Assembly (NCBI GenBank): GCA_030524205.1
Contig: JAUNGZ010000005.1
Span: 45,479 to 109,478 of the forward strand
DNA: 64,000 nucleotides
DNA from: Eubacteriales bacterium
GTDB taxonomy: Bacteria > Bacillota > Clostridia > Oscillospirales > Butyricicoccaceae
Direction: 5' to 3'
The notes beneath the pieces are model-generated. The model searched no databases, was not told where the DNA came from, and saw only the letters and a list, made by a program, of their open reading frames with translations. The translations under genes and the position numbers were made by a program. How positions within the stretch are numbered: position 1 is the first letter of the stretch; each line of letters opens with the position of its first letter. This document shows positions 1 through 64,000 of the stretch, in pieces.

Positions 1-1103
1 GTCTGGTCAACGCCACGACGGTCGAGATTGAGAACACCAAGAATCCAAGCCTTAAACCGCACGAGCTGGAGCGCAAGCTGCGCGCTTCCTATTATCTGCT
101 CGGCGCTCTGCTCGGCAAGTACGGCTATGCCGAGGTCGCCATGCCCGGCGGCTGCAATTTCGGCGGCGTGCGCCCGATCGACCAGCATATCAAGGGCTTT
201 GAGGCCCTCGGCGCGACGGTTACGCTGCCCAAGGGCGGCTTTATCCGCGCCGAAGCGCCCGAAGGCGGCCTGACGGGCGCGCATATCTACTTCGACGTGG
301 TCACCGTCGGCGCGACGATGAACGTCATGCTGGCGGCGGTGTTCGCCAAGGGGCAGACCATTCTGGAAAACTGCGCCAAGGAGCCGCACATCGTCGATCT
401 GGCGAATTTCCTAAACGCGATGGGCGCGAACGTCAAGGGCGCGGGCACGGACGTGATCAAGATCCGCGGCGTGGAAAAGCTGCACGGCATTTCTTATTCC
501 ATCATCCCCGACCAGATCGAAGCCGGCACGTTTATGGCGGCGGTCGCGGCGTGCGGCGGCTCGGTGCTGGTCAAAAACGTCATTCCCAAGCACTTGGAGT
601 GCATTACCAACAAGCTCAAGGAAATGAACGTCGAGATCACTGAGTTTGACGACGCGGTGCTCGTCCGGCGCGAGGGCAGGCTGACCCGCACCAACCTCAA
701 GACCATGCCGTATCCCGGCTTTCCGACCGATATGCAGCCGCAGATGACGACCGCGCTGTGTCTGGCCGAGGGCACGAGCATCATCACCGAGGGCGTGTGG
801 GACAGCCGCTACCGTTATACCGAGGAGCTGGCGCGCATGGGCGCGAACGTCCATGTCGACGGCAAGATCGCCGTAATCGAGGGCGTTTCCGAGTTCAAGG
901 GCGCGCCGGTGCGCGCGCACGACCTGCGCGCGGGTGCGGCCATGGTCATCGCGGGCCTCGCGGCCAAGGGCGTGACCGAGGTCGAGCAGGTGCAGAACAT
1001 TGAGCGCGGCTATGAAACGCTGGTCGAGAAATTCGTCGCGCTGGGCGCGGATATGTACCGTTCGGAAATTCCGGACAGCATGGGCGCCGCACAGCAGGCG
1101 TAA
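1..1103 (+). CDS. murA: UDP-N-acetylglucosamine 1-carboxyvinyltransferase, 5' truncated by window edge
   Basis: Catalyses the first committed step of peptidoglycan synthesis, transfer of enolpyruvate from PEP to UDP-GlcNAc in the cytoplasm. The reading frame is open from base 3, so the N-terminus lies outside the window. The catalytic cysteine sits in the MPGGCNF motif (Cys codon 153-155), followed by the family segment [16 protein letters not shown]. Further downstream come FPTDMQPQ, the family's [12 protein letters not shown] and the closing [16 protein letters not shown]. The visible part covers about 366 residues of a family of about 420. It is followed by a hairpin-train element and the walJ/rlmH pair. 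Many Firmicutes have two MurA paralogues; which one this is cannot be decided here. Confidence 0.96.
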
Positions 1104-1107
1104 GTCC

Positions 1108-1292
1108 GCAAAGCGTGCGCTTGCTCTCGCTTTATTGCCGCGCGGCGGCGGTAAGAGGATAGAGGCCTACGGGCTGATATAAAGGCGAAACGCCCGCGAA
1201 ATTGCGATTTCGCGGGCGTTTCGCCGCACCGGCTCTTTCCGGCTCCGCCGGACAAAGGACGTTTCCCGATTGCGGGCGCGCTCGCAATCGAA
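1108..1292 (-). repeat. type-1 hairpin-train element, copy A
   Basis: Noncoding block between murA and walJ. Bases 1121-1191 match 5922-5992 at roughly 88%, and more weakly 6693-6750; the conserved core includes GAGGATAGAGGCCTACGGGC. Beyond the core lie three consecutive hairpins. One has arms around CGCCCGCGAAA, one is a GGCTCCGCCGG-type hairpin, and the last pairs GATTGCG with CGCAATC. The hairpins line up with those of copy B in position but differ in sequence, with pairing kept. Read on the minus strand it is in the same orientation as copies B and C, but it is opposite to its neighbours murA and walJ. Confidence 0.75.
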
Positions 1293-1309
1293 GTGTTTGG
1301 AGGGATTTT

Positions 1310-2116
1310 TTGGAGCGGTATTATTACAGCATTGCAAGCGGATCGTCGGGCAACTGCGGCCTGTATTTGGCGGGCGACACGGCGATTTTGATTGATCTGG
1401 GCGTTTCGCTGCGCAAGATTACGACCGCGCTGGCCGAAATCGGGCTGGCGCTCGGCGATCTGTCTGCCGTGCTGCTGACGCACGACCATATCGACCACGT
1501 CAAGGGCCTTCCGATGTTCCTGAAAAAAGGGAGCGCACCCGTCTTCGCCTCGCGCGAAACGGCGCGCGCGCTCACGGATAAGGACCCGTCCTGCGGCGGC
1601 CGCTTGACCGCTTTTGACGGCGGGGACGGTTTTTCGGTCGGCCCGGTCACCGTGACCGCGTTTGAAACGCCGCACGACGCGCCGGGCAGCGTCGGCTACA
1701 TATTGGAGCACGGCGGCCGCCGGTTCGGCTTTGCAACCGATCTCGGCTTTGTGCCGCGCGGCGTGGCGGACAAGCTGTGCGGCTGCGAGGCGGTCGTTTT
1801 GGAGAGCAACCACGATCCGCACATGCTGCAAGCCGGGCCGTACCCGTATCCGCTGAAAATGCGCGTGGCCGGGCCGGACGGGCACCTGTCCAACCCCGAC
1901 TGCGCCGTGTGCGCGGCCGAGCTGGTCAAAAACGGCGCGAAAACGCTGATCCTCGCGCATTTGAGCGAGAAAAACAACATGCCCGAGCTGGCCTTGCAGC
2001 AGACGCGCAGCGCGGTGCGCGGCCTTGCCCCGTGCCGCATCATTGTTGCGCCCAAGGAGCGCATGGAGGCTCCCGTTCTGCTTGGGGAGGAAGAAGTATG
2101 CTCGCTGCTCGGTTGA
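1310..2116 (+). CDS. walJ: MBL-fold metallo-hydrolase, WalJ/YycJ family
   Basis: Metallo-beta-lactamase-fold protein of 268 residues, close to the usual 260-270 of YycJ/WalJ, which is linked in Bacilli to the WalKR cell-wall regulon and to coordination of division with replication. The zinc motif THDHIDH lies at residues 57-63, and an ESNHDPHML segment carries later metal ligands. I chose the TTG start at 1310 because GGAGGG at 1299-1304 sits 5 nt upstream; longer in-frame starts lack a ribosome site. Its 3' end overlaps rlmH by 19 nt, a common arrangement in Firmicutes. The exact substrate is unknown. Confidence 0.88.
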   Translation: MERYYYSIASGSSGNCGLYLAGDTAILIDLGVSLRKITTALAEIGLALGDLSAVLLTHDHIDHVKGLPMFLKKGSAPVFASRETARALTDKDPSCGGRLTAFDGGDGFSVGPVTVTAFETPHDAPGSVGYILEHGGRRFGFATDLGFVPRGVADKLCGCEAVVLESNHDPHMLQAGPYPYPLKMRVAGPDGHLSNPDCAVCAAELVKNGAKTLILAHLSEKNNMPELALQQTRSAVRGLAPCRIIVAPKERMEAPVLLGEEEVCSLLG

Positions 2117-2580
2117 TCTGCGTGGGCAAGCTCGGCGAAAAATTCTGGGCCGCGGCCTGCGCCGAGTATGAAAAGCGCCTGTCCGCCTACTGCAAATTGG
2201 AAATTGTCGAGCTGCCCGAGCAGCGCCTGCCGCAAAGCCCGTCGCAGGGCGAGATCGCGGCGGCGCTGCAAAAGGAAAGCGCGCTGATCGAGGCGAAAAT
2301 CCCGGCGGGCGCGGCGGTGATCGCGCTGTGCGTCGAAGGCAAGCCGCTTTCGAGCGAGCAGCTCGCCGGCTACCTCGGCGGGCTGACCGTTTCGGGGACG
2401 AGCCGGGTGTGCTTGATCATCGGAGGCTCCTGCGGGCTGGCGGACAGCGTGAAAGCCCGCGCGGCGCTGCGGCTGTCGATGTCGGCCATGACCTTTCCGC
2501 ACCATCTCGCGCGCGTGATGGCGCTCGAACAGCTGTACCGCGCGCTCAACATCGCGGCGGGCGGCAAGTACCATAAGTAA
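2098..2580 (+). CDS. rlmH: 23S rRNA (pseudouridine1915-N3)-methyltransferase
   Basis: SPOUT-class methyltransferase that methylates pseudouridine 1915 in helix 69 of 23S rRNA, using SAM, as a dimer on the assembled 70S ribosome. The 160-residue length and the ending YHK are typical. The SAM-binding knot is visible in VCLIIGGSCGLAD, followed by the conserved MTFPHHLARVMALEQLYRA. GGGGAGGAAGAAGT precedes the ATG. The start lies inside the end of walJ, so translation is probably coupled. Confidence 0.96.
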   Translation: MLAARLICVGKLGEKFWAAACAEYEKRLSAYCKLEIVELPEQRLPQSPSQGEIAAALQKESALIEAKIPAGAAVIALCVEGKPLSSEQLAGYLGGLTVSGTSRVCLIIGGSCGLADSVKARAALRLSMSAMTFPHHLARVMALEQLYRALNIAAGGKYHK

Positions 2581-2581
2581 A

Positions 2582-3370
2582 ATGATGAGACAGGATTGTA
2601 AAACCCAATATCCGATTGTGCTGGCGCATGGGCTGGGCTTTCCGGACGAAGGCGCGCGCCCCTACTGGGGCCGTATTCCCGATGTGCTGCGCGAAAACGG
2701 GGCGCGGGTGTATTTCGGGGGACAGGACGCTTGGGGCACGATCGGCGGCAACGCGCGGCAGCTTGCCGTCGCGGTGCGCGACGCCATGCGCGCGGAGAGC
2801 GCCGCCCGCGTCAACCTGATCGCGCATTCCAAGGGCGGGCTGGAGGCGCGGCGCCTGATATCGTCCATGGGATTGGGCGGCTGCGTGGCCTCGCTGTCCA
2901 TGCTGTCCACGCCCAACCGCGGCGCGCCGATGAGCGAGATGCTGCTGCGCCTGCATCCGGGGATTGAGCTGTGGAGCGCCGCCGCCGAGCGCGGCGCGCG
3001 GCGGCGCGGCGACCGCCATCCCTCCGTGCTGCGCGCGGGACGGGAGATCACGGCGGCGGCGCTTGCGCGCTTCAATCGGGAAAATCCGGACGACAGCCGG
3101 GTGTACTATCAAAGCTGGGGCGCGCGGCTGAACGGGCTGCGCGCCGATCCCCTGATGGACTTCAGCCGCCGGTTTGTCGACCGGCGCGCGGGCGAAGGGA
3201 GCGACGGGCTGGTAACCCCTTCCTCCGCGCGGTGGGGGCGGTACCGGGGCACGCTCGAGGGCGTGTCCCACCAGATGCTGGCCGACGCCTTCGGGCGCGA
3301 CATAGCGGGCTTTGACGTGCGTGGATTTTATACACAGCTTGTGCATGAGCTGGCGGAAATGGGATTTTAA
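2582..3370 (+). CDS. alpha/beta-hydrolase, bacterial triacylglycerol-lipase-like
   Basis: A 262-residue hydrolase resembling family I lipases. YPIVLAHGLGF near the N-terminus would form the oxyanion hole. The nucleophile is Ser83 in the elbow AHSKGG. Asp208 in GSDGLVT and His230 in GVSHQM complete a plausible triad. There is no signal peptide, so a cytoplasmic location is expected, unlike the classical secreted lipases. The ATG at 2582 follows the rlmH stop directly; ATG 2585 is an alternative. It probably shares the walJ-rlmH transcript. The substrate is unknown; a lipid or ester is inferred from the fold only. Confidence 0.8.
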   Translation: MMRQDCKTQYPIVLAHGLGFPDEGARPYWGRIPDVLRENGARVYFGGQDAWGTIGGNARQLAVAVRDAMRAESAARVNLIAHSKGGLEARRLISSMGLGGCVASLSMLSTPNRGAPMSEMLLRLHPGIELWSAAAERGARRRGDRHPSVLRAGREITAAALARFNRENPDDSRVYYQSWGARLNGLRADPLMDFSRRFVDRRAGEGSDGLVTPSSARWGRYRGTLEGVSHQMLADAFGRDIAGFDVRGFYTQLVHELAEMGF

Positions 3371-3500
3371 AGACGGCGGCCGCCGGTTTTGGACGGCTTC
3401 CGTCTTTTGTTTTGCGCTGAATATTTTGAAAAAGCATTTACATTGTCCGTGCAATTCGGTAAAATAGAAAAAAGAGAAAATAGTTCAGGAGGGGCGCCCC

Positions 3501-4442
3501 ATGATTATTACGATAACGCTCAACGCCGCGCTCGACCGGACGCTGCGCATCGAGCAGCCGCTGGTCGTCGGCAAGCTCAACCGCGCGGTTTCCAGCTATC
3601 TGGAGCCGGGCGGCAAGGGGATCAACGTATCCCGCGCGGTCAAAGCGCTTGGCGGCGACAGCGTTGCGCTCGGCTTTTGCGCGGGCACGAACGGCCGCAT
3701 GATGAAGGATATGCTGACCTCTGCCGATATTCATCACGATTTCGTCGATATCGCCGGACAGATGCGCGTCAACACGCAGATTATCGACGCGCAGGGCGGG
3801 CATACAGAGGTGAACGAACCCGGCAGCAAGCTGGACGACGCCGACTTCCTGCGCTTGATCGACCGGATGGAAAACTATTTGGACGAGGGCAATATTTTTG
3901 TGCTCGCAGGCTCGACGCCGCCCGGGTTCCCGCTGAAAAATTACCGAAAGCTGTGCAAGACCATCAAAAACCGCGGCTGCAAGCTGATTATCGACGCGCA
4001 CGGCGAGCTGCTGCTCGAAGCGTTGAAGTGCGAGCCGGATTTTGTCAAGCCGAATATCTTCGAGCTTGCGGAAGCGGTGGGCGATAAGCCGTCGGCCGAC
4101 CCCGAGGTCGTGGTGGTTTCCGCGCGCAAAATGCTCGACATGGGCGCGCGGGCCGTCTGCGTTTCCATGAGTCAGGAAGGCGCGGTGCTGCTGTCCAAGG
4201 ACGAGCCTGAGGCGCTGTACGTCAACACCGAGCCAAAGATTTACGACGAGGGCGCGGTCGGCACAGGCGACGCCATGGTCGGCGCGATTGCCAACAGCAT
4301 GAGCAAAAAGCTGAAATTTGATGAAATGGCGCGCTTTGCGGTCGCCACCGGCCGCGCGAGCAGCCGTCTGGCGGGCACCGAGATGGCAACCCTCAAAAAG
4401 GTGTACGAGGTGTACGAGACGACGCGGGTATACATACTGTAA
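3501..4442 (+). CDS. fruK: 1-phosphofructokinase / PfkB-family sugar-phosphate kinase
   Basis: A 313-residue ribokinase-fold enzyme of the FruK/LacC group, which phosphorylates fructose 1-phosphate or tagatose 6-phosphate to the bisphosphate. The N-terminus MIITITLNAALDRTL and the GGKGINVSRA motif are diagnostic. The ATP-site motif GAVGTGDAMVGA holds the catalytic Asp at residue 257. AGGAGGGG lies about 10 nt before the ATG. No fructose PTS or DeoR regulator is adjacent, which is unusual for fruK, so the exact sugar phosphate is uncertain. A perfect 18-bp hairpin follows the stop. Confidence 0.88.
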   Translation: MIITITLNAALDRTLRIEQPLVVGKLNRAVSSYLEPGGKGINVSRAVKALGGDSVALGFCAGTNGRMMKDMLTSADIHHDFVDIAGQMRVNTQIIDAQGGHTEVNEPGSKLDDADFLRLIDRMENYLDEGNIFVLAGSTPPGFPLKNYRKLCKTIKNRGCKLIIDAHGELLLEALKCEPDFVKPNIFELAEAVGDKPSADPEVVVVSARKMLDMGARAVCVSMSQEGAVLLSKDEPEALYVNTEPKIYDEGAVGTGDAMVGAIANSMSKKLKFDEMARFAVATGRASSRLAGTEMATLKKVYEVYETTRVYIL

Positions 4443-4450
4443 CGGAGGAT

Positions 4451-4490
4451 AAGCGAAAGCCCCAGAATGTAAATTCTGGGGCTTTCGCTT
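4451..4490. terminator. bidirectional terminator between fruK and trmD
   Basis: Perfect inverted repeat with 18-bp arms (4451-4468 and 4473-4490) and a GTAA loop, between two convergent genes. There is no long T-run on the plus side (ATTAAAAAGT follows), but the minus side has a short T-run before the stem. Confidence 0.85.
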
Positions 4491-4520
4491 ATTAAAAAGT
4501 CCTTGCGCCGCAGCGCGCTT

Positions 4521-5255
4521 TCAATCGAGCGCTTGCTCGATTTTTTGCAGGATTTTCTGGTCGCGCTTATCCGCGGGAATGAACGCGGCGTACAGGTCGG
4601 GCCGGTCCGCCTTGGTGCGGCGCAGGCTCATTTCACGCTTCCAGCCCTCGATGTTCGCATGATGGCCGGAGAGCAGCACCTCGGGCACCGTCCGGCCGCG
4701 CCAGACCTCGGGGCGGGTGTACTGCGGATGCTCCAAAAGCCCGTCCCAGTGGCTTTCTGCGGTGAATGCGTCCTCGTCGGGCAGCACGCCCGGCACCATG
4801 CGGCACACCGCGTCCGCGACCGCCATCGCGGGGATTTCGCCGCCGGTCAGCACGAAGTCGCCGATCGAAATTTCCTCGTCGACGCATTCGTCGATAAACC
4901 GCTGGTCGACGCCCTCGTAATGGCCGCAGACCAAAATGATATGCTCCTTTTGCAGCAGCTCGCGGGCCTTTTGCTGACAAAACGGCGCGCCCTGCGCGGA
5001 CAGAAAAACGGTGTGCACATGCGCGCCCCCGCAAAGCGCCTGATGGCACAGGTACAGCGGCTCGGCGAGCATGACCTGACCGCGGCCGCCGCCGTAGGGA
5101 GCGTCGTCCGCCTTGTGGTGCTTGTCCAAGGCGTAGTCGCGGATATTGGTCGCCTTGACGGAAACAAGCCCCTTGTCCTGCGCGCGGCCGATGATGCTCT
5201 CCCGCATGACCGCGTCGATCATTTCGGGGAACAGCGTCATAACGTCGATTCTCAT
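4521..5255 (-). CDS. trmD: tRNA (guanine37-N1)-methyltransferase
   Basis: SAM-dependent SPOUT methyltransferase that makes m1G37 in tRNAs reading CNN codons and so prevents +1 frameshifting. The 244-residue length is standard. The trefoil-knot motifs are clear: LVCGHYEGVDQRF, then the glycine-rich ISIGDFVLTGGE, and the C-terminal ESHWDGLLEHPQYTRP. It is last in the ylxM-ffh-rpsP-khpA-rimM-trmD operon. Its ATG overlaps the rimM stop by 4 nt (ATGA), implying translational coupling. Confidence 0.98.
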   Translation of the reverse strand: MRIDVMTLFPEMIDAVMRESIIGRAQDKGLVSVKATNIRDYALDKHHKADDAPYGGGRGQVMLAEPLYLCHQALCGGAHVHTVFLSAQGAPFCQQKARELLQKEHIILVCGHYEGVDQRFIDECVDEEISIGDFVLTGGEIPAMAVADAVCRMVPGVLPDEDAFTAESHWDGLLEHPQYTRPEVWRGRTVPEVLLSGHHANIEGWKREMSLRRTKADRPDLYAAFIPADKRDQKILQKIEQALD

Positions 5256-5758
5256 TCGAGCAGCCCCTCGATGCTTTCGATGTAGATGACGCCCGCCTCC
5301 ATGTCGATTTCCTTGAGAAAGGGCTTCGCCGCGGGGATGTAGACCAGACGGCCGTCCTCGCCCGCGATCTCGTACATATCGTGCGCGGGATTGGCGGTCA
5401 GCACGTCGCGGACGCGGCCGATATTGCGGTCCAGCCGCGTATCGTACACCTTAAAGCCGAGGATGTCCTGAATGAACACCAGATCGTCGGGCAGCTCGAC
5501 GTCGTCCCGGTTGAGCAGCAGCACGCGGTTTTTCATCGCCTCGGCGGCTTCCATCGTGTCCACGCCTTTGATGTGCATGAGCACGATATTTTTGTGCACC
5601 TGCGCTTTTTCGACGGTTACGGGCGATTTTTCGTCCAGATAGAGCGTGTCAAAATCGCAGAGCGTCTCGGGGCTGTCGCACCAGCTCTGCACCTTGAGAT
5701 CGCCCTTCACGCCGTGCGTCCCGACGATTTTGCCGGCTTCCAAGAATTTTTTAGCCAT
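5252..5758 (-). CDS. rimM: 16S rRNA processing / 30S maturation factor RimM
   Basis: Assists maturation of the 30S head through contact with S19. It is 168 residues long, in two parts: an N-terminal barrel beginning FLEAGKIVGTHGVKGDLKV, and a C-terminal PRC-barrel with RVRDVLTANPAHDMYEI and the typical ending of an IP-A-PF-D segment. The ATG at 5758 was chosen over an upstream in-frame ATG because GGAGG sits just ahead of it and family members start here. It overlaps trmD by 4 nt. Confidence 0.96.
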   Translation of the reverse strand: MAKKFLEAGKIVGTHGVKGDLKVQSWCDSPETLCDFDTLYLDEKSPVTVEKAQVHKNIVLMHIKGVDTMEAAEAMKNRVLLLNRDDVELPDDLVFIQDILGFKVYDTRLDRNIGRVRDVLTANPAHDMYEIAGEDGRLVYIPAAKPFLKEIDMEAGVIYIESIEGLLE

Positions 5759-5774
5759 AATGGTTTCCTCCGAT

Positions 5775-6095
5775 GCCCTCGCGGCGCTGCGCGCCGCTAT
5801 AAAATAGAAAAATCGCCGCAGCGCGGCGATTTTCACAAAAAGCTCTCGCGCCGCAGCGCGCATCTCATAGGACATTTCAGCAAGCTGAAATGTCCATAAA
5901 AAGTGCGAGCTCCGCCCGTGCTTGCTCTCATTTTATCGCCGCACGGCGGCGGCAAGAGGATAGAGGCCTACGGGCTTATACAAAGGTGAAGCGCTGCAAA
6001 AATCAAAATTTTTGCGGCGCTTCGGCGCGGCAGCCCTTTCAGGCAAAGCCTGATAAGGGCGTTTGCTCGATTGGAAACGTGTTTCCAATCGAAAC
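5775..6095 (-). repeat. type-1 hairpin-train element, copy B (340-nt gap inside the ffh-trmD operon)
   Basis: The khpA-rimM gap holds no gene. Read on the minus strand, it begins 4 nt after the khpA stop with a hairpin of arms TTTCGATTGGAAA/TTTCCAATCGA. It continues with AAGCGCCGCAAAAAT/ATTTTTGCAGCGCTT, then the conserved core (5922-5992), then GGACATTTCAGC/GCTGAAATGTCC (around 5873-5895). The core is about 88% identical to copy A. An element of this size between co-transcribed genes should be transcribed and could affect downstream expression of rimM-trmD. Confidence 0.75.
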
Positions 6096-6098
6096 AGT

Positions 6099-6329
6099 TT
6101 AGTCGACGATATCGACCGTGACGCGCTTGTTCTCGCGATTACCTGCCGCTTTCATGAGGGTGCGGATTTCCTTTGCGATGCGGCCGTGACGACCGATGAC
6201 GCGGCCCATATCCCCGGGCGCTACGCGCAGGGAATAGGTGACGCTGTCGCCGTCGATCTCCTCGGTGATGGCAATCGCATCCGGCTCGGAAACCAGATTT
6301 TTGACAATGTAGGTCAATAACTCTTTCAT
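6099..6329 (-). CDS. khpA: KH-domain RNA-binding protein KhpA
   Basis: A 76-residue single KH-domain protein (YlqC/KhpA), which in other Firmicutes pairs with KhpB/EloR in RNA binding and cell elongation control. The GxxG RNA-binding loop is visible as VIGRHGRIAKEIRTL. It starts at MKELLTYIVKNLV. It lies 14 nt downstream of rpsP in the usual order rpsP-khpA-rimM-trmD. Longer in-frame starts would run into rpsP and are rejected. Confidence 0.95.
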   Translation of the reverse strand: MKELLTYIVKNLVSEPDAIAITEEIDGDSVTYSLRVAPGDMGRVIGRHGRIAKEIRTLMKAAGNRENKRVTVDIVD

Positions 6330-6343
6330 TTCGTTAGCCTCAC

Positions 6344-6586
6344 TCAATTCAGCACGCCGGCCTTCTTCAGGATGCCGCGAACGGTATCGGTCGGCTGAGC
6401 GCCCTTGCTGATCCATTCCTGCGCACGTGCGGCGTCAACCGTAACGGTGGCCGGATCGGACAGCGGGTTGTAGGTGCCGATCTCCTCGATGAAACGGCCG
6501 TCACGCGGGTAACGGGAGTCCGCGACAACGATGCGGTAGAACGGAGCCTTCTTCGCGCCCAGACGGCGAAGTCTGATCTTTACCAT
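6344..6586 (-). CDS. rpsP: 30S ribosomal protein S16
   Basis: An 80-residue S16 with the expected beginning [25 protein letters not shown] and the middle [18 protein letters not shown] lies just upstream of the ATG. It belongs to the ffh-rpsP-khpA-rimM-trmD operon. A 276-nt noncoding element separates it from ffh. Confidence 0.98.
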
Positions 6587-6609
6587 GTATTTCACCTCCC
6601 ATAATAGAA

Positions 6610-6858
6610 AATATCTATTGTAAATTTCTTTACAAACAATGCGTTTCCGCGCCGAAGGCGCGTTTTTAACAGAAAATTTCAGTTTGCTGAAATTGCTCTC
6701 ATCTAATCGCCGCACGGCGGCGGAAAGCAGATAGAGGGCTACAGCCTCATAAAAAGTACGAGCTTTGCCCGTGCTTTTTATACAAATTGATGGAGCAGTG
6801 TGCCCGCAGGGCGCGCTGTGGAATCGGAACCTCGATTGAAAGCGTGGTTTCAATCGAA
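6610..6858 (-). repeat. type-1 hairpin-train element, copy C
   Basis: Fills the ffh-rpsP gap. On the minus strand it starts 4-5 nt after the ffh stop with a hairpin TTCGATTGAAA/TTTCAATCGA. It then has a TTTGTATAAAA segment that opens a hairpin with closing arm TTTTTATGA, the weaker core copy at 6693-6750, and a TTTCAGC/GCTGAAA hairpin. Copy E (38977) shares the segments GCGCGCCCTGCGGGC and TTTGTATAAAA. Confidence 0.7.
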
Positions 6859-6862
6859 TTGC

Positions 6863-8230
6863 TTAAAACGGCAGTTTCATATTGCCCATGCCGCCGAGGC
6901 CGGGGAAGCCGCCGCGGCGCTTCTTTTTGCCGCGCGCCATGCCGGTGAGCTGCTTGGTCATTTTCTGCATGGCCTCGAACTGCTTCAAAAGCTTGTTGAC
7001 TTCCTCGACGGTCAGGCCGCAGCCCGCCGCGATGCGCTTTTTGCGCGAAAAGTTGATCAGGTTTGGGTTGTCCCGTTCGCCGGGGGTCATGGATTGGATG
7101 ATGGCTTCGGTGTGCGCCATCTGCTTTTCGTCGACCTTGGCGCCTGCGAGGGCTTTTGCGTCCACGCCCGGCAGCATGCCGAGCATTTCCTCCATCGAGC
7201 CCATGTTTTTCATCTGCTGGAGCTGTGCGAGAAAATCGGTCAGCGTCAGCTTGCCGCTCATCATCTTTTTCGCGGTGTCGGCGGCCTGCTTCTGGTCGAA
7301 ATTCTGCTGCGCTTTTTCAATGAGCGTCAAAACGTCGCCCATGCCGAGGATGCGGGAGGCCATGCGGTCGGGGTGAAACGGCTCGATATCGCCGAGCTTT
7401 TCGCCCGTGCCGATGAACTTGATCGGCTTGCCCGTGACCGCCTTGACCGAAAGGGCCGCGCCGCCGCGCGCGTCGCCGTCCATCTTGCTCATCAGCACGC
7501 CGTCGATGCCGAGCGCCTCGTTGAAGGTTTCGGCAACGGTCACCGCGTCCTGACCGGTCATCGCGTCGACGACGAGGATGATCTCGGTCGGCTTTACGGT
7601 TTTTTTGATGTTCTTCAGCTCGTCCATCAGCTTTTCGTCGATATGCAGGCGGCCTGCCGTATCGAGGAAAACGAGGTCGTAGCCGTTCTTTTTGGCGAAG
7701 TCGACGCCGTGCTTTGCAATCTCGACCGGATCGCCCGCGCCCTCGTCGAACACGGCGATGTCGAGCTGCCGGCCGACCACGTGCAGCTGCTCGATCGCCG
7801 CGGGACGGTACACGTCGCACGCGACGAGCAGCGGGCGGCGCTGCTGCTGCTTGCGCAGAAGCCCGGCGAGCTTGGCGCAGTTGGTCGTTTTGCCCGCGCC
7901 CTGCAGGCCCGCCATCATGACGACGGTGGGCGGGTTGGGCGAAATGGTAAGGCGGGTGTTCTGCCCGCCAAGCAGGGCGGTCAGCTCCTCGTTTACGATC
8001 TTGATGACCTGCTGGGCGGGCGAAAGGCTTTCGAGAATCTCGGCGCCCGTCGCCTTTTCGGTGACGGATTTTACGAAATCCTTGGCGACCTTGAAGTTGA
8101 CGTCGGCCTCTAAAAGCGCCATGCGGATTTCACGCATCGCCTGCTTGATATCGCTTTCGGTCAACCGGCCCTTGCTGCGCAGGCCCTTGAATGCGGATGA
8201 TATTTTTTCGGTCAGGCCTTCAAATGCCAT
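6863..8230 (-). CDS. ffh: signal recognition particle GTPase Ffh
   Basis: SRP54 homologue of 455 residues that binds SRP RNA and signal sequences and delivers nascent chains to FtsY at the membrane. The N-domain is followed by the G-domain: P-loop GLQGAGKTT, DTAGRLHID and SKMDGDARGG. A methionine-rich M-domain ends in the Gly/Met tail GFPGLGGMGNMKLPF. It is preceded by ylxM with a 9-nt gap, the standard Firmicutes arrangement. Confidence 0.98.
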   Translation of the reverse strand: MAFEGLTEKISSAFKGLRSKGRLTESDIKQAMREIRMALLEADVNFKVAKDFVKSVTEKATGAEILESLSPAQQVIKIVNEELTALLGGQNTRLTISPNPPTVVMMAGLQGAGKTTNCAKLAGLLRKQQQRRPLLVACDVYRPAAIEQLHVVGRQLDIAVFDEGAGDPVEIAKHGVDFAKKNGYDLVFLDTAGRLHIDEKLMDELKNIKKTVKPTEIILVVDAMTGQDAVTVAETFNEALGIDGVLMSKMDGDARGGAALSVKAVTGKPIKFIGTGEKLGDIEPFHPDRMASRILGMGDVLTLIEKAQQNFDQKQAADTAKKMMSGKLTLTDFLAQLQQMKNMGSMEEMLGMLPGVDAKALAGAKVDEKQMAHTEAIIQSMTPGERDNPNLINFSRKKRIAAGCGLTVEEVNKLLKQFEAMQKMTKQLTGMARGKKKRRGGFPGLGGMGNMKLPF

Positions 8231-8239
8231 GCTAGCCTC

Positions 8240-8602
8240 CTACCCGAGCTGGGTGAGCAGCAGCGCCATGCGGGACGCGATTTCGTCCGCCTCGCTGCTG
8301 TGCAGTTTATCGGCGTTAAGAATGCGGAGCCGTTCGACCTCGAGGGCAAGCGCCTCCGCGCATTTGCCGGCGGCACCGAAGCGGGCGACAAGGCCGAGCT
8401 TGGCTTCCATTTCGCCCAGCGCGTGTTCGGCGCGCTTGACGCTGTCGCGCACGCCCTGACGGGTGATGCCGGCGTGCTCGGCGATTTCGGCGAGCGACAG
8501 ATCCTCGTTGTAATAAAGGTCGAATAGCTCGCGCTGTTTGTCGGTCAGCGTTTCGCCGTAAAAGTCGAACAGCAGGCTCATTTCGAGCGGTTTGCCTTTC
8601 AT
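8240..8602 (-). CDS. ylxM: YlxM family HTH protein, putative SRP-associated regulator
   Basis: A 120-residue UPF0122 protein with a sigma-region-4-like helix-turn-helix: LTDKQRELFDLYYNEDLSLAEIA, then AGITRQGVRDSVKRAE. In streptococci YlxM binds the SRP and modulates its activity. GGGAGG precedes the ATG at 8602; the internal Met7 is an alternative start matching many homologues. It is the first gene of the ffh operon. The promoter is 8657-8685 and the leader carries a TGTAAAG/CTTTACA inverted repeat (8623-8644). Confidence 0.92.
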   Translation of the reverse strand: MKGKPLEMSLLFDFYGETLTDKQRELFDLYYNEDLSLAEIAEHAGITRQGVRDSVKRAEHALGEMEAKLGLVARFGAAGKCAEALALEVERLRILNADKLHSSEADEIASRMALLLTQLG

Positions 8603-8656
8603 CGGCGGGCCTCCCTCGGAAGTGTAAAGTTATTTGCCTTTACATCGAACGTGATT

Positions 8657-8685
8657 ATTCTATCGTATAAACCGGCGCTTGTCAA
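8657..8685 (-). promoter_or_regulatory. sigma-A-type promoter of the ylxM-ffh-rpsP-trmD operon
   Basis: On the minus strand: TTGACA (8680-8685), 17-nt spacer, TAGAAT (8657-8662). It lies 55 nt upstream of ylxM, in an AT-rich pocket. Confidence 0.75.
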
Positions 8686-8749
8686 GAGAAAATAAAAAGA
8701 CTTTGACATTTGGGGAAAAGCGGGGGCGTTTCGTTCACGAAAAGTCCAT

Positions 8750-8778
8750 TTGCACCCCATACGGTTTAATGTTATAAT
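8750..8778 (+). promoter_or_regulatory. sigma-A-type promoter of the M16 peptidase pair
   Basis: TTGCAC (8750-8755), 17-nt spacer, TATAAT (8773-8778), 39 nt before the first M16 gene. Confidence 0.75.
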
Positions 8779-8817
8779 AATGCACATGGAAAAATTTTTC
8801 CGGAAACGAGGAAATTT

Positions 8818-10098
8818 ATGCAACACGTGACCCGAAAAAAACTGGGCGCAGGCGTAAATCTCACCTGCGTGACCACGCCTAAGTTCAAGCGGGCGGTTTT
8901 GCGCGCGGCGCTTTTGCTGCCGCTCGGCGGACCGGACGCGGCGCTCAGGGCTTGTCTGCCGCAGGTGCTGCGGCGCGGCACGGCGCGGCTGCCCGATCTC
9001 GGCGCGATCGGCGCGGCGCTGGACGACGCGTACGGCGCGCGTATCGAAACGACCGTGCGCAAGGAGGGGGAGACGCTCGCGGTCGGCTTTTTATCCGACT
9101 GCATCGACGAGCAGTATGCCCCCGGCGCCGAGGGGCTGACCGCCTCGGTCGTCCGGCTGCTTTGCGAAATGTTGTTCGCCCCCTATCTGATGGACGGCGT
9201 TTTCAGCCCCGACTACACAGAGGGCGAAAAGAAAAACCTGCTGGACCGCATCGCGGCGCAGAAAAACGATCCGCGCCAGTACGCGCCCAAACGGCTGACC
9301 GAGCTGATGTGCGAAAACGAAGCGTACGGGCAGTCGGCGCTCGGCACGGCCGGGCAGGCCGAGCGCATTACGGAAAATAAGCTCTACACTGCCTATCGCC
9401 GCGCGCTGGACGAAGCGCAGCTCGAGCTGTTTTACTGCGGCACGATGGCGCCGGACGCGGTCGAGGCGCTGTTCGCCGCCGCGCTGCCCGCGCGCGGGGA
9501 GGGGGCGTTTTACACGCCTGCCGCGGAAATCGTGCCGCGGCCCGCGGGCGCGCCGCGCGAGATCGTCGAGCGGGAGCCGGTGACGCAGGGCAAGCTTTCG
9601 CTCGGCTTCCGCACGGGCGGGACAAGCCTGCTGAGCGGCGACACGCCCGCTTACTGGATGTTCCAGACGATCTTCGGCGGTTCGACCAGCTCCAAGCTGT
9701 TTCTGAACGTGCGCGAGAAAAAATCGCTCTGCTATTATGCGAGCGCGCAGTTTGTCGGGCTGAAGGGCATTCTGCTGGTCAACTCCGGCATTGAAAACAA
9801 GGATTTCGAGGTCGCGCGCGACGAGATCACGCGCCAGCTCGAGGCGTGCAGGGCGGGCGACATTTCGGACGCGGAGATCGAATCGGCCCGCAAGACGCTG
9901 ACGAGCGCGTGGCGCACCATGCTGGACGACCCGCTGACGCTCGAGCGGTATTGGCTGACGCAGGCGGTCGCGGGCACGCTCACCCCGCCGGAGGAGCGCG
10001 TCGGGCAGATTGAATCGGTCACGCGCGAGCGCATCGTCGCCGCGGCGGAGGGCACGGCGCTCGACACCGTGTACTTTATGAAGGGGGCGGGCAAATGA
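8818..10098 (+). CDS. M16-family peptidase, YmfF-like subunit without the zinc motif
   Basis: A 426-residue protein of the insulinase/processing-peptidase superfamily. It lacks HxxEH, so it is expected to be the non-catalytic partner. It keeps the C-terminal half motif FGGSTSSKLFLNVREKKSL, which in M16 heterodimers contributes the R/Y substrate-binding element. The ATG at 8818 is followed directly by the family opening. It overlaps the next gene (HxxEH-bearing) by 4 nt. The pair matches the ymfF-ymfH arrangement of Firmicutes; the biological substrate is unknown. Confidence 0.88.
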   Translation: MQHVTRKKLGAGVNLTCVTTPKFKRAVLRAALLLPLGGPDAALRACLPQVLRRGTARLPDLGAIGAALDDAYGARIETTVRKEGETLAVGFLSDCIDEQYAPGAEGLTASVVRLLCEMLFAPYLMDGVFSPDYTEGEKKNLLDRIAAQKNDPRQYAPKRLTELMCENEAYGQSALGTAGQAERITENKLYTAYRRALDEAQLELFYCGTMAPDAVEALFAAALPARGEGAFYTPAAEIVPRPAGAPREIVEREPVTQGKLSLGFRTGGTSLLSGDTPAYWMFQTIFGGSTSSKLFLNVREKKSLCYYASAQFVGLKGILLVNSGIENKDFEVARDEITRQLEACRAGDISDAEIESARKTLTSAWRTMLDDPLTLERYWLTQAVAGTLTPPEERVGQIESVTRERIVAAAEGTALDTVYFMKGAGK

Positions 10099-11360
10099 GC
10101 AAAACCTATTCCGCCCTGCGGGAAAGCATGGAAACGCGCACCCTTTCGAGCGGCCTGCGCGTGTGCTGCCTGCCCAAGGAGGGCTTTTCCAAAACCTTCG
10201 CCGTGCTGGCGACCGATTACGGCTCGGTCGACGCCTCCTTCACGCTGGACGGCAGACGGTACGACACCCCGGCGGGCGTGGCGCACTTTTTGGAGCACAA
10301 AATGTTTGAAAACCCGGACGGCAACGCCTTGCAGCAGTTTGCCAAAACCGGCGCGAGCCCGAATGCCTTCACCAGCCAGACGATGACGGCCTACCACTTT
10401 TCCTGCACCGACCGGTTTGAGGAAAACCTAGAAATCCTGCTGAAAACCGTATTTACGCCGTATTTTACCGAGGAAAACGTCGCCAAGGAGCGCGGGATCA
10501 TCGGGCAGGAGATCGGCATGATGGACGACACGCCCGGCTGGCAGGCGTTTCGCGGCCTGTTCGAGGGCCTGTTCCGCGAGCATCCGGCGCGCGTGTCCAT
10601 CGCGGGCAGCGTGGAAAGCATCGCGGAGATCACGCCCGAAACGCTCTACACCTGCCACCGGGCGTTTTACAGCCCGAAAAATATGGCGCTGGTCGTGTGC
10701 GGCGCGGCCGATATGGACGAGGTCTGCGCGATCGCCGCACAGCACGCGCCGCAGGACGCGCCCGAGATCGGCGAGCGGCATTACGGCAAGCGCCGCGAGG
10801 CGGTGAACGAGCTGCTCGTCACGCGCAAAATGCAGGTGTCCCAGCCGCAGTTCCTGCTCGGCTTTAAGGACGACCCGCCGGACGAAGCCGAAAGCCGCCT
10901 GCGCCGCTCCCTGCTGGGCGAGCTGGCCGTGCGCGTGCTGTGCGGCGACACCGCGCCGCTGTACGGCGAGCTGTACGAAAAACGGCTGATCAACCGTAAT
11001 TTTGAAACCGACTATTCGCTGATCCCCGAGGGCGCGGCCGCCATTCTGGGCGGCGAGAGCCGCGACCCCGAGGCCGCGCGCGAGCTGATCGAGCGGGAGG
11101 TTAAGCGGCTGGCGCGCGAGGGCGTTGATAAGGCGCTGTTCGCCCGCATGAAAAAGGCCGTGTACGGCCTGCATCTGCGCGTGCTCGACCTGCCCGAGGC
11201 GTACGCCCGGCAGGAGGCCGCCGCGCTCTTCGCGGGCGAGCACTATCTCGACTTCGCCGGTCTGTTCGACACCATCGGCCCGGACGATGTGCGCGCCATG
11301 TTCGCCCGCTGGGCGCGGCGCGACCGCTCGTCCCTGTCGGTGGTCGAACCGCAGCAATAA
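10095..11360 (+). CDS. M16-family zinc peptidase, YmfH-like catalytic subunit
   Basis: A 421-residue M16 peptidase with the inverted zinc motif HFLEH at residues 64-68 and the following KMFENPDGNALQQFAKTGA. The glutamate ligand region comes about 75 residues later. No signal peptide is present. It starts at ATGA overlapping the stop of the YmfF-like gene, which suggests a stoichiometric heterodimer. The downstream neighbours are lgt and folD. Confidence 0.92.
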   Translation: MSKTYSALRESMETRTLSSGLRVCCLPKEGFSKTFAVLATDYGSVDASFTLDGRRYDTPAGVAHFLEHKMFENPDGNALQQFAKTGASPNAFTSQTMTAYHFSCTDRFEENLEILLKTVFTPYFTEENVAKERGIIGQEIGMMDDTPGWQAFRGLFEGLFREHPARVSIAGSVESIAEITPETLYTCHRAFYSPKNMALVVCGAADMDEVCAIAAQHAPQDAPEIGERHYGKRREAVNELLVTRKMQVSQPQFLLGFKDDPPDEAESRLRRSLLGELAVRVLCGDTAPLYGELYEKRLINRNFETDYSLIPEGAAAILGGESRDPEAARELIEREVKRLAREGVDKALFARMKKAVYGLHLRVLDLPEAYARQEAAALFAGEHYLDFAGLFDTIGPDDVRAMFARWARRDRSSLSVVEPQQ

Positions 11361-11410
11361 GCCGCGCGGGACGCGGCTGAACTACACTAACAGCAAAGGA
11401 AGCAAACATC

Positions 11411-12388
11411 ATGGAACATGCGATTTCTTTCCCGGCGCTCGGGCTGAATTTTGACATCAACCGCGTCGCCTGCACCGTTTTCGGCAAAAACATCTATTGG
11501 TACGGCATCATCATCTGCCTCGGCTTTGTGCTGGGCGCGCTCTATTTGAACGCCCGCGTTAAGAAATTCGGCTTTACCTCGGATCATCTGATCGACTGCA
11601 TGATCCTGTGCGTGCCGGCGGGCATCGTCTGCGCGCGCATCTTTTACGTGGCGTTCGAGTGGGGCTACTACAAGAACCACCTGACCGAGATCATCGCCGT
11701 TTGGAACGGCGGCATCGCGATTTACGGCGCGGTGATCGGCGTGCTGCTCGCGCTGTGGGGCTATGCCAAGTACAAAAAGCTGTCCTTCGCGGGCCTGTGC
11801 GATATGGCCGCGCTCGGCCTGCTGATCGGCCAATGCGTCGGCCGCTGGGGCAATTTTGTCAACGCCGAGGCGCACGGCGGCGCGACGGGCCTGCCGTGGG
11901 GCATGGCGATCGACGGCGCCGACCCCGTGCACCCGACCTTCCTGTATGAATCGGTGTGGAACCTCGTCGGGTTTATCATTTTGCATTTCTACTCGAAAAA
12001 GCGCAAATTCAAGGGAGAAATCGCCCTGCTGTACGTCGCGTGGTACGGCCTTGGCCGCGCGTGGATCGAGGGCCTGCGCACGGACAGCCTGTACCTCGGC
12101 TCGCTCCGGGTATCGCAGGTGCTGGCGGTCGTCAGCTGCATCGCCGCGGTAATCCTGCTGACCGGGCAGTACCGCCGCATCGCGGTGTCGAAAAAGTTCT
12201 ATGTGCCGCAGCCGGCGCAGCCCGCCGAAGGCCCGGCCGCCGCCGACCAGCCCGCTGAAAAGCAGGCCGAGCCGGCCCCGGAAGCCGAGGCCATGCCGCT
12301 GCCCGAGCAGTCGCCCTCGCCCGCGGGCGAGCCCGATCCCAAACCGACGCCGGAGCCCGGCCCGGTCGATGAGAAGGAGGAAAAGTGA
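11411..12388 (+). CDS. lgt: prolipoprotein diacylglyceryl transferase
   Basis: Integral membrane enzyme that moves diacylglycerol from phosphatidylglycerol to the lipobox cysteine of prolipoproteins. This is the first step for lipoproteins such as the two substrate-binding proteins in this window. The signature GRWGNFVNAEAHG is at 144-156 and several hydrophobic helices are evident. The enzyme domain ends near residue 255. A tail of about 65 residues rich in Pro, Ala and Glu then runs to residue 325, longer than is usual. The folD ATG begins 1 nt after the stop. Confidence 0.95.
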   Translation: MEHAISFPALGLNFDINRVACTVFGKNIYWYGIIICLGFVLGALYLNARVKKFGFTSDHLIDCMILCVPAGIVCARIFYVAFEWGYYKNHLTEIIAVWNGGIAIYGAVIGVLLALWGYAKYKKLSFAGLCDMAALGLLIGQCVGRWGNFVNAEAHGGATGLPWGMAIDGADPVHPTFLYESVWNLVGFIILHFYSKKRKFKGEIALLYVAWYGLGRAWIEGLRTDSLYLGSLRVSQVLAVVSCIAAVILLTGQYRRIAVSKKFYVPQPAQPAEGPAAADQPAEKQAEPAPEAEAMPLPEQSPSPAGEPDPKPTPEPGPVDEKEEK

Positions 12389-12389
12389 C

Positions 12390-13237
<848 letters not shown>

Positions 13238-13241
<4 letters not shown>

Positions 13242-13387
13242 ATGGGGGTCATATCGGGGCCGTAGACCGAGCCGAGAAGGTCGAAGGCGAACCGGAGGCC
13301 AAGCTGGAAGGCTTCGAGCGGGTCTTTTTCGTTCTGCATGAAGGGCTTGGCCTGCTCCCAAAAGAGATCTTCTAAAAAAGTGTTCAT
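13238..13387 (-). CDS. 49-residue hypothetical protein divergent from an XRE regulator
   Basis: Small ORF beginning MNTFLEDLFWEQAKPF and ending AFQLGLRFAFDLLGSV. AGGAG lies 8 nt before its ATG, and a TTGACT-17-TATAGT promoter lies upstream on the same strand. The two ends recall the start and end of longer small Firmicutes proteins of the DUF6809 type with the middle missing; this likeness is from memory and weak. The last codons overlap the folD stop. It is lower in GC than its neighbours, as is the divergent regulator. Confidence 0.6.
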
Positions 13388-13399
13388 AGTATTCACTCC

Positions 13400-13447
13400 T
13401 TGACTTCTTATAGTATGCACTATAACATGATTACTATTCGAAGTCAA
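13400..13447. promoter_or_regulatory. face-to-face divergent promoter and palindromic operator
   Basis: The region is bounded by the inverted octamers TTGACTTC (13400-13407) and GAAGTCAA (13440-13447), so each strand has a TTGACT -35. The minus strand reads TTGACT-17-TATAGT. The plus strand has a weaker -10 (TAACAT or TATAAC). The central palindrome TATAGT-ATGC-ACTATA (13409-13424) covers both -10 areas, a likely operator for the XRE protein. Confidence 0.65.
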
Positions 13448-13465
13448 TAGGACTTGAGGATTTTT

Positions 13466-13663
13466 ATGGATTACATTGATTATATTCAAAAAGCGCGGGA
13501 CGCAAAGGGAATTTCACAGCGTCAATTCAGCAAGATGTTAGGGTTGGCTGAGGTGACGTACGGCGCGTATGAACGCCGTTTTCGCAAAATGGATGTTGAT
13601 ATGCTTGTGAAGATTTGCAAGCTGCTCGAGCTGTCGGCCGACGAGATTCTAGGGCTGAAATAA
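13466..13663 (+). CDS. XRE/Cro-type helix-turn-helix regulator
   Basis: A 65-residue single-domain HTH_3 protein. The helix-turn-helix reads GISQRQFSKMLGLAEVTYGAYE and the tail is LLELSADEILGLK. The ATG at 13466 was preferred because GAGGA lies 5 nt upstream; an upstream TTG would add four residues. It is divergent from the 49-residue gene across a symmetric promoter/operator, so autorepression and repression of the partner are likely. Confidence 0.85.
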   Translation: MDYIDYIQKARDAKGISQRQFSKMLGLAEVTYGAYERRFRKMDVDMLVKICKLLELSADEILGLK

Positions 13664-14347
13664 TCGGCTGTCGGGGTTTCGCGCGCTGCGGCGCGCGAGG
13701 AACGATGCCGCACGCGCGGCAGGCGCACAAGAGGGGAGAAACCTACGGTTTCTCCCCTCTTGCGAATCACCCCTTTTCCCTTGTTCCTAGTGGGAAGCCC
13801 GAGCCGATTGCATCGGCTCTCTAGCACGGCACAAAGCTCCGAAAAAGGACGACGGGGGCCGAAGCGGAGGGTGAGCCGCGCGGAAGCCCGCGCCGCGCTC
13901 CGCACCGGAGGGGGCGTGCCAGACAAGGCCGGCGGAGCCAACGCTCTATGCGCGCGTAACAGCGCGCGCGGGAGGGTGAGCAAAAGGGTGCGCGCCCAGA
14001 TTGTGCCGCGCCGGCCCCTCCGAAAGGAGTGCAGGGCGCGCCGCGCCATGGGCGGCACAGTCAAGTTCCGCGTGCACCACGTTCCCCGAAACGCACCGCA
14101 GCCCGCCTTGTCGTAGGAAACCCCACGGCGGCGCACCGCGCCCCAATAAACGTCAAGGGGGGAGCGGTTTCCTAAGTATGGCGGGGGGACGGAGTCCCCC
14201 CATTATACTTAGGCGCCTGCGGCGCGTAGCCGCGAACGTCCCGCCGCCCGCAGGCGGCGAAATCCCCGTCCCGCGCTGTGCGCGAAATACCTCGCCGCCC
14301 GCAGGCGGCGAAATCCCCCTCGCCCTTCGGCGCAAGCCGAAAAATGA
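13664..14347. other. 684-nt GC-rich gap with hairpins and a short direct repeat, no gene recognised
   Basis: It contains a strong hairpin (13729-13761, 15-bp arms) that can end the XRE transcript, and a GAGCCGAT/ATCGGCTC hairpin near 13800. About 300 nt of very GC-rich sequence (13840-14150) follows with no convincing gene. A nested inverted repeat lies at 14171-14213, with outer arms CCTAAGTAT/ATACTTAGG and inner arms GGGGGGA/TCCCCCC. A 26-nt direct repeat is present at 14242-14267 and 14293-14318. Open frames across it are arginine- and proline-rich shadows. I did not find the conserved blocks of RNase P RNA, tmRNA or SRP RNA. Confidence 0.5.
13729..13761 (+). terminator. terminator-like hairpin after the XRE gene
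   Basis: Perfect 15-bp arms AAGAGGGGAGAAACC and GGTTTCTCCCCTCTT with a 3-nt loop. No T-run follows, so its strength is uncertain. Confidence 0.6.
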
Positions 14348-14376
14348 TTGACCTTTCCCCGGAACCATCCTATAAT
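14348..14376 (+). promoter_or_regulatory. sigma-A-type promoter of rpiA
   Basis: TTGACC (14348-14353), 17-nt spacer, TATAAT (14371-14376), 34 nt before the rpiA ATG. Confidence 0.85.
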
Positions 14377-14410
14377 AAAGATACCAACATTCAGGGGAGG
14401 AAACTCGAAT

Positions 14411-15088
14411 ATGGATATGAAGAAATTGGCGGGCGACAAAGCCGCCGAGTACGTAAAGGACGGCATGGTGCTCGGCCTTGGCACCGGTTCGACCGCGTAT
14501 CACATGGTCAACGCCGTGGGCGAGCTGGTCAAGAACGGCATGAAGCTTAAAGCCATCCCGACCTCCAAGGCCACCGAGGCGCAGGCCAAGGAGCTTGGCA
14601 TCCCGCTGCTCACCATCGACGAGGTCGACCACATTGATCTGGCGATCGACGGCGTCGACGAAATCGACCCCCAGTTCAACGCCATCAAGGGCGGCGGCGG
14701 CGCGCTGTACCGCGAAAAGGTCGTGGCAACGCTGGCCGATCAGGTTATGTGGATCATGGACGAGTCCAAGCTGGTCGACAAAATCGGCGCGTTCCATCTG
14801 CCGGTCGAGATCGCGCAGTACGGCTCCAAGCAGGCGATGAAGCAGATGGAGGACTACGGCTTCCATCCGGTTCTGCGCGTCAAGGACGGCAAGACCTTCG
14901 TCACCGACAACGGCAACTACATCGCAGACCTGCATCTGGGCGCAGGCTTCGATATCGACGACGTTTACGGCAAGCTGACCGGCATGCTGGGCGTTTTGGA
15001 GCACGGCCTGTTCCTGAATATGTGCAAGCGCATCATCGTCGGCTGCTCGTCCGGCGAGGTCAAGGTCATCGAGAACAGCGGCAAGTAA
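14411..15088 (+). CDS. rpiA: ribose-5-phosphate isomerase A
   Basis: A 225-residue enzyme interconverting ribose 5-phosphate and ribulose 5-phosphate in the pentose phosphate pathway. The phosphate-binding motif GLGTGSTAYHMV is near the N-terminus. It is followed by the catalytic DLAIDGVDEID and KGGGGALYREK, and by VTDNGNYIADL. The start is MDMKKLAGD, with GGGGAGG upstream and a strong promoter at 14348-14376. An upstream in-frame ATG lies inside the promoter and is rejected. Confidence 0.97.
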   Translation: MDMKKLAGDKAAEYVKDGMVLGLGTGSTAYHMVNAVGELVKNGMKLKAIPTSKATEAQAKELGIPLLTIDEVDHIDLAIDGVDEIDPQFNAIKGGGGALYREKVVATLADQVMWIMDESKLVDKIGAFHLPVEIAQYGSKQAMKQMEDYGFHPVLRVKDGKTFVTDNGNYIADLHLGAGFDIDDVYGKLTGMLGVLEHGLFLNMCKRIIVGCSSGEVKVIENSGK

Positions 15089-15145
15089 TAACGATACCGT
15101 GCCGGCCGCGCCGCGGCCGGCGCCCGATACAGGGAGGCGAACAGC

Positions 15146-15781
15146 ATGGACGAAAACCGACAGGAAAGGCCCATCCGGACACGGCCGGGCGTGCGCGCGG
15201 GCAATGCGCGCGCCAGACGCAGAGCGCCCAACTACCGCCTGCTGCTGTGCGCGGCACTGGCGGTGTGCGCGTTGCTTGCCATCCTGTTCTTCGCGCTGTT
15301 CCTCGGACGGGGCGGCAAGATCAAGGAGCTTAACGAGCAGGTGAAAACGCTCACCGAGCAGACGCAGGCGCTGACGAATGAAAAAACGCAGCTCCAGCAG
15401 ACGATGGACGGCCTGTATACCGCGGCGATCGCGGCGCTGCCCGATCCGACCACCGCGCAGACCCAGTCGCTGCCCGACCTGATCCCGCAGCTGACCGAGG
15501 GCGTGTACGTCGTGCGCAGCACGGGGGAGAGCTACCAATACCTGAGCGTGCCGTCCGGCATTTTGCAGGATAAGCTGGCCGCCTTCCGCGACGACGCGGC
15601 GAATTTCAAGCCCGCCGAGGGCGATGCGCCAACCTGCAACTATTGGGTGCTGTTTTCCGACCGCGTGATCGGTCTGGCCGAGGGCGATACCGGCTTTGTC
15701 AGCACCTCGCGCACGGCAACCGGCAGCGCAACTAGCGTGCCGGCGGGATTTACGGCGTTTGTAGCGTCCCTTTTTGCGTAA
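15146..15781 (+). CDS. membrane-anchored coiled-coil protein of unknown function
   Basis: A 211-residue protein not recognised. The first 30 residues are strongly basic (many Arg), followed by one transmembrane segment at about 31-53. A Gln/Glu/Thr-rich coiled coil follows at about 57-85, and a globular extracytoplasmic part runs to the end. A short cytoplasmic basic tail with an outside coiled coil is the layout of many FtsL/DivIC-like or cell-envelope proteins, but I see no specific match. GGGAGG precedes the ATG. It lies 57 nt after rpiA and ends at a strong hairpin (15801-15823). Confidence 0.75.
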   Translation: MDENRQERPIRTRPGVRAGNARARRRAPNYRLLLCAALAVCALLAILFFALFLGRGGKIKELNEQVKTLTEQTQALTNEKTQLQQTMDGLYTAAIAALPDPTTAQTQSLPDLIPQLTEGVYVVRSTGESYQYLSVPSGILQDKLAAFRDDAANFKPAEGDAPTCNYWVLFSDRVIGLAEGDTGFVSTSRTATGSATSVPAGFTAFVASLFA

Positions 15782-15800
15782 AACAAGAGAAAAAGCGCGC

Positions 15801-15823
15801 GGCGGGGCTTGACAAGCCCCGCC
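15801..15823 (+). terminator. terminator-like hairpin
   Basis: Arms GGCGGGGCTT (15801-15810) and AAGCCCCGCC (15814-15823) with a 3-nt loop. Only a weak T-run follows (GCTTGTGTT). Confidence 0.7.
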
Positions 15824-15937
15824 GCTTGTGTTATGCTTCAAAAAGCCGCATTGTGCGATGGCTTTCGTTAAGCGCGCCCTTTTTGAGGACGCCGCCGCGC
15901 CAAGCGTGACTCTATAATGAAAGAGAGGGAAAACCAC

Positions 15938-16249
15938 ATGTATGCCATTTTGAAAACTGGCGGCAAGCAGTACAAGGTATCTGAGGGCGACGTGATCTAC
16001 GTTGAGAAACTCGGCATGGAGGACGGCGCGACCGTCACGTTTGACGAGGTTCTGGCCGTAGGCGAGGGCGAACAGCTCACCGTCGGCGCTCCTTACGTTT
16101 CCGGCGCTTCCGTTTCCGGCACGGTCGAAAAGACCGGCAAGGGCAAGAAGATCAACATCTTCAAGATGAAGCCCAAAAAGGGTTACCGCAAGCGTCAGGG
16201 CCATCGCCAGCCGTACACCAAGGTGACCATCGCGTCCATCAAGGCGTAA
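15938..16249 (+). CDS. rplU: 50S ribosomal protein L21
   Basis: A 103-residue L21 with the standard opening [18 protein letters not shown] and the C-terminal region [15 protein letters not shown]. The ATG at 15938 was chosen; AGAGAGGG lies 10 nt upstream. It heads the rplU-prp-rpmA operon. A TATAAT (15913-15918) lies 20 nt upstream without a clear -35 partner. The roughly 110 nt ahead of it may hold an autoregulatory L21 leader as in other Firmicutes, but I could not confirm the motif by eye. Confidence 0.98.
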
Positions 16250-16253
16250 GGCT

Positions 16254-16592
16254 GTGACAAAGGTCACTTTTTCGTCGCGGGGAGAAACGCTCCTCTCGGT
16301 GGACGTCCTCGGACACGCGGGCTACGCGGAAGAAGGGGAGGACATCGTTTGCGCGGCGATTTCCAGCGCGGTCATGCTGACGCATGCGCTACTGCTTGAC
16401 GTGCAGAAAATCCCGGTCGATACGCTGATCGAGGATGACGGCGCGCACATCCGCATCACCCTGCCGCAAGGCGAGGGCCTAACGCGGGGGCAGGACGCGC
16501 TTCGGGCGCTCAAACTGCATTTTACCGAGCTGGAGCAAGATTATTCCGAATTTTTAAACGTAATGGAGGTGCACGCAGATGCTGAAGATTAG
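16254..16592 (+). CDS. prp: ribosomal-processing cysteine protease Prp
   Basis: A 112-residue YsxB/Prp protease, which in Firmicutes removes the N-terminal extension of L27. The catalytic His21 is in LGHAGYA and Cys33 in [10 protein letters not shown]. It starts with GTG 4 nt after rplU with only a weak ribosome site, so it probably depends on coupling. It overlaps the beginning of rpmA, whose product carries the matching cleavage site. Confidence 0.96.
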
Positions 16593-16857
16593 CTTACAGT
16601 TTTTCGCTCATAAAAAGGGCATGGGCTCTACCAAGAACGGCCGTGATTCCGAGTCCAAGCGGCTGGGCGTCAAGCGCGCGGACGGTCAGACCGTTCCGGC
16701 GGGCAACATCCTTGTCCGTCAGCGCGGCACGAAGATCCACCCCGGCACGAACGTAGGCCGCGGTAAGGACGATACCCTGTTCGCCAAGGTCGAGGGCGTA
16801 GTCCGTTTCGAGCGCGTGGGCAAGGACCGCAAAAAGGTTTCGGTATATCCGAACTGA
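16579..16857 (+). CDS. rpmA: 50S ribosomal protein L27 with Prp-cleavable leader
   Basis: A 92-residue L27. The N-terminus [14 protein letters not shown] holds the Prp recognition site; cleavage after Phe9 would leave AHKKG, the tail that reaches the peptidyl-transferase centre. The remainder ([18 protein letters not shown] and the [16 protein letters not shown] region) is canonical. GGAGG at 16563-16567 inside prp serves as its ribosome site. The start lies within the last codons of prp, so protease and substrate are co-translated. Confidence 0.98.
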
Positions 16858-16860
16858 TTT

Positions 16861-17105
16861 ATAGGGGGCTTCAAAAGCCCCCTACATACGAAAGCCGGTT
16901 CCGAAGAAACCGGCTTTCGATACCCGAATGATGCCGCCCAAGGCGGCTGGGTCGGGGAATAAAAAGCCCGGCGGAGCTGGGCTTTTTATGAAAATCGCGG
17001 AGCGATTTTCTCGTTTTATGCCGCGTCCGCAGGACGCGGGCGCTGTGGCGCAGGGAGGAAGGCTCGCCGCTGAAGGGCGGCTGCCTTGCGGATGGGATTT
17101 GCAAA
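16861..17105 (+). repeat. type-2 hairpin-train element, copy 1 (gap rpmA-obg)
   Basis: It starts 3 nt after the rpmA stop. In order it holds: hairpin TAGGGGGCTT/AAGCCCCCTA; hairpin CGAAAGCCGGTT/AACCGGCTTTCG; the core ATACCCGAATGA with inner stem GCCGCC/GGCGGC and outer partner GTCGGGG; hairpin AAAAAGCCC/GGGCTTTTT; and hairpin GAAAATCG/CGATTTTC. The same series recurs at 48500-48678 and 60876-61042, with changed but still paired stems. The gap from 16858 to 17239 has no gene. Confidence 0.85.
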
Positions 17106-17183
17106 GCAAATCCCGTATCCATGCGGGATAATCACGATGTGATTTTCTGTTAAAATGCGCTTTCGGCGCATGAATAACGAATA

Positions 17184-17216
17184 AAAATCCCAGACTATGG
17201 TCTGGGATTTTGTTTT
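17184..17216 (+). terminator. intrinsic terminator before obg
   Basis: Arms AAAATCCCAGAC (17184-17195) and GTCTGGGATTTT (17200-17211), TATG loop, then GTTTT. It separates the rplU-rpmA transcript from obg. Confidence 0.85.
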
Positions 17217-17218
17217 AA

Positions 17219-18511
<1,293 letters not shown>

Positions 18512-18518
18512 GCGTGGC

Positions 18519-18546
18519 TTGACTTTTGCACGCGCGCTGGTATAAT
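18519..18546 (+). promoter_or_regulatory. strong promoter with no protein gene directly behind it
   Basis: TTGACT (18519-18524), 16-nt spacer, TATAAT (18541-18546), immediately after obg. The next gene starts 445 nt downstream. Confidence 0.75.
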
Positions 18547-18552
18547 AAAGCT

Positions 18553-18705
18553 ACAAAGGGGCGCTGTCGGCAGACGGCTAACCCGAAGCATAGGGATTAT
18601 GAAATAACCGCTAACTCTTGGTCGGAGGGGCGGTTATTTCGCGTTTATGAACAGTATGTATAGCACAAAGACTGTGCATACCAAAAGCCGAAAGGCTCTT
18701 TTCAC
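18553..18705 (+). ncRNA. putative small RNA with conserved-looking hairpin
   Basis: Downstream of the promoter at 18519-18546 there is an 11-bp perfect hairpin, GAAATAACCGC (18601-18611) with GCGGTTATTTC (18630-18640) and an 18-nt loop. A short AAAAGCCGAAAGGCTCTTTT hairpin follows near 18684-18703 and looks like a terminator. The ATAACCGC...GCGGTTAT stem resembles the hairpin found after TxpA-like small toxin genes in Firmicutes. No toxin reading frame with a membrane helix is visible here, so this may be an orphan or decayed unit. Function unknown. Confidence 0.45.
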
Positions 18706-18818
18706 AATCGCGTCACCCCCTTTCGTCAAGGGAGTGGCCAACCGCCCGCCGCTGGGAACGACAGCGCCCGACGGCAGTATAGCATAATTTTGAACAGATT
18801 GCACAGCGCCTAACGGTG

Positions 18819-18904
18819 TTCGATTGAAACCACGCTTTCGATCGAGAGATGGGGGTTCGGCCTTTGGCTGAACCCCCTATTGCGCCCAAGGGGAGCAATA
18901 GGGG
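18819..18904 (+). repeat. hairpin series related to type-1 elements, copy D
   Basis: It begins with TTCGATTGAAA and closing arm TTTCGATCGA, as in copy C. A GGGGGTTC...GAACCCCC hairpin and a second hairpin with arms CTATTGC/GCAATAG follow. With the promoter and putative RNA above, this accounts for the 480-nt gap 18512-18991. Confidence 0.5.
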
Positions 18905-18991
18905 ACAACGAAGAAAAAATTTGTGATATATTGGGCGGTGCGCGGGTATTGCTTATGAAGGGCCTTTCAAAAAAGCAGCAGGAGGTTGTGC

Positions 18992-19471
18992 ATGGACGAG
19001 GCACAGTTCGATGAAATCGTGCGGCGATACCGGGACAATTTGTTCGCCATCGCGTTCCAATACACCAAAAACGCCGCCGACGCGGACGATATGACGCAGA
19101 TCGCGCTGCTGAAGTGCTATAAAGCGGAAAAACCGTTTGAAAGCGAGCAGCATATCAAAAATTGGCTGATCCGCGTGACGATAAACGAATGCAAGCGCTA
19201 TTTGGTATCCCCATGGCGGCGGTATACCGCGCCGATCGAGGATTATGCGGAAACGCTCGGCTTTGAAACGCCGGAGCAGTCGGAGCTGTTCGCCGCCGTG
19301 ATGGCGCTGCCGCAGAAGTACCGCGTGCCCGTTCACCTGTACTATTACGAGGGCTATTCGGTGCGCGAGACGGCCGAAGCGCTCGGCCTGCGCGAAAGCG
19401 CGGTGCAAACCCGCCTGCTGCGGGCAAGACGCAAACTAAAAGAAAAGCTGGAGGATTGGAACGATGACTGA
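18992..19471 (+). CDS. ECF RNA polymerase sigma factor (first cassette)
   Basis: A 159-residue sigma-70 family protein with region 2 (DEIVRRYRDNLFAIAFQYTKN, then ADADDMTQIALLKCYK) and region 4 (LPQKYRVPVHLYYYEGYS, then RETAEALGLRESAVQTRL). The ATG at 18992 is used because CAGGAGG ends 6 nt upstream. The next gene overlaps it by 8 nt and encodes a single-span membrane protein, the usual place of an anti-sigma factor. The layout is repeated at 27876-28909 on the far side of the sugar cluster. Confidence 0.93.
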   Translation: MDEAQFDEIVRRYRDNLFAIAFQYTKNAADADDMTQIALLKCYKAEKPFESEQHIKNWLIRVTINECKRYLVSPWRRYTAPIEDYAETLGFETPEQSELFAAVMALPQKYRVPVHLYYYEGYSVRETAEALGLRESAVQTRLLRARRKLKEKLEDWNDD

Positions 19472-19889
19472 CAGAGAGCTTTACCGGCAAACATTTTCAC
19501 ATCTGCACGCCTCCGGCACGTGTCTACGGGAGGCAAAGCATATGAAAACAGCACATATCCGTAAGAGTCTGGTAATCGGCGTCGCGGCGGCGGCGCTGAT
19601 GGCGACGGCGGCGGGCGCGGTCAACGCGGCGACCGACGGCGCGTTGGTGGACACGATCAGCCTTGTCTTTAGCATTAAGGATGGATCGGGCGAGATTCTT
19701 CAGCCGGACGAAAACGGCGTTATCCATGCCAAGACGGAGGACGGCGAGGACGTGATCATCACCTTGGAGGAGGATGTCAAGGACGCGGCCGCGTTTGAGC
19801 AGCAGGACGAGAACACGGCCGAGGCGCAGGACAACAGCGCCGTTGCCTCCGCCAAGTCGAACAGCAGCACTGTCCCCGGCGAACAGTAA
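19464..19889 (+). CDS. single-span membrane protein, putative anti-sigma partner
   Basis: A 141-residue protein. A roughly 30-residue cytoplasmic N-terminus (MTDRELYRQTFSHLHAS) is followed by one hydrophobic segment at about 34-56. An acidic, Asn/Ser-rich outside part of about 85 residues follows. The gene starts inside the end of the ECF sigma gene. The N-terminal stretch looks like those of sigma-associated membrane proteins in Clostridia, but no zinc-binding anti-sigma motif (HxxxCxxC) is present. The role as anti-sigma is therefore inferred from position. It ends at a terminator. Confidence 0.75.
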   Translation: MTDRELYRQTFSHLHASGTCLREAKHMKTAHIRKSLVIGVAAAALMATAAGAVNAATDGALVDTISLVFSIKDGSGEILQPDENGVIHAKTEDGEDVIITLEEDVKDAAAFEQQDENTAEAQDNSAVASAKSNSSTVPGEQ

Positions 19890-19900
19890 AGAACCGCGCG

Positions 19901-19932
19901 AAAAAGGAAGCCCCTTGGGGCTTCCTTTTTTT
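19901..19932 (+). terminator. intrinsic terminator of the first sigma cassette
   Basis: Arms AAAAAGGAAGCCCC (19901-19914) and GGGGCTTCCTTTTT (19917-19930), then TTC. Confidence 0.92.
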
Positions 19933-20109
19933 CAGGCTGCGCAGGAGCTTCGTTTTTCCTCCCGGTCCGTCCGGCATATCCCATACGGGCTGATGGGAGC
20001 AGACCGATCGGGTAATCGCGCACGGGCTTTTTGAGCCGTGAGGCTTTTGGAGCACGAGCCGGCTGTCCGAGGGATTGGTTCCGGTTCGGGGAATGGGCGG
20101 CCTCCGGCG

Positions 20110-21540
20110 TTATTCGCCCAGATAATGCAGCCGCTTGAGAAACTCTTTGTTTTCGGTTTTTTCGCAGATCGCGTCGATACCCGAGGACACGACCCAAACA
20201 GCCATCCCTCTTTGCGCGCAGGTTACCAGCATATCAATAATCATCTCGTGGTGCGCCGATTCCTGCCCGACAAACGGGAAAAAGCAGATCAACAGACGCG
20301 GGCTTAAAAAATACCACTTATAATAAGAAAAACGCAGCCGTTCAGGCAGCGGCCATTCGCGAAGCGGACGGAGCAGCGCGTCCCTGCTGAACCAGCGGGA
20401 CGCCTCCTGCAAAATGCTTTCTACAAGATTGCGGTGCATGATATGCTGTCCCGCTTTGGGGAGCAGACAGATGCATAAATTATCCAGTGCGGTCAAATTG
20501 TCGAACAGTACGCCGCTGGGGCGGTCGGGACGTTCGATCTGAATGCCGATCCGCGTGCCGACCACCTTGCGCATCTCTGCGTGCGTATATACCCTGCCGT
20601 CCAGACAAAACGCTCCGCTCAGCCAGCTCTTCTCGCCCACAAAGCAGTCGCGGATCTGCGACACCGTGTTGTAATTCTCGTCCCGCAGAAAGGCGATTTC
20701 TCCGCTGCGGATTTCAAAATTGAGCGGGGACACGGCGGGAAAGGTGAGCCCGGACACGGCCAGCACGACCTGTTCGTCAGGCTGGGGCTCGGCATTATCC
20801 GTGCGGACGCCGCGGCGTTTCCAACCGAGGATTTCGTACAGCCGGCCGTCGTATTCCTCCGGATGGAGCCGGTAGCAGGTTTTCCGAGCCTTGATCACGT
20901 CGATTCGGATGGCGTGCCGGTAGAGGAATTCCTCGTCCATGTCAAAGACGATCACCGCGGCCCCTTGCTGCAGCAGCAGGCGGACGCAGTGCATCAGCTG
21001 CTCCAGATCCTTTTGGCGCAGGATTTCAGTCAAGCGGTCTAGTGCGACCAGATCGTTCTGCCAGAACCACGCGCGAAAAATAGCGAGCCGGTAATAATCG
21101 AGCAGCGAAAGGCCGATCAGCTTTTGCTCCCACGGAAAAACGCACGACATCTGCCGGCGCATCTGCTCGGACTGCGGCGACAGCAGACGCTGCGACGCGC
21201 TTCGCTTTTGCCGCCAGCCAAGGCTTTTGTCCAGCGCCAGCACGAAATCCCACACGGTCAGCTCCCCGGAATCAAAGCGCTGCCGGTCTATGATCATGCA
21301 GCGCTGTGCGATATAGCGTTCCAGCTCTATGGAACCGGACCGGCGGCCAAGGCAAAAAACCTTTCCGCTGATGATGTGCGAATACCCCTTGAAAATATCC
21401 AAATAGGCTGTGCCCGAGGTCAAGTGGTCGTCCACGTAGACCCCGATACATTCTCCGCGGCAGATGGCGATATCAAACTGGTAGTCGTCGCCGTCGCTCC
21501 GGAAACGGCCGTTCTCCACACGGATTAGCTCCTCTTTCAT
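20110..21540 (-). CDS. ATPase-dead RbsA/MglA-like tandem ABC protein in a two-component operon
   Basis: A 476-residue protein with the two-domain outline of sugar ABC ATPases (compare the intact 497-residue homologue at 26091-27584) but without catalytic motifs. RGECIGVYVDDHLTSGTAY aligns without gaps to the genuine P-loop segment PGEVHALMGENGAGKSTLM; the P-loop Lys is replaced by Ser42. At Walker B of domain 1, DEPT reads DRLT (168-171), and the switch His is lost. In domain 2, ILDEPTRGID reads ICFFPFVGQE (418-427), while flanking residues still align (PRLLI; MAVWVVSSGI). The frame is fully open. It is third in an operon after the response regulator and kinase, with 6 nt between it and the kinase. 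A ligand- or protein-binding regulatory role is inferred. Confidence 0.85.
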   Translation of the reverse strand: MKEELIRVENGRFRSDGDDYQFDIAICRGECIGVYVDDHLTSGTAYLDIFKGYSHIISGKVFCLGRRSGSIELERYIAQRCMIIDRQRFDSGELTVWDFVLALDKSLGWRQKRSASQRLLSPQSEQMRRQMSCVFPWEQKLIGLSLLDYYRLAIFRAWFWQNDLVALDRLTEILRQKDLEQLMHCVRLLLQQGAAVIVFDMDEEFLYRHAIRIDVIKARKTCYRLHPEEYDGRLYEILGWKRRGVRTDNAEPQPDEQVVLAVSGLTFPAVSPLNFEIRSGEIAFLRDENYNTVSQIRDCFVGEKSWLSGAFCLDGRVYTHAEMRKVVGTRIGIQIERPDRPSGVLFDNLTALDNLCICLLPKAGQHIMHRNLVESILQEASRWFSRDALLRPLREWPLPERLRFSYYKWYFLSPRLLICFFPFVGQESAHHEMIIDMLVTCAQRGMAVWVVSSGIDAICEKTENKEFLKRLHYLGE

Positions 21541-21546
21541 CGGCGT

Positions 21547-22365
21547 TCACTCCTCCTGTGCGAGCAGCGGCAGCGTTACGCGGCACTCTGTGCCGACGCC
21601 GGACGCGCTGAAGATGCGAAGCCCATAATCCTCGCCGAACATCAGGCGGATGCGGCTGTTGACGTTGCGCAGCGCGATGCCGTCCCGCAGATGCACGCCG
21701 GTCGGCCCGTCGTCCGCGGCAAAGGCTTCGTTAAGCCGCGCCACCTGCTCCTCGGGCATCCCCACGCCGTCGTCCCGCACGCGGAGAAACAGCGTGTTTT
21801 CGCTGCTCTCAACGAGGATGCGGACCGTGCCGTGCTCGAGCTTTCCTTCCAAGCCGTGCGAAACCGCGTTTTCTACCAGCGGCTGCAGAATCAGCTTGGG
21901 CATCCGCGCTTCCAGCAGGGCTTCGTCGCTGAGCTCAAGCTCCATCGACAGCTTATCGCCAAAGCGGCAGCGCTGGACGGTAAAATAGTTCTCGGCGTTG
22001 TCCAATTCGTCGGAAAACGTCACATATTCCTGCAAATTGGAGATTGTATAGCGGAAAAAGGTGGCAAGCGCCTCGGTTGTTTCGGCGATCTCGGCGCAGT
22101 CCGCGAGCAGCGCGTCCGACCGGATCGCTTCGAGTGCGTTGTATAGAAAATGCGGGTTAATCTGGTTTTGCAGAGCCAGATATTCCGCCTGCTTTTGCTG
22201 CAGCTTGGCGATCTCTTTGCCGTGCAGCCGCGTTTCGATGTCCGCGAAGAACGCACTGAGCTCGGGCTCCCGGCTCCAGTCCTTCCGCAGCACGGCTTCC
22301 AAATTTTTATCGTTCCGATAACGCCGCAGCGCGTTCCACAACGTCCATCCCATTCGCAACCACAT
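21547..22365 (-). CDS. YesM/LytS-type histidine kinase without membrane segment
   Basis: A 272-residue sensor kinase. The His_kinase motif ALQNQINPHFLYNALEAIR carries the phospho-acceptor His72. The HATPase domain follows with the N-box (LVENAVSHGLEGK), DDGVGMPEEQ and the C-terminal IALRNVNSRIRLMFG. Members of this group usually have two membrane spans and an outside sensor domain. Here the catalytic core is preceded by only about 60 residues with no hydrophobic helix, so the kinase should be cytosolic and must receive its signal from a partner. It lies between the response regulator (8-nt gap) and the dead ABC protein. Confidence 0.92.
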   Translation of the reverse strand: MWLRMGWTLWNALRRYRNDKNLEAVLRKDWSREPELSAFFADIETRLHGKEIAKLQQKQAEYLALQNQINPHFLYNALEAIRSDALLADCAEIAETTEALATFFRYTISNLQEYVTFSDELDNAENYFTVQRCRFGDKLSMELELSDEALLEARMPKLILQPLVENAVSHGLEGKLEHGTVRILVESSENTLFLRVRDDGVGMPEEQVARLNEAFAADDGPTGVHLRDGIALRNVNSRIRLMFGEDYGLRIFSASGVGTECRVTLPLLAQEE

Positions 22366-22373
22366 GGTACCAC

Positions 22374-23957
22374 CTACTTATACAGCTTTTTGTAATCCGA
22401 CGGGCTGACTCCGGTCGTTTTCTTGAACAGCCGCGAAAAATATTTTAAATCGTGGTAGCCGACCTGTTCGGCTACGTCCTGCACGGACAGCGTGTCGGTG
22501 CACAGCAGCTCTTTGGATTTATTGATGCGCAGCTCGGTCAGATAATCCATAAAATTCTGGCCGGTCTCTTTTTTGAACAATACCGAAAAATAAGTGGCGT
22601 TGAAGCCGACCGCGCTGCTTACGTCCTCGAGCCGCAGCGCCTGCTGATAATGCTGCTGGATATAGCGCTTCGCCTCGGTGATCGGGCGGGTCTCCTGCAG
22701 CGATTTTTCCTCGTTCAGGCTGCGGAGCTGTTCGCATACGCCTTCCCGGAGCAGGTGCAGAACGTCCTGCGGAGAGGCGCAGCGCCAAAAATTCTCCTGC
22801 ATGGTTTCCATGAACTGCGGCTCCGTCTTGGCGCTTTGCCGCATACCGTACAGGCTGGCCTCCAACACCTGCGTAAACCAATCCGCCAGCATCTGCCCGT
22901 TGAGCGGTTTTCTCGGCAAAATCAAACGGTAGCTGTCTTCCAGCTCCTGCGTAAAGAGCGTTTCATCCAAATATTCCGCCGCCACTTGAAAGCGCTTCCT
23001 TTGGGCGGCGTCCATTTGATACCGCTCGTTAAGCGGCAGCTTTTCGTTCCCCGCATCCCGCCACGGCTGCTCATGGCACAAACGGTCGCGGCAAAGCCAA
23101 AACGCTTCCTGCATGGAGACGCCGAGCTGCTCCGGAGAGGTTTGCCGGCTGCCCAAGCAGACCGTGCAGCGGATCCCCCAAAAGAGATCGCGCTGTTTTT
23201 CGACCTCCTTGCGGATTTTGGTAAAGCACTGCTTGACATCGACCGCGCGGTAATCGCGCAGATACAGCAGGACGGCCACCCCTTCCCATAAAACGGCGGC
23301 CGCGCATTCGTCCGCGAGCGGCTGCACCGCCCGCCGAACGATCTCCAAGGTGTGCTGCATCATGATACGGTATCCGTCCAGCGACTGATCCGCATAGCGG
23401 ATATCCGGTTTGATCAGCGCGGCTAAATAATAGCCCTTGCCAAAATGCAGGCCGTATTCCTCCTCGGCCTGCTGTATGGTCAGAAACGGCTGCTGCCGTT
23501 CGGCCGCGGTTTTGAGCGCGGCAATCAGCAGGTCTTGCCGGCGCTCCCCGCTTTTTTGCAAATGGTATTCCAGAGCGGTTTCTTCGCCGAGCTTGTCCTT
23601 CAAACGGAGCAGGATATCGGAAAGCTCGTCTTGCTTGAGCGGTTTGAGCAGGTAATCCTCCACACCGTATTTCAGCACGGCCTGCGCATATTCAAATTGC
23701 CGGTAGCCGCTGATGACGATGAAATGCAGCCCCGGCTGCAGCTGCTTGGCGCGGCGGATCAGTTCGATCCCGCTGCAGCCCGGCATGCGGATATCGGTAA
23801 TCAGCAGATGCGGCTGCTTTTGCTGCACCAGTTCAAGCGCGCGCACGCCGTCGTTGGCCGTGCCGACGACTTGGTAGCCGAGATTTTCCCAGTCGACCAG
23901 CTTTTGCATGAGCGAAATGATTTTTTTCTCATCGTCCGCCAGAACGACTCTTAACAT
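22374..23957 (-). CDS. AraC-type response regulator (YesN-like)
   Basis: A 527-residue regulator. The N-terminal receiver has the phospho-acceptor Asp55 in LLITDIRMPG and the Lys of YLLKPLK. A long middle region of about 280 residues follows, and a C-terminal pair of AraC helix-turn-helices (from about 430: LEDVSSAVGFNATYFSVLFK and VQDVAEQVGYHDLKYFSRLF). The ATG at 23957 is preferred, since GGAGG ends 7 nt upstream; an ATG two codons earlier is too close. It probably controls the neighbouring sugar ABC operon. Its own promoter is at 24029-24057. Confidence 0.94.
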   Translation of the reverse strand: MLRVVLADDEKKIISLMQKLVDWENLGYQVVGTANDGVRALELVQQKQPHLLITDIRMPGCSGIELIRRAKQLQPGLHFIVISGYRQFEYAQAVLKYGVEDYLLKPLKQDELSDILLRLKDKLGEETALEYHLQKSGERRQDLLIAALKTAAERQQPFLTIQQAEEEYGLHFGKGYYLAALIKPDIRYADQSLDGYRIMMQHTLEIVRRAVQPLADECAAAVLWEGVAVLLYLRDYRAVDVKQCFTKIRKEVEKQRDLFWGIRCTVCLGSRQTSPEQLGVSMQEAFWLCRDRLCHEQPWRDAGNEKLPLNERYQMDAAQRKRFQVAAEYLDETLFTQELEDSYRLILPRKPLNGQMLADWFTQVLEASLYGMRQSAKTEPQFMETMQENFWRCASPQDVLHLLREGVCEQLRSLNEEKSLQETRPITEAKRYIQQHYQQALRLEDVSSAVGFNATYFSVLFKKETGQNFMDYLTELRINKSKELLCTDTLSVQDVAEQVGYHDLKYFSRLFKKTTGVSPSDYKKLYK

Positions 23958-23988
23958 ATGCATTCCTCCGGTAACTTATCTGACGATG

Positions 23989-24022
23989 AGAAAAGGGAAA
24001 ACGATTTCGTTTTCCCTTTTCT
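23989..24022. terminator. 16-bp perfect hairpin between the SBP gene and the TCS operon
   Basis: Arms 23989-24004 and 24007-24022 (AGAAAAGGGAAAACGA and its complement) with 2 nt between. It follows the SBP gene on the minus strand. Because the TCS promoter lies just upstream (24029-24057), the hairpin also forms the very 5' end of the response-regulator mRNA. Confidence 0.7.
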
Positions 24023-24028
24023 ATATTT

Positions 24029-24057
24029 ATCATAACACCTATTTTGAGATTTACCAA
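24029..24057 (-). promoter_or_regulatory. promoter of the response regulator-kinase-dead ABC operon
   Basis: Minus strand: TTGGTA (24052-24057), 17-nt spacer, TATGAT (24029-24034). The predicted start falls at the edge of the 23989-24022 hairpin. Confidence 0.65.
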
Positions 24058-24084
24058 CAATAAATGCTGATCGGAACGCCGCGT

Positions 24085-25053
24085 TTAGGCAAAGGTCGAA
24101 ACGTTAGAGGCGTCAATCCATGTGTTGTCGGTGATGATGACGTTTTTGTCCAGCGAGCCGCCGCTCAGCAGCTTTACCGCCGCCTCGATCCCGTTGGCGG
24201 CCATAGCGCCGCCGTTCTGGGAAACCGTGCCGGTGATGCGGCCGTCCTGAATGGCTTCAAAACCGTCCGGGGTGCCGTCGACGCCGGTAATGATGATGCC
24301 GCTGTTCGCGCCGGCCGCCATGCCGTCGTTTTCGCAAACGATAGCGTCCAGATCGTAAGCGGACAGCCAGCTTTCCACCGTGGACTGCGCGCTCGCGGTA
24401 TCCCACTGGCAGTCAGCCGGAGCGACGACCTGCTTGATGTCGGGGTAGTTCTTCAGCACGTTTTCGTAGCCTTCCATACGCTGCAAGCCGCCCGAGTCGC
24501 CGGAGGGGCCGGTCAGGATGGCGATATTGCCCTTGCCGCCGAGCAGATCGGCAACATTCTGCATTTCGGTTTCGCCGGCCTTGACGTTATCGCCGAAGGA
24601 TACGGCTGCGATGCCGTTCGACTCCCAATCGGTGCAGGCCGAAATGATATTGATGACAACAACGCCGGCGTCCGCTGCGTTTTTCGCCGCGTCGCCCAGC
24701 CCATCGGGATCGACAGGCTCGAACAGAATCGCGTTATAGCCCTCGGATACGCATTGCTCGATCTGGCTGATCTGGGTTGCGGCGTCCTGATCCGCGCTCA
24801 GAATGGTCAGGTCCACGCCCAGCTCTGCCGCTTTGGCCTCGGCGGCCTCGGAAACGGCGATCTGGAACGCATTGGTCTGATGCTGCTGGATCAGCGCGAT
24901 TTTGTACGTATCGGCGCCGTCCTTGCCGGCGTCCGCGTTGGGGTCGGCGCTGGCGCCGCCGTTTCCGCCCTCGTTTGCAGAGTTGCCGCAGCCCGCCAGA
25001 GTCAGAGCCATCGCGCCGGCCGTCAGCATGGCCAGAAATCTTTTTTTGCTCAT
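24085..25053 (-). CDS. sugar ABC transporter substrate-binding lipoprotein
   Basis: A 322-residue periplasmic-binding-protein type 1 (RbsB/Peripla_BP_4-like). The signal MSKKRFLAMLTAGAMALTLAGC ends at lipobox Cys22, so it is a lipoprotein anchored on the outer face of the membrane. A Gly/Asn/Asp linker precedes the domain, which opens YKIALIQQHQTNAFQIA. GGAGG lies 8 nt before the ATG at 25053. It is third in the ATPase-permease-SBP operon. The sugar cannot be told from sequence by eye. Confidence 0.93.
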   Translation of the reverse strand: MSKKRFLAMLTAGAMALTLAGCGNSANEGGNGGASADPNADAGKDGADTYKIALIQQHQTNAFQIAVSEAAEAKAAELGVDLTILSADQDAATQISQIEQCVSEGYNAILFEPVDPDGLGDAAKNAADAGVVVINIISACTDWESNGIAAVSFGDNVKAGETEMQNVADLLGGKGNIAILTGPSGDSGGLQRMEGYENVLKNYPDIKQVVAPADCQWDTASAQSTVESWLSAYDLDAIVCENDGMAAGANSGIIITGVDGTPDGFEAIQDGRITGTVSQNGGAMAANGIEAAVKLLSGGSLDKNVIITDNTWIDASNVSTFA

Positions 25054-25122
25054 TTTTTCTTCCTCCTTAAGAAGCATATATGGTAAGAGCAAAGCGCCGC
25101 GCGCCTTAGCTCTTAACATTCG

Positions 25123-26070
25123 TTAGTTTTTCTTTCCCTTGCCCTTCACGTCCATCAGGACCGCCAGCACAATGATCGCGCCCTTGACGATCTTTTGCCA
25201 GTGCGACGATACGCCCATGATGTCCAAGCCGTTGGCGATAATGGTAATCAGCAGACAGCCCACCACAACGCCCCACGGCTTGCCGACGCCGCCCGCCATG
25301 GACACGCCGCCGACGACGCACGCGGTTATCGCGTCCATTTCATAGCTTTCCGCCGCGGTCGGCTGGCCGATCGTTACGCGGGAGGTCATCAAAAAGCCGC
25401 TCAGACCGGCCAGCAGGCCGGCAATGGCGAACGTGGAAATGCGAATCGCCGTTGTGTTGATGCCCGAAACGCGCGCCGCCTGCAGGTTGCCGCCGCAGGC
25501 ATAGACACGGCGGCCGTATACCGTTTTGGCCAGCACAAACGAGCAGATCAGAATGACGATTACCAGAAAGACCGCCAGCATCGGCACGCCGAAGACCGAG
25601 CCCCCGGCGATTCCGCGGTATTCCTTGCTGATGCCGGTGATCGGCTTGCCCTTGGAGGTCAGCAGCGCAAGGCCGCGCACGGCGGTCATTGTGCCGAGCG
25701 TCATGATAAACGGCGGCAGGTCGCCGATCGCCACGCCCACGCCGTTTACCAGACCGACCGCGAGACCGGCCAGCATCGCGACGATCAGCGGCACGATCAG
25801 CGGATACTGGCCCTGCCCGAGCATCGCGGCCAGAATGCCGGTGAACGCAACCGTCGAGCCGACGGACATATCGAAGCCGCCCGCGATGATGACGAACATC
25901 ATACCGAACGCCAAAATGCCGTTGATCGAGGCTTGCTTCATGATATTGACCAGATTGCTCGGCTGGATAAAGCTCGGCTTAAGGCAGGTCAATACGATTA
26001 CCAGCGCGATAAAAATCGCGAAGATGAAATATTCGCTGATCAGCGCCTTTGCATTTTTTTTCTGTTTCAT
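25123..26070 (-). CDS. sugar ABC transporter permease (RbsC/MglC type)
   Basis: A 315-residue integral membrane protein of the BPD_transp_2 family. It has many hydrophobic helices, the segment GGFDMSVGSTVAFTGILAAM, and the conserved ACGGNLQAARVSGIN, the permease motif that contacts the ATPase. The start MKQKKNAKALISEYF has GGGGG upstream; far longer in-frame starts would lie inside the ATPase gene. It is second in the operon. Confidence 0.94.
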   Translation of the reverse strand: MKQKKNAKALISEYFIFAIFIALVIVLTCLKPSFIQPSNLVNIMKQASINGILAFGMMFVIIAGGFDMSVGSTVAFTGILAAMLGQGQYPLIVPLIVAMLAGLAVGLVNGVGVAIGDLPPFIMTLGTMTAVRGLALLTSKGKPITGISKEYRGIAGGSVFGVPMLAVFLVIVILICSFVLAKTVYGRRVYACGGNLQAARVSGINTTAIRISTFAIAGLLAGLSGFLMTSRVTIGQPTAAESYEMDAITACVVGGVSMAGGVGKPWGVVVGCLLITIIANGLDIMGVSSHWQKIVKGAIIVLAVLMDVKGKGKKN

Positions 26071-26090
26071 AGTTTCCCCCTTCTTATATC

Positions 26091-27584
26091 TCACACCTCG
26101 ATGGCGGAGGCCAGCGCCATGATGCGCTCCTGAGAGAAGTCCGCCCTCTTGACCTCGCCGGACAGGTTGCCCTCGCACATGACCATGATCCGGTCGCAGA
26201 CGCCCATCAGCTCGGGGATCTCGGACGAGATCATGACGACCGCCTTGCCCTGCTGCACGAGCTTGCCGAGGAGCAGGTAGATGTCGCGCTTGGCGCCCAC
26301 GTCGATGCCGCGGGTCGGTTCGTCCAGAATGATGATATCGGGATCGTTCAGCAGCCATTTGGCGATAACGACTTTTTGCTGGTTGCCGCCGGACAGGTTG
26401 CCGACGATCTGGTCGCCGGAAGGAGTTTTGATGTTCAGCTTTTTTATGTAGTCCAGCGACGCGCTGCGCGCCTTGTTTTTGTTGTAAAGGCCGTGGCTGA
26501 GCAGCTTGCGGATAGCGACCATTGCAATGTTGTCGTTAACCGTGCCGCTCAGGTTTAAGCCGGTGACCTTGCGGTCCTCGGTGATGAGCGCGACGCCCTC
26601 CTTGATGATATCATGCGGCGAATGCACGGCAACCCGCTTATCCCGGATAAAGACCTCACCGCTCGACAGCGGGTGCATGCCGAACAGGCCCTCGACCAGC
26701 TCGCTGCGGCCCGCGCCGACCAGCCCGCCGATACCGAGGATTTCGCCCTTGCGGACGGAAAAGCTGACGCCCTTGACCTTGCGGTCCGCGCGGGCGATGT
26801 TTTTGGCTTCCAAAACGACCTCGCCGATTTCCGCTTCCAGCTTGGGGAACACATCGGTGATTTCGCGGCCGACCATCATCTTGATCAGCTGCGCCTCGTC
26901 CAAATCCTTTGTGTCGCCGGAAGCGATATACTGGCCGTCGCGGTAGACGCTGACGCGGTCGCAGATGGAGAAGATTTCGTCCATGCGGTGCGATATATAG
27001 ATGATTGCGACGCCCTTTTCGGCAAGCTTGCGGATGTGGCCGAACAGCAGCTCGACCTCGCGCTCGCTGATCGCCGCGGTCGGCTCGTCCATGATGATGA
27101 CCTTTGCATTGACCGAAATCGCCTTGATGATCTCGATCAGCTGGCACTGCGCGACCGTCAGGCTGCGCAGCTTTTCCTCGGGCGCGACATGCAGGCCGCT
27201 CTCCTCAATCAGCTTTCGGGACTGCTCGATCTCGGCTTTTTTGTCCACCAGACCGTTTTTGCGGATTTCACGGCCGACAAAAATGTTTTCATACACGGAC
27301 ATATCAAGGATCGGATTGAGCTCCTGATGGATCATAGCAACGCCGAGATCCATCGCCTCCTTGGGGCTTGCAGCCTTGTAGGGCTTTCCGGAAAAAAGGA
27401 TTTCGCCGCCGTCGTCCTTGGAGTAAATGCCCATCAGAATTTTCATCAGCGTCGATTTACCCGCGCCGTTTTCGCCCATCAGTGCGTGCACCTCGCCGGG
27501 TTTTATCTGAAGCTGGACGCGGTCGAGCGCTTTTACACCGGGAAATGTTTTGCTGATGTCTTTCATTTCCAGTATATACTCCAT
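26091..27584 (-). CDS. sugar ABC transporter ATPase (RbsA/MglA type)
   Basis: A 497-residue tandem ABC ATPase. Domain 1 has an intact P-loop GENGAGKST (37-45), MDEPTAA and the switch SH in IIYISHRMDEIF. Domain 2 has a degenerate P-loop (LVGAGRSEL), as is normal in this family, with LSGGNQQKV and ILDEPTRGID. GGAGGG lies 8 nt before the ATG. It is the first gene of the sugar uptake operon and the useful reference for the motif-less homologue at 20110-21540. Confidence 0.96.
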   Translation of the reverse strand: MEYILEMKDISKTFPGVKALDRVQLQIKPGEVHALMGENGAGKSTLMKILMGIYSKDDGGEILFSGKPYKAASPKEAMDLGVAMIHQELNPILDMSVYENIFVGREIRKNGLVDKKAEIEQSRKLIEESGLHVAPEEKLRSLTVAQCQLIEIIKAISVNAKVIIMDEPTAAISEREVELLFGHIRKLAEKGVAIIYISHRMDEIFSICDRVSVYRDGQYIASGDTKDLDEAQLIKMMVGREITDVFPKLEAEIGEVVLEAKNIARADRKVKGVSFSVRKGEILGIGGLVGAGRSELVEGLFGMHPLSSGEVFIRDKRVAVHSPHDIIKEGVALITEDRKVTGLNLSGTVNDNIAMVAIRKLLSHGLYNKNKARSASLDYIKKLNIKTPSGDQIVGNLSGGNQQKVVIAKWLLNDPDIIILDEPTRGIDVGAKRDIYLLLGKLVQQGKAVVMISSEIPELMGVCDRIMVMCEGNLSGEVKRADFSQERIMALASAIEV

Positions 27585-27875
27585 GCATTTATCCCTCCTT
27601 GCTTCTCTTTTATTGTGATCATTTTAGCAAACGGAACCCACTTCGAAAACATCACTTTTTTGCATTAGGGGGGATGATTTTTGGATATTTTACAAATCTG
27701 TCACTTTAGCAAAAAACACGGAGGGCGTTTTGGATGGTTTGACGAATTTTGCATCGGCCGACGCGTTTTGCCGGCGGCCGTCAAAACGGCTTCCCTTTTT
27801 TGCGTCCGCGCGGTAAGATGAATTTGTCACAAAACCGCTTTGCCGCGTGTGTTTAGGGTGAAAGGAGGCGAAAGC
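27585..27875. promoter_or_regulatory. AT-rich divergent control region between sugar operon and second sigma cassette
   Basis: 291 nt without a gene. The 9-mer TTTAGCAAA occurs at 27623-27631 and 27705-27713, spaced 82 nt, upstream of the sugar operon. The best -10 for the operon (TAAAAT on the minus strand near 27620-27626) has a poor -35, which fits a promoter needing an activator such as the AraC-type regulator. The operator assignment is speculative. Confidence 0.4.
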
Positions 27876-28361
27876 ATGTACGATTGGAACGGCGAGGAGG
27901 ACGCGGAGCGCTTCGTCCGCACCTACGCCGATGTGATCCTGCGGCTCTGCCTGTCGCACGGGCTGGCCCGGCAGGACGCGCAGGACCTGTGCCAAGAGCT
28001 GTTTCTGAGGCTGCTTACCGCGCGCCGCGTTTTCCGCGACGCCGAGCATGAGAAAGCGTGGGTCATCCGCGCGGCGGGCAACGCCTGCAAAAACCTGCTG
28101 CGCTCCGCGCACCGCAGCCGGTGCGCGCCGCTGGAGGACGCGCGGACGGCTGCCGCGCCCGCCGGTCCGGACGGCGCGGTGCTTGACGCGGTGCGCGCCC
28201 TGCCGCACCGGTACCGGGACGCGGTCTGCCTGTATTATCTGGAGGGCTATTCAACCGAGGAAACCGCCGCGGTGCTGGGCGTTTCGCCCGCCGCCGTGCG
28301 CAAACGGCTCGACCGCGCGCGGGATATGCTGAAAACCGAACTGAAAGGGGCTTTGACATGA
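27876..28361 (+). CDS. ECF RNA polymerase sigma factor (second cassette)
   Basis: A 161-residue ECF sigma factor. Region 2 reads ERFVRTYADVILRLCLSHG, then QDAQDLCQELFLRLL. Region 4 reads LPHRYRDAVCLYYLEGYS, then EETAAVLGVSPAAVRKRL. AAAGGAGG precedes the ATG at 27876. Its stop overlaps the next gene's ATG (ATGA). The cassette mirrors that at 18992-19889, but the sequences differ enough to be separate paralogues rather than a recent duplication. Confidence 0.93.
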   Translation: MYDWNGEEDAERFVRTYADVILRLCLSHGLARQDAQDLCQELFLRLLTARRVFRDAEHEKAWVIRAAGNACKNLLRSAHRSRCAPLEDARTAAAPAGPDGAVLDAVRALPHRYRDAVCLYYLEGYSTEETAAVLGVSPAAVRKRLDRARDMLKTELKGALT

Positions 28362-28909
28362 ACGAACAGATGCAGTTTTCCGAAACCGAAAAGCAGGCCT
28401 TGACCTTGCGCCTGCGGCAGGCGGCGCAGGCCGCGCGGCGCCCGTCCGTGCGGCGGCTGCCGCGCCGGGCGGCGGTGCTTTGCGCCGCGGCCGTGTTGAC
28501 GCTGGCGGTCGCGGGCGCGGCAGCGGCGGGCGTGCTGCAAGGACGGTTCCTCTCGATCGAGGGGCAGAACATCGCCGCCGACGCGGTGCTGACGCCGCAC
28601 GCGGACGGCTCCGCAACCATTACGGTGACGGGCGCGAACGGCGAGGTGACGACGATCACCGCGCCGCCCGCGACCGCGTCCGGCCTGATCGACGGCACGA
28701 ACGGCGAATTTGCGGTCTCCTACGACTCCGACGAGCCGTATCAGCTGCAAGAGCGGGACGGGCGGCTGATCCTGCGCCGGAGGGACTGCGTGCCGCTCGA
28801 CGTGACCGACCTGATCGGCACGGGCTACACCTTCTCTTACAAGGACAAGGACGGCGCTGTGCGCACGGCGTCAGTGTCCGGTACGCCCGCGAGATATACC
28901 GCCGAATAA
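28358..28909 (+). CDS. single-span membrane protein, putative anti-sigma partner (second cassette)
   Basis: 183 residues: a basic cytoplasmic N-terminus of about 45 residues, one membrane helix at about 46-62, and an outside domain of about 120 residues with Thr/Val-rich strands. It is translationally coupled to the sigma gene by a 4-nt overlap. No recognisable zinc anti-sigma domain is present; the role is inferred from position. It is followed by a bidirectional terminator. Confidence 0.75.
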   Translation: MNEQMQFSETEKQALTLRLRQAAQAARRPSVRRLPRRAAVLCAAAVLTLAVAGAAAAGVLQGRFLSIEGQNIAADAVLTPHADGSATITVTGANGEVTTITAPPATASGLIDGTNGEFAVSYDSDEPYQLQERDGRLILRRRDCVPLDVTDLIGTGYTFSYKDKDGAVRTASVSGTPARYTAE

Positions 28910-28940
28910 AAGAAGGAGGCCTTTCGGCCTCCTTCTTTTA
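28907..28940. terminator. bidirectional terminator
   Basis: Arms TAAAAGAAGGAGGCC (28907-28921) and GGCCTCCTTCTTTTA (28926-28940) with a TTTC loop, between convergent genes. Confidence 0.92.
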
Positions 28941-28941
28941 T

Positions 28942-29685
28942 TTACAGCGTCGATAGGGCGGGAAAAATCCGTCCGAGAAAGAAAAACAGGATGGGCAGGA
29001 ACATGGCGGGCAGCAGATTGCCGACCTTGACCTTCTTATCGAACATCAGGTTGAAGCCGATGGCGAAGATCAGCACCGAGCCGATGCACGACATTTGGCT
29101 GATCAGCGCGTCCGACAGCCACGGGCGGATGAATCGCGCGAGCAGCGTCATGCCGCCCTGATAGACGAAAAGCGTCGCGACCGACAGGTACACGCCCTTG
29201 CCGAGCGTGGCCGCGAATACGATGGCCGCCACGCCGTCAAGCACCGCCTTGGCGACCAGAATGGAAGGATCGCCGTTCAGCCCGTCCTGCAAGGCGCCGA
29301 CGATTGCCATCGCGCCCACGCAGAACAGCAGGGACGAGGCGACAAAGCCTTCGACAAATTTGCCGTCCGCCCCGCCGGCGAAGCGGGCTTGGCACCAGGT
29401 GCCGAAATCGTCCAGCCGCTGCTCGATATCGAGCGCTTCGCCCACGAGCGCCCCCAGCATCATGCATAAAACCAGCAGCATGGTGTGCTGCGTGGCGAGC
29501 GCGCCGCCCTGTATGGAAACCAGACCGGAAACCGCGCCGCCGATGCCGATAAAGAAGGTGCACAGCCCCAAAGCCTGCGAAATGGTGCGTTCAAACCGCT
29601 TTGGCAGGCCGTTTTTGAGCAGCAGGCCGACCGTCGTGCCCGCCAGCACGGTGCCAACATTGACTATGGTGCCGAGACCGATCAT
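28942..29685 (-). CDS. DUF554 family membrane protein
   Basis: A 247-residue polytopic protein with the DUF554 opening GLGTIVNVGTVLAGTTVGLL and several Gly/Ala-rich hydrophobic helices. The family's function is unknown. It ends at the shared terminator and stands alone. Confidence 0.88.
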   Translation of the reverse strand: MIGLGTIVNVGTVLAGTTVGLLLKNGLPKRFERTISQALGLCTFFIGIGGAVSGLVSIQGGALATQHTMLLVLCMMLGALVGEALDIEQRLDDFGTWCQARFAGGADGKFVEGFVASSLLFCVGAMAIVGALQDGLNGDPSILVAKAVLDGVAAIVFAATLGKGVYLSVATLFVYQGGMTLLARFIRPWLSDALISQMSCIGSVLIFAIGFNLMFDKKVKVGNLLPAMFLPILFFFLGRIFPALSTL

Positions 29686-29751
29686 ATTACAAAACCCCTC
29701 ATATATATTACATCACCGTATTATAGCATAAAGGAGGGGCTTTGCCTATCT

Positions 29752-30453
29752 TTAGTTGCGGCGGTATTCTTCGATTGCGGCGACCGCGCCGCTCAGCACC
29801 GCGCAGAGGACGAAGATCAGCCAGCCGGGATGCCACCAGCCGCCGAAAAAGCCGAGGCAGAGGTATATAACCGCCGCGATGGGGAAGGCGATTGCGGAAA
29901 ACAGCTTGGTCATCCGTCCGTGCGGCGCGGCGGGATCGTGCCCGTTGCGCTTGCAAAATTTGCCAAGACCCAGCATTTCCCGATAATACTCCTGCCGCAC
30001 GCCGTAAATGATGCAGATGCTCGTGCCGGCGGCGATGAAAAGGAAAAACAGGAGCATGCCGAAGCCTTCCGAAACCGCGTTTTCGCCCAAAATCAGAATG
30101 ACCGGCGAAAGGATGAACAGCGCCACCGCCGCGGCAATGCCGCTCCCCATTTTGCTCTTGAACGCATAGTATTCTGCCTGCAGCGCAGCGTCCGCGCCGG
30201 AGGGCAGCGGCGCGTCCGCCGCTTCGGCCGCGCGGTATTCGCCGTCCAGCCCCAGCTCGGCGCGCAGGTCGTCCGCCGAGCCGATCGACGCGACGACCAG
30301 ACCGACCGCCTCATGCTCCCCCTTGCCTTCGGCGCGCAGAGCGTTGTATTTCTCCTCCAGCCCCGCCAGCATGTCGATTTTGAGCCGTAAAATTTCTGCG
30401 GTCTGCGGAAGGGAGGCGAACAACGCCTCCACATAGTTACGAATCGCTTCCAT
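29752..30453 (-). CDS. membrane protein of the PadR-linked DUF1700/HAAS type
   Basis: 233 residues. The first 75 residues are soluble and helical (MEAIRNYVEALFASLPQTAEIL, then EAVGLVVASIGSADDLRAEL), resembling the HAAS domain that follows PadR regulators. Four hydrophobic segments follow (about 103-123, 128-150, 183-203, 207-226). Its start overlaps the padR stop by 17 nt. PadR plus a HAAS membrane protein is a common Firmicutes pair in envelope-stress control; a specific function is not assigned. Confidence 0.8.
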   Translation of the reverse strand: MEAIRNYVEALFASLPQTAEILRLKIDMLAGLEEKYNALRAEGKGEHEAVGLVVASIGSADDLRAELGLDGEYRAAEAADAPLPSGADAALQAEYYAFKSKMGSGIAAAVALFILSPVILILGENAVSEGFGMLLFFLFIAAGTSICIIYGVRQEYYREMLGLGKFCKRNGHDPAAPHGRMTKLFSAIAFPIAAVIYLCLGFFGGWWHPGWLIFVLCAVLSGAVAAIEEYRRN

Positions 30454-30784
30454 GATCCATATCCTCCTTTGTGAACCGGTCGACTACGGTCTTGAGCACG
30501 CGCCATTCGGCGCATTTGGCCGCGTAGGCCTTTCTGCCTTCATCCGTGATCGTGTAATAGGTGCGCGGACGCCCCTGCGTTTCGCTGCCCTGATAAGCGG
30601 CGGCGTACCCCAGCTTTTCCAGCCGGCCGAACGCGGAATAGAGCGTCGTTTCCTTGATGCGGTATGCGTCTGCGCAGCGCCGCTCGATCTCGTGCGAGAT
30701 TTCGTAACCGTAGGAGTCCCCTTCGAGCAGCAGGCACAGGATCAGCATGTCGTTGTAGCCTCGCATTACGTCGCTGCCCAGCAT
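30437..30784 (-). CDS. PadR-family transcriptional regulator
   Basis: 115 residues with the PadR winged helix: MLILCLLLEGDSYGYEIS, then IKETTLYSAFGRLEKLGYA and GRPRTYYTITDEGR. GGAGG lies 7 nt before the ATG at 30784. A 14-bp perfect inverted repeat lies over the promoter just upstream, so autorepression is very likely. The downstream membrane protein is its probable co-regulated partner. Confidence 0.95.
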   Translation of the reverse strand: MLGSDVMRGYNDMLILCLLLEGDSYGYEISHEIERRCADAYRIKETTLYSAFGRLEKLGYAAAYQGSETQGRPRTYYTITDEGRKAYAAKCAEWRVLKTVVDRFTKEDMDHGSDS

Positions 30785-30807
30785 GGCCTCGCCTCCATCT
30801 ACTTTAT

Positions 30808-30847
30808 CTGTCGTAGTAATCATAACAGGATTACTACGACAGGTCAA
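30808..30847 (-). promoter_or_regulatory. padR promoter and operator
   Basis: Minus-strand TTGACC (30842-30847), 17-nt spacer, TATGAT (30819-30824). The perfect inverted repeat CTGTCGTAGTAATC (30808-30821) / GATTACTACGACAG (30829-30842), with a 7-nt spacer, spans the whole promoter. Binding there would block polymerase. Confidence 0.85.
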
Positions 30848-30858
30848 GTAGTTTGTGC

Positions 30859-30894
30859 AAAAAAAGCTGCGGCGGAACCGCCGCAGCTTTTTTT
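30859..30894. terminator. bidirectional terminator
   Basis: GCTGCGGCGG/CCGCCGCAGC hairpin flanked by A7 and T7, between padR and the zinc-ribbon gene. Confidence 0.92.
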
Positions 30895-31115
30895 CAGCAC
30901 GCATCGAGGTCGATGATCAGCTTTTTGCAGTAGGAACAGTACCAGGCGCGCGCTTCTGCCCGCTGGGTCAGACCGCGCTCGCCGACCGTCAGCCCGCCCG
31001 CGGCCCACAGGCCGAAGAGCAGCTCCTTATCCCGGGGCAGCCACTTGAGCGCTTTTCGTTCACCGAGCAATTTGCCGTCGAGCAGTTCTTTGCCGCAGTA
31101 GGGACAGGTTTTCAT
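30894..31115 (-). CDS. small zinc-ribbon protein (DUF6487-like)
   Basis: 73 residues with two Cys pairs, CPYCGKELLDG at the N-terminus and WYCSYCKKLIID at the C-terminus, spaced to bind one zinc. The middle has LKWLPRD. This fits the small PF20097-type proteins of Clostridia, which have no known function. The 3' end runs into the terminator at 30859-30894. Confidence 0.75.
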   Translation of the reverse strand: MKTCPYCGKELLDGKLLGERKALKWLPRDKELLFGLWAAGGLTVGERGLTQRAEARAWYCSYCKKLIIDLDAC

Positions 31116-31158
31116 CGGTCTGCGCCTCTCTTTCTCTGTCAGAACGGTGGGGTGGCGG

Positions 31159-32331
31159 TCATTTCACACAGAAGGGGGTTTTGCGGTAGTGCGCGCCTCC
31201 CGCGCGCAGTTCCGCGCGGGGCAGGGCGAGGGAGAACAGGTCGTCCGCGTACAGGTCCCGCGCGAGCGCGGGCTGAAGGGCCGCGGGCAGCCGTTTTTCC
31301 GAGACGGGCTTTATGATCACGGGCAGCTCATCCGGCGCGTTGCGCAGCAGCGCGCGCCCCTTCGCGCCGACGGCGAGCACGCGCAGATACTGGGGCTGCA
31401 CGGGCGCGTCCGTCGGCAGATCCAGCACGGCGCGCAGCAGGGCGCGGCGCACCCGCGCGGCGGGAAAGCGGCGCGTGGCGGCGCGGTTTGCCGCATCCGT
31501 GAACGAAACCGCCTGATAGACGGCCTTTTGCAGCCGCTCGTCAAAGCCGTCCGCCGTGCCGGAGGCCAGGCGTCCGTCGAACAGGGCGCGGCGCAGCAGC
31601 GCGAGCAGCGCGTCCTCCGGCAGGCGAACGGGGGCTTCGCCGCGCAAGGCGCAGGCTTCGAGGACGGCGCGCGCGGCTTCGGGCAGATAAGCGGCGCAGG
31701 CGGCCGCGTCGTCCGCGTACAGCCTTTCGCGCAGAAAGCTGGCCGAGGCGAAGCCGCCCGCGGGGGAGGGGCCGTCGTGCGCGGCCCCCTCGCGCCGCAC
31801 GGCGAGCGGGCGCATGCCGTACGGACGCAGGGCGCGGCAGTATTCGATCCCTAAGGTGTTGTTGGGATTGTCCAAAAGGGCGGCGGCCTGTTTGTCGATT
31901 TTGCGCAGGGCGTTTTGCCGCGCCGCGGCATAGGACAGGCCCTTTTCGGGCGTGAAGCCGCGCGCCTCCAGCGCGTCCAGCGCGGCGGCGGCGCGCTCGA
32001 GCAGCGCCTCGTCGGGCGTTTCCGCGCCGAAGGACAGGGCTTCGCACCCGAGCGCGCGCAGCGCGTCCACCGCGCCGCGGGCGAAGCCCTCCGCCGAGGA
32101 CAGCGCCGCCGCCAGCGGCGTTTCGACCACCAGATCGGCGCCGCACCGCACCGCCATTTCCGCGCGGGCGTATTTGTCCAGCAGGGCGAAGCCGCCGCGC
32201 TGGACGAAATTTCCGCTCATCGCGCACACGATGCGGACGTCCCCGCCCAAACGGCGGCGCGTTTCGGCCAGCTGGTGCGCGTGGCCCGAGTGAAAGGGAT
32301 TGTACTCGGCGACTACGCCGCAGACGGTCAT
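31159..32331 (-). CDS. tmcAL: tRNA(Met) cytidine acetate ligase TmcAL
   Basis: A 390-residue nucleotidyltransferase-fold enzyme (formerly YlbM), which uses acetate and ATP to make N4-acetylcytidine at the wobble position of elongator tRNA(Met). The ATP motif [13 protein letters not shown] is at 5-17. The conserved [23 protein letters not shown] region and a Ser-rich [11 protein letters not shown] motif follow. GAGGAGG precedes the ATG. It diverges from ackA, a neighbour that makes or uses the same acetate pool. Confidence 0.93.
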
Positions 32332-32386
32332 GGCAGCCTCCTCAAATAACGGTGGGAAGTTTGGTACATGTTGCGTAAATTTTGGC

Positions 32387-32429
32387 TTGTACTATCCCGG
32401 AAAATCGTGTAAAATAAACTTACACGATT
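32387..32429 (+). promoter_or_regulatory. ackA promoter with overlapping inverted repeat
   Basis: TTGTAC (32387-32392), 17-nt spacer, TAAAAT (32410-32415). The inverted repeat AATCGTGTAA (32403-32412) / TTACACGATT (32420-32429) with a 7-nt spacer covers the -10 and start site, an operator-like position. The regulator is unknown. Confidence 0.75.
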
Positions 32430-32491
32430 ATTATATCGGCTTCTGCGGCTTTGCGCAAGCCGCTAAAAACGGCATGAGGGAGATTTTGCAA

Positions 32492-33697
32492 ATGAAAGTT
32501 CTGGTCATCAACGCCGGCAGTTCCTCGCTGAAGTATCAATTACTTGACACAACGGCGAATGTGGTGATGGCGAAAGGCCTGTGCGAGCGCATCGGCATCG
32601 ACGGCGTGCTCACCCACACCGGCAACAAGTCGGATGAGAAGTTCACCATCCACACGCCGATGGCGACCCACTCCGAGGCCATCAAGGCGGTCATCGACAT
32701 CCTGCTCGATCCCGAAAAGGGCGTTATTTCCTCGATGAGCGAAATCGACGCGGTCGGCCACCGCGTGGTACATGGCGGCGAGTTTTTCTCGGACAGCGTT
32801 ATTATTACCGAGAAGGTGCTCAAGGCGATCGAGGACTGCGTTCCGCTCGCGCCTCTGCACAATCCGCCCAACCTGATCGGCATTCAGGCCTGCCGCGAGG
32901 TCATGGGTCCGGACGTGCCGATGGTCGCCGTGTTCGACACCGCGTTCCACCAGACCATGCCGCAGGCGCATTATATGTACGCCATTCCGTATGAGTACTA
33001 CAACAAGTACAAGATCCGCCGCTACGGCTTCCACGGCACTTCCCACAAGTATGTTTCCCAGCAGGCCGCGGAAATGCTCGGCCGCCCGCTGGAGGAGCTC
33101 AAGCTGATCACCTGCCATCTGGGCAACGGCTCGTCCATCTGCGCGATCAACGGCGGCAAGTCGTTCGATACCTCGATGGGCTTCACCCCGCTCGACGGCC
33201 TGCCGATGGGCACCCGCGCGGGCAATATCGACCCCGCGATCATCGAGTTCCTCGCGGAGCATGAAAAGCTGTCCGCCGCGCAGGTCATCAACGTGCTGAA
33301 CAAGAAGAGCGGTATGCTCGGCATTTCGGGCGTGTCCTCCGACTTCCGCGACCTCGACGCCGCGATTGCGGACGGCAACGTCCGCGCCGCGCTGGCCAAG
33401 GATATGTTCAACCTGTCGGTCAAGAAGATCATCGGCTCGTACATCGCGGAGATGGGCGGCGTCGACGCGATCATCTTCACCGCCGGCGTGGGCGAAAACG
33501 ACCGTTCGGTCCGCTGGGACGTGTGCGAACACATGGAATACCTCGGCATCAAGATCGACCCGGAAAAGAACAAGTACCGCGGCAAGCAGATGGATATTTC
33601 CATTGATTATGCCCGTGTGCGCGTGCTGGTCATCCCCACCAACGAGGAGCTGATGATCGCCAAGGACACCGAGCGTCTGGTAAACGAAGCAAAGTAA
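32492..33697 (+). CDS. ackA: acetate kinase
   Basis: A 401-residue ASKHA-fold kinase interconverting acetyl phosphate plus ADP with acetate plus ATP, the final energy-yielding step of fermentation. The opening [17 protein letters not shown], the [20 protein letters not shown] and GVGEN motifs are all present. GAGGGAG lies about 8 nt before the ATG at 32492. No pta gene is adjacent. The promoter carries an inverted repeat. Confidence 0.98.
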
Positions 33698-33756
33698 CGG
33701 ATATAACGGGGCGGGGCGTTGTGTCTCGCCCTGTTTTTTCGCCGTTTGGGAGAAAA

Positions 33757-34656
33757 ATGATGGAAGAAATCGAGGCAAAGCGGGAGCGCGGCTATTGCTC
33801 CCGGCTGGGGCTGGCGCTGCTGCTTGTGATCGTCTGGGCGCTGGTGTGGCAGTTTGCGCTGCTGCTGCTCGACGGCATGCTGCCGGTCCGACTGCCGGAC
33901 AGCGTGTTTTATCTGCTAATACTGGCCGGGCATTACGCGGTTTCCCTGCCGGCGGCGTACGCGCTGTGCCGGAGGGTGCCGCGCACGCCCCCAGCGCGCC
34001 GCCCGGCTGGCGCGCGGCGGATGGCGCGCTGGTTCGTCATCGGCGCGGCGCTCATGTGGCTGGGGTCGCTCGCGGGCACGGCGGTCAATAATCTGGCGTA
34101 CCGGCTGGCGGGGCGCGAACCGGTCGATCTGCTGAGCGAGGCGTTTGACCTGTATTCTCCGGCGGTCATCCTGCTGGGCGCCTGCCTGCTCGGCCCGGTG
34201 TGCGAGGAACTGCTGTTCCGCGGCCTGCTGGCCGGGCGGCTCGCGCGGTACGGGCAGAAGCCCGCCGCGCTGGTTTCCGCGCTGCTGTTCGGCCTGTTCC
34301 ACGCCAATCTGGGGCAGTTTTTTTATGCGTTCGCCCTTGGCCTGCTGCTCGCTTACGCGTATTTCCGTACCGGAGGGCTGGCCGCGCCCATCGTGCTGCA
34401 CATGCTGTTCAATGTATACGGCTCGGGCCTGCCCACCGTGTTGCCGGCGGGCGACGGCCCGCTGCTGCTCTACGGCCTGAGCTGGCTGGCGCTGACCGCC
34501 GCGGGCGTCGCGCTGTTGATTGGCGGCCGCAAAAAGCAGGTGTGGGAGCACGGCCCGTGCGCCCCGTCGATGCGCGCGGTGTTCGTTAACTGCGGCATGC
34601 TGCTGGCGGTCGCCGCTTGTTTTATCGAGCTGGCGCTTAACTTCGTTTTGGTTTAG
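33757..34656 (+). CDS. CPBP-family intramembrane metalloprotease
   Basis: 299 residues with about seven hydrophobic segments. The Abi/CPBP motifs are all present: CEELLFRG (Glu150, Glu151, Arg155), FGLFHANLGQF (His182) and HMLFN (His215, Asn219). Such proteases act inside the membrane; in bacteria they are linked to bacteriocin immunity and signalling, but no bacteriocin gene is nearby. ATG 33757 or 33760 is possible, with GGGAG upstream. It may be co-transcribed with the PHP phosphatase and ispE. Confidence 0.9.
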   Translation: MMEEIEAKRERGYCSRLGLALLLVIVWALVWQFALLLLDGMLPVRLPDSVFYLLILAGHYAVSLPAAYALCRRVPRTPPARRPAGARRMARWFVIGAALMWLGSLAGTAVNNLAYRLAGREPVDLLSEAFDLYSPAVILLGACLLGPVCEELLFRGLLAGRLARYGQKPAALVSALLFGLFHANLGQFFYAFALGLLLAYAYFRTGGLAAPIVLHMLFNVYGSGLPTVLPAGDGPLLLYGLSWLALTAAGVALLIGGRKKQVWEHGPCAPSMRAVFVNCGMLLAVAACFIELALNFVLV

Positions 34657-34666
34657 GAGGGGTTTT

Positions 34667-35464
34667 ATGCGCGTTGACCTGCATATGCACACCGGGTATT
34701 CCGTCGACGCGGCTTCGCCGCAGACAGCCGCGCAGAAGGTGCGGGCCTGTGCCGAAGCCGGGCTGGATATCATCGGCATCACCGACCATCTGGACTTTTT
34801 CCGCCGGCGCGGCCCCTCGGAAAACCGGGACGCGGAGGCCTGCCTGCGCGACATCCGCGCGGCGAAAGAGGCCTTCGCGGACCAAATCGAGGTGCTTGTC
34901 GGCATCGAGATCGGTCAGGTGCACGCGGATCCGGCGGCGGGAGAATTCATCCGTTCGCATGAATTGGACATGGTGATCGGCTCGCTGCACGCGATGCCGA
35001 ACGATCTGGATATCTATTTCCATGACTTTGCGCGCCTCAACTGCGACGCGTTCCTGCGGGACTATTTCGACGAACTGCTGAAAATGGAGCGGTACGGCGG
35101 CTTCGATGTGCTCGCGCATATCGACTATCCGCTGCGCGTCATGCGGCACGGCGATTATGTGCCCTCCTTCGACCAGTATATGGACCGCGTGCGGCAGGTG
35201 CTGCGCGCCTGCGTTGAGCGTGGCTACGCGCTCGAGCTGAACGCGGCGGGCGTCGCGGGCTGGCAGAGAAAGGTCGGCCCGCCGCAAAACATATTATATG
35301 AGTATAAACGTCTGGGCGGCGAGCGCATTTCGATCGGTTCCGATTCGCATGCGCTTGATACGGTCGGCCGCGGCGTCGGGGACTGTGTGGAGAACGCGAA
35401 AAAAGCGGGCTTTTCCTCGGTGACCGTGTTCCGGAACCGCCGGGCGGAACAGGTGGAGATCTGA
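34667..35464 (+). CDS. PHP-domain phosphatase, HisJ/histidinol-phosphatase-like
   Basis: 265 residues with the PHP metal site DLHMHTGYSVD at 4-14, ITDHLDF, and later the AHIDYPLR and GSDSHALDTVG motifs. The fold is that of histidinol-phosphate phosphatase, but no his genes are near. Another phosphomonoester could be the substrate. TAGGAGGGG precedes the ATG. The stop abuts the ispE ATG. Confidence 0.85.
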   Translation: MRVDLHMHTGYSVDAASPQTAAQKVRACAEAGLDIIGITDHLDFFRRRGPSENRDAEACLRDIRAAKEAFADQIEVLVGIEIGQVHADPAAGEFIRSHELDMVIGSLHAMPNDLDIYFHDFARLNCDAFLRDYFDELLKMERYGGFDVLAHIDYPLRVMRHGDYVPSFDQYMDRVRQVLRACVERGYALELNAAGVAGWQRKVGPPQNILYEYKRLGGERISIGSDSHALDTVGRGVGDCVENAKKAGFSSVTVFRNRRAEQVEI

Positions 35465-36364
35465 ATGCTGTTTGGGAAAAAACAAGAGATCACGCACGCG
35501 GAAACCGAGGTGGAGGCGCGCGCGAAAATCAATTTGACGCTCGATGTGACCGGCAAGCGGGACGACGGGTATCACACGGTCAAAATGGTGATGCAGTCGG
35601 TCGCGCTGCACGACGACGTCAAGGTCGCGGTCACGCATGGGGAGAAAAAGCCGCGCGGCATCGTGCTGTCCTGCAACCTGCCCTATCTGCCGGTGGACGA
35701 GCGCAATCTTGCCTACCGCGCGGCCGAGCTATTCTATGAAACGACCGGCATCCTGCTGGAAACGTGCGAAATCCACATCGAAAAGCGCATTCCGGTCGCG
35801 GCGGGGCTGGCCGGCGGATCGTCCGACGCGGCGGCCGTGCTGCGCGCGCTGTCCGCCCTGCACGCCGCCGGACTGACCGACGACGAGCTGTGCGCAATGG
35901 GACTGAAGCTGGGCGCGGATGTGCCCTTCTGCCTGCGCGGCGGCACCATGCTGGCCGAGGGGATCGGGGAGGAGCTGTCGCCCCTGCCCGCCCTGCCGCA
36001 TTGCTTTGTCGTGCTGTGCAAGCCGCCGTTTGCGGTGTCCACCAAGGAGGTGTACCGCGAGATCGACGCACTCGACATCAAAAAGCGCCCAGATACGGAC
36101 GGGCTGATCAAGGCGCTGGAAAAAGGCGACCTTGCGGGCGTGACCAAGCGCCTCGCCAACGTGATGGAGGGCGTGACCGCCCGGAAACGCCGCCAGATCG
36201 ACGAAATCAAGCGCTTCCTGCTGGAAAACGGCGCGGACGGGGCGCTGATGAGCGGGTCGGGGCCGACTGTTTACGGTCTGTTTGCCGACGAGGGCCGCGC
36301 CAAAACCGCCGCGAAAATGCTCAGCCGCCGCTTCGCAGACACCTTTTTGACAAGCGCCGGCTGA
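35465..36364 (+). CDS. ispE: 4-(cytidine 5'-diphospho)-2-C-methyl-D-erythritol kinase
   Basis: A 299-residue GHMP kinase of the non-mevalonate isoprenoid pathway. The AKINLTLDVTGKRDDGYH motif is near the N-terminus, and the ATP motif PVAAGLAGGSSDAAA follows in the middle. The C-terminal MSGSGPTVYGLF is also present. The N-terminus has about 15 extra residues before the family start. It directly follows the PHP gene, with GGTGGAG as ribosome site. Confidence 0.96.
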   Translation: MLFGKKQEITHAETEVEARAKINLTLDVTGKRDDGYHTVKMVMQSVALHDDVKVAVTHGEKKPRGIVLSCNLPYLPVDERNLAYRAAELFYETTGILLETCEIHIEKRIPVAAGLAGGSSDAAAVLRALSALHAAGLTDDELCAMGLKLGADVPFCLRGGTMLAEGIGEELSPLPALPHCFVVLCKPPFAVSTKEVYREIDALDIKKRPDTDGLIKALEKGDLAGVTKRLANVMEGVTARKRRQIDEIKRFLLENGADGALMSGSGPTVYGLFADEGRAKTAAKMLSRRFADTFLTSAG

Positions 36365-36456
36365 ACCGCCGCGCAAAACGCTTTGCAGACCACGTATCAA
36401 ACCGCCGTCCGCCGGACATACTGGGAACACCAGATGACGGAAGGCGGTTTTTTTAC

Positions 36457-36684
36457 ATGAAAAGACAAAAAAGGGAATCGGCTGCCGCGGTGATCGCCGC
36501 GGCGTGCCTGCTGCTGTCGGGCGCGTTTTGGCCGCAGGCGCCGCGCGGCGCATGGTGGTGCACGGCGTTTTCCATCACGTGCAGCGAAGCCGCGGAGCAG
36601 AATGAGCGGGACGGGGAAACGGAGACGGATGCCGTCGTATTCCGCTGGAAGCTCGCGGAATGGTGGAACGCGCTGATCGGATAA
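36457..36684 (+). CDS. 75-residue putative exported or membrane-anchored protein
   Basis: Begins MKRQKRESAAAVIAAACLLLSG, a basic start and a hydrophobic stretch typical of a signal peptide or anchor. An acidic middle and an aromatic end (KLAEWWNALIG) follow. There is only a weak ribosome site (GGAAGGCGG). The T-run directly before the ATG could instead belong to a terminator of the ispE transcript (AACCGCC ... GGCGGTTTTTTT, about 36401-36455). Not recognised; may not be a gene. Confidence 0.4.
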   Translation: MKRQKRESAAAVIAAACLLLSGAFWPQAPRGAWWCTAFSITCSEAAEQNERDGETETDAVVFRWKLAEWWNALIG

Positions 36685-36704
36685 CGCGCTTGCGGCGCTT
36701 CCGC

Positions 36705-36817
36705 CGTTATGGTATAATAGCCGCAGACGGCATGATACCAATCATTTCAACAAATTATACCATAACGACAGCTGCTGCGGCGTTAGGGCTGGATGCGTAC
36801 CGCCGTTATGGTACAAT
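36705..36817. repeat. three copies of an extended -10 motif in alternating orientation
   Basis: CGTTATGGTATAAT occurs at 36705-36718 (+), on the minus strand at 36754-36767, and with one change at 36804-36817 (+). Each includes TGGTATAAT, an extended -10 promoter element. The third lies 43 nt before the DUF4330 gene and may be its promoter. Confidence 0.55.
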
Positions 36818-36859
36818 GATGCGGTAAAGTCGAAAAACAGACACCGACGGAGGAAGCAT

Positions 36860-37366
36860 ATGAAGATTATTAACGAAAAGGGCAAGCTGTTCGGCGTGAT
36901 CAATATTGTCGACCTGCTTGTGCTGCTCGCCGCGATTGCCGTTGTGGCAGGCGTTGGATACAAGCTGTTCGCCCCCAAAATCGCGGAGAGCATCAGCCCG
37001 CAGGTCGAGATGACCGCCATTATCCGCGTGCGCGGCGCGACCCCCTTCCTGCAAAAGGAGATGGCGCGCAACAGCCAAATCGGCAAGAAGCTGGTAAGCG
37101 GCAACTCGTTCACCGAAGCGGAAATCACCGATATGCAGGTTGAGGATTATGTGCAGCAGGTGACAACCGCGGACGGCAGGATCGTCGACGCGCTTGACGG
37201 CACCAAGAAGGACCTTGTGTTCACGGTCAAGACCAAGGTCGCCAAGGGCACGGCCACGCCGTCCATCGGCACGCAGGAGGTGCGCGCGGGCCGCACGTTC
37301 ATCCTCAAGACCGACGATTTCGAGACGACCGGCAATATCGACTCGGTCGATATCGCGGACGAATGA
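36860..37366 (+). CDS. DUF4330 family membrane-anchored protein
   Basis: 168 residues. The short start MKIINEKGKLFGVINIVDLL leads into one membrane helix (residues about 14-34), followed by an outside domain of about 130 residues with IIRVRGATPF and strand-rich sequence. This matches the DUF4330 family, often next to O-antigen polymerase-like genes in Clostridia, as here (4-nt gap). Function unknown; a part in exopolysaccharide or cell-surface glycan export is inferred from context. Confidence 0.85.
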   Translation: MKIINEKGKLFGVINIVDLLVLLAAIAVVAGVGYKLFAPKIAESISPQVEMTAIIRVRGATPFLQKEMARNSQIGKKLVSGNSFTEAEITDMQVEDYVQQVTTADGRIVDALDGTKKDLVFTVKTKVAKGTATPSIGTQEVRAGRTFILKTDDFETTGNIDSVDIADE

Positions 37367-37370
37367 GCCT

Positions 37371-38972
37371 ATGAAAGCGATCATTCAAAACAGCCTGTTC
37401 GCGCGGGCGCTCGGACGGCTGCGCGCGTGGTACCAGCAGGGCGCGATCGCGGGCTTTTTCCGGCGGATCCGAGAGGCGTATCCCGATTCGCGGTTCCGCC
37501 GCCTGTGGGAGCGCTTCTGCGGTTCGGCGCTGTGCAGCCCGGCAAACAGCCTGTATGTGCGCGTCATGGCGGCGCTGCGGCGGTTTGCCGAGCGCGTGGG
37601 CGACGTGACCCGGCAAAGCGCGGTCTACCGCGCGTGCAACGCGGTGTGGAAGCCGGTGTCGAATTTCCTCGGCGGCGGGCTGGTCGGGCGCGTCATCCGC
37701 TTTTTCGGCATGCGCGGCTTGCTGCTGACGGCGCTGGCGCTCTATCTGCCGCTCGATTACTTCATCCGCGCGGCGGCGAATAAGGGCTTTCTGCCGCCGG
37801 TTATCGCCTCGATTTGGGACGAATGCCTGATGCTGGCGGCCTTCGCCTACATCCTGTGGCACACGGCCATGCGCCGTGCGCCCATGCAGATGCGCACCAC
37901 GCCGGTCGACGCCTATCTGCTGCTGTTCATCGGCGTGGGCTTTTTCCTGATGTGCGCCGTGTCGCCCAATATGGGCGTCGCGGTGGACGGCTACCGCGCG
38001 GTGGTGGAGTACCTGTTCTGGTTCTTCCTTGTCACGCGCCTGATCGAGGACGACCGGGATTTCGGCATTTTCTACGGCGCGCTGCTCGCGATGGCCGTTG
38101 TCATCGGCCTGCACGGCATTTACCAGTTTATTGTGGCCGCCCCAATCCCGGCGGCGTGGGTCTCGCAGACCGAGGCGGGCGTGCGCACGCGCGTTTACTC
38201 CATCACGGGCAGCCCGAATATCATGGGCAGCCTGCTTGTGCTGTTCGCGCCCATGGCGGCGGGTCTGGCGTACTACTGCAAAAAGATGTGGGTCAAGGTG
38301 CTCGCCATCGGCGCGACCGGTATGCTGTGCCTGTCCTGCATTTTCACCTTTTCCAAGGGCGCGTGGGGCGGCCTCGCGGTGGCGGTCGTCGTGTTCGCAA
38401 TCTTCCTTGACCGCCGCCTGCTCGCGCTGATGGGCGTGGCGGGCGCGGGCGCGCTGCTGGCCATTCCCTCGATTGCAAACCGTATCACCTATCTGTTCAC
38501 CTCGGACTATGTCGAGGCCAGCCAGCGCGCGGGCCGCATGGTGCGGTGGGAGACCGGGCTGAACCTATTGCAGGAGTCGCATCCGTGGCTGGGCTTCGGT
38601 CTGGGACGGTTCGGCGGCGCGGTCGCCATGCAGAACAAGATCATTGAGGAATCGGATACCTTCCAGTATTTTTATATGGACAACTACTATCTCAAGACGC
38701 TGGTTGAGATGGGGTATCTCGGGCTGATTTTCTTCATCATCCTGCTGATTGGGCTGATCCTCTGGTGCCTGCGCTCCATCGGGCGCACGGGATTCACCGA
38801 AACCGACCGCACGCGCGTGCTCGCCGTGTCGATGTTTGCGGGCATGATGGGCGTGCTGACGCACTGCTACTTCGAGAATATTTTCGAGGTGCCGTATATG
38901 ATGGCCTATTTCTGGAGCATGGGCGCGGCGGTGCTGTATCTCGGGTATTTCCGCAAGAAGCGGCAGACATAA
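37371..38972 (+). CDS. O-antigen ligase / Wzy-like polytopic membrane protein
   Basis: A 533-residue protein with a cytoplasmic N-terminal part of about 110 residues and about 10-12 hydrophobic helices. The Wzy_C/ligase features ITGSPNIMGSLLVLFAPMAA and HPWLGFGLGRFG (a WLGxGxG motif in the periplasmic-type loop) are present. Such proteins join or polymerise lipid-linked glycans outside the membrane. No glycosyltransferases lie nearby. The ATG lies 4 nt after the DUF4330 stop. Confidence 0.85.
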   Translation: MKAIIQNSLFARALGRLRAWYQQGAIAGFFRRIREAYPDSRFRRLWERFCGSALCSPANSLYVRVMAALRRFAERVGDVTRQSAVYRACNAVWKPVSNFLGGGLVGRVIRFFGMRGLLLTALALYLPLDYFIRAAANKGFLPPVIASIWDECLMLAAFAYILWHTAMRRAPMQMRTTPVDAYLLLFIGVGFFLMCAVSPNMGVAVDGYRAVVEYLFWFFLVTRLIEDDRDFGIFYGALLAMAVVIGLHGIYQFIVAAPIPAAWVSQTEAGVRTRVYSITGSPNIMGSLLVLFAPMAAGLAYYCKKMWVKVLAIGATGMLCLSCIFTFSKGAWGGLAVAVVVFAIFLDRRLLALMGVAGAGALLAIPSIANRITYLFTSDYVEASQRAGRMVRWETGLNLLQESHPWLGFGLGRFGGAVAMQNKIIEESDTFQYFYMDNYYLKTLVEMGYLGLIFFIILLIGLILWCLRSIGRTGFTETDRTRVLAVSMFAGMMGVLTHCYFENIFEVPYMMAYFWSMGAAVLYLGYFRKKRQT

Positions 38973-38976
38973 GAAC

Positions 38977-39150
38977 TTCGATTGCGGCCACGGCCGCAAT
39001 CGAATATTCCGGCTTCTGCGCGCGCCCTGCGGGCCCACTTGAAGGCGGTTTGTATAAAATTCGAGGCGCATGTCCTCGAATTTTATGAAAATACCAGCTT
39101 TGCGGGTGTTTTCTTTTTGATGCGCGCTGCGGCGCGAGGCTTTTTGGTCT
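38977..39150 (+). repeat. type-1 hairpin-train element, copy E
   Basis: It starts 4 nt after the stop of the Wzy-like gene with a TTCGATTGCGGCC/GGCCGCAATCGAA hairpin. GCGCGCCCTGCGGGC and TTTGTATAAAA segments shared with copy C follow. Next is a 13-bp hairpin ATAAAATTCGAGG/CCTCGAATTTTAT and an AAAATACCAGC...GCGGGTGTTTT hairpin. Confidence 0.7.
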
Positions 39151-39175
39151 GCGGCGCGGCGGAGCGGAAATAGCG

Positions 39176-39216
39176 AAAAGAACGGTGAAACTGCGGTTTC
39201 ACCGTTCTTTTTTGCG
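39176..39216 (+). terminator. intrinsic terminator upstream of pstS
   Basis: Arms AAAAGAACGGTGAAA (39176-39190) and TTTCACCGTTCTTTT (39197-39211) with a 6-nt loop, followed by TTT. Confidence 0.9.
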
Positions 39217-39238
39217 CATTTTACACAAGGATTCTCGC

Positions 39239-39296
39239 TTAACATGGATTTTACAAACCTGTACTTTTGGATTTTACATTTACTCCGTAAGATAAT
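39239..39296 (+). promoter_or_regulatory. Pho box and promoter of the pst-pho operon
   Basis: Repeats of the PhoP type TT(A/T)ACA occur with about 11-bp spacing: TTAACA 39239, TTTACA 39250, a weaker GTACTT near 39261, and TTTACA 39273. A further TTTACA is at 39220. A -10 (TAAGAT or GATAAT, 39288-39296) follows. The operon's own PhoP/PhoR pair would act here under phosphate limitation. Confidence 0.75.
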
Positions 39297-39343
39297 CTTG
39301 TAACAAAAAAACAAGCACGAAATAAAAAGGAGAATCATTCAAT

Positions 39344-40264
39344 ATGAAGAGAACTGTATCTATGATGCTCGCCGGCCTGATGCTGTGCGGCGCGCTGGCG
39401 GGCTGCGGCAACACGTACGGGCAGGACCAGACGCAGGAACCCGCCGCCAACGACGCCGGCAATGCGGACGGCGCCCCGGCCGCGATGAGCGGCGCGATCA
39501 CCGTTATCTCCCGCGAGGACGGCTCGGGCACGCGCGGCGCGTTCATCGAGCTGACCGGCGTTGAGGAAAAGAACGACGCGGGCGAAAAGGTGGACAACAC
39601 CACCGTGGACGCCGAAATCGCCAATAAGACCGACACCGTGCTCACGAGCGTCGCCTCCAACGAGAAGGCCATCGGCTATGTATCGCTCGGCGCGCTGAAC
39701 GATACCGTCAAGGCCGTTAAGGTGGCGGGCGTGGAAGCTACGACCGACAACGTAAAGAACGGCAGCTACACCCTGTCCCGTCCGTTCAACATCGCCACCA
39801 AGGGCGTACCGACCGGCCTTGCCGCGGATTTCATCGCCTTCATCATGTCCAAGGAAGGACAGGCCGTTATCGTGGACAATAAGTACATCGCGGTGGACGA
39901 TGCGGCCGAGGCCTTCACTTCGGACGGCTCCTCCGGCCAGATCGCCGTGGGCGGCTCCTCCTCTGTTTCGCCGGTCATGGAAAAGCTGATCGAGGCGTAT
40001 AAGGCGGTCAACCCGAATGCGCAGATCGACCTGCAGACCTCCGACTCCACCTCCGGCATGACCGGCGCGATGGACGGCACCTTCGCCATCGGCATGGCCT
40101 CCCGCGAGCTCAAGGACGAGGAAGCCGCCGAGCTTACCGCCACGGCCATCGCGCTGGACGGCATCGCGGTTGTCGTAAACCCTGTCAACTCCGTCGAGGA
40201 CCTGACGATGGATCAGATCAAGGCCATCTACGTCGGCGACGTGACCGAGTGGGACGCGCTCTAA
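39344..40264 (+). CDS. pstS: phosphate-binding lipoprotein PstS, circularly permuted
   Basis: A 306-residue lipoprotein (lipobox Cys21) that captures phosphate for PstCAB. The domain halves are in reversed order compared with ordinary PstS. Residues 50-185 hold what is normally the second half: ITVISREDGSGTRGAF, AIGYVSLGALND, and SRPFNIATKG to IMSKEGQ. Residues 199-306 hold what is normally first: GGSSSVSPVMEKLIEAY, DSTSGMTGAMDG, IGMASRELKDEE and LTMDQIKAIYVGDVTEWDAL. The joint is a short Asp/Ala/Ser linker at about 186-198. All phosphate-contact motifs (SREDGSGTR, GGSSSV, DSTSG) are kept. A terminator follows before pstC. Confidence 0.93.
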   Translation: MKRTVSMMLAGLMLCGALAGCGNTYGQDQTQEPAANDAGNADGAPAAMSGAITVISREDGSGTRGAFIELTGVEEKNDAGEKVDNTTVDAEIANKTDTVLTSVASNEKAIGYVSLGALNDTVKAVKVAGVEATTDNVKNGSYTLSRPFNIATKGVPTGLAADFIAFIMSKEGQAVIVDNKYIAVDDAAEAFTSDGSSGQIAVGGSSSVSPVMEKLIEAYKAVNPNAQIDLQTSDSTSGMTGAMDGTFAIGMASRELKDEEAAELTATAIALDGIAVVVNPVNSVEDLTMDQIKAIYVGDVTEWDAL

Positions 40265-40303
40265 AAAACCGAGCCGGAGCCGCGGCTGTAATCGACCGCC
40301 TCA

Positions 40304-40335
40304 GAAAATCCCTGTCTCACAGGGATTTTCTTTTC
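40304..40335 (+). terminator. internal terminator between pstS and pstC
   Basis: Arms GAAAATCCCTG (40304-40314) and CAGGGATTTTC (40320-40330), 5-nt loop, then TTTTC. Partial read-through would give more PstS than PstCAB. Confidence 0.9.
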
Positions 40336-40374
40336 GATAAGCGCTTTGCGCAATGATTGTTACGGGTGAAAAAT

Positions 40375-41241
40375 ATGAAAGATTTCCGGGAAAAGGCGAT
40401 GCACGGCGTGTTTTTTGTCTGCGCGCTCGCCTCGATCCTAGCCGTTGCCCTGATCTGCGTGTTCCTGTTTGCAAACGGCCTGCCTGCGATGAAGGAGATC
40501 GGCGTGTTCGATTTTCTGACAGGCACCAAATGGAAGCCGGGCAATGATATCTACGGCATCCTGCCGATGATCCTCGGCAGTATTTACATCACAGCGGGCG
40601 CAATCGTGGTCGGCGTGCCGATCGGTCTGCTGACCGCGGTGTTCATGGCGTTTTACTGCCCGAAAAGGCTGTACGGCTTTCTCAAGCCCTGCACCGAGCT
40701 GCTGGCCGGCATTCCGTCCATCGTGTACGGCTTTTTCGGCGTGATCGTGATCGTGCCCGCCATCCGGCAGGCCGCGGCGTTCTTTGGGGCGGATGTTTCC
40801 GGTTCGAGCATACTGGCGGCCTCCATTCTGCTCGGCATTATGATCCTGCCGACCATCATCGGCGTGTCCGAGGCCGCGCTGCGCGCCGTGCCGGCCGCCT
40901 ATTACGAGGGCGCGGTCGCCATGGGCGCAACGCATGAGCGCGCGATCTTCTCCGTTATGCTGCCGGCCGCGCGATCGGGCGTGCTGGCCGCCGTCGTGCT
41001 CGGCATCGGCCGCGCGATCGGTGAAACGATGGCCGTTATCATGGTCGCGGGCAACCAGCCGCGCCTTACGGGCAACATGCTTGAGGGCATCCGCACGATG
41101 ACCGCGAATATTGTCATCGAAATGGGCTATGCCTCCGGCCTGCACCGCGAGGCGCTGATTGCAACGGGCGTTGTGCTGTTTGTATTCATCCTGCTGATCA
41201 ATCTGGCCTTTTCCGCACTCAAAAGGAGGAAAGACACATGA
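40375..41241 (+). CDS. pstC: phosphate ABC transporter permease PstC
   Basis: A 288-residue inner-membrane permease of the high-affinity phosphate transporter, with about six helices. The family motifs [17 protein letters not shown] and the EAA-loop region EAALRAVPAAYYEGAVAMGAT are present. The start MKDFREKAM has GGGTG upstream. It overlaps pstA by 4 nt. Confidence 0.96.
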   Translation: MKDFREKAMHGVFFVCALASILAVALICVFLFANGLPAMKEIGVFDFLTGTKWKPGNDIYGILPMILGSIYITAGAIVVGVPIGLLTAVFMAFYCPKRLYGFLKPCTELLAGIPSIVYGFFGVIVIVPAIRQAAAFFGADVSGSSILAASILLGIMILPTIIGVSEAALRAVPAAYYEGAVAMGATHERAIFSVMLPAARSGVLAAVVLGIGRAIGETMAVIMVAGNQPRLTGNMLEGIRTMTANIVIEMGYASGLHREALIATGVVLFVFILLINLAFSALKRRKDT

Positions 41242-42122
41242 ACGGAGCCGCTCTGGGCGAAGTATCCAAAAAGGGCGAGGAAAGAATGGCCGCGCCGCGC
41301 CCCATGTATGGGCGGGGCAGGGCCAAGGTGCAGAAGGGGCTGGTATATGCCGCGGCCGCGCTCACCTTCGCGGCGCTGCTGTTCCTGATCTGCTACATCC
41401 TGTTGAAGGGTATTCCCAATTTGAAGCCCTCGCTTTTTGCGTGGACCTATACCTCGGACAATGTATCCATGGTTCCCGCCATGATCACAACGGTCGAAAT
41501 GACCGCGCTGGCGCTGCTGATCGCCGTGCCGTTCGGCCTGTTCACCGCCGTTTACTTAAACGAATACGCGAGGCGCGGCAATAAGCTGGTAAACCTTATC
41601 CGCATTACCACCGAGACGCTGTCCGGCATCCCGTCGATCGTATACGGCCTGTTCGGCATGCTGTTTTTCGTCACCTACCTGCACTGGGGCTATTCGCTGC
41701 TCGCGGGCGCGATGACGCTGGCCATCATGATCCTGCCGCTTGTCATGCGCACGGCGGAGGAGGCGCTCATGGCGGTGCCGGATACGTTCCGCGAAGGTTC
41801 GTTCGGCCTTGGCGCTGGCCGGCTGCGCACGGTTTTCCGCATTGTGCTGCCCTCCGCCATGCCGGGCATCCTGTCGGGCGTTATTCTGGGCATCGGCCGC
41901 ATCGTCGGCGAGACCGCCGCGCTGATCTTTACCGCGGGCACGATGGCGCGGGTGCCGAGCCTGCTGCAATCCGGCCGCACGCTCGCCATCCACATGTATG
42001 TGCTTTCGGGCGAGGGACTGCATATGAACGAGGCGTACGCGACCGCGGTCGTGCTGCTCGCCGTCGTACTGCTGATGAATGCGCTGAGCGCGTTTATCGC
42101 GCGTAAGCTTACGAAAAAGTAA
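41238..42122 (+). CDS. pstA: phosphate ABC transporter permease PstA
   Basis: A 294-residue partner permease. [21 protein letters not shown] and the EAA loop [22 protein letters not shown] are diagnostic. The N-terminus has an additional hydrophilic stretch of about 30 residues. AGGAGG precedes the ATG, which overlaps the pstC stop; an internal ATG at 41286 is an alternative. Confidence 0.96.
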
Positions 42123-42133
42123 CGGAGGCAACC

Positions 42134-42888
<755 letters not shown>

Positions 42889-42889
<1 letters not shown>

Positions 42890-43524
42890 TGAGAAACCGG
42901 TTTGACACGCAGCTGACGGAGCTGAACAACGAGCTGATCGCCATGGGCGCGCTGTGCGAAAACGCGATCGCCAGCTCGGTTAAGGCGCTGCTCGGCGGGG
43001 ACGCCAAGCTCGCCGCGTCGGCTATCCAGATTGATCAGGAGATCGACCGCAAGGAGCGCGAGATCGAGTCGATGTGCCTCAAGCTGCTGCTGCAGCAGCA
43101 GCCGGTCGCCTCCGACCTGCGCCTGATTTCGTCGGTGCTCAAAATGATCACCGATATCGAGCGCATCGGCGATCAGGCGAGCGATATCGCGGAGATCGTC
43201 ACCTATCTGTCTGGCGCGTGCGGGCACAATACCCACATCGAGCAGATGGCGCAGGCGACCATCCAAATGGTTACCGACAGTCTGGACGCCTTTGTGCGCC
43301 GCGACCTGACGCTCGCGTGGAGCGTGATCGAGTACGACGACACAGTCGACGAGCTGTTCTCCCGGTGCAAGCAGGATCTGATCGAGGAGATCCGCGATAA
43401 GCCCACGGACGGCGAGCGCGTGCTCGATGTGCTGATGATCGCCAAGTATCTGGAGCGTATCGGCGACCATGCGACCAATATTGCCGAATGGGTTGAATTT
43501 TCGATCACGGGCACGCACAAATAA
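42889..43524 (+). CDS. phoU: phosphate-system accessory protein PhoU
   Basis: A 211-residue all-helical protein that damps phosphate signalling between PstSCAB and PhoR. Both three-helix repeats show the metal-binding acidic motifs (ITDIERIGDQASDIAE and AKYLERIGDHATNIAE). It is positioned as usual between pstB and the two-component genes. Confidence 0.97.
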
Positions 43525-43605
43525 AGCCAAAGGACGTTCGCGCGTCCGGCCGGGCGGGCTTTGCCGCGCCGGAGGCGCGGGCGATGCGAAGGAGTGGAGC
43601 GAGAG

Positions 43606-44289
43606 TTGATTTACTGCGTGGAGGACGATGCGGGCATCCGCGAGCTTGTCGTCTACACCTTACAGAATACCGGGCTGGAAGCGCGGGGCTTTGCCGATGG
43701 GAAAGCCCTGTTTGCCGCGCTGCGCGAGGCAAGGCCGCAGCTGATCCTGCTGGATATCATGCTGCCCGGCGAGGACGGCGTCGCGATCTTGCGCCGCCTG
43801 CGCGCGGCGCGCGAGACGGCCGACCTGCCCGTCATCCTGCTGACCGCGAAGAATACCGAGTACGATAAGGTGATCGGGCTGGACAGCGGTGCGGACGACT
43901 ATATCGCCAAGCCCTTCGGCATGATGGAGCTGGTCGCGCGCATCCGCGCGGTGCTGCGCCGCACGCAGGGCGAGCCTGCCGGAGAGGACGGCCGTCCGCT
44001 CGTCGCGGGCAAGATCTGCGTCGACGAGCGCGCGCACAGCGTCTATGTGGGTGAGGACGAGGTGCAGCTTACGCTGAAGGAATATCAGCTTTTGTGCCTG
44101 TTGCTCAAAAACCGGGGCGCGGTGCTCACGCGCGACGTGCTGCTGGAAAATATCTGGGGCTACGGCAATGAGAGCGAGACGCGCACGGTCGACGTGCACA
44201 TCCGCACGCTGCGGCAGAAGCTGGGGCCGGCGGGCGGCCTGATCGAGACCGTGCGCGGCGTCGGCTACCGCATGGGGGACAAGGAATGA
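43606..44289 (+). CDS. phoP: response regulator PhoP (OmpR family)
   Basis: A 227-residue regulator. The receiver holds the acidic pocket CVEDD and the phospho-acceptor Asp50 in LILLDIMLPG. The winged helix holds the conserved segment TLKEYQLLCLLLKNRGAVLT and NESETRTVDVHIRTLRQKLG. I prefer the TTG start at 43606 (MIYCVEDD) with GGAG 6 nt upstream; longer GTG/TTG starts would add unrelated Arg-rich residues. It overlaps phoR by 4 nt and should bind the Pho box upstream of pstS. Confidence 0.95.
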   Translation: MIYCVEDDAGIRELVVYTLQNTGLEARGFADGKALFAALREARPQLILLDIMLPGEDGVAILRRLRAARETADLPVILLTAKNTEYDKVIGLDSGADDYIAKPFGMMELVARIRAVLRRTQGEPAGEDGRPLVAGKICVDERAHSVYVGEDEVQLTLKEYQLLCLLLKNRGAVLTRDVLLENIWGYGNESETRTVDVHIRTLRQKLGPAGGLIETVRGVGYRMGDKE

Positions 44290-45938
44290 GAAAACGCGTT
44301 TTCGGCAGCATTTTCCTGACCGCGCTCGTCACCCTGCTGCTGACCGCGTCCCTGCTGCTGGCCGCCGTGTACTCCGGGCTGTCGCAAGACGTGCGCGGCC
44401 GTTTGGCCAGCGAGTGCGGCTATATCGCCGCGCTGGCCGACGGGGAGCCGGACGCGCTGGCCGGGATTGGCCGCAGCTATGCCGACCGCATCACGCTGGT
44501 CGCGCAAAGCGGCGCGGTGCTGTACGACAACCAGTCGGACGAAAGTACGATGGAGAACCATCGGGAACGGCCCGAAATCATCGGCGCGCTCGAAACGGGC
44601 GTGGGGGAGTCCAGCCGCCTGTCGGACACGCTCGACAAGCAGACGTACTATTACGCGAAGCGGCTGGAGGACGGCACGGTGCTGCGCGTCGCGTCAACGG
44701 CGGACAGCGCGTTCGGCGCGCTGTCGGCGGTATCGCCGTGGATCGTGCTGATCGTGCTGCTGGCGCTGCTGGTGGCGGCGCTGCTGGCAAGCTGGCTGAC
44801 CAACGTGTTTTTGCGGCCGATCGTCGCGCTCGATCTGCATGACCCGCTCAAAAACGACGCATACGACGAATTGTCGCCGCTTCTGCAGCGCATGGCCAAG
44901 CAAAACCGCAGAATTGACGCGCAGATGGCCGAGTTAAAGCGGCGGCAGGCCGAATTTGACGATATCACCGCCCGCATGGACGAAGGACTGGTGCTCTTTT
45001 CCGCGCAGGGCGAAATTTTATTTGCCAACCGCGCCGTGCGGGCGCTTTTCCCCGAGGACAGCGTCACGGGCGGCTATTTGACGCTGTGCCGCGATCCGGC
45101 GTATGTGACGGTGGTCGAGCGGGCGCTCGGCGGCGAGGGCGCGCGCGGCCGGATGGAGAAGCGCGGCCGCGTCTATTCGCTGACCGCCAGCTCGGTTGCG
45201 GACGAGGGTCAAGGGCACGCGGCGGTGCTGTTTTTTGTCGATATCACCGAGCGCGAGCAGGCCGAGCGCCAGCGGCAGGAGTTCACGGCCAATGTGTCGC
45301 ACGAGCTGAAAACGCCGCTGACCAGCATCATGGGCTACGCCGAGATCATGGAAAACGGCATTGTGCGCGCCGAGGACATCGGACGCTTTTCGGGCAAGAT
45401 CCGCTCGGAGGCCGTCCGCCTGCTGACGCTGATCGAGGATATCCTGCGCTTGTCGCGGCTCGACGAGGGCGGCGCGGGGGCGCAAAACGAGCCGGTCGAG
45501 CTGCTGTCGCTCTGCGGCAGCGTGCGCGACCGCTTGCAGCACAAGGCGGCGGAAAACCGCGTCACGCTGGCGGTCGAGGGCGCGCCCGTCACGGTATCGG
45601 GCCAGCGGCAGACGCTCGAGCAGATGGTATTCAATCTGGCGGATAACGCCATCGCCTACAACAAGCCGGGCGGCCGGGTGACCGTCACGGCCGGAAGCGA
45701 GGAGGGCGCGCCGTTTGTGCGCGTGTCCGACACCGGCATCGGCATCGCGCCCGCCGACCAGCAGCGGGTGTTCGAGCGGTTTTACCGCGTGGACAAAAGC
45801 CATTCCAAAATGACGGGCGGCACCGGCCTTGGCCTGTCGATCGTCAAGCACGGCGCGGCGCTGCACGGCGCGGCGGTCGAGCTGAAAAGCGCGCTCGGAG
45901 AGGGGACGGAGATCGCGATCCGTTTTCCGAAAGCGTAA
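44286..45938 (+). CDS. phoR: sensor histidine kinase PhoR
   Basis: A 550-residue membrane kinase. TM1 is at about 8-29, an outside domain follows to about 150, and TM2 is at about 152-173. A linker, a PAS-like domain (about 225-320), HisKA with His339 in NVSHELKTPLTS, and HATPase with NLADNAIAYN, DTGIGIAP and GGTGLGLSIVKH complete it. The outside domain suggests an additional envelope input besides PhoU. It is the last gene of the pst-pho operon and ends at a strong terminator. Confidence 0.96.
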   Translation: MRKRVFGSIFLTALVTLLLTASLLLAAVYSGLSQDVRGRLASECGYIAALADGEPDALAGIGRSYADRITLVAQSGAVLYDNQSDESTMENHRERPEIIGALETGVGESSRLSDTLDKQTYYYAKRLEDGTVLRVASTADSAFGALSAVSPWIVLIVLLALLVAALLASWLTNVFLRPIVALDLHDPLKNDAYDELSPLLQRMAKQNRRIDAQMAELKRRQAEFDDITARMDEGLVLFSAQGEILFANRAVRALFPEDSVTGGYLTLCRDPAYVTVVERALGGEGARGRMEKRGRVYSLTASSVADEGQGHAAVLFFVDITEREQAERQRQEFTANVSHELKTPLTSIMGYAEIMENGIVRAEDIGRFSGKIRSEAVRLLTLIEDILRLSRLDEGGAGAQNEPVELLSLCGSVRDRLQHKAAENRVTLAVEGAPVTVSGQRQTLEQMVFNLADNAIAYNKPGGRVTVTAGSEEGAPFVRVSDTGIGIAPADQQRVFERFYRVDKSHSKMTGGTGLGLSIVKHGAALHGAAVELKSALGEGTEIAIRFPKA

Positions 45939-45944
45939 AGATAT

Positions 45945-45976
45945 AAAAAAGACCAGCCGTAAGGCTGGTCTTTTTT
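45945..45976. terminator. bidirectional terminator
   Basis: Arms AAAAAAGACCAGCC (45945-45958) and GGCTGGTCTTTTTT (45963-45976) with a GTAA loop, between phoR and the convergent nspC. Confidence 0.93.
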
Positions 45977-46041
45977 GCGGGGCTTCGCCGGTTGAGAGCG
46001 GTGGACAGCGCTGCGCTCCCGCCGCCCGCATGCGGCAGATA

Positions 46042-47172
46042 TCAAGACAGCCGGTTTTTAAAATCCTCGTAATCAAACATCCGCACCACCTCGTCCGTGC
46101 CGTCCGCCCGGCGCAGGGCGATGAGCGGCAGCGGCACGCCGTTGAAAGTGTTGGTTTTGACCATGGTGTACAGCGCCATGTCCTCGAACATGACCTGATC
46201 GCCCGGACGGAGCATGTTGTCGAACGAATACTCGCCGATCACGTCGCCCGCAAGGCACGAGCGCCCGGTGAGCTGATACGTGAACGCTTTCTTGTGCGGC
46301 TCGGCCGACCGTGCGACCGGCGGGCGGTAGGGCATTTCAAGCACGTCGGGCATGTGGCAGGCGGCCGAGGTGTCCAGCAGGACGATGTGCGCGTGGTTTT
46401 TCATCACCTCGAGCACGCTCGACACCAGATAGCCCGCGTTCAGCACGACGGCCTCGCCCGGCTCGAGGTAAATCTGCACATCGTATTTGTCGCGCAGATA
46501 GCAGACGCACTTGACCAGCGTTTCCACGTCGTAATCGTCCCGCGTGATGTGGTGGCCGCCGCCCAGATTGAGCCACTTCATGCCCTTCATATACTTGCCG
46601 AAGCGGTTTTCAAACGCCGCGACCGTGCGCACGAGGTCGTCCGCGTTCTGCTCGCACAGCGTGTGGAAGTGGAAACCCTCGATGCCGTCGAGCAGCTCGG
46701 GCTGGAAATTGTCGATCGTGACGCCAAGGCGCGAGGTCGGGCCGCAGGGGTCGTACATCGCGTGCTCCTTGGGCTGCGTCGAGCACTCGGGGTTTAGGCG
46801 CAGGCCGCAGCTTTTGCCCGCAGCGCGGGCGCGGCTGCCGTACGTTTTCCACTGGTTGAAGGAGTTGAAGATGATGTGGTCGGCGTACTGCAAAATCCCG
46901 CCGAATTCGCTCTCCGGATAGGCGGGCGAGTAAACGTGCGTTTCGCCGCCGAAGCACTCGCTGCCGAGGCGCGCCTCGAACAGGCCGGAAGCGGTGGAGC
47001 CGGCCAGATATTCGCGCAGCAGCGGATAGACCGAGAACATGGAAAACGCCTTCTGCGCCAGCAGGATCTTCGCGCCCGTGCGGTCGGCCACGTCGCGCAG
47101 CACGGCGAGGTTCTGCACCAGCCGGTTTTCGTCGACGATATAGCAGGGCGTGGGCAGTTCGGTAAATTTCAT
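46042..47172 (-). CDS. nspC: carboxynorspermidine/carboxyspermidine decarboxylase
   Basis: A 376-residue alanine-racemase-fold PLP decarboxylase that removes CO2 from carboxyspermidine to give spermidine (or from carboxynorspermidine to give norspermidine). The PLP lysine is Lys41 in LLAQKAFSMF. The EGFHFHTLCEQ, WLNLGGGHH and TGRSCLAGDVIGEY motifs are characteristic. It is the last gene of the polyamine operon, starting 1 nt after the dehydrogenase stop. Confidence 0.96.
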   Translation of the reverse strand: MKFTELPTPCYIVDENRLVQNLAVLRDVADRTGAKILLAQKAFSMFSVYPLLREYLAGSTASGLFEARLGSECFGGETHVYSPAYPESEFGGILQYADHIIFNSFNQWKTYGSRARAAGKSCGLRLNPECSTQPKEHAMYDPCGPTSRLGVTIDNFQPELLDGIEGFHFHTLCEQNADDLVRTVAAFENRFGKYMKGMKWLNLGGGHHITRDDYDVETLVKCVCYLRDKYDVQIYLEPGEAVVLNAGYLVSSVLEVMKNHAHIVLLDTSAACHMPDVLEMPYRPPVARSAEPHKKAFTYQLTGRSCLAGDVIGEYSFDNMLRPGDQVMFEDMALYTMVKTNTFNGVPLPLIALRRADGTDEVVRMFDYEDFKNRLS

Positions 47173-47173
47173 G

Positions 47174-48433
<1,260 letters not shown>

Positions 48434-48499
48434 AAGATATCGTTCCTTCCATTGTATGATCAAAATTCATTAAAGCATTTTCGCGCGTTTCTCTCCGCC

Positions 48500-48678
48500 C
48501 GCAGGCGCGCGCGGCAGCGCGATATAATTCGGAAACGGCTCCGCCGTTTCCATCGAAAAGCCCAGCTCTGCCGGGCTTTTCGATACCCCGACCCAGCGAC
48601 CCTGGGGCGCGTCATTCGGGTATCGAAAATCGGTTTCTTCGGAACCGATTTTCGTATATAGGGGGCTTTTGAAGCCTC
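48500..48678 (-). repeat. type-2 hairpin-train element, copy 2
   Basis: Read on the minus strand, the speE stop codon forms its first bases. In order: AGGAGGCTT/AAGCCCCCT; CGAAAATCGGTT/AACCGATTTTCG; core ATACCCGAATGACGC with inner stem GCG-CCC/GGG-CGC and outer CGGGGTAT; CGAAAAGCCC/GGGCTTTTCG; GGAAACGG/CCGTTTCC. It lies inside the polyamine operon between speE and the dehydrogenase and fills that 245-nt gap. Confidence 0.85.
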
Positions 48679-49539
48679 CTATACCTCTTCGACTTGCTCG
48701 AGTAATTTCTGCACATAATTGGGCAGATAGAACGCGCCCTTGTGCAGGTTGGTGTTGTAATACCTCGTTTCCAGTCCGAGGCCGTTCCACCACGCCGCGT
48801 CGAGGTCGCGCACGGGATGCACGCCGCGCGAGGAGAACCCGAACAGCCAGTGGCCGGACGGATAGGTCGGGATGTGCGCCTGAAACAGGCGGCTGAGCTC
48901 GAACGAATGCACGATATTGCGGTGCGCACGCTGGCAGGCGAGCGCGTCGCCCTTGTAAAACGGGCTTTCGTGCTGGTTGACGAGCACGCCGTCCGCTTTC
49001 AGCGCCTTGTAGCAGTTGCCGTAGAACTCCATCGTGAACAGGCCCTCGCCCGGACCGAAGGGGTCGGTCGAGTCGATGATGATGAGATCGTACTCGTCCT
49101 CGATCCGGCGGATATATTTTAACCCGTCCTGATACAAAATGTGCACGCGCGGGTCGGTCAGCTTGCCCGCCACGCCGGGCAGGAACTCCTGACAAACCTT
49201 GACGACACGCTCGTCGATCTCGACCAGGTCGACGTGCTCGATGTGTCCGTAGCGGGTCAGCTCGCGCACGCAGCCGCCGTCGCCCCCGCCGATGACGAGG
49301 ACTTTCTTGATTTTCTCGCCCAAAACGGCGAGCGGCACGTGCACCATCATTTCATGGTAGATGAACTCGTCGCGCTCGGTCAGCATCATGTAGCCGTCGA
49401 GCGTCAGAAAGCGGCCGAACTCCTCGCATTCGAACACGTCGATGCGCTGGAACTCGCTCTGCTCGGTATAAAGCTGGCGGTCGACCTTGATTTGCAGGCC
49501 GACGGTCGGGGTGTGCATTTCGGTAAAAGTTAAATGCAT
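48679..49539 (-). CDS. speE: spermidine synthase (aminopropyltransferase)
   Basis: 286 residues. Transfers aminopropyl from decarboxylated SAM to putrescine. The SAM-binding GGGDGG is at 84-89 with DLVEIDERVV following. The catalytic DSTDPFGPGEGLF motif and the N-terminal YTEQSEFQRIDVFE are present. The start MHLTFTEMHTPT at 49539 overlaps the speA stop by 10 nt. Having SpeE together with the carboxyspermidine enzymes in one operon means two triamine routes. Confidence 0.97.
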   Translation of the reverse strand: MHLTFTEMHTPTVGLQIKVDRQLYTEQSEFQRIDVFECEEFGRFLTLDGYMMLTERDEFIYHEMMVHVPLAVLGEKIKKVLVIGGGDGGCVRELTRYGHIEHVDLVEIDERVVKVCQEFLPGVAGKLTDPRVHILYQDGLKYIRRIEDEYDLIIIDSTDPFGPGEGLFTMEFYGNCYKALKADGVLVNQHESPFYKGDALACQRAHRNIVHSFELSRLFQAHIPTYPSGHWLFGFSSRGVHPVRDLDAAWWNGLGLETRYYNTNLHKGAFYLPNYVQKLLEQVEEV

Positions 49540-50990
49540 GGGCTTACCACTCCTTTGATGACCTGCAAATGGTTCACCTCGGGGTCCTCGGTGCCGGTGA
49601 GCAGGCAGTGCTTTTCCTTGGCATAGCGGATGTAGTCGAGGATTTCGCCGGTGATGCGCTCGCCGGGGGCTAAAATCGGGATGCCGGGCGGGTAGCACAT
49701 GACGAATTCGGCGCAGATGCGCCCCGCCGTGGCTTCGAGGGGCAGCGCCTGCTTTTCCGCGTAGAACGCCTCCTGCGGGCCGGTGACGACCTGCGGCGAG
49801 ATGTACTCCTGCCGCATCAGCGTGGCCTTGTCGCGCTTGTAGCGGCGGCGGATATCAGAAAGCGCGGCCACAAGGCGCTCCAGATCGCGCTCGCGGTCGC
49901 CGACCGAGACGTAGGCCAGCAGGTTGCCGAGGTCGCCGAACTCGGTCTGGATATCGTAAAAATCGCGGAGCACGTCGTACACCTCGATGCCGGCCAGCCC
50001 CACGTCCAGCGTGTTGACGGCCAGCTTGGTCACGTCGAAATCGTAAACGGTGTCGCCGTTGACCAGCTCGCGGCCGTAGGCGTAGTAGTCGCCGAGCTGG
50101 TTGATCTCGCCGCGCGCGTATTCGGTCAAGCCGGCGACCTTTTGGAAGATGTGCTTGCCGTGCAGCGCAAGGTTTTTGCGCGAAATATCGAGGCTGACCA
50201 TCAGCAGATACGAGCCGCTGGTCGTCTGCGTCAGGTTGATGAACTGGCGGATGTGGTCGGGGTTCATGCTCTGCCCGCACAAAAGGAAGCTCGACTGCGT
50301 TAAGGAGCCGCCCGATTTGTGCATCGAGACCGAGGCGAGGTCGGCCCCCGCCGCCATCGCGGAGACAGGCAGGCCCTCGCCGAAGTAGAAATGCGTGCCG
50401 TGCGCCTCGTCCGCGAGCACCTTCATGCCGGCGGCGTGCGCAAGGGAGACGATGCTTTTGATGTCCGAGCAGATGCCGTAATAGGTCGGGTTGTTGACCA
50501 GCACGGCCTTGGCGGACGGGTGCTTTTCGATCGCGGCCGCGACGTCCGCGACCGACATGCCGAGCGAAATGCCCAGCCGGTCGTTCATCTGCGGGTTGAC
50601 GTAGACCGGGATCGCGCCGGTGAGCACCAAGGCGTTGATGACCGAGCGGTGCACGTTGCGGGGCAGGATGATCTCGTCCCCTCGTCCGACGACCGACAGG
50701 ATCATCGACTGCACCGACGAGGTCGTGCCGCCGACCATCAGAAAGGCGTGCTTTGCGCCGAAGGCCTCGGCGGCCAGCTCCTCGGCCTCGCGGATGACCG
50801 AAGTCGGGTGGCACAGGTTGTCGAGCGGCTTCATGGAATTGACGTCGACCGTCATGCACTGCTCGCCGAGAAAGCGCGTCAGCTCCGGGCTGCCGCGCCC
50901 GCGCTTGTGCCCGGGGACATCAAACGGCACGATGCGCATAGATTTAAAGTGTTCGAGCGCCTCCATAATGGGCGCGCGGGATTGGTCCAT
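49530..50990 (-). CDS. speA: Orn/Lys/Arg decarboxylase, short AAT-fold type (arginine decarboxylase likely)
   Basis: A 486-residue PLP decarboxylase without the N-terminal wing domain. The PLP lysine is Lys225 in SMHKSGGSLTQ, with DEAHGTH at 194-200 and VPGHKRGRG at the N-terminus. Firmicutes enzymes of this form (Bacillus SpeA/YaaO type) act on arginine, lysine or ornithine. Context favours arginine, but agmatine-to-putrescine genes are not in the window. GGAGG lies 7 nt before the ATG at 50990. Confidence 0.92.
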   Translation of the reverse strand: MDQSRAPIMEALEHFKSMRIVPFDVPGHKRGRGSPELTRFLGEQCMTVDVNSMKPLDNLCHPTSVIREAEELAAEAFGAKHAFLMVGGTTSSVQSMILSVVGRGDEIILPRNVHRSVINALVLTGAIPVYVNPQMNDRLGISLGMSVADVAAAIEKHPSAKAVLVNNPTYYGICSDIKSIVSLAHAAGMKVLADEAHGTHFYFGEGLPVSAMAAGADLASVSMHKSGGSLTQSSFLLCGQSMNPDHIRQFINLTQTTSGSYLLMVSLDISRKNLALHGKHIFQKVAGLTEYARGEINQLGDYYAYGRELVNGDTVYDFDVTKLAVNTLDVGLAGIEVYDVLRDFYDIQTEFGDLGNLLAYVSVGDRERDLERLVAALSDIRRRYKRDKATLMRQEYISPQVVTGPQEAFYAEKQALPLEATAGRICAEFVMCYPPGIPILAPGERITGEILDYIRYAKEKHCLLTGTEDPEVNHLQVIKGVVSPCI

Positions 50991-51076
50991 AGTAAATCCT
51001 CCGGATTTTCCGTTTGAAGGCACAGGGGGGCGGGGTTCCCAAGCAGGGCAGCCCCGTCCAAGCCGGGAAAGCGCCT

Positions 51077-51844
51077 TTAGTACACGTTTTTCCCCGAAAA
51101 AATTTCGATCATCTCGCGGCGCAGGTCGGAGTGGATCTTCAGACGGGTCTTGGGCGGCAGCTCGTAGATGTCGGTGTTGAAGAGGTAGTTCTGCAGATCG
51201 ACCTCCTTGAGCAGCATCTTGGTGTGGAACAGGTTGGCCTGATAGACGTTTACGTCGATCGCGTCGTACCGCTCGAGCGTTTCGGGGGCGATAAAGTCCT
51301 GAATGGAGGTGATATGGTGGTCCATGAACAGCTTTTTGCCCTCGATATCGCGGGTGAAGCCGCGCACGCGGTAATCCATTGTGATGATATCCGAATCGAA
51401 CGAGCCGATCAGGTAGTCGAGCGTGGACAGGGGCGTGATTTCGCCGCAGGTTGCCACGTCGATATCGACGCGGAAGGTGGCAAGGCAGGTGTCCGGATGG
51501 TATTCCGGATAGGTGTGCACAGTGACGTGGCTCTTGTCCAGATGCGCCACGATCGTCTCCGGCTCCAGCGCGGCCGGACGCATGTGCTCCTCCGCGATCA
51601 GGAACGTGACCGACGCGCCCTGCGGGTCGTAATCCTGCTTGGAAATGTGCAGCACGTGCGCGCCGATCATCTCGGTTACGCGCTCCATGATACCGGTCAG
51701 GCGCTCGGAGTTGTACTGCTCGTCGATATAGGCGATGTAGTCGCGCTGCTCGCGCTCGGTTTTTGCGTAGCACACGTCGTAGATGTTGAAGGACAGCGCC
51801 TTGGTCAGGTTGTTGAACCCGTACAGCTTCAGTTTGTTCTGCAT
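51077..51844 (-). CDS. speD: S-adenosylmethionine decarboxylase proenzyme
   Basis: A 255-residue E. coli-class AdoMetDC that self-cleaves to form its pyruvoyl group. The cleavage site is Lys104/Ser105 in [14 protein letters not shown], and the catalytic Cys is in [12 protein letters not shown] chose the ATG at 51844 with GTGAGGA 9 nt upstream; an in-frame GTG at 51859 overlaps that ribosome site. It heads the polyamine operon and lies directly behind an intrinsic terminator in a long leader. Confidence 0.95.
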
Positions 51845-52204
51845 TCCGTCATTCCTCACAAATTAAAAAATCCTCAGGCGGAGATACCCGCCGGGCGGGC
51901 CATCTTTCGCTTGAGGAAACGCAATCTCTCTTCCGTCCGGGCGGGAACCCGAGCGGTATCTATGTTGGGGAAGAGGAAAGAGTCTATATAGCAAGAATCT
52001 ACTTTTACTACTCTTATTGATGGTTTCACAAGTGTGATGCGCCCCGCGGCACACGGCTTTTAAGCAGCCAACTTATAAAATTCAATAAGGCAACAAAGTT
52101 GCCATGTTCGGCATTTGACCCGGCTGTCCGTATGGCCTTGGCTCCTTCCGGAAGGGGAAGGGCGGTCAAAGTATTCTGCTGGTAAAGGCTTTGCCTCTCC
52201 GAGT
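51845..52204 (-). promoter_or_regulatory. long structured 5' leader of the speD operon, putative attenuator
   Basis: About 360 nt between the predicted start site and speD. On the minus strand it holds a long-range TTTGACC/GGTCAAA stem (52164-52170 with 52114-52120) enclosing further short stems, and a GGCAAC-TTT-GTTGCC hairpin (52089-52103). A terminator hairpin at 51872-51916 comes just ahead of speD. The segment AGATACC (transcribed from 51955-51961) can pair with GGTATCT (51882-51888) in the terminator's 3' arm, giving an alternative antiterminator. No T-box (no GGTGG specifier-side bulge) or SAM-I motif was recognised. It is the content of the 532-nt gap together with the amidase promoter. 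Confidence 0.65.
51865..51916 (-). terminator. intrinsic terminator upstream of speD
   Basis: Minus strand: 5' arm starts CCTCA-GCG, inner CCCGCC/GGCGGG and AGAT/ATCT pairs, 3' arm CGC-TGAGG, then a run of six T (51865-51870). The T-run ends 20 nt before the speD ATG, so readthrough is needed for expression. Confidence 0.8.
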
Positions 52205-52211
52205 AAGCTTT

Positions 52212-52240
52212 ATTATACCGCACGGAACGCCGGAATGCAA
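52212..52240 (-). promoter_or_regulatory. promoter of the polyamine operon
   Basis: Minus strand: TTGCAT (52235-52240), 17-nt spacer, TATAAT (52212-52217). It lies about 370 nt upstream of speD. Confidence 0.75.
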
Positions 52241-52311
52241 GGTTTTATTGCAGGTTTTACCGGCTGAAACCATGCTTTTTACGCCGAAACAAAAAGTTTA
52301 CAGTCGAACCT

Positions 52312-52340
52312 TTGAAAAAGCGGTCGAAACGTAGTACAAT
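52312..52340 (+). promoter_or_regulatory. promoter of the amidase gene
   Basis: TTGAAA (52312-52317), 17-nt spacer, TACAAT (52335-52340). Confidence 0.7.
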
Positions 52341-52376
52341 AAAAGAACCGATTGAACGATGGGGAGAACAGACAGA

Positions 52377-53066
52377 GTGAAAGCAGTGGGATTTTACAGC
52401 AGGCAGAAGGGGAAAAAACCGAATTACCGCCCCTTGCTGCTGCTTGCGCTGATGGCCGTCGCGTTTGCGGCGGGCATGCTGACGCATAAAATGATCAGCC
52501 GTCCGCTCAAGGCGGACGCGGGCATCAGCTATATCGGGGACATTCCGGTCATGACCGACTTTATCCCAGAGGGCAGCCGCGCCCGTCCGGGCGAAAAGCG
52601 CGAGATCAAGTATCTCGTCATTCACGAGACGGATAATTTTTCCGCCGGGGCGAACGCCAAGGCGCACAGCTCCTTCATCCTGCAAAACGCCAACGTGGAG
52701 GATAATATCGTCTCGTGGCACTACACGGTGGATGATCACGAAATTTACCACCATCTGCCCGACGACGAGACCGCGTACCACGCGGGCGACGGCATGGAGA
52801 AAAACGGCGGCAATATGAACGGCATCGGCATCGAGATGTGCGTCAACGAGGACGGCAACTATGAGCAGACGCTGCTCAACGCGCAGAATTTGTGCGCGCG
52901 GCTGCTGGTCGAATACGACCTGAAGCCCAAGGCGCTGAAAAAGCATCAGGATTTTTCGGGCAAGATCTGTCCCGCCAAGCTGATAAACGACGGCCGCTGG
53001 GATGAATTCTGCGACGGCGTCGAGCGCAAGTACAAGGAGCTCAAGGCGGCGGAGAAAAATAGTTAG
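52377..53066 (+). CDS. membrane-anchored N-acetylmuramoyl-L-alanine amidase (Amidase_2)
   Basis: About 229 residues. One N-terminal membrane helix (about 19-39) is followed by a zinc amidase domain that cuts the lactyl-peptide bond of peptidoglycan on the outside of the cell. Zinc ligands are His83 (LVIHET), His190 (KKHQDF) and Cys198 (KICPA). Glu153 in GIGIEMC and the WHYTVDDHEIYHHLP strand are typical. The GTG at 52377 with GGGGAG upstream is preferred; the ATG at 52359 has no ribosome site and is close to the transcript start. Confidence 0.9.
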   Translation: MKAVGFYSRQKGKKPNYRPLLLLALMAVAFAAGMLTHKMISRPLKADAGISYIGDIPVMTDFIPEGSRARPGEKREIKYLVIHETDNFSAGANAKAHSSFILQNANVEDNIVSWHYTVDDHEIYHHLPDDETAYHAGDGMEKNGGNMNGIGIEMCVNEDGNYEQTLLNAQNLCARLLVEYDLKPKALKKHQDFSGKICPAKLINDGRWDEFCDGVERKYKELKAAEKNS

Positions 53067-53100
53067 CACATCACAACCGAGTGCAAAAAGAACCGGGAGC

Positions 53101-53136
53101 AAGGGGCGATTTTGTGAGAAATCGCCCCTTTTCTTT
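53101..53136 (+). terminator. intrinsic terminator after the amidase gene
   Basis: Arms AAGGGGCGATTT (53101-53112) and AAATCGCCCCTT (53119-53130), 6-nt loop, then TTCTTTT. Confidence 0.9.
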
Positions 53137-53199
53137 TGCCCGCGCAGATGGTATACTGATAGACAAGCGAATTTTAGCTGATAAAGGAGTAAAACGAAT

Positions 53200-54216
53200 A
53201 TGATCGTCGTACTGAAGCAAAATCCTGAAAAAGAACGTGTCGACCGCCTGATGCGGCACTTTACTGATATGGGTCTCAAGATCAACTATTCCGAGGGTGA
53301 AAATACCGTCATCCTCGGCCTGATGGGCGATACGACCCGCATCGACGAGCGCGATGTGCTCGCCTACGATGTGGTCGAGCGCGTGCAGCGCGTGACCGAG
53401 CCGTTTAAGGCGGTCAACCGCAAGTTCCACCCCGAGGACACGGTCATCGAGGTCGCCGGGCGCAGGATCGGCGCGGGCTACTTTAACGTCATGGCCGGCC
53501 CCTGCTCGGTCGAGAGCGAGGCGCAGATCGTCGAGGTGGCCGAGAGCGTTAAGAAGGCGGGCGCGTCCTTTCTGCGCGGCGGCGCGTTCAAGCCGCGCAC
53601 CTCGCCGTACTCGTTCCAAGGGCTGGAGGACGAGGGCTTGAAGCTGCTTCTGGAGGCCAAGCGCCAGACCGGCCTGCCGATCGTGACCGAGATCATGAGC
53701 GAAAAGCACCTCGACCTGTTCGCGGACGTCGATATCATTCAGCTTGGCGCGCGCAACATGCAGAATTTTATGCTGCTCAAGGAGCTGGGGCGGTCGAATA
53801 AGCCCATTCTCTTAAAGCGCGGCCTGTCCGCCACGATGGAGGAGTTTCTGATGGCCGCCGAATACATCTTTGCGGGCGGCAACCACAACGTCATCCTGTG
53901 CGAGCGCGGCATCCGCACGTTTGAGACGATGATCCGCAACAATCTGGACGTTTCGGCCATTCCGCTGGTCAAGATGTTCAGCCACCTGCCGATCATTATC
54001 GACCCCTCGCACGCCGCCGGGCGGCGCGACATGGTGCAGCCGCTGTCCCGCGCAGCCATTGCCGCGGGCGCGGACGGCCTGATCATCGAGGCGCATAACA
54101 ACCCGCGCTGCGCCCTGTGCGACGGCGCGCAGTCGCTCGACCTGCCGCAGTTCGACGCGGTGATGGACGATATCAAGCGCCGCGCGGCGTTTGAAGGCCG
54201 CGAAATGATGCCGTAA
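53200..54216 (+). CDS. aroF: 3-deoxy-7-phosphoheptulonate synthase (DAHP synthase), class I-beta type
   Basis: 338 residues. Joins PEP and erythrose 4-phosphate to begin the shikimate pathway. An N-terminal regulatory domain of about 80 residues (MIVVLKQNPEKERVDRLM) precedes the barrel, as in Thermotoga-like enzymes where it mediates Tyr/Phe feedback. The barrel has MAGPCSVESEAQIV, RGGAFKPRTSPYSFQG, LKRGLSATMEEFL and the metal motif DPSHAAGRRDMV. AAAGGAG precedes the ATG. It is monocistronic, between two terminators. Confidence 0.97.
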   Translation: MIVVLKQNPEKERVDRLMRHFTDMGLKINYSEGENTVILGLMGDTTRIDERDVLAYDVVERVQRVTEPFKAVNRKFHPEDTVIEVAGRRIGAGYFNVMAGPCSVESEAQIVEVAESVKKAGASFLRGGAFKPRTSPYSFQGLEDEGLKLLLEAKRQTGLPIVTEIMSEKHLDLFADVDIIQLGARNMQNFMLLKELGRSNKPILLKRGLSATMEEFLMAAEYIFAGGNHNVILCERGIRTFETMIRNNLDVSAIPLVKMFSHLPIIIDPSHAAGRRDMVQPLSRAAIAAGADGLIIEAHNNPRCALCDGAQSLDLPQFDAVMDDIKRRAAFEGREMMP

Positions 54217-54240
54217 GGCGATTCGCTTTCGCTGCATAAT

Positions 54241-54275
54241 AAAAAAGCGCCCTGCTTTACGCAGGGCGCTTTTTT
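54241..54275. terminator. bidirectional terminator
   Basis: Arms AAAAAAGCGCCCTGC (54241-54255) and GCAGGGCGCTTTTTT (54261-54275) with loop TTTAC, between aroF and the convergent ECF-S gene. Confidence 0.95.
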
Positions 54276-54283
54276 GCGCATGT

Positions 54284-54811
54284 TTACGCGTGCTTGGAAA
54301 AGCCGGGCACCGCGCGCCGAAGCAGTACGACGAGCGCGGGCGCGAGCGCAAGCTGCAAAGCGATGCCGGGCAGGCCGGCGACCACGCCCGCCAGCACCGA
54401 CGCGGGCGCGGCGCAGTCCATCCCGAACAGCGTGCCGCCCGCGAACAGCGCGAGCGCGTACACGGCGCGTCCCGCGATCTGCGCGCCGATCAGCGAGGGA
54501 TACAGCGGCAGCTTTTTCGCCAGCACGCCCGAGACCGCGCCGTAGGCGGTCAGCTCGCACAGCATGAAGGGCAGCAGCGCCATCGGCGGCATGCCGAGCA
54601 GCAGCGCGGAAAGCAGCGGCGTTAAAAACCCGGCCGCCGCGCCGTAGGCCGGGTCGAGCAGCAGGCCGCATACCAATACGGGCAGGTGCATGGGCGAAAA
54701 GACCGAGCCCGCGGCCCGCCCGCCGACCAGATGGAAGGCCTGCGGCAGGATCAGTCCGACCGCGACCAGCAGCGCCGCCGTGCACAGACGGCGGGTGGAA
54801 TCGTGTTTCAT
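54284..54811 (-). CDS. ECF transporter S component (substrate-specific membrane protein)
   Basis: 175 residues with about six hydrophobic helices. The segment FSPMHLPVLVCGLLLDPAYG and the following LTPLLSALLLGMPPM are typical of S components of energy-coupling-factor vitamin transporters. The shared ATPase/T module must be elsewhere. The vitamin is not evident. The start overlaps the kinase stop (ATGA), making a three-gene operon with the DUF362 ferredoxin gene. Confidence 0.82.
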   Translation of the reverse strand: MKHDSTRRLCTAALLVAVGLILPQAFHLVGGRAAGSVFSPMHLPVLVCGLLLDPAYGAAAGFLTPLLSALLLGMPPMALLPFMLCELTAYGAVSGVLAKKLPLYPSLIGAQIAGRAVYALALFAGGTLFGMDCAAPASVLAGVVAGLPGIALQLALAPALVVLLRRAVPGFSKHA

Positions 54812-55293
54812 GAGAACTCCTCTGTGTTGTCGAAAATTTCAAATATCTCGTCCGCGCCGGGCGGCTCAAATTTGGCCTCCATGCGGTCGAGCAGCTCGCC
54901 CTCGATCAAATAAACGCGGCCGGACGCCTGCCGCAGGCCGTCGTTCCGGCGGGCAAGGCGCGCAAGGCGCACGCTCTCGGGCGCTTCCACCAGCAGAACG
55001 CGGCAGGGCAGTCCCTCGCGTGCGAAATACGAGCGCGCCGCGTCGCGCTCGGCGCGCAGCCAGAAGCCGTAGTCGATGACCACGTCCAGCCCCCTGCGCG
55101 CCAGCCGCGCCGCAACCGAGAACAGATAGCGCAGGCATTTCATTGCGGTTTGGTCGTGCCGCTCGCCCAGACAGCCGTCGAATACGGTCAGCATCAGCTC
55201 GTCGCACGACAGCGCGACGGAGCCCGTCCGCTCCATACGCGCGGCGAGCGCGGTTTTCCCTGCGGCGACGCGGCCGCACAGAATGGTGATCAA
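54808..55293 (-). CDS. P-loop kinase-like ATP-binding protein (AAA_33 type)
   Basis: 161 residues. The Walker A ILCGRVAAGKTA is at 4-15, with a possible lid and base region CDELMLTVF and the Walker-B-like DVVIDYGFWLRAERD. This is the layout of small zeta-toxin/polynucleotide-kinase-like ATPases. The substrate is unknown. It overlaps genes on both sides by 4 nt, so it is co-translated with the ECF-S protein and DUF362 protein. Confidence 0.8.
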   Translation of the reverse strand: MITILCGRVAAGKTALAARMERTGSVALSCDELMLTVFDGCLGERHDQTAMKCLRYLFSVAARLARRGLDVVIDYGFWLRAERDAARSYFAREGLPCRVLLVEAPESVRLARLARRNDGLRQASGRVYLIEGELLDRMEAKFEPPGADEIFEIFDNTEEFS

Positions 55294-56411
55294 ATCTTCA
55301 CCAGCTCGTACTGCCGCGTGCCCAGACCGAGCTTTTCGCCGTGTTCGAGCTGGACCTCCCAGTTGGTGTCTGGGTGGGACAGGTGGAAGCGGTCATGAGG
55401 CGCGTGGTCATGCGCTTCATGCGCGTGGCCGCCGATGCACGAGCCGGGATTGACCGGCATGGCGTTTACCGCGTCGGCGCAGGCCTGATCGAGCGCGATC
55501 GGGTCGAACGAGGCGAACATGCCCACGTTGGGCACGATCGGCACGTCGTTTTCAGCGTGGCAGTCGCAGTTGGGCGACACGTCGAGCACGAGCGAGATGT
55601 GGAAGCACGGCCGTCCGTCGACGACCGCCTTGGTGTACTCGGCGATTTTGCGGTTCAAGATGTCATTGGACTCGTCCGACGCGGGGCAGACCGCGTCCTG
55701 CGGGCAAACGCCGATGCAGCGGCCGCAGCCGACGCATTTCGCATGGTCGATGGACGCTTTGCGGTTTTCGATCGCGATAGCCGCGTGCGCGCAGGTGCGC
55801 TGGCACATGCCGCAGCCGACGCAGGCGTCCCCGTCGACCGAGGGCTTGCCCGCCGAGTGCTGCTCCATCTTGCCCGCGCGCGAGCCGCAGCCCATGCCGA
55901 TGTTCTTGAGCGCGCCGCCAAAGCCGGTGCACTCATGCCCCTTGAAGTGCGTCAGCGAAATGAAAACGTCCGCGTCCATGACCGCGCGGCCGATTTTGGC
56001 TTCCTTCACGTACTCGCCGCCCGCGACGGGGACGAGCGCTTCGTCTGTGCCCTTCAAGCCGTCCGCGATGATGCAGTGGCAGCCGGTGGAGAAGGGGGAA
56101 AAGCCGTTCAAATAGGCGGAATCCAGATGATCGAGCGCGTTTTTGCGCCCGCCGACGTACAGCGTGTTGCAGTCGGTCAAAAAGGGCTTGCCGCCGCGCT
56201 CCTTGATGAAATCGACGACGGTTTTCGCCCAGTTCGGGCGCAGGAAGGCGAGGTTGCCCGGCTCGCCGAAGTGGATTTTGACGGCGGCGAATTTCTTGTC
56301 GAAGTCAATTTCGCCCATGCCGGCGGCTTTGAGCATGCGGGTAAGCTTTTGCTGCAGGTTTTCGGTCAGCGTCGCGCGAAAATCGGCAAAATAGACCTTG
56401 GATTTTTCCAT
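55290..56411 (-). CDS. DUF362 protein with two [4Fe-4S] clusters
   Basis: 373 residues. The N-terminal DUF362 domain (KIHFGEPGN; TGFGGALKNIGMGCGSRAGK) is followed by two ferredoxin motifs, CVGCGMCQRTC and CVGCGRCIGVC (about residues 207-247). The last 45 residues contain a His-rich stretch (HAHEAHDHAPHDRFHLSH). The role is unknown; electron transfer or metal handling is inferred. AAAGGA lies 9 nt before the ATG at 56411. It is the first gene of a three-gene operon. Confidence 0.9.
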   Translation of the reverse strand: MEKSKVYFADFRATLTENLQQKLTRMLKAAGMGEIDFDKKFAAVKIHFGEPGNLAFLRPNWAKTVVDFIKERGGKPFLTDCNTLYVGGRKNALDHLDSAYLNGFSPFSTGCHCIIADGLKGTDEALVPVAGGEYVKEAKIGRAVMDADVFISLTHFKGHECTGFGGALKNIGMGCGSRAGKMEQHSAGKPSVDGDACVGCGMCQRTCAHAAIAIENRKASIDHAKCVGCGRCIGVCPQDAVCPASDESNDILNRKIAEYTKAVVDGRPCFHISLVLDVSPNCDCHAENDVPIVPNVGMFASFDPIALDQACADAVNAMPVNPGSCIGGHAHEAHDHAPHDRFHLSHPDTNWEVQLEHGEKLGLGTRQYELVKI

Positions 56412-56526
56412 GATGAACCATCCTTTCTTCTCTGTTACCAGTATAACACGCCGCGTGTAAGCGGACAAGTACGGTCTGCCCGCAAAAAACAAACGCACCG
56501 CAAAAAATACGGTGCGTTTACGTATC

Positions 56527-56667
56527 TTATTTGTTTTTCAGAAAATTCCGCAAAACCAGATTGATATATTGGGAGAGCGGCCGTCCGTCCTCCTCGGCAA
56601 GCTCGCGGATGCGCTGCAAAACATCGCCGTCGAGCGTAATGGAGATTTTCTCTTTCAAGGGCTTCAA
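56527..56667 (-). CDS. 46-residue ribbon-helix-helix protein
   Basis: Short ORF beginning with TTG (56667) behind AGAGGTGAG. The sequence includes EKISITLDGDVLQRIREL and GRPLSQYINLVLRNFLKN, a complete Arc/MetJ ribbon-helix-helix (strand, helix, turn, helix). It is most likely a DNA-binding regulator or antitoxin-like protein. It is divergent from the 92-residue unknown gene, across an AT-rich gap (56668-56754). No obvious toxin gene is adjacent on the same strand. Confidence 0.7.
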   Translation of the reverse strand: MKPLKEKISITLDGDVLQRIRELAEEDGRPLSQYINLVLRNFLKNK

Positions 56668-56766
56668 CCGCGCTCACCTCTTTTCGTGTGCTTAATATAC
56701 CACTAAATCATATGGAGTATTGAAGAATCGGATTAAGTAGTATAAAATAAGATTGAGGTGATGGTG

Positions 56767-57045
56767 ATGTCGGTCGAAATTTTAGAATCCTTTTCGTTGG
56801 AAGACGTCGAGTTCTCCGTGCTGGATTCACCGAAAGAGAAGAGCACCGGTGAACCGGCTCCCGAGCCGAAGCGCCAAGACCCGTGTGAGCGGCGCTATCA
56901 GAATGCCTATTACTGCCTATACCACAACATTCGCGATGTAATCCGATGCATCGAGGGCGCAGAACAAACAATAGATCCGCGCGTAATCCGCTCGCTGCTG
57001 GACGACGCGCTGGAAAAAGCCGTTCACGCCGCCATGCCGCGCTGA
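56767..57045 (+). CDS. 92-residue hypothetical protein divergent from the RHH gene
   Basis: It starts MSVEILESFSLEDVEFSVLD with GAGG 8 nt upstream. It has a charged, Pro-rich middle and a C-terminal helical part (YQNAYYCLYHNIRDVIRCIE, then DPRVIRSLLDDALEKAVH). No family recognised. Codon use and AT-rich start differ slightly from neighbours. It may be controlled by the RHH protein; this is inferred from the divergent arrangement only. Confidence 0.6.
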   Translation: MSVEILESFSLEDVEFSVLDSPKEKSTGEPAPEPKRQDPCERRYQNAYYCLYHNIRDVIRCIEGAEQTIDPRVIRSLLDDALEKAVHAAMPR

Positions 57046-57048
57046 ACC

Positions 57049-57885
57049 CTATTTCGGCAGCTCCGCCAAGCTTGCGAAGCGGTAGCCCTCGCCCTCCCAG
57101 TTGGTCAAAAGCTCGTCGAGGATGCGCGCGTTGGTCTCGCTCGTCGAGTGCAGCAGCACGATCGCGCCGTCGTGGATGCGCGGCAGCAGCTTGGCGTAGG
57201 CCTGCTCGTCGGTCGGCTGGTTGTCGGTGTACCAGTCCACATAGGCAAGGCTCCAAAACACCGTGGTATACCCCAGCGCCTGCGCCTGCTTGAGATTTTC
57301 CTCGGAAAATTTGCCCTGCGGCGGGCGGTAGAATTTCTGCATTTCCTGACCGGTCAGCGCGGTGAATTTTTCGGCAAGGCCGTTCAGCTCGGCTTCGAAC
57401 GCCGCCTGATCCGCGATTTTGGACATATCCGGATGGTGCATCGTGTGGTTGCCCACGATATGCCCCTCGTCGACCATGCGCTTGACCAAATCCGGCGCGG
57501 TGTCGATATAATTGCCGACCAAAAAGAAGCAGGCGGGCGCGTTATGCTTTTTCAGCGCGTCCAGAATCGCCGGGGTATTGCCGTTTTCAAAGCCCGCGTC
57601 AAAGGTCAGGTAGATCACCTTTTCGCCGGTGTCGCCCACATAATAGGCGTTCCACTGCTTGAGCGCGTCGGCGGACACGTTGCCGACCGGCGGCTGGCCC
57701 TCGGTCTGGAACGACAGGCCCCAGTCGCTCACCGAGGCCGGAACGGCGCTTTCGGCGTCGGCGCTCGCCTCGGCGGCCTCGTCCCCGGTGTGCGGCAGAA
57801 AGAAGAACAACGCGGCCAGCATGACGCAGACGCCGGCGGCCGCCGCGACGCGGTACAGCGTATCGCGGGTGATGGTAATAAACAT
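57049..57885 (-). CDS. pdaA: polysaccharide deacetylase, PdaA family
   Basis: A 278-residue NodB-homology deacetylase with an N-terminal membrane anchor (about 11-30). The metal motif is TFDAGFENGNT (Asp96) with His147 and His151 in GNHTMHHPD. RPPQGKFSEEN and the C-terminal ILLHSTSETNARIL follow. PdaA makes muramic delta-lactam in spore cortex peptidoglycan, which suggests a spore-forming lineage. It ends 3 nt from the convergent 92-residue gene. Confidence 0.93.
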   Translation of the reverse strand: MFITITRDTLYRVAAAAGVCVMLAALFFFLPHTGDEAAEASADAESAVPASVSDWGLSFQTEGQPPVGNVSADALKQWNAYYVGDTGEKVIYLTFDAGFENGNTPAILDALKKHNAPACFFLVGNYIDTAPDLVKRMVDEGHIVGNHTMHHPDMSKIADQAAFEAELNGLAEKFTALTGQEMQKFYRPPQGKFSEENLKQAQALGYTTVFWSLAYVDWYTDNQPTDEQAYAKLLPRIHDGAIVLLHSTSETNARILDELLTNWEGEGYRFASLAELPK

Positions 57886-57892
57886 AAATTAA

Positions 57893-57926
57893 CGCCCCCT
57901 CGGTCAAATGCTATGCCGAAGGGGCG
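57893..57926 (-). terminator. hairpin between the EamA transporter and pdaA
   Basis: CGCCCCCTCGG (57893-57903) and CCGAAGGGGCG (57916-57926) with one mismatch. It ends near the pdaA start and can end the EamA transcript; no T-run. Confidence 0.5.
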
Positions 57927-57930
57927 CGCG

Positions 57931-58857
57931 CTATTCCTTAAATTGTCCGTATTGCTCGGGCGGGATCTTGGAGGCGCGCCGGAAGAGAAAGTCGAGCCGC
58001 GTCTCGCTGACGACGACCGCGCAGAAAATCAGCGCGAAGCCCGCCAGCAGGCGCGCGGAGAGCACTTCGCCATAAAAAATCACCGAAAACACAACGCCGA
58101 ATACCGATTCGAGCGACAGCAGCAGCGACGCCTGCGACGGTTCGACATGCTTTTGTCCGTACGCCTGCATCGCCATGCAGAGCGCGGAGGCGACCAGCCC
58201 GAGAAAAACCAGACAGGCCCACGACTTGGCCGGGGGAGAGACCGCCGGAAACGCGCCGAGCGCCAGGGTCATGCCCCAGGAAACAGCGGCGGCGACCGCG
58301 AGCTGGCCGATGGTCAGCGCAATGGGATCGCAGCCCATTTCGCCCGCGTGCGAGATCGCAAGGATGTTGAGCGCGAAAATAATGCTGCCGAGCAGCGTGA
58401 CAAAATCGCCGGGGGAAATGCCGAACGCTTCGTTCAGAGACAGCAGGCCGATGCCGGTCAGGCACATGCCCGCGGCGACAAACTGCCAGCCGGAGGGGCG
58501 GCGGCGCAGCGCCAGCCATGCAAGAAAGGGCACGAGCACACAGTACGCCGCCGTTAAGAAAGCCGACTTACCGGGCGAGGTGTCCCACGCGAGGCCGAGC
58601 GTTTGCAGCATATAGGCGAGCGCCTGCGTCACGCCGGTCGTGACCGCGCCGAGCAGATAACGCTTTTGCCGCAGCAGCGGCAGACGGGCGGGGAAAAGCA
58701 GCGCAAGCGCCATTGTGCCGGTCGAAAAACGGATTGCCATTAAAAACGGCGTCGGGAACACGCCCGCGACCTCTTTCATGACGAAAAAGGTGCTGCCCCA
58801 GATCAATGCGGTGATGAAAAGCGCAAGTCTGGCGCGAAAACGGACCTGTTTCTGCAT
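57931..58857 (-). CDS. EamA/DMT-family transporter
   Basis: A 308-residue polytopic protein with ten hydrophobic segments in two EamA repeats. ALIWGSTFFVMKEV opens repeat 1, and LESVFGVVFSVIFYGEVLSARLLAG ends repeat 2. Typical members export amino acids or metabolites; the substrate is not deducible. GAGGAG precedes the ATG. Confidence 0.93.
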   Translation of the reverse strand: MQKQVRFRARLALFITALIWGSTFFVMKEVAGVFPTPFLMAIRFSTGTMALALLFPARLPLLRQKRYLLGAVTTGVTQALAYMLQTLGLAWDTSPGKSAFLTAAYCVLVPFLAWLALRRRPSGWQFVAAGMCLTGIGLLSLNEAFGISPGDFVTLLGSIIFALNILAISHAGEMGCDPIALTIGQLAVAAAVSWGMTLALGAFPAVSPPAKSWACLVFLGLVASALCMAMQAYGQKHVEPSQASLLLSLESVFGVVFSVIFYGEVLSARLLAGFALIFCAVVVSETRLDFLFRRASKIPPEQYGQFKE

Positions 58858-58933
58858 GTTTGCTCCTCTTCTCTGCGATTTCGCGAATTTCGTTCATCAT
58901 AGCATGCCGGCGCTGTATTTGCAAGCGAAATCA

Positions 58934-58962
58934 TGGACAAAGGGTGACGGCAAGCGTATAAT
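58934..58962 (+). promoter_or_regulatory. promoter of the stalk-domain protein gene
   Basis: TGGACA (58934-58939), 17-nt spacer, TATAAT (58957-58962), 30 nt before the ATG; GGGAGGGG is the ribosome site. Confidence 0.75.
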
Positions 58963-58991
58963 AAAAAGTAATAATAAAGGGAGGGGATTTC

Positions 58992-60788
58992 ATGAAAAAG
59001 CTGGGCAAATGCATGATGAGCCTGCTGCTTGCGGCAGCGCTGCTGTGCGGCCTGCCGCCGGCGGCGCTGGCGCTCGACGCCGACCCGCCGATGTACGAGC
59101 AGTTCGGCTTTGCATCCGCCGACGAGTTCATGCTGAACGAGGGCTTTTACCGCTTCGAGTACGACATGGCGGCCGACCATTACCGGCGGCATTTGGAGGA
59201 AATCCGGCAAAACCCGCAGATCGCCCTCGATTATTGGGGGCTGGCCGACTTGGCGGAGCTGGATGAGGAGGTCGATCAGGGCTATTGGAGCAGCCGGGAC
59301 GACTTCTACCAGCGCATCGCGCTGTGGATGGCGATGGACGACGAAGCGCAGTGGACGCCGCCGCTGTCCGTGCAGCTGAACGGCGAAAAGCTGGTTTTCC
59401 CCGACGCGCAGCCTGAAACGGCGAACGGCCGGACGATGGTGCCGCTGCGCGCGATGGCCGAAGCGCTGGACGCGGAGGTGCGGTATGAACGCGGCAGCGT
59501 GACGCTCGCCAAGGACGACTGGACGCTGCAATTTTCCTTGGGCCAGCGGCAGATCGTATGGCAGGGGCCGGAGGGCGCACAGCCCGAGGGGTTCGCCGAA
59601 ATCCGCGATTCGGAGGACGGCGCGGCGGGGCGGTACGGTTACGAGATGGACGTTCCGCCCTATGAAAAGGGCGGCCGCGCCTACGTGCCCGTGCGCTTTT
59701 TTGCCGAGGCGCTCGGGCTGACCGTCCGGTGGGACGAGTACATGCAGACCGCGGTCGTATACGACCCCGCGGCGCTCGCGGCCGAGGTCGACGAGCGGTT
59801 TTCCGTCGTCAACCGGTGGCTCGCCGCCCAGCCGGTGAACGATCCCGAGCAGGCGATGCGCACCGCCGCGACGATCAGCATGACCTACACCGCGCTCAAT
59901 TCGATCGACGGCGACGAAAGCTACCCGATGGACGGCACGCTCTCGGTGATCAGCCAGGGCGAGAGCGTGGAGCTGGAGCTGCGGTTCGACCTGTACCTGC
60001 TCGCGCGCCTGTTCGCCGAGGATAACGAGTGGCTCATGGGCGCGCCGTTCAAGCAGGCGGTCGAGGACTTAAAGGACGATTTGACAAACGCCCGGTTTGA
60101 AATGATCTACAACGCGGATACCAATGTGCTGTATTTCCGCTGTCCGCTGCTGATCAAAGCGATTGCGGCGGCCGAACCCGGCGTGCAGATCAAGACCGAT
60201 CCGGAAACTTGGTTCAGCGCCGAGGACGCGATCGATTCCGGCATGTTCAGCCTGCTGGACTCTTGCGAGGAAATGCGCAAAGGCGGCGGTATGACCGTGG
60301 GCGCGATCCTCACCGCGCAGGAGGAGGCGTCCTGCGCCGAATACGGCGGATACAGCGAGCTGTGGTATCAGGTAAGGGCGATGGCGGACAGCATCGCGGA
60401 ATACGCAGCGGACGATCAATTTACCCGCAGCGGTTCGCGCTACACCGCGAAGCTCGAGCGGCAAAGCCCCTTTGACGACGGCGGCTACCACAAGAGCACC
60501 TATACGCTCGACACGCGCACGGGCGAGATTTCCGGCAGCTACGAAACCCGCGAGAAGGGCTGGAACAGCGATACGCTGACCACCGGCGAATTCACGGCGG
60601 ACGCGGCGCGCGGCAGGATCAAAATCAAAGCGCATGAAAAAAATACGAGCATCACCGAGGTAACGATCGAGCTGACGCAGAAGCCCTCGGCCGCCGGCCC
60701 GGCCGCGCAGCCGCCCGAGGGCGATCAGGTGCTCGATTTCGAGAAATGGCTGGACAAACTGCTCGGCTACGAAGAAGCCGGCGAATAA
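58992..60788 (+). CDS. secreted protein with copper-amine-oxidase N-terminal (stalk) domain
   Basis: 598 residues with a Sec signal peptide (MKKLGKCMMSLLLAAALLCG; cleavage near ALALDAD). A Cu_amine_oxidN1-type repeat follows at about 115-260 (NGRTMVPLRAMAEALDAEV and RAYVPVRFFAEALGLTVRWD). A long C-terminal domain of about 330 residues, not recognised, makes up the rest. There is no oxidase catalytic domain; such stalk domains are common on surface proteins of Clostridia. It is monocistronic with its own promoter and terminator. Confidence 0.88.
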   Translation: MKKLGKCMMSLLLAAALLCGLPPAALALDADPPMYEQFGFASADEFMLNEGFYRFEYDMAADHYRRHLEEIRQNPQIALDYWGLADLAELDEEVDQGYWSSRDDFYQRIALWMAMDDEAQWTPPLSVQLNGEKLVFPDAQPETANGRTMVPLRAMAEALDAEVRYERGSVTLAKDDWTLQFSLGQRQIVWQGPEGAQPEGFAEIRDSEDGAAGRYGYEMDVPPYEKGGRAYVPVRFFAEALGLTVRWDEYMQTAVVYDPAALAAEVDERFSVVNRWLAAQPVNDPEQAMRTAATISMTYTALNSIDGDESYPMDGTLSVISQGESVELELRFDLYLLARLFAEDNEWLMGAPFKQAVEDLKDDLTNARFEMIYNADTNVLYFRCPLLIKAIAAAEPGVQIKTDPETWFSAEDAIDSGMFSLLDSCEEMRKGGGMTVGAILTAQEEASCAEYGGYSELWYQVRAMADSIAEYAADDQFTRSGSRYTAKLERQSPFDDGGYHKSTYTLDTRTGEISGSYETREKGWNSDTLTTGEFTADAARGRIKIKAHEKNTSITEVTIELTQKPSAAGPAAQPPEGDQVLDFEKWLDKLLGYEEAGE

Positions 60789-60797
60789 ATCCTCTCC

Positions 60798-60828
60798 AAA
60801 GCGGGCGCAGATGCGCCCGCTTTTTCCA
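60798..60828 (+). terminator. intrinsic terminator after the stalk-domain gene
   Basis: Arms AAAGCGGGCGCA (60798-60809) and TGCGCCCGCTTT (60812-60823), then TT. Confidence 0.88.
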
Positions 60829-60875
60829 CACTCGCCGTTACGACTTCCGCGCCCCCGCGCCGTCAGGCGCGCCTT

Positions 60876-61042
60876 TTCAATAGAATTTTTCCGCCTGCGG
60901 AAAAATTCATCAAAAAGGCCAGCTTTGCCGGCCTTTTTGATGCCGCCGCCCAGCGGCCTTGGGCCGCGTCCGGGGGTATCGGGAGCGGGTTTTTCCGGAA
61001 CCCGCTCCCGTATCGAGGGGGGATGGATGCCCCCTCGATGTC
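60876..61042 (-). repeat. type-2 hairpin-train element, copy 3
   Basis: On the minus strand it starts 3 nt after the stop of the BofC-like gene. In order: ATCGAGGGGG/CCCCCTCGAT; CGGGAGCGGGTT/AACCCGCTCCCG; core GATACCCCCGGACGC with inner stem GCGGCC/GGCCGC; CAAAAAGGCC/GGCCTTTTTG; GAATTTTTCCGC/GCGGAAAAATTC. The order and spacing match copies 1 and 2, with different but complementary stems. Confidence 0.82.
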
Positions 61043-61375
61043 TTAGCTGCCGTAATCCTCCAGCAGCTTGGCCAGCGCCTCCGCGTCCGGCAGGGAAACG
61101 CCGTACTCCAAGGCCTGCCGGTCGGCCTCGGGCAGGGCGCGCGTGTCGATGTCGGTGCGGATAATCGTCTCTCCGCCGCGCGCGACGACCAGCCTGCCGC
61201 CCTCGTCCATCGCCACATAAGGCTCGTCGGGCAGGTTTGCCATGGCTGAGACCGGGGTAAAATAAGCGCGTGCGGCAAAGAAAGCGCAGACGAGCGCCGC
61301 CGTGCAGGCCGCAAGCGCGATCCGCCGCTGGCGGCGCGCACGCTGCAGTGCGAGCATGTAAAAACCTTGCATCAT
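61043..61375 (-). CDS. small membrane-anchored protein with BofC-C-like domain
   Basis: 110 residues: basic N-terminus, one hydrophobic segment (about 18-38), then an outside part with YVAMDEGGRLVVARGGE and RALPEADRQALEYGV, ending EALAKLLEDYGS. The pattern (strand pair, then LPxxDxxxLxxG and a final LEDYxS) resembles the C-terminal domain of forespore protein BofC. This is a recalled likeness, not a search result. AAAGGA lies 9 nt before the ATG at 61375. It diverges from the PBP gene. Confidence 0.6.
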   Translation of the reverse strand: MMQGFYMLALQRARRQRRIALAACTAALVCAFFAARAYFTPVSAMANLPDEPYVAMDEGGRLVVARGGETIIRTDIDTRALPEADRQALEYGVSLPDAEALAKLLEDYGS

Positions 61376-61459
61376 AGTCAAACATCCTTTGAAAAAGGGG
61401 ATTTTATTGGAGTATTCCCACAAATATGTAAACTATTCGCGAACACGTGTAAAATTTGT

Positions 61460-61488
61460 TTGGAATTTGCCGCACGGTGTGGTATAAT
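61460..61488 (+). promoter_or_regulatory. promoter of the PBP1A gene
   Basis: TTGGAA (61460-61465), 17-nt spacer, TATAAT (61483-61488) with TGG just ahead of the -10 (extended -10). A leader of about 155 nt follows, GC-rich and with small hairpins. Confidence 0.8.
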
Positions 61489-61649
61489 AACCGCGTCCGG
61501 TTATTACACCGATTTTGCATAATATGCCAAGACGGCGCAAAGCGCCCGCGGCATGATACGACCGTTTGTTGGGAACAAATCGGGCGCCGCCTGCGTCCGA
61601 CCCTAAAAGGCCCTGCGGCGCCGCGCCGCCGGGTAAGGAGGAAACCGAA

Positions 61650-64000
61650 TTGGCAACTGGCAAGAAAAGAGGACATGGCGTCGGGCATTTTTTGGCGCGC
61701 ATGTTTCTGACTCTGCTGCTGATCGGCGTGCTTTGCGCCTGCTTCTGCGGCATCGCGTTCGCCTACTATGTCCATTCCTATATCAACCCCACCGTGCAGG
61801 AGGACATTACGCAGCTCAGCCAGAATACGGGGCTTGACCTAAACTCGTTTATTTATTCGGTCGACCCGAATACCGGCGAGGAAAAGCTCTACGAAACGCT
61901 CAAAGGCCTTGAAAACCGCGTGCCGGTCACCATCGACAAGGTGCCGCAGGAGCTGAAGGACGCGGTAATTGCGGTGGAGGACAAGCGTTTTTACGAGCAC
62001 AAGGGCGTCGACTGGAAGGGCACGCTGGCCGCGGTCAAGAGCTGGGTGTTCGGCGGCGCGCAGCGCGGCGGCTCGACCATTACGCAGCAGCTGATCAAAA
62101 ACGTCACCAAGGACGACGACTACTCGGTCAAGCGCAAGGTGACCGAAATTTTCCGCGCGCTCGCGCTGGAAAAAGCGATCGGGGATAAGGATCAGATCCT
62201 CGAGCGCTATTTGAACACGATTTATTTAGGGTATAACTGCTACGGCGTTAAAACCGCGTCCGAACGGTACTTCGGCAAGGACGTGTCCCAGCTCGACCTG
62301 TCGGAATGCGCCGTGCTGGCCGGCCTGACCAACAACCCCTCGATCTACGATCCGTACAACCATCCGGACAAGGTCAAGGAGCGTCAGACCGAAATCCTCG
62401 ATAAAATGCTCGAGCAGGGCCTGATCGACCAGAGCGCGCATGACGCCGCCGTGGCGAAGGAAATCGTTTACCGGCCGTATGAGGACTATGTTTCCGAGCA
62501 GAACGACCTGTACACGTATTTTACCGACGCGATCATCAAGGACTTGATCAACGACCTGATGGAGCAAAAGGGTTATTCCGAGCTGATGGCGAAGGATATG
62601 ATCTTCTCGGGCGGCCTGAAGATTTACGCGACGATCGACACCCGCATCCAGCAGATCATGGATGAGGAATACGCAAATGACGCGAATTTCCCCGATATGA
62701 CGCGCGGCGAGGAAAACAGCCGTCCGCAGAGCGCCATGGTCGTTACCGATAAGCAGGGCAATATCAAGGGCATCGTCGGCGGCCGCGGCCAAAAGACGGA
62801 GTCCCGCGGTTTCTCGCGCGCGACGGACGCGCGCCGCCAGCCCGGTTCCTCCTTCAAGCCGCTGGCCACCTACGGCCCGGCGATGGACACGGGCGTTATC
62901 GTGCCGACCTCGTCGGTTTACGATAAGGCGCTCAAGGAGATCGACGGCCAGCCGTGGCCCCGAAACGACTCGGGCCGCATCACGGGCGCGCCCATGGTCA
63001 TTAAAAACGCGATCGCGCACTCGGTCAACACCGTCGCCGTGCAGGTGATGAATATGCTGACCCCGCAGACCTCTTACGATTACCTGACGCAGCGGCTGGG
63101 CTTTAAGGCGGGCGACGACGGGCTTGTCGCCAGCAAGGCCAATCCGGACGGCACGGTAACCACCGATATCGACCTTGCGCCGCTCGCGCTCGGCGGCCTG
63201 ACCAACGGCGTCACCGTGCGCGAAATGGCGGGCGGCTTCTCGTCCTTCATCAACGAGGGCGTGTTCGCCGGCACGCGCACCTATTCCAAGGTGCTCGATT
63301 CCGAGGGCAACGTGCTGCTGGAAAACACGCCGCGGGACGATCTCGGCTTTAAAAATGTGCGCACCGCGTATTATATGCTCGAATGCATGCAGGGCGTTAC
63401 CAGCTTCGGCACCGCGTCCAACGTCGGCATTCCCGGCGTGCAGACCGCCGGCAAGACCGGTACGACCAGCGCCAACTACGACCGCTGGTTCTGCGGCGTC
63501 ACGCCCACGTATTCGGCGGCGGTCTGGTTCGGCTTCGACCAGAAATACACGCTCACCGGCCTGTATGGCAACAACCCCGCCTCGGTCATGTGGAACAAGG
63601 TGATGAACCGCGTGCACGAGGGCGATTCCGGGCTGGTGTTCGACTCCCATCCGGGCGATTTCGTCAACGCGCAGTACTGCATGGACAGCGGCTTGAAGCC
63701 CTCCGGCGCATGCCGCGCGGCGGGCCGTGTGGCCACCGGTCGCTTCTGGAAGGGTCAGGAGCCGACCGAGCTGTGCAGCCATCAGGGCTTCAAGGTTTAC
63801 GACCTCGGCAAGAATACCGGCATCGACTTCAAGAATACCGACGACGAGGACGATAAGAAGGACGACGAAAACAAGGACGATCCGAATAAGCCGGATACGA
63901 CAACGCCGACCGACCCCTCGGTCGATCCGGAAACCGGTAGGCCGGTAACGCCGCCGAGCGATCCCAATCAGGGCGGAACCACCGATCCGGGCGGCACGAC
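61650..64000 (+). CDS. class A penicillin-binding protein (PBP1A), 3' end cut by window
   Basis: Bifunctional peptidoglycan synthase, over 780 residues here and still open. TTG start at 61650 with AAGGAGG 8 nt upstream. One membrane helix (about 20-42) is followed by the GT51 glycosyltransferase with EDKRFYEHKG (Glu110) and GGSTITQQLIKN. The transpeptidase has SSFK (Ser400), SVN in IAHSVNTVAVQ, and KTGTT (Lys602). After about residue 730 the sequence becomes a low-complexity Asp/Lys/Pro/Thr/Gly tail (DDEDDKKDDENKDD, then Pro/Thr repeats), which is still running at the window end. Confidence 0.97.
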   Translation, partial: MATGKKRGHGVGHFLARMFLTLLLIGVLCACFCGIAFAYYVHSYINPTVQEDITQLSQNTGLDLNSFIYSVDPNTGEEKLYETLKGLENRVPVTIDKVPQELKDAVIAVEDKRFYEHKGVDWKGTLAAVKSWVFGGAQRGGSTITQQLIKNVTKDDDYSVKRKVTEIFRALALEKAIGDKDQILERYLNTIYLGYNCYGVKTASERYFGKDVSQLDLSECAVLAGLTNNPSIYDPYNHPDKVKERQTEILDKMLEQGLIDQSAHDAAVAKEIVYRPYEDYVSEQNDLYTYFTDAIIKDLINDLMEQKGYSELMAKDMIFSGGLKIYATIDTRIQQIMDEEYANDANFPDMTRGEENSRPQSAMVVTDKQGNIKGIVGGRGQKTESRGFSRATDARRQPGSSFKPLATYGPAMDTGVIVPTSSVYDKALKEIDGQPWPRNDSGRITGAPMVIKNAIAHSVNTVAVQVMNMLTPQTSYDYLTQRLGFKAGDDGLVASKANPDGTVTTDIDLAPLALGGLTNGVTVREMAGGFSSFINEGVFAGTRTYSKVLDSEGNVLLENTPRDDLGFKNVRTAYYMLECMQGVTSFGTASNVGIPGVQTAGKTGTTSANYDRWFCGVTPTYSAAVWFGFDQKYTLTGLYGNNPASVMWNKVMNRVHEGDSGLVFDSHPGDFVNAQYCMDSGLKPSGACRAAGRVATGRFWKGQEPTELCSHQGFKVYDLGKNTGIDFKNTDDEDDKKDDENKDDPNKPDTTTPTDPSVDPETGRPVTPPSDPNQGGTTDPGGT

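Follow-up and report, generated by a model that had tools for sequence, protein, structure and literature searches.

An RbsA-derived pseudo-ATPase encoded with a two-component system beside a sugar importer operon

The gene row and its surroundings

The window, a 64,000-nucleotide stretch of a Eubacteriales bacterium contig, comprises an rbsA-rbsC-rbsB operon and, downstream of it on the same strand, a row of three genes encoding a response regulator (RR), a histidine kinase (HK) and a protein that we call X (Table 1). The frame of X starts with ATG and is intact, the latter as the sequence-only reading of this DNA had it, and the gaps of 8 nt between RR and HK and 6 nt between HK and X were measured as that reading gives them. 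By Pfam, the regulator, described there as AraC-type, has the AraC-type helix-turn-helix (HTH) and also a receiver domain, and is thus a response regulator. The kinase is of the LytS/YesM type, and the neighbouring operon does encode a genuine RbsA. The window's own genome is 82% complete.

Table 1. Features of the X locus in window coordinates
Feature	Position	Strand	Description
X (product of ORF 20110-21540)	20110..21540	-	RbsA-derived pseudo-ATPase, 476 aa, ATPase motifs all replaced
HK	21547..22365	-	Histidine kinase, His_kinase PF06580 + HATPase_c, 272 aa
RR	22374..23963	-	Response regulator, receiver domain + AraC-type HTH, 529 aa
Inverted repeat	23989..24022	.	Perfect, 16 bp, just downstream of the sigma-70-like promoter
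Promoter	24029..24057	-	Sigma-70-like, TTGGTA-17-TATGAT, TG ahead of second hexamer, before RR-HK-X
RbsB	24085..25119	-	Substrate-binding protein of the true transporter
RbsC	25123..26070	-	Permease of the true transporter; putative docking partner of X
RbsA	26091..27584	-	Genuine RbsA-type ATPase, intact Walker A, DEPT, His, LSGGNQQ

Between rbsB and RR, a promoter-like pattern of the form TTGGCA-N-TATNAT was found in 12 of 17 loci, and a strong GAAAAGGGAAAACG hairpin follows it (23989-24057 in the window), likewise in 12 of 17; both patterns were chosen after the sequences had been viewed, and the promoter scan proper gave 5 sites against 3.1 expected. A variant hairpin lies ahead of RR at L041, and the GAAAAGGGAAAACG-type pattern detected no hairpin at L062, L063 and L065, three loci that lack an rbs operon upstream. 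In the rbsB-RR intergenic region of L039, an insert breaks up the hairpin; it is able to form a long stem of its own and may be a small mobile element.

Homology to RbsA and loss of the ATPase motifs

A Pfam search did not find ABC_tran in X, and a sequence search of solved structures in the PDB returned nothing useful (best E 0.55). Among the NCBIfam models, matches lay far below the cut-off, the best being to RbsA-class families (YtfR, E 4e-9; AraG, E 3e-8). By profile-profile comparison with hhalign, as the sequence-only reading had proposed, 19 X orthologues matched 15 true RbsA proteins at 98.8% probability and E 8e-17 over 426 columns, covering residues 21-458 of X and 22-459 of RbsA. 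This match rules out chance resemblance and establishes X as a genuine, full-length homologue of RbsA. The earlier claim of an ungapped alignment to sugar ABC ATPases at several landmarks is thereby extended to full-length homology, but the profile alignment does contain gaps. X has the RbsA-type (CUT2) layout, with two fused nucleotide-binding domains (NBDs), a length near 500 aa and full-length alignability.

Every catalytic motif in both halves has been replaced, which bears out what had been seen in the sequence alone. The Walker A motif GENGAGKST reads DDHLTSGTA in X; the position of its lysine falls on S42 in the ungapped alignment and on G43 in the MAFFT alignment, with the lysine absent either way. 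Walker B has changed from DEPT to DRLT and the switch histidine to methionine; in the second domain (D2), the signature LSGGNQQ reads WPLPERL and the Walker B segment ILDEPTRGID reads ICFFPFVGQE. X therefore lacks the entire set expected of a working ATPase (Walker A GKS, DEPT, switch His, D2 LSGGNQQ and D2 DEPTRGID), which marks it as a derived RbsA homologue rather than a working member of the family. Judged by these replacements, it should not hydrolyse ATP.

We scored 22 X proteins at the 94 columns that 24 true RbsA proteins conserve and found a mean retention of 0.34. Among the kept columns are G60 and N352 (each 22/22), P423 (21/22) and N100 (16/22, missing in the window clade itself); these were singled out after all 94 had been viewed, and several resemble fold positions. 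The asparagine at N352 may be a helix cap, and its segment presumably lies close to the permease, as in MalK. Gone from every X protein are the switch histidine H199, the D2 signature residues G399 and N401, and Q148 (each 0/22). The D1 Walker B glutamate persists in four of the 22 (L098, L135, L145 and L181), and the D1 Walker A lysine column is occupied in ten. The lysine would suit a reading in which X, especially in its less degenerate forms, binds ATP without hydrolysing it and senses the energy state for the kinase. We consider this very unlikely, with the lysine missing from the other 12 proteins, five window-clade rows included, and with both the switch histidine and the G399 glycine lost from all 22.

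Few X proteins are as degenerate as those of the window clade. Within the clade, 62 of 150 positions in the former ATP-site segments are invariant, against 72 of 326 elsewhere (Fisher p 3e-5). The former catalytic sites give the impression of remodelling, not of erosion, although residues buried in the core may account for part of the difference. In a broader family of degenerate RbsA proteins, X is the extreme case. The count of 22 leaves aside several near copies, in the window clade and in the groups of L052, L135, L139, L141 and L179, as well as six proteins with differing gene order, length or degeneration. Of these six, L150 is nearly intact; L149 retains the Walker B DE, a histidine and the D2 DEPT; L100 retains Walker A, a histidine in the switch region and the D2 DEP; L151 retains Walker A and MDEP in D1; L101 has an apparent frameshift near its end; and L146 is the sixth. 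A tree splits the 24 true RbsA proteins from the 22 X proteins with a support of 0.79, and its long branches would accommodate a single origin or repeated ones.

Maintenance of X and its linkage to the kinase

Relatives of X were surveyed in 60 genomes, 24 from the same genus and 36 others. Full-length, stop-free copies at 60-89% identity occur in ten of the 24; among the 36 others we found no close copy and weak matches only, two of which are distant X proteins (L020/L051 and L021/L052). A contig search returned 15 stretches that matched a pattern, of which 12 were confirmed, all aligning across 467-476 of the 476 residues, in records titled Butyricicoccus, Agathobaculum, Oscillibacter, Dysosmobacter, Clostridia, Oscillospiraceae or bacterium. 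Another genus of the same family holds four more copies, 56-61% identical. By pairwise NG86 estimates, dN/dS of X ranges from 0.03 to 0.24 (nine usable of 11 pairs, two being saturated), with single ratios rough because some dS values exceed 1. This range is near those of HK (0.03-0.16), RR (0.04-0.22) and RbsB (0.01-0.20) and above those of RbsA and RbsC (0.01-0.09). On these ratios, X is under purifying selection.

Frameshifts or stops in orthologues had been named as the sign of a decaying pseudogene, and the data reject that explanation. Fourteen of the 24 same-genus genomes lack a full-length X, and one genome, G008, carries two short 3' fragments of X (on C14 and C11) beside a full copy, from which it follows that extra copies do decay. 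Against decay of X itself stand the open full-length frames in ten genomes, the near-complete alignment of all 12 confirmed loci, the dN/dS close to that of HK and RR, and the absence of the kinase wherever X is missing in the genus. The short 3' fragments of X at L049:7791-8261 and G008:C11:57950-58078 are apparently what is left of extra copies, in a genome that also has the complete trio.

The three genes are adjacent and in the same order, RR-HK-X, at all 22 close-orthologue loci (17 distinct by X sequence) and at all four loci in the other genus. Across the 22, the two gaps measure 8-10 nt and 1-7 nt. In the survey of kinase, regulator and X beside sugar operons that the sequence-only reading had put forward, the trio is linked and rbs genes lie near by in 26 of 26 loci. 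At L062, L063 and L065 the rbs genes are on the other side and the opposite strand, with another RR-like gene intervening at L063 and L065; at L060, L092 and L095 the contig stops before rbsA.

Relatives that kept the kinase and regulator without X would have spoken against a functional link, and in the 24 same-genus genomes none came to light: ten have both kinase and X, with the orthologous kinase adjoining X in each, and 14 have neither. In these 14, several of which are incomplete assemblies, the best kinases are distant, none exceeding 138 bits or 40% identity to the window kinase, where the same search gave 466-547 bits in three X-bearing genomes.

In a sample of the class, scored on the top four candidates per genome, the X profile gave 16 matches that reached 411 bits or more, spread over 15 of the 391 genomes; after a gap came ordinary RbsA proteins, starting at 317 bits. 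All 15 of these genomes also carry a short kinase. Conversely, among 18 class genomes with a short kinase that is X-adjacent or of the G735 type (G463 aside), 15 have an X match of at least 411 bits; the three below it are G432, in which the contig ends within X, and G480 and G564, in which X is divergent or partly degenerate. In G735 the kinase (L138) has no X at its locus and X is encoded unlinked elsewhere in the genome, which fits a partner acting in trans. A gene for X stands apart from its kinase at L215:8115-9569, flanked by a class I tRNA synthetase gene on one side and M42 peptidase genes on the other. The pairing of X with a short kinase is well supported.

Searches with kinase profiles extended the family beyond close orthologues. 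The order RR-HK-X-RbsA-RbsC-SBP recurs at L052, L096, L135, L136 and L140-L143, and outside the class at L179-L181; a phylum search matched three of 298 other genomes at 1e-85. Among the matches listed, 35 of 37 distinct related kinase genes shorter than 400 aa adjoin X or a degenerate RbsA resembling it, and, because X-linked kinases seeded the profiles, a choice that favours their recovery, this and the following fractions describe that subfamily rather than all short kinases. The first set (25 matches) contributed 21 such frames, all 21 beside X or an X-like gene, and four longer ones without it; the second contributed 20, with 18 so placed among the matches listed; four genes are common to both. 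The arrangement varies: the X-like gene precedes RR at L100 and at L149, where it is only partly degenerate, X is convergent at L147, and at L144 the contig ends within X. The two exceptions to the pairing are L138, described above, and G463:C89 (L220), a 253-aa frame that has the kinase core only and is probably a kinase fragment; the 9.3 kb around it contain neither RR nor X.

Longer relatives (at least 400 aa) behave differently, with 26 of the 29 inspected among the matches listed (25 from the second set and four from the first) having no X. Twenty of them, taken as controls from the next-ranked rows plus one from the window's own genome, gave 0/20 with X, and of the other five from the second set two are without it. 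A PF06580 kinase as such is therefore no marker of X. An altered RbsA-like protein lies near the long kinase at L146, L150 and L151. The stretch L151:5968-10419 encodes a 600-aa kinase, an RR, a binding protein, a partly degenerate RbsA (MDEPI, LTRR, STVDKL) and an RbsC, and is maybe an intermediate form. In a kinase tree, the X-linked kinases fall in one clade, shared with the longer L150, L151 and L152 and the 444-aa L146; by this tree, the clade of the sensorless kinases stands apart from most long kinases.

Kinase architecture and a putative sensory role for X

The window kinase comprises the His_kinase and HATPase_c domains; we found no N-terminal sensor domain of the kind present in long relatives and, by hydropathy, no transmembrane (TM) helix. 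The short kinases of the family likewise have no extracellular domain by hydropathy. Outside the window clade, 18 of 20 have just two TM segments, with 2-22 residues between them, and the remaining two have three (L051) and one (L097). In the window clade, three of three lack a TM segment near the N-terminus, whereas 22 of 26 long relatives have two TM segments about 245-280 residues apart. Kinase and X have thus changed together in the window clade, the one lacking TM helices and the other Walker A.

With no sensor domain, such a kinase depends on a partner for sensing, and X is its most constant partner besides RR. We therefore propose, with about as much confidence as doubt, that X may be the dedicated sensory subunit of the sensorless kinase, a pseudo-ATPase docked on an RbsC-type permease and relaying the permease's state. 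A CUT2 (RbsA-type) ATPase would have been duplicated and have lost its hydrolysis residues while keeping the double-NBD layout. X would then dock on an RbsC-type permease, in the window the transporter's own RbsC and in some modules an extra one, and would pass the sugar-bound or working state of the permease to a kinase that it binds. The kinase would phosphorylate the AraC-type RR, which would probably switch the rbs operon. This suggests that a worn-out importer part became the sensing half of a signalling switch.

X is homologous to a protein that docks on RbsC, and docking on the permease would be the simplest mechanism. The idea had been raised from the sequence alone, where a dead ATPase was thought to sit on the permease and report transport to the kinase; the association of X with sensorless kinases has since emerged in its support, and docking and relay remain at the level of a plausible model. 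The variant in which X would compete with the true ATPase drew evidence neither for nor against. Docking draws support from three inspected modules with an extra RbsC-like permease after X, other inspected modules having none. At L091 (G000:C22:1-14000, 1346-9821), a second, diverged RR-HK-X module of the window genome, and at L097, the order is RR-HK-X-RbsC'-RbsA-RbsC-RbsB; L099 has RR-SBP'-HK-X-RbsC', and the 17 kb retrieved there contain no true RbsA. Tentatively, and with more doubt than conviction, X and an RbsC-type permease, joined in some modules by their own RbsC' and even a binding protein, could be a non-transporting importer turned transmembrane receptor, in which the dead ATPase signals to the kinase. 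A complete module of the L099 type is not a common form; the L099 X matched one of 87 family genomes at 1e-40, namely its own.

The main rival reading also makes X a sensory subunit of the kinase, but one that makes no contact with the permease and instead detects a ligand from the cytosol, such as a sugar phosphate, through its remodelled nucleotide pockets. The new invariant residues in the former ATP-site segments (62/150) are consistent with it, and with a window kinase that lacks TM helices, nothing ties the complex to the membrane and both X and HK could reside entirely in the cytosol. Other members of the family point to the membrane: of the 20 short kinases beyond the window clade, 19 have at least two N-terminal TM segments and the other has one, and the extra permease after X at L091, L097 and L099, together with the binding protein at L099, argues in the same direction. 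We regard a cytosolic ligand as unlikely. A role on the output side appears more improbable again: X, made by the two-component system, would be a competitive stand-in for RbsA on RbsC and throttle transport. As a full-length RbsA homologue encoded near true RbsA, and as the last gene of the RR-HK-X row, X could act in this way; however, it accompanies sensorless kinases and few of their long relatives, and the L099 X has no true RbsA near by to compete with.

A sensory subunit derived from an importer ATPase would have partial precedents. In MalK-MalT, an importer ATPase informs a regulator about transport, and in XylFII-LytS, an importer binding protein is recruited to a two-component system serving a sugar importer. 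A binding protein linked to a kinase also serves a sugar importer in CuaD-CuaSR (outlined in passages of PMC10384115), and PstSCAB-PhoU-PhoR is an importer that informs a regulator about transport (passages of PMC6978683). In MalK-MalT and PstSCAB-PhoU-PhoR the ATPase is the working one, whereas X is a second, dead relative; XylFII-LytS and CuaD-CuaSR recruit an extracellular binding protein, whereas the X module would recruit a cytosolic ATPase, and its window kinase offers a binding protein no extracellular domain on which to act. Compared with RbsA, MglA and AraG (CUT2), X has the same two-NBD layout and a similar length, but the window X lacks the Walker A lysine, DEPT, LSGGNQQ and the switch histidine. 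PMC7386598 reports that the locus of an amino-acid ABC transporter was co-opted for signalling.

A further likeness is to the Bce-like modules of Firmicutes (BceRS-BceAB), in which, as passages of PMC3023708 and PMC6978683 describe, an intramembrane-sensing kinase works with an ABC transporter encoded next to it. Bce-like modules use an active, antibiotic-related transporter whose permease has a large extracytoplasmic loop, whereas the X module consists of CUT2 sugar importer parts, its permeases being of the BPD_transp_2 (RbsC) type, with a PF06580 (LytS/YesM-type) kinase and an added ATPase-dead paralogue. As for the Bce kinase trait of two TM helices and no extracellular domain, 18 of 20 short kinases of the wider family have two closely spaced TM segments and the window kinase has none.

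Among the papers listed in searches of the CC-licensed PMC literature, none described a dead CUT2 ATPase paired with a kinase. To our knowledge, in transporter-coupled kinases it is the working transporter or its binding protein that is read. If the proposed role holds, a dead ATPase relative beside sensorless kinases would be a new way of building a receptor and would account for how kinases without a sensor domain perceive sugar; the system would also offer a clean genetic test of the roles of an ABC ATPase apart from ATP hydrolysis. The pairing was found in several bacterial families, also outside the class of the window, and many X-type proteins are presumably annotated automatically as sugar ABC transporter ATP-binding proteins and hence hidden.
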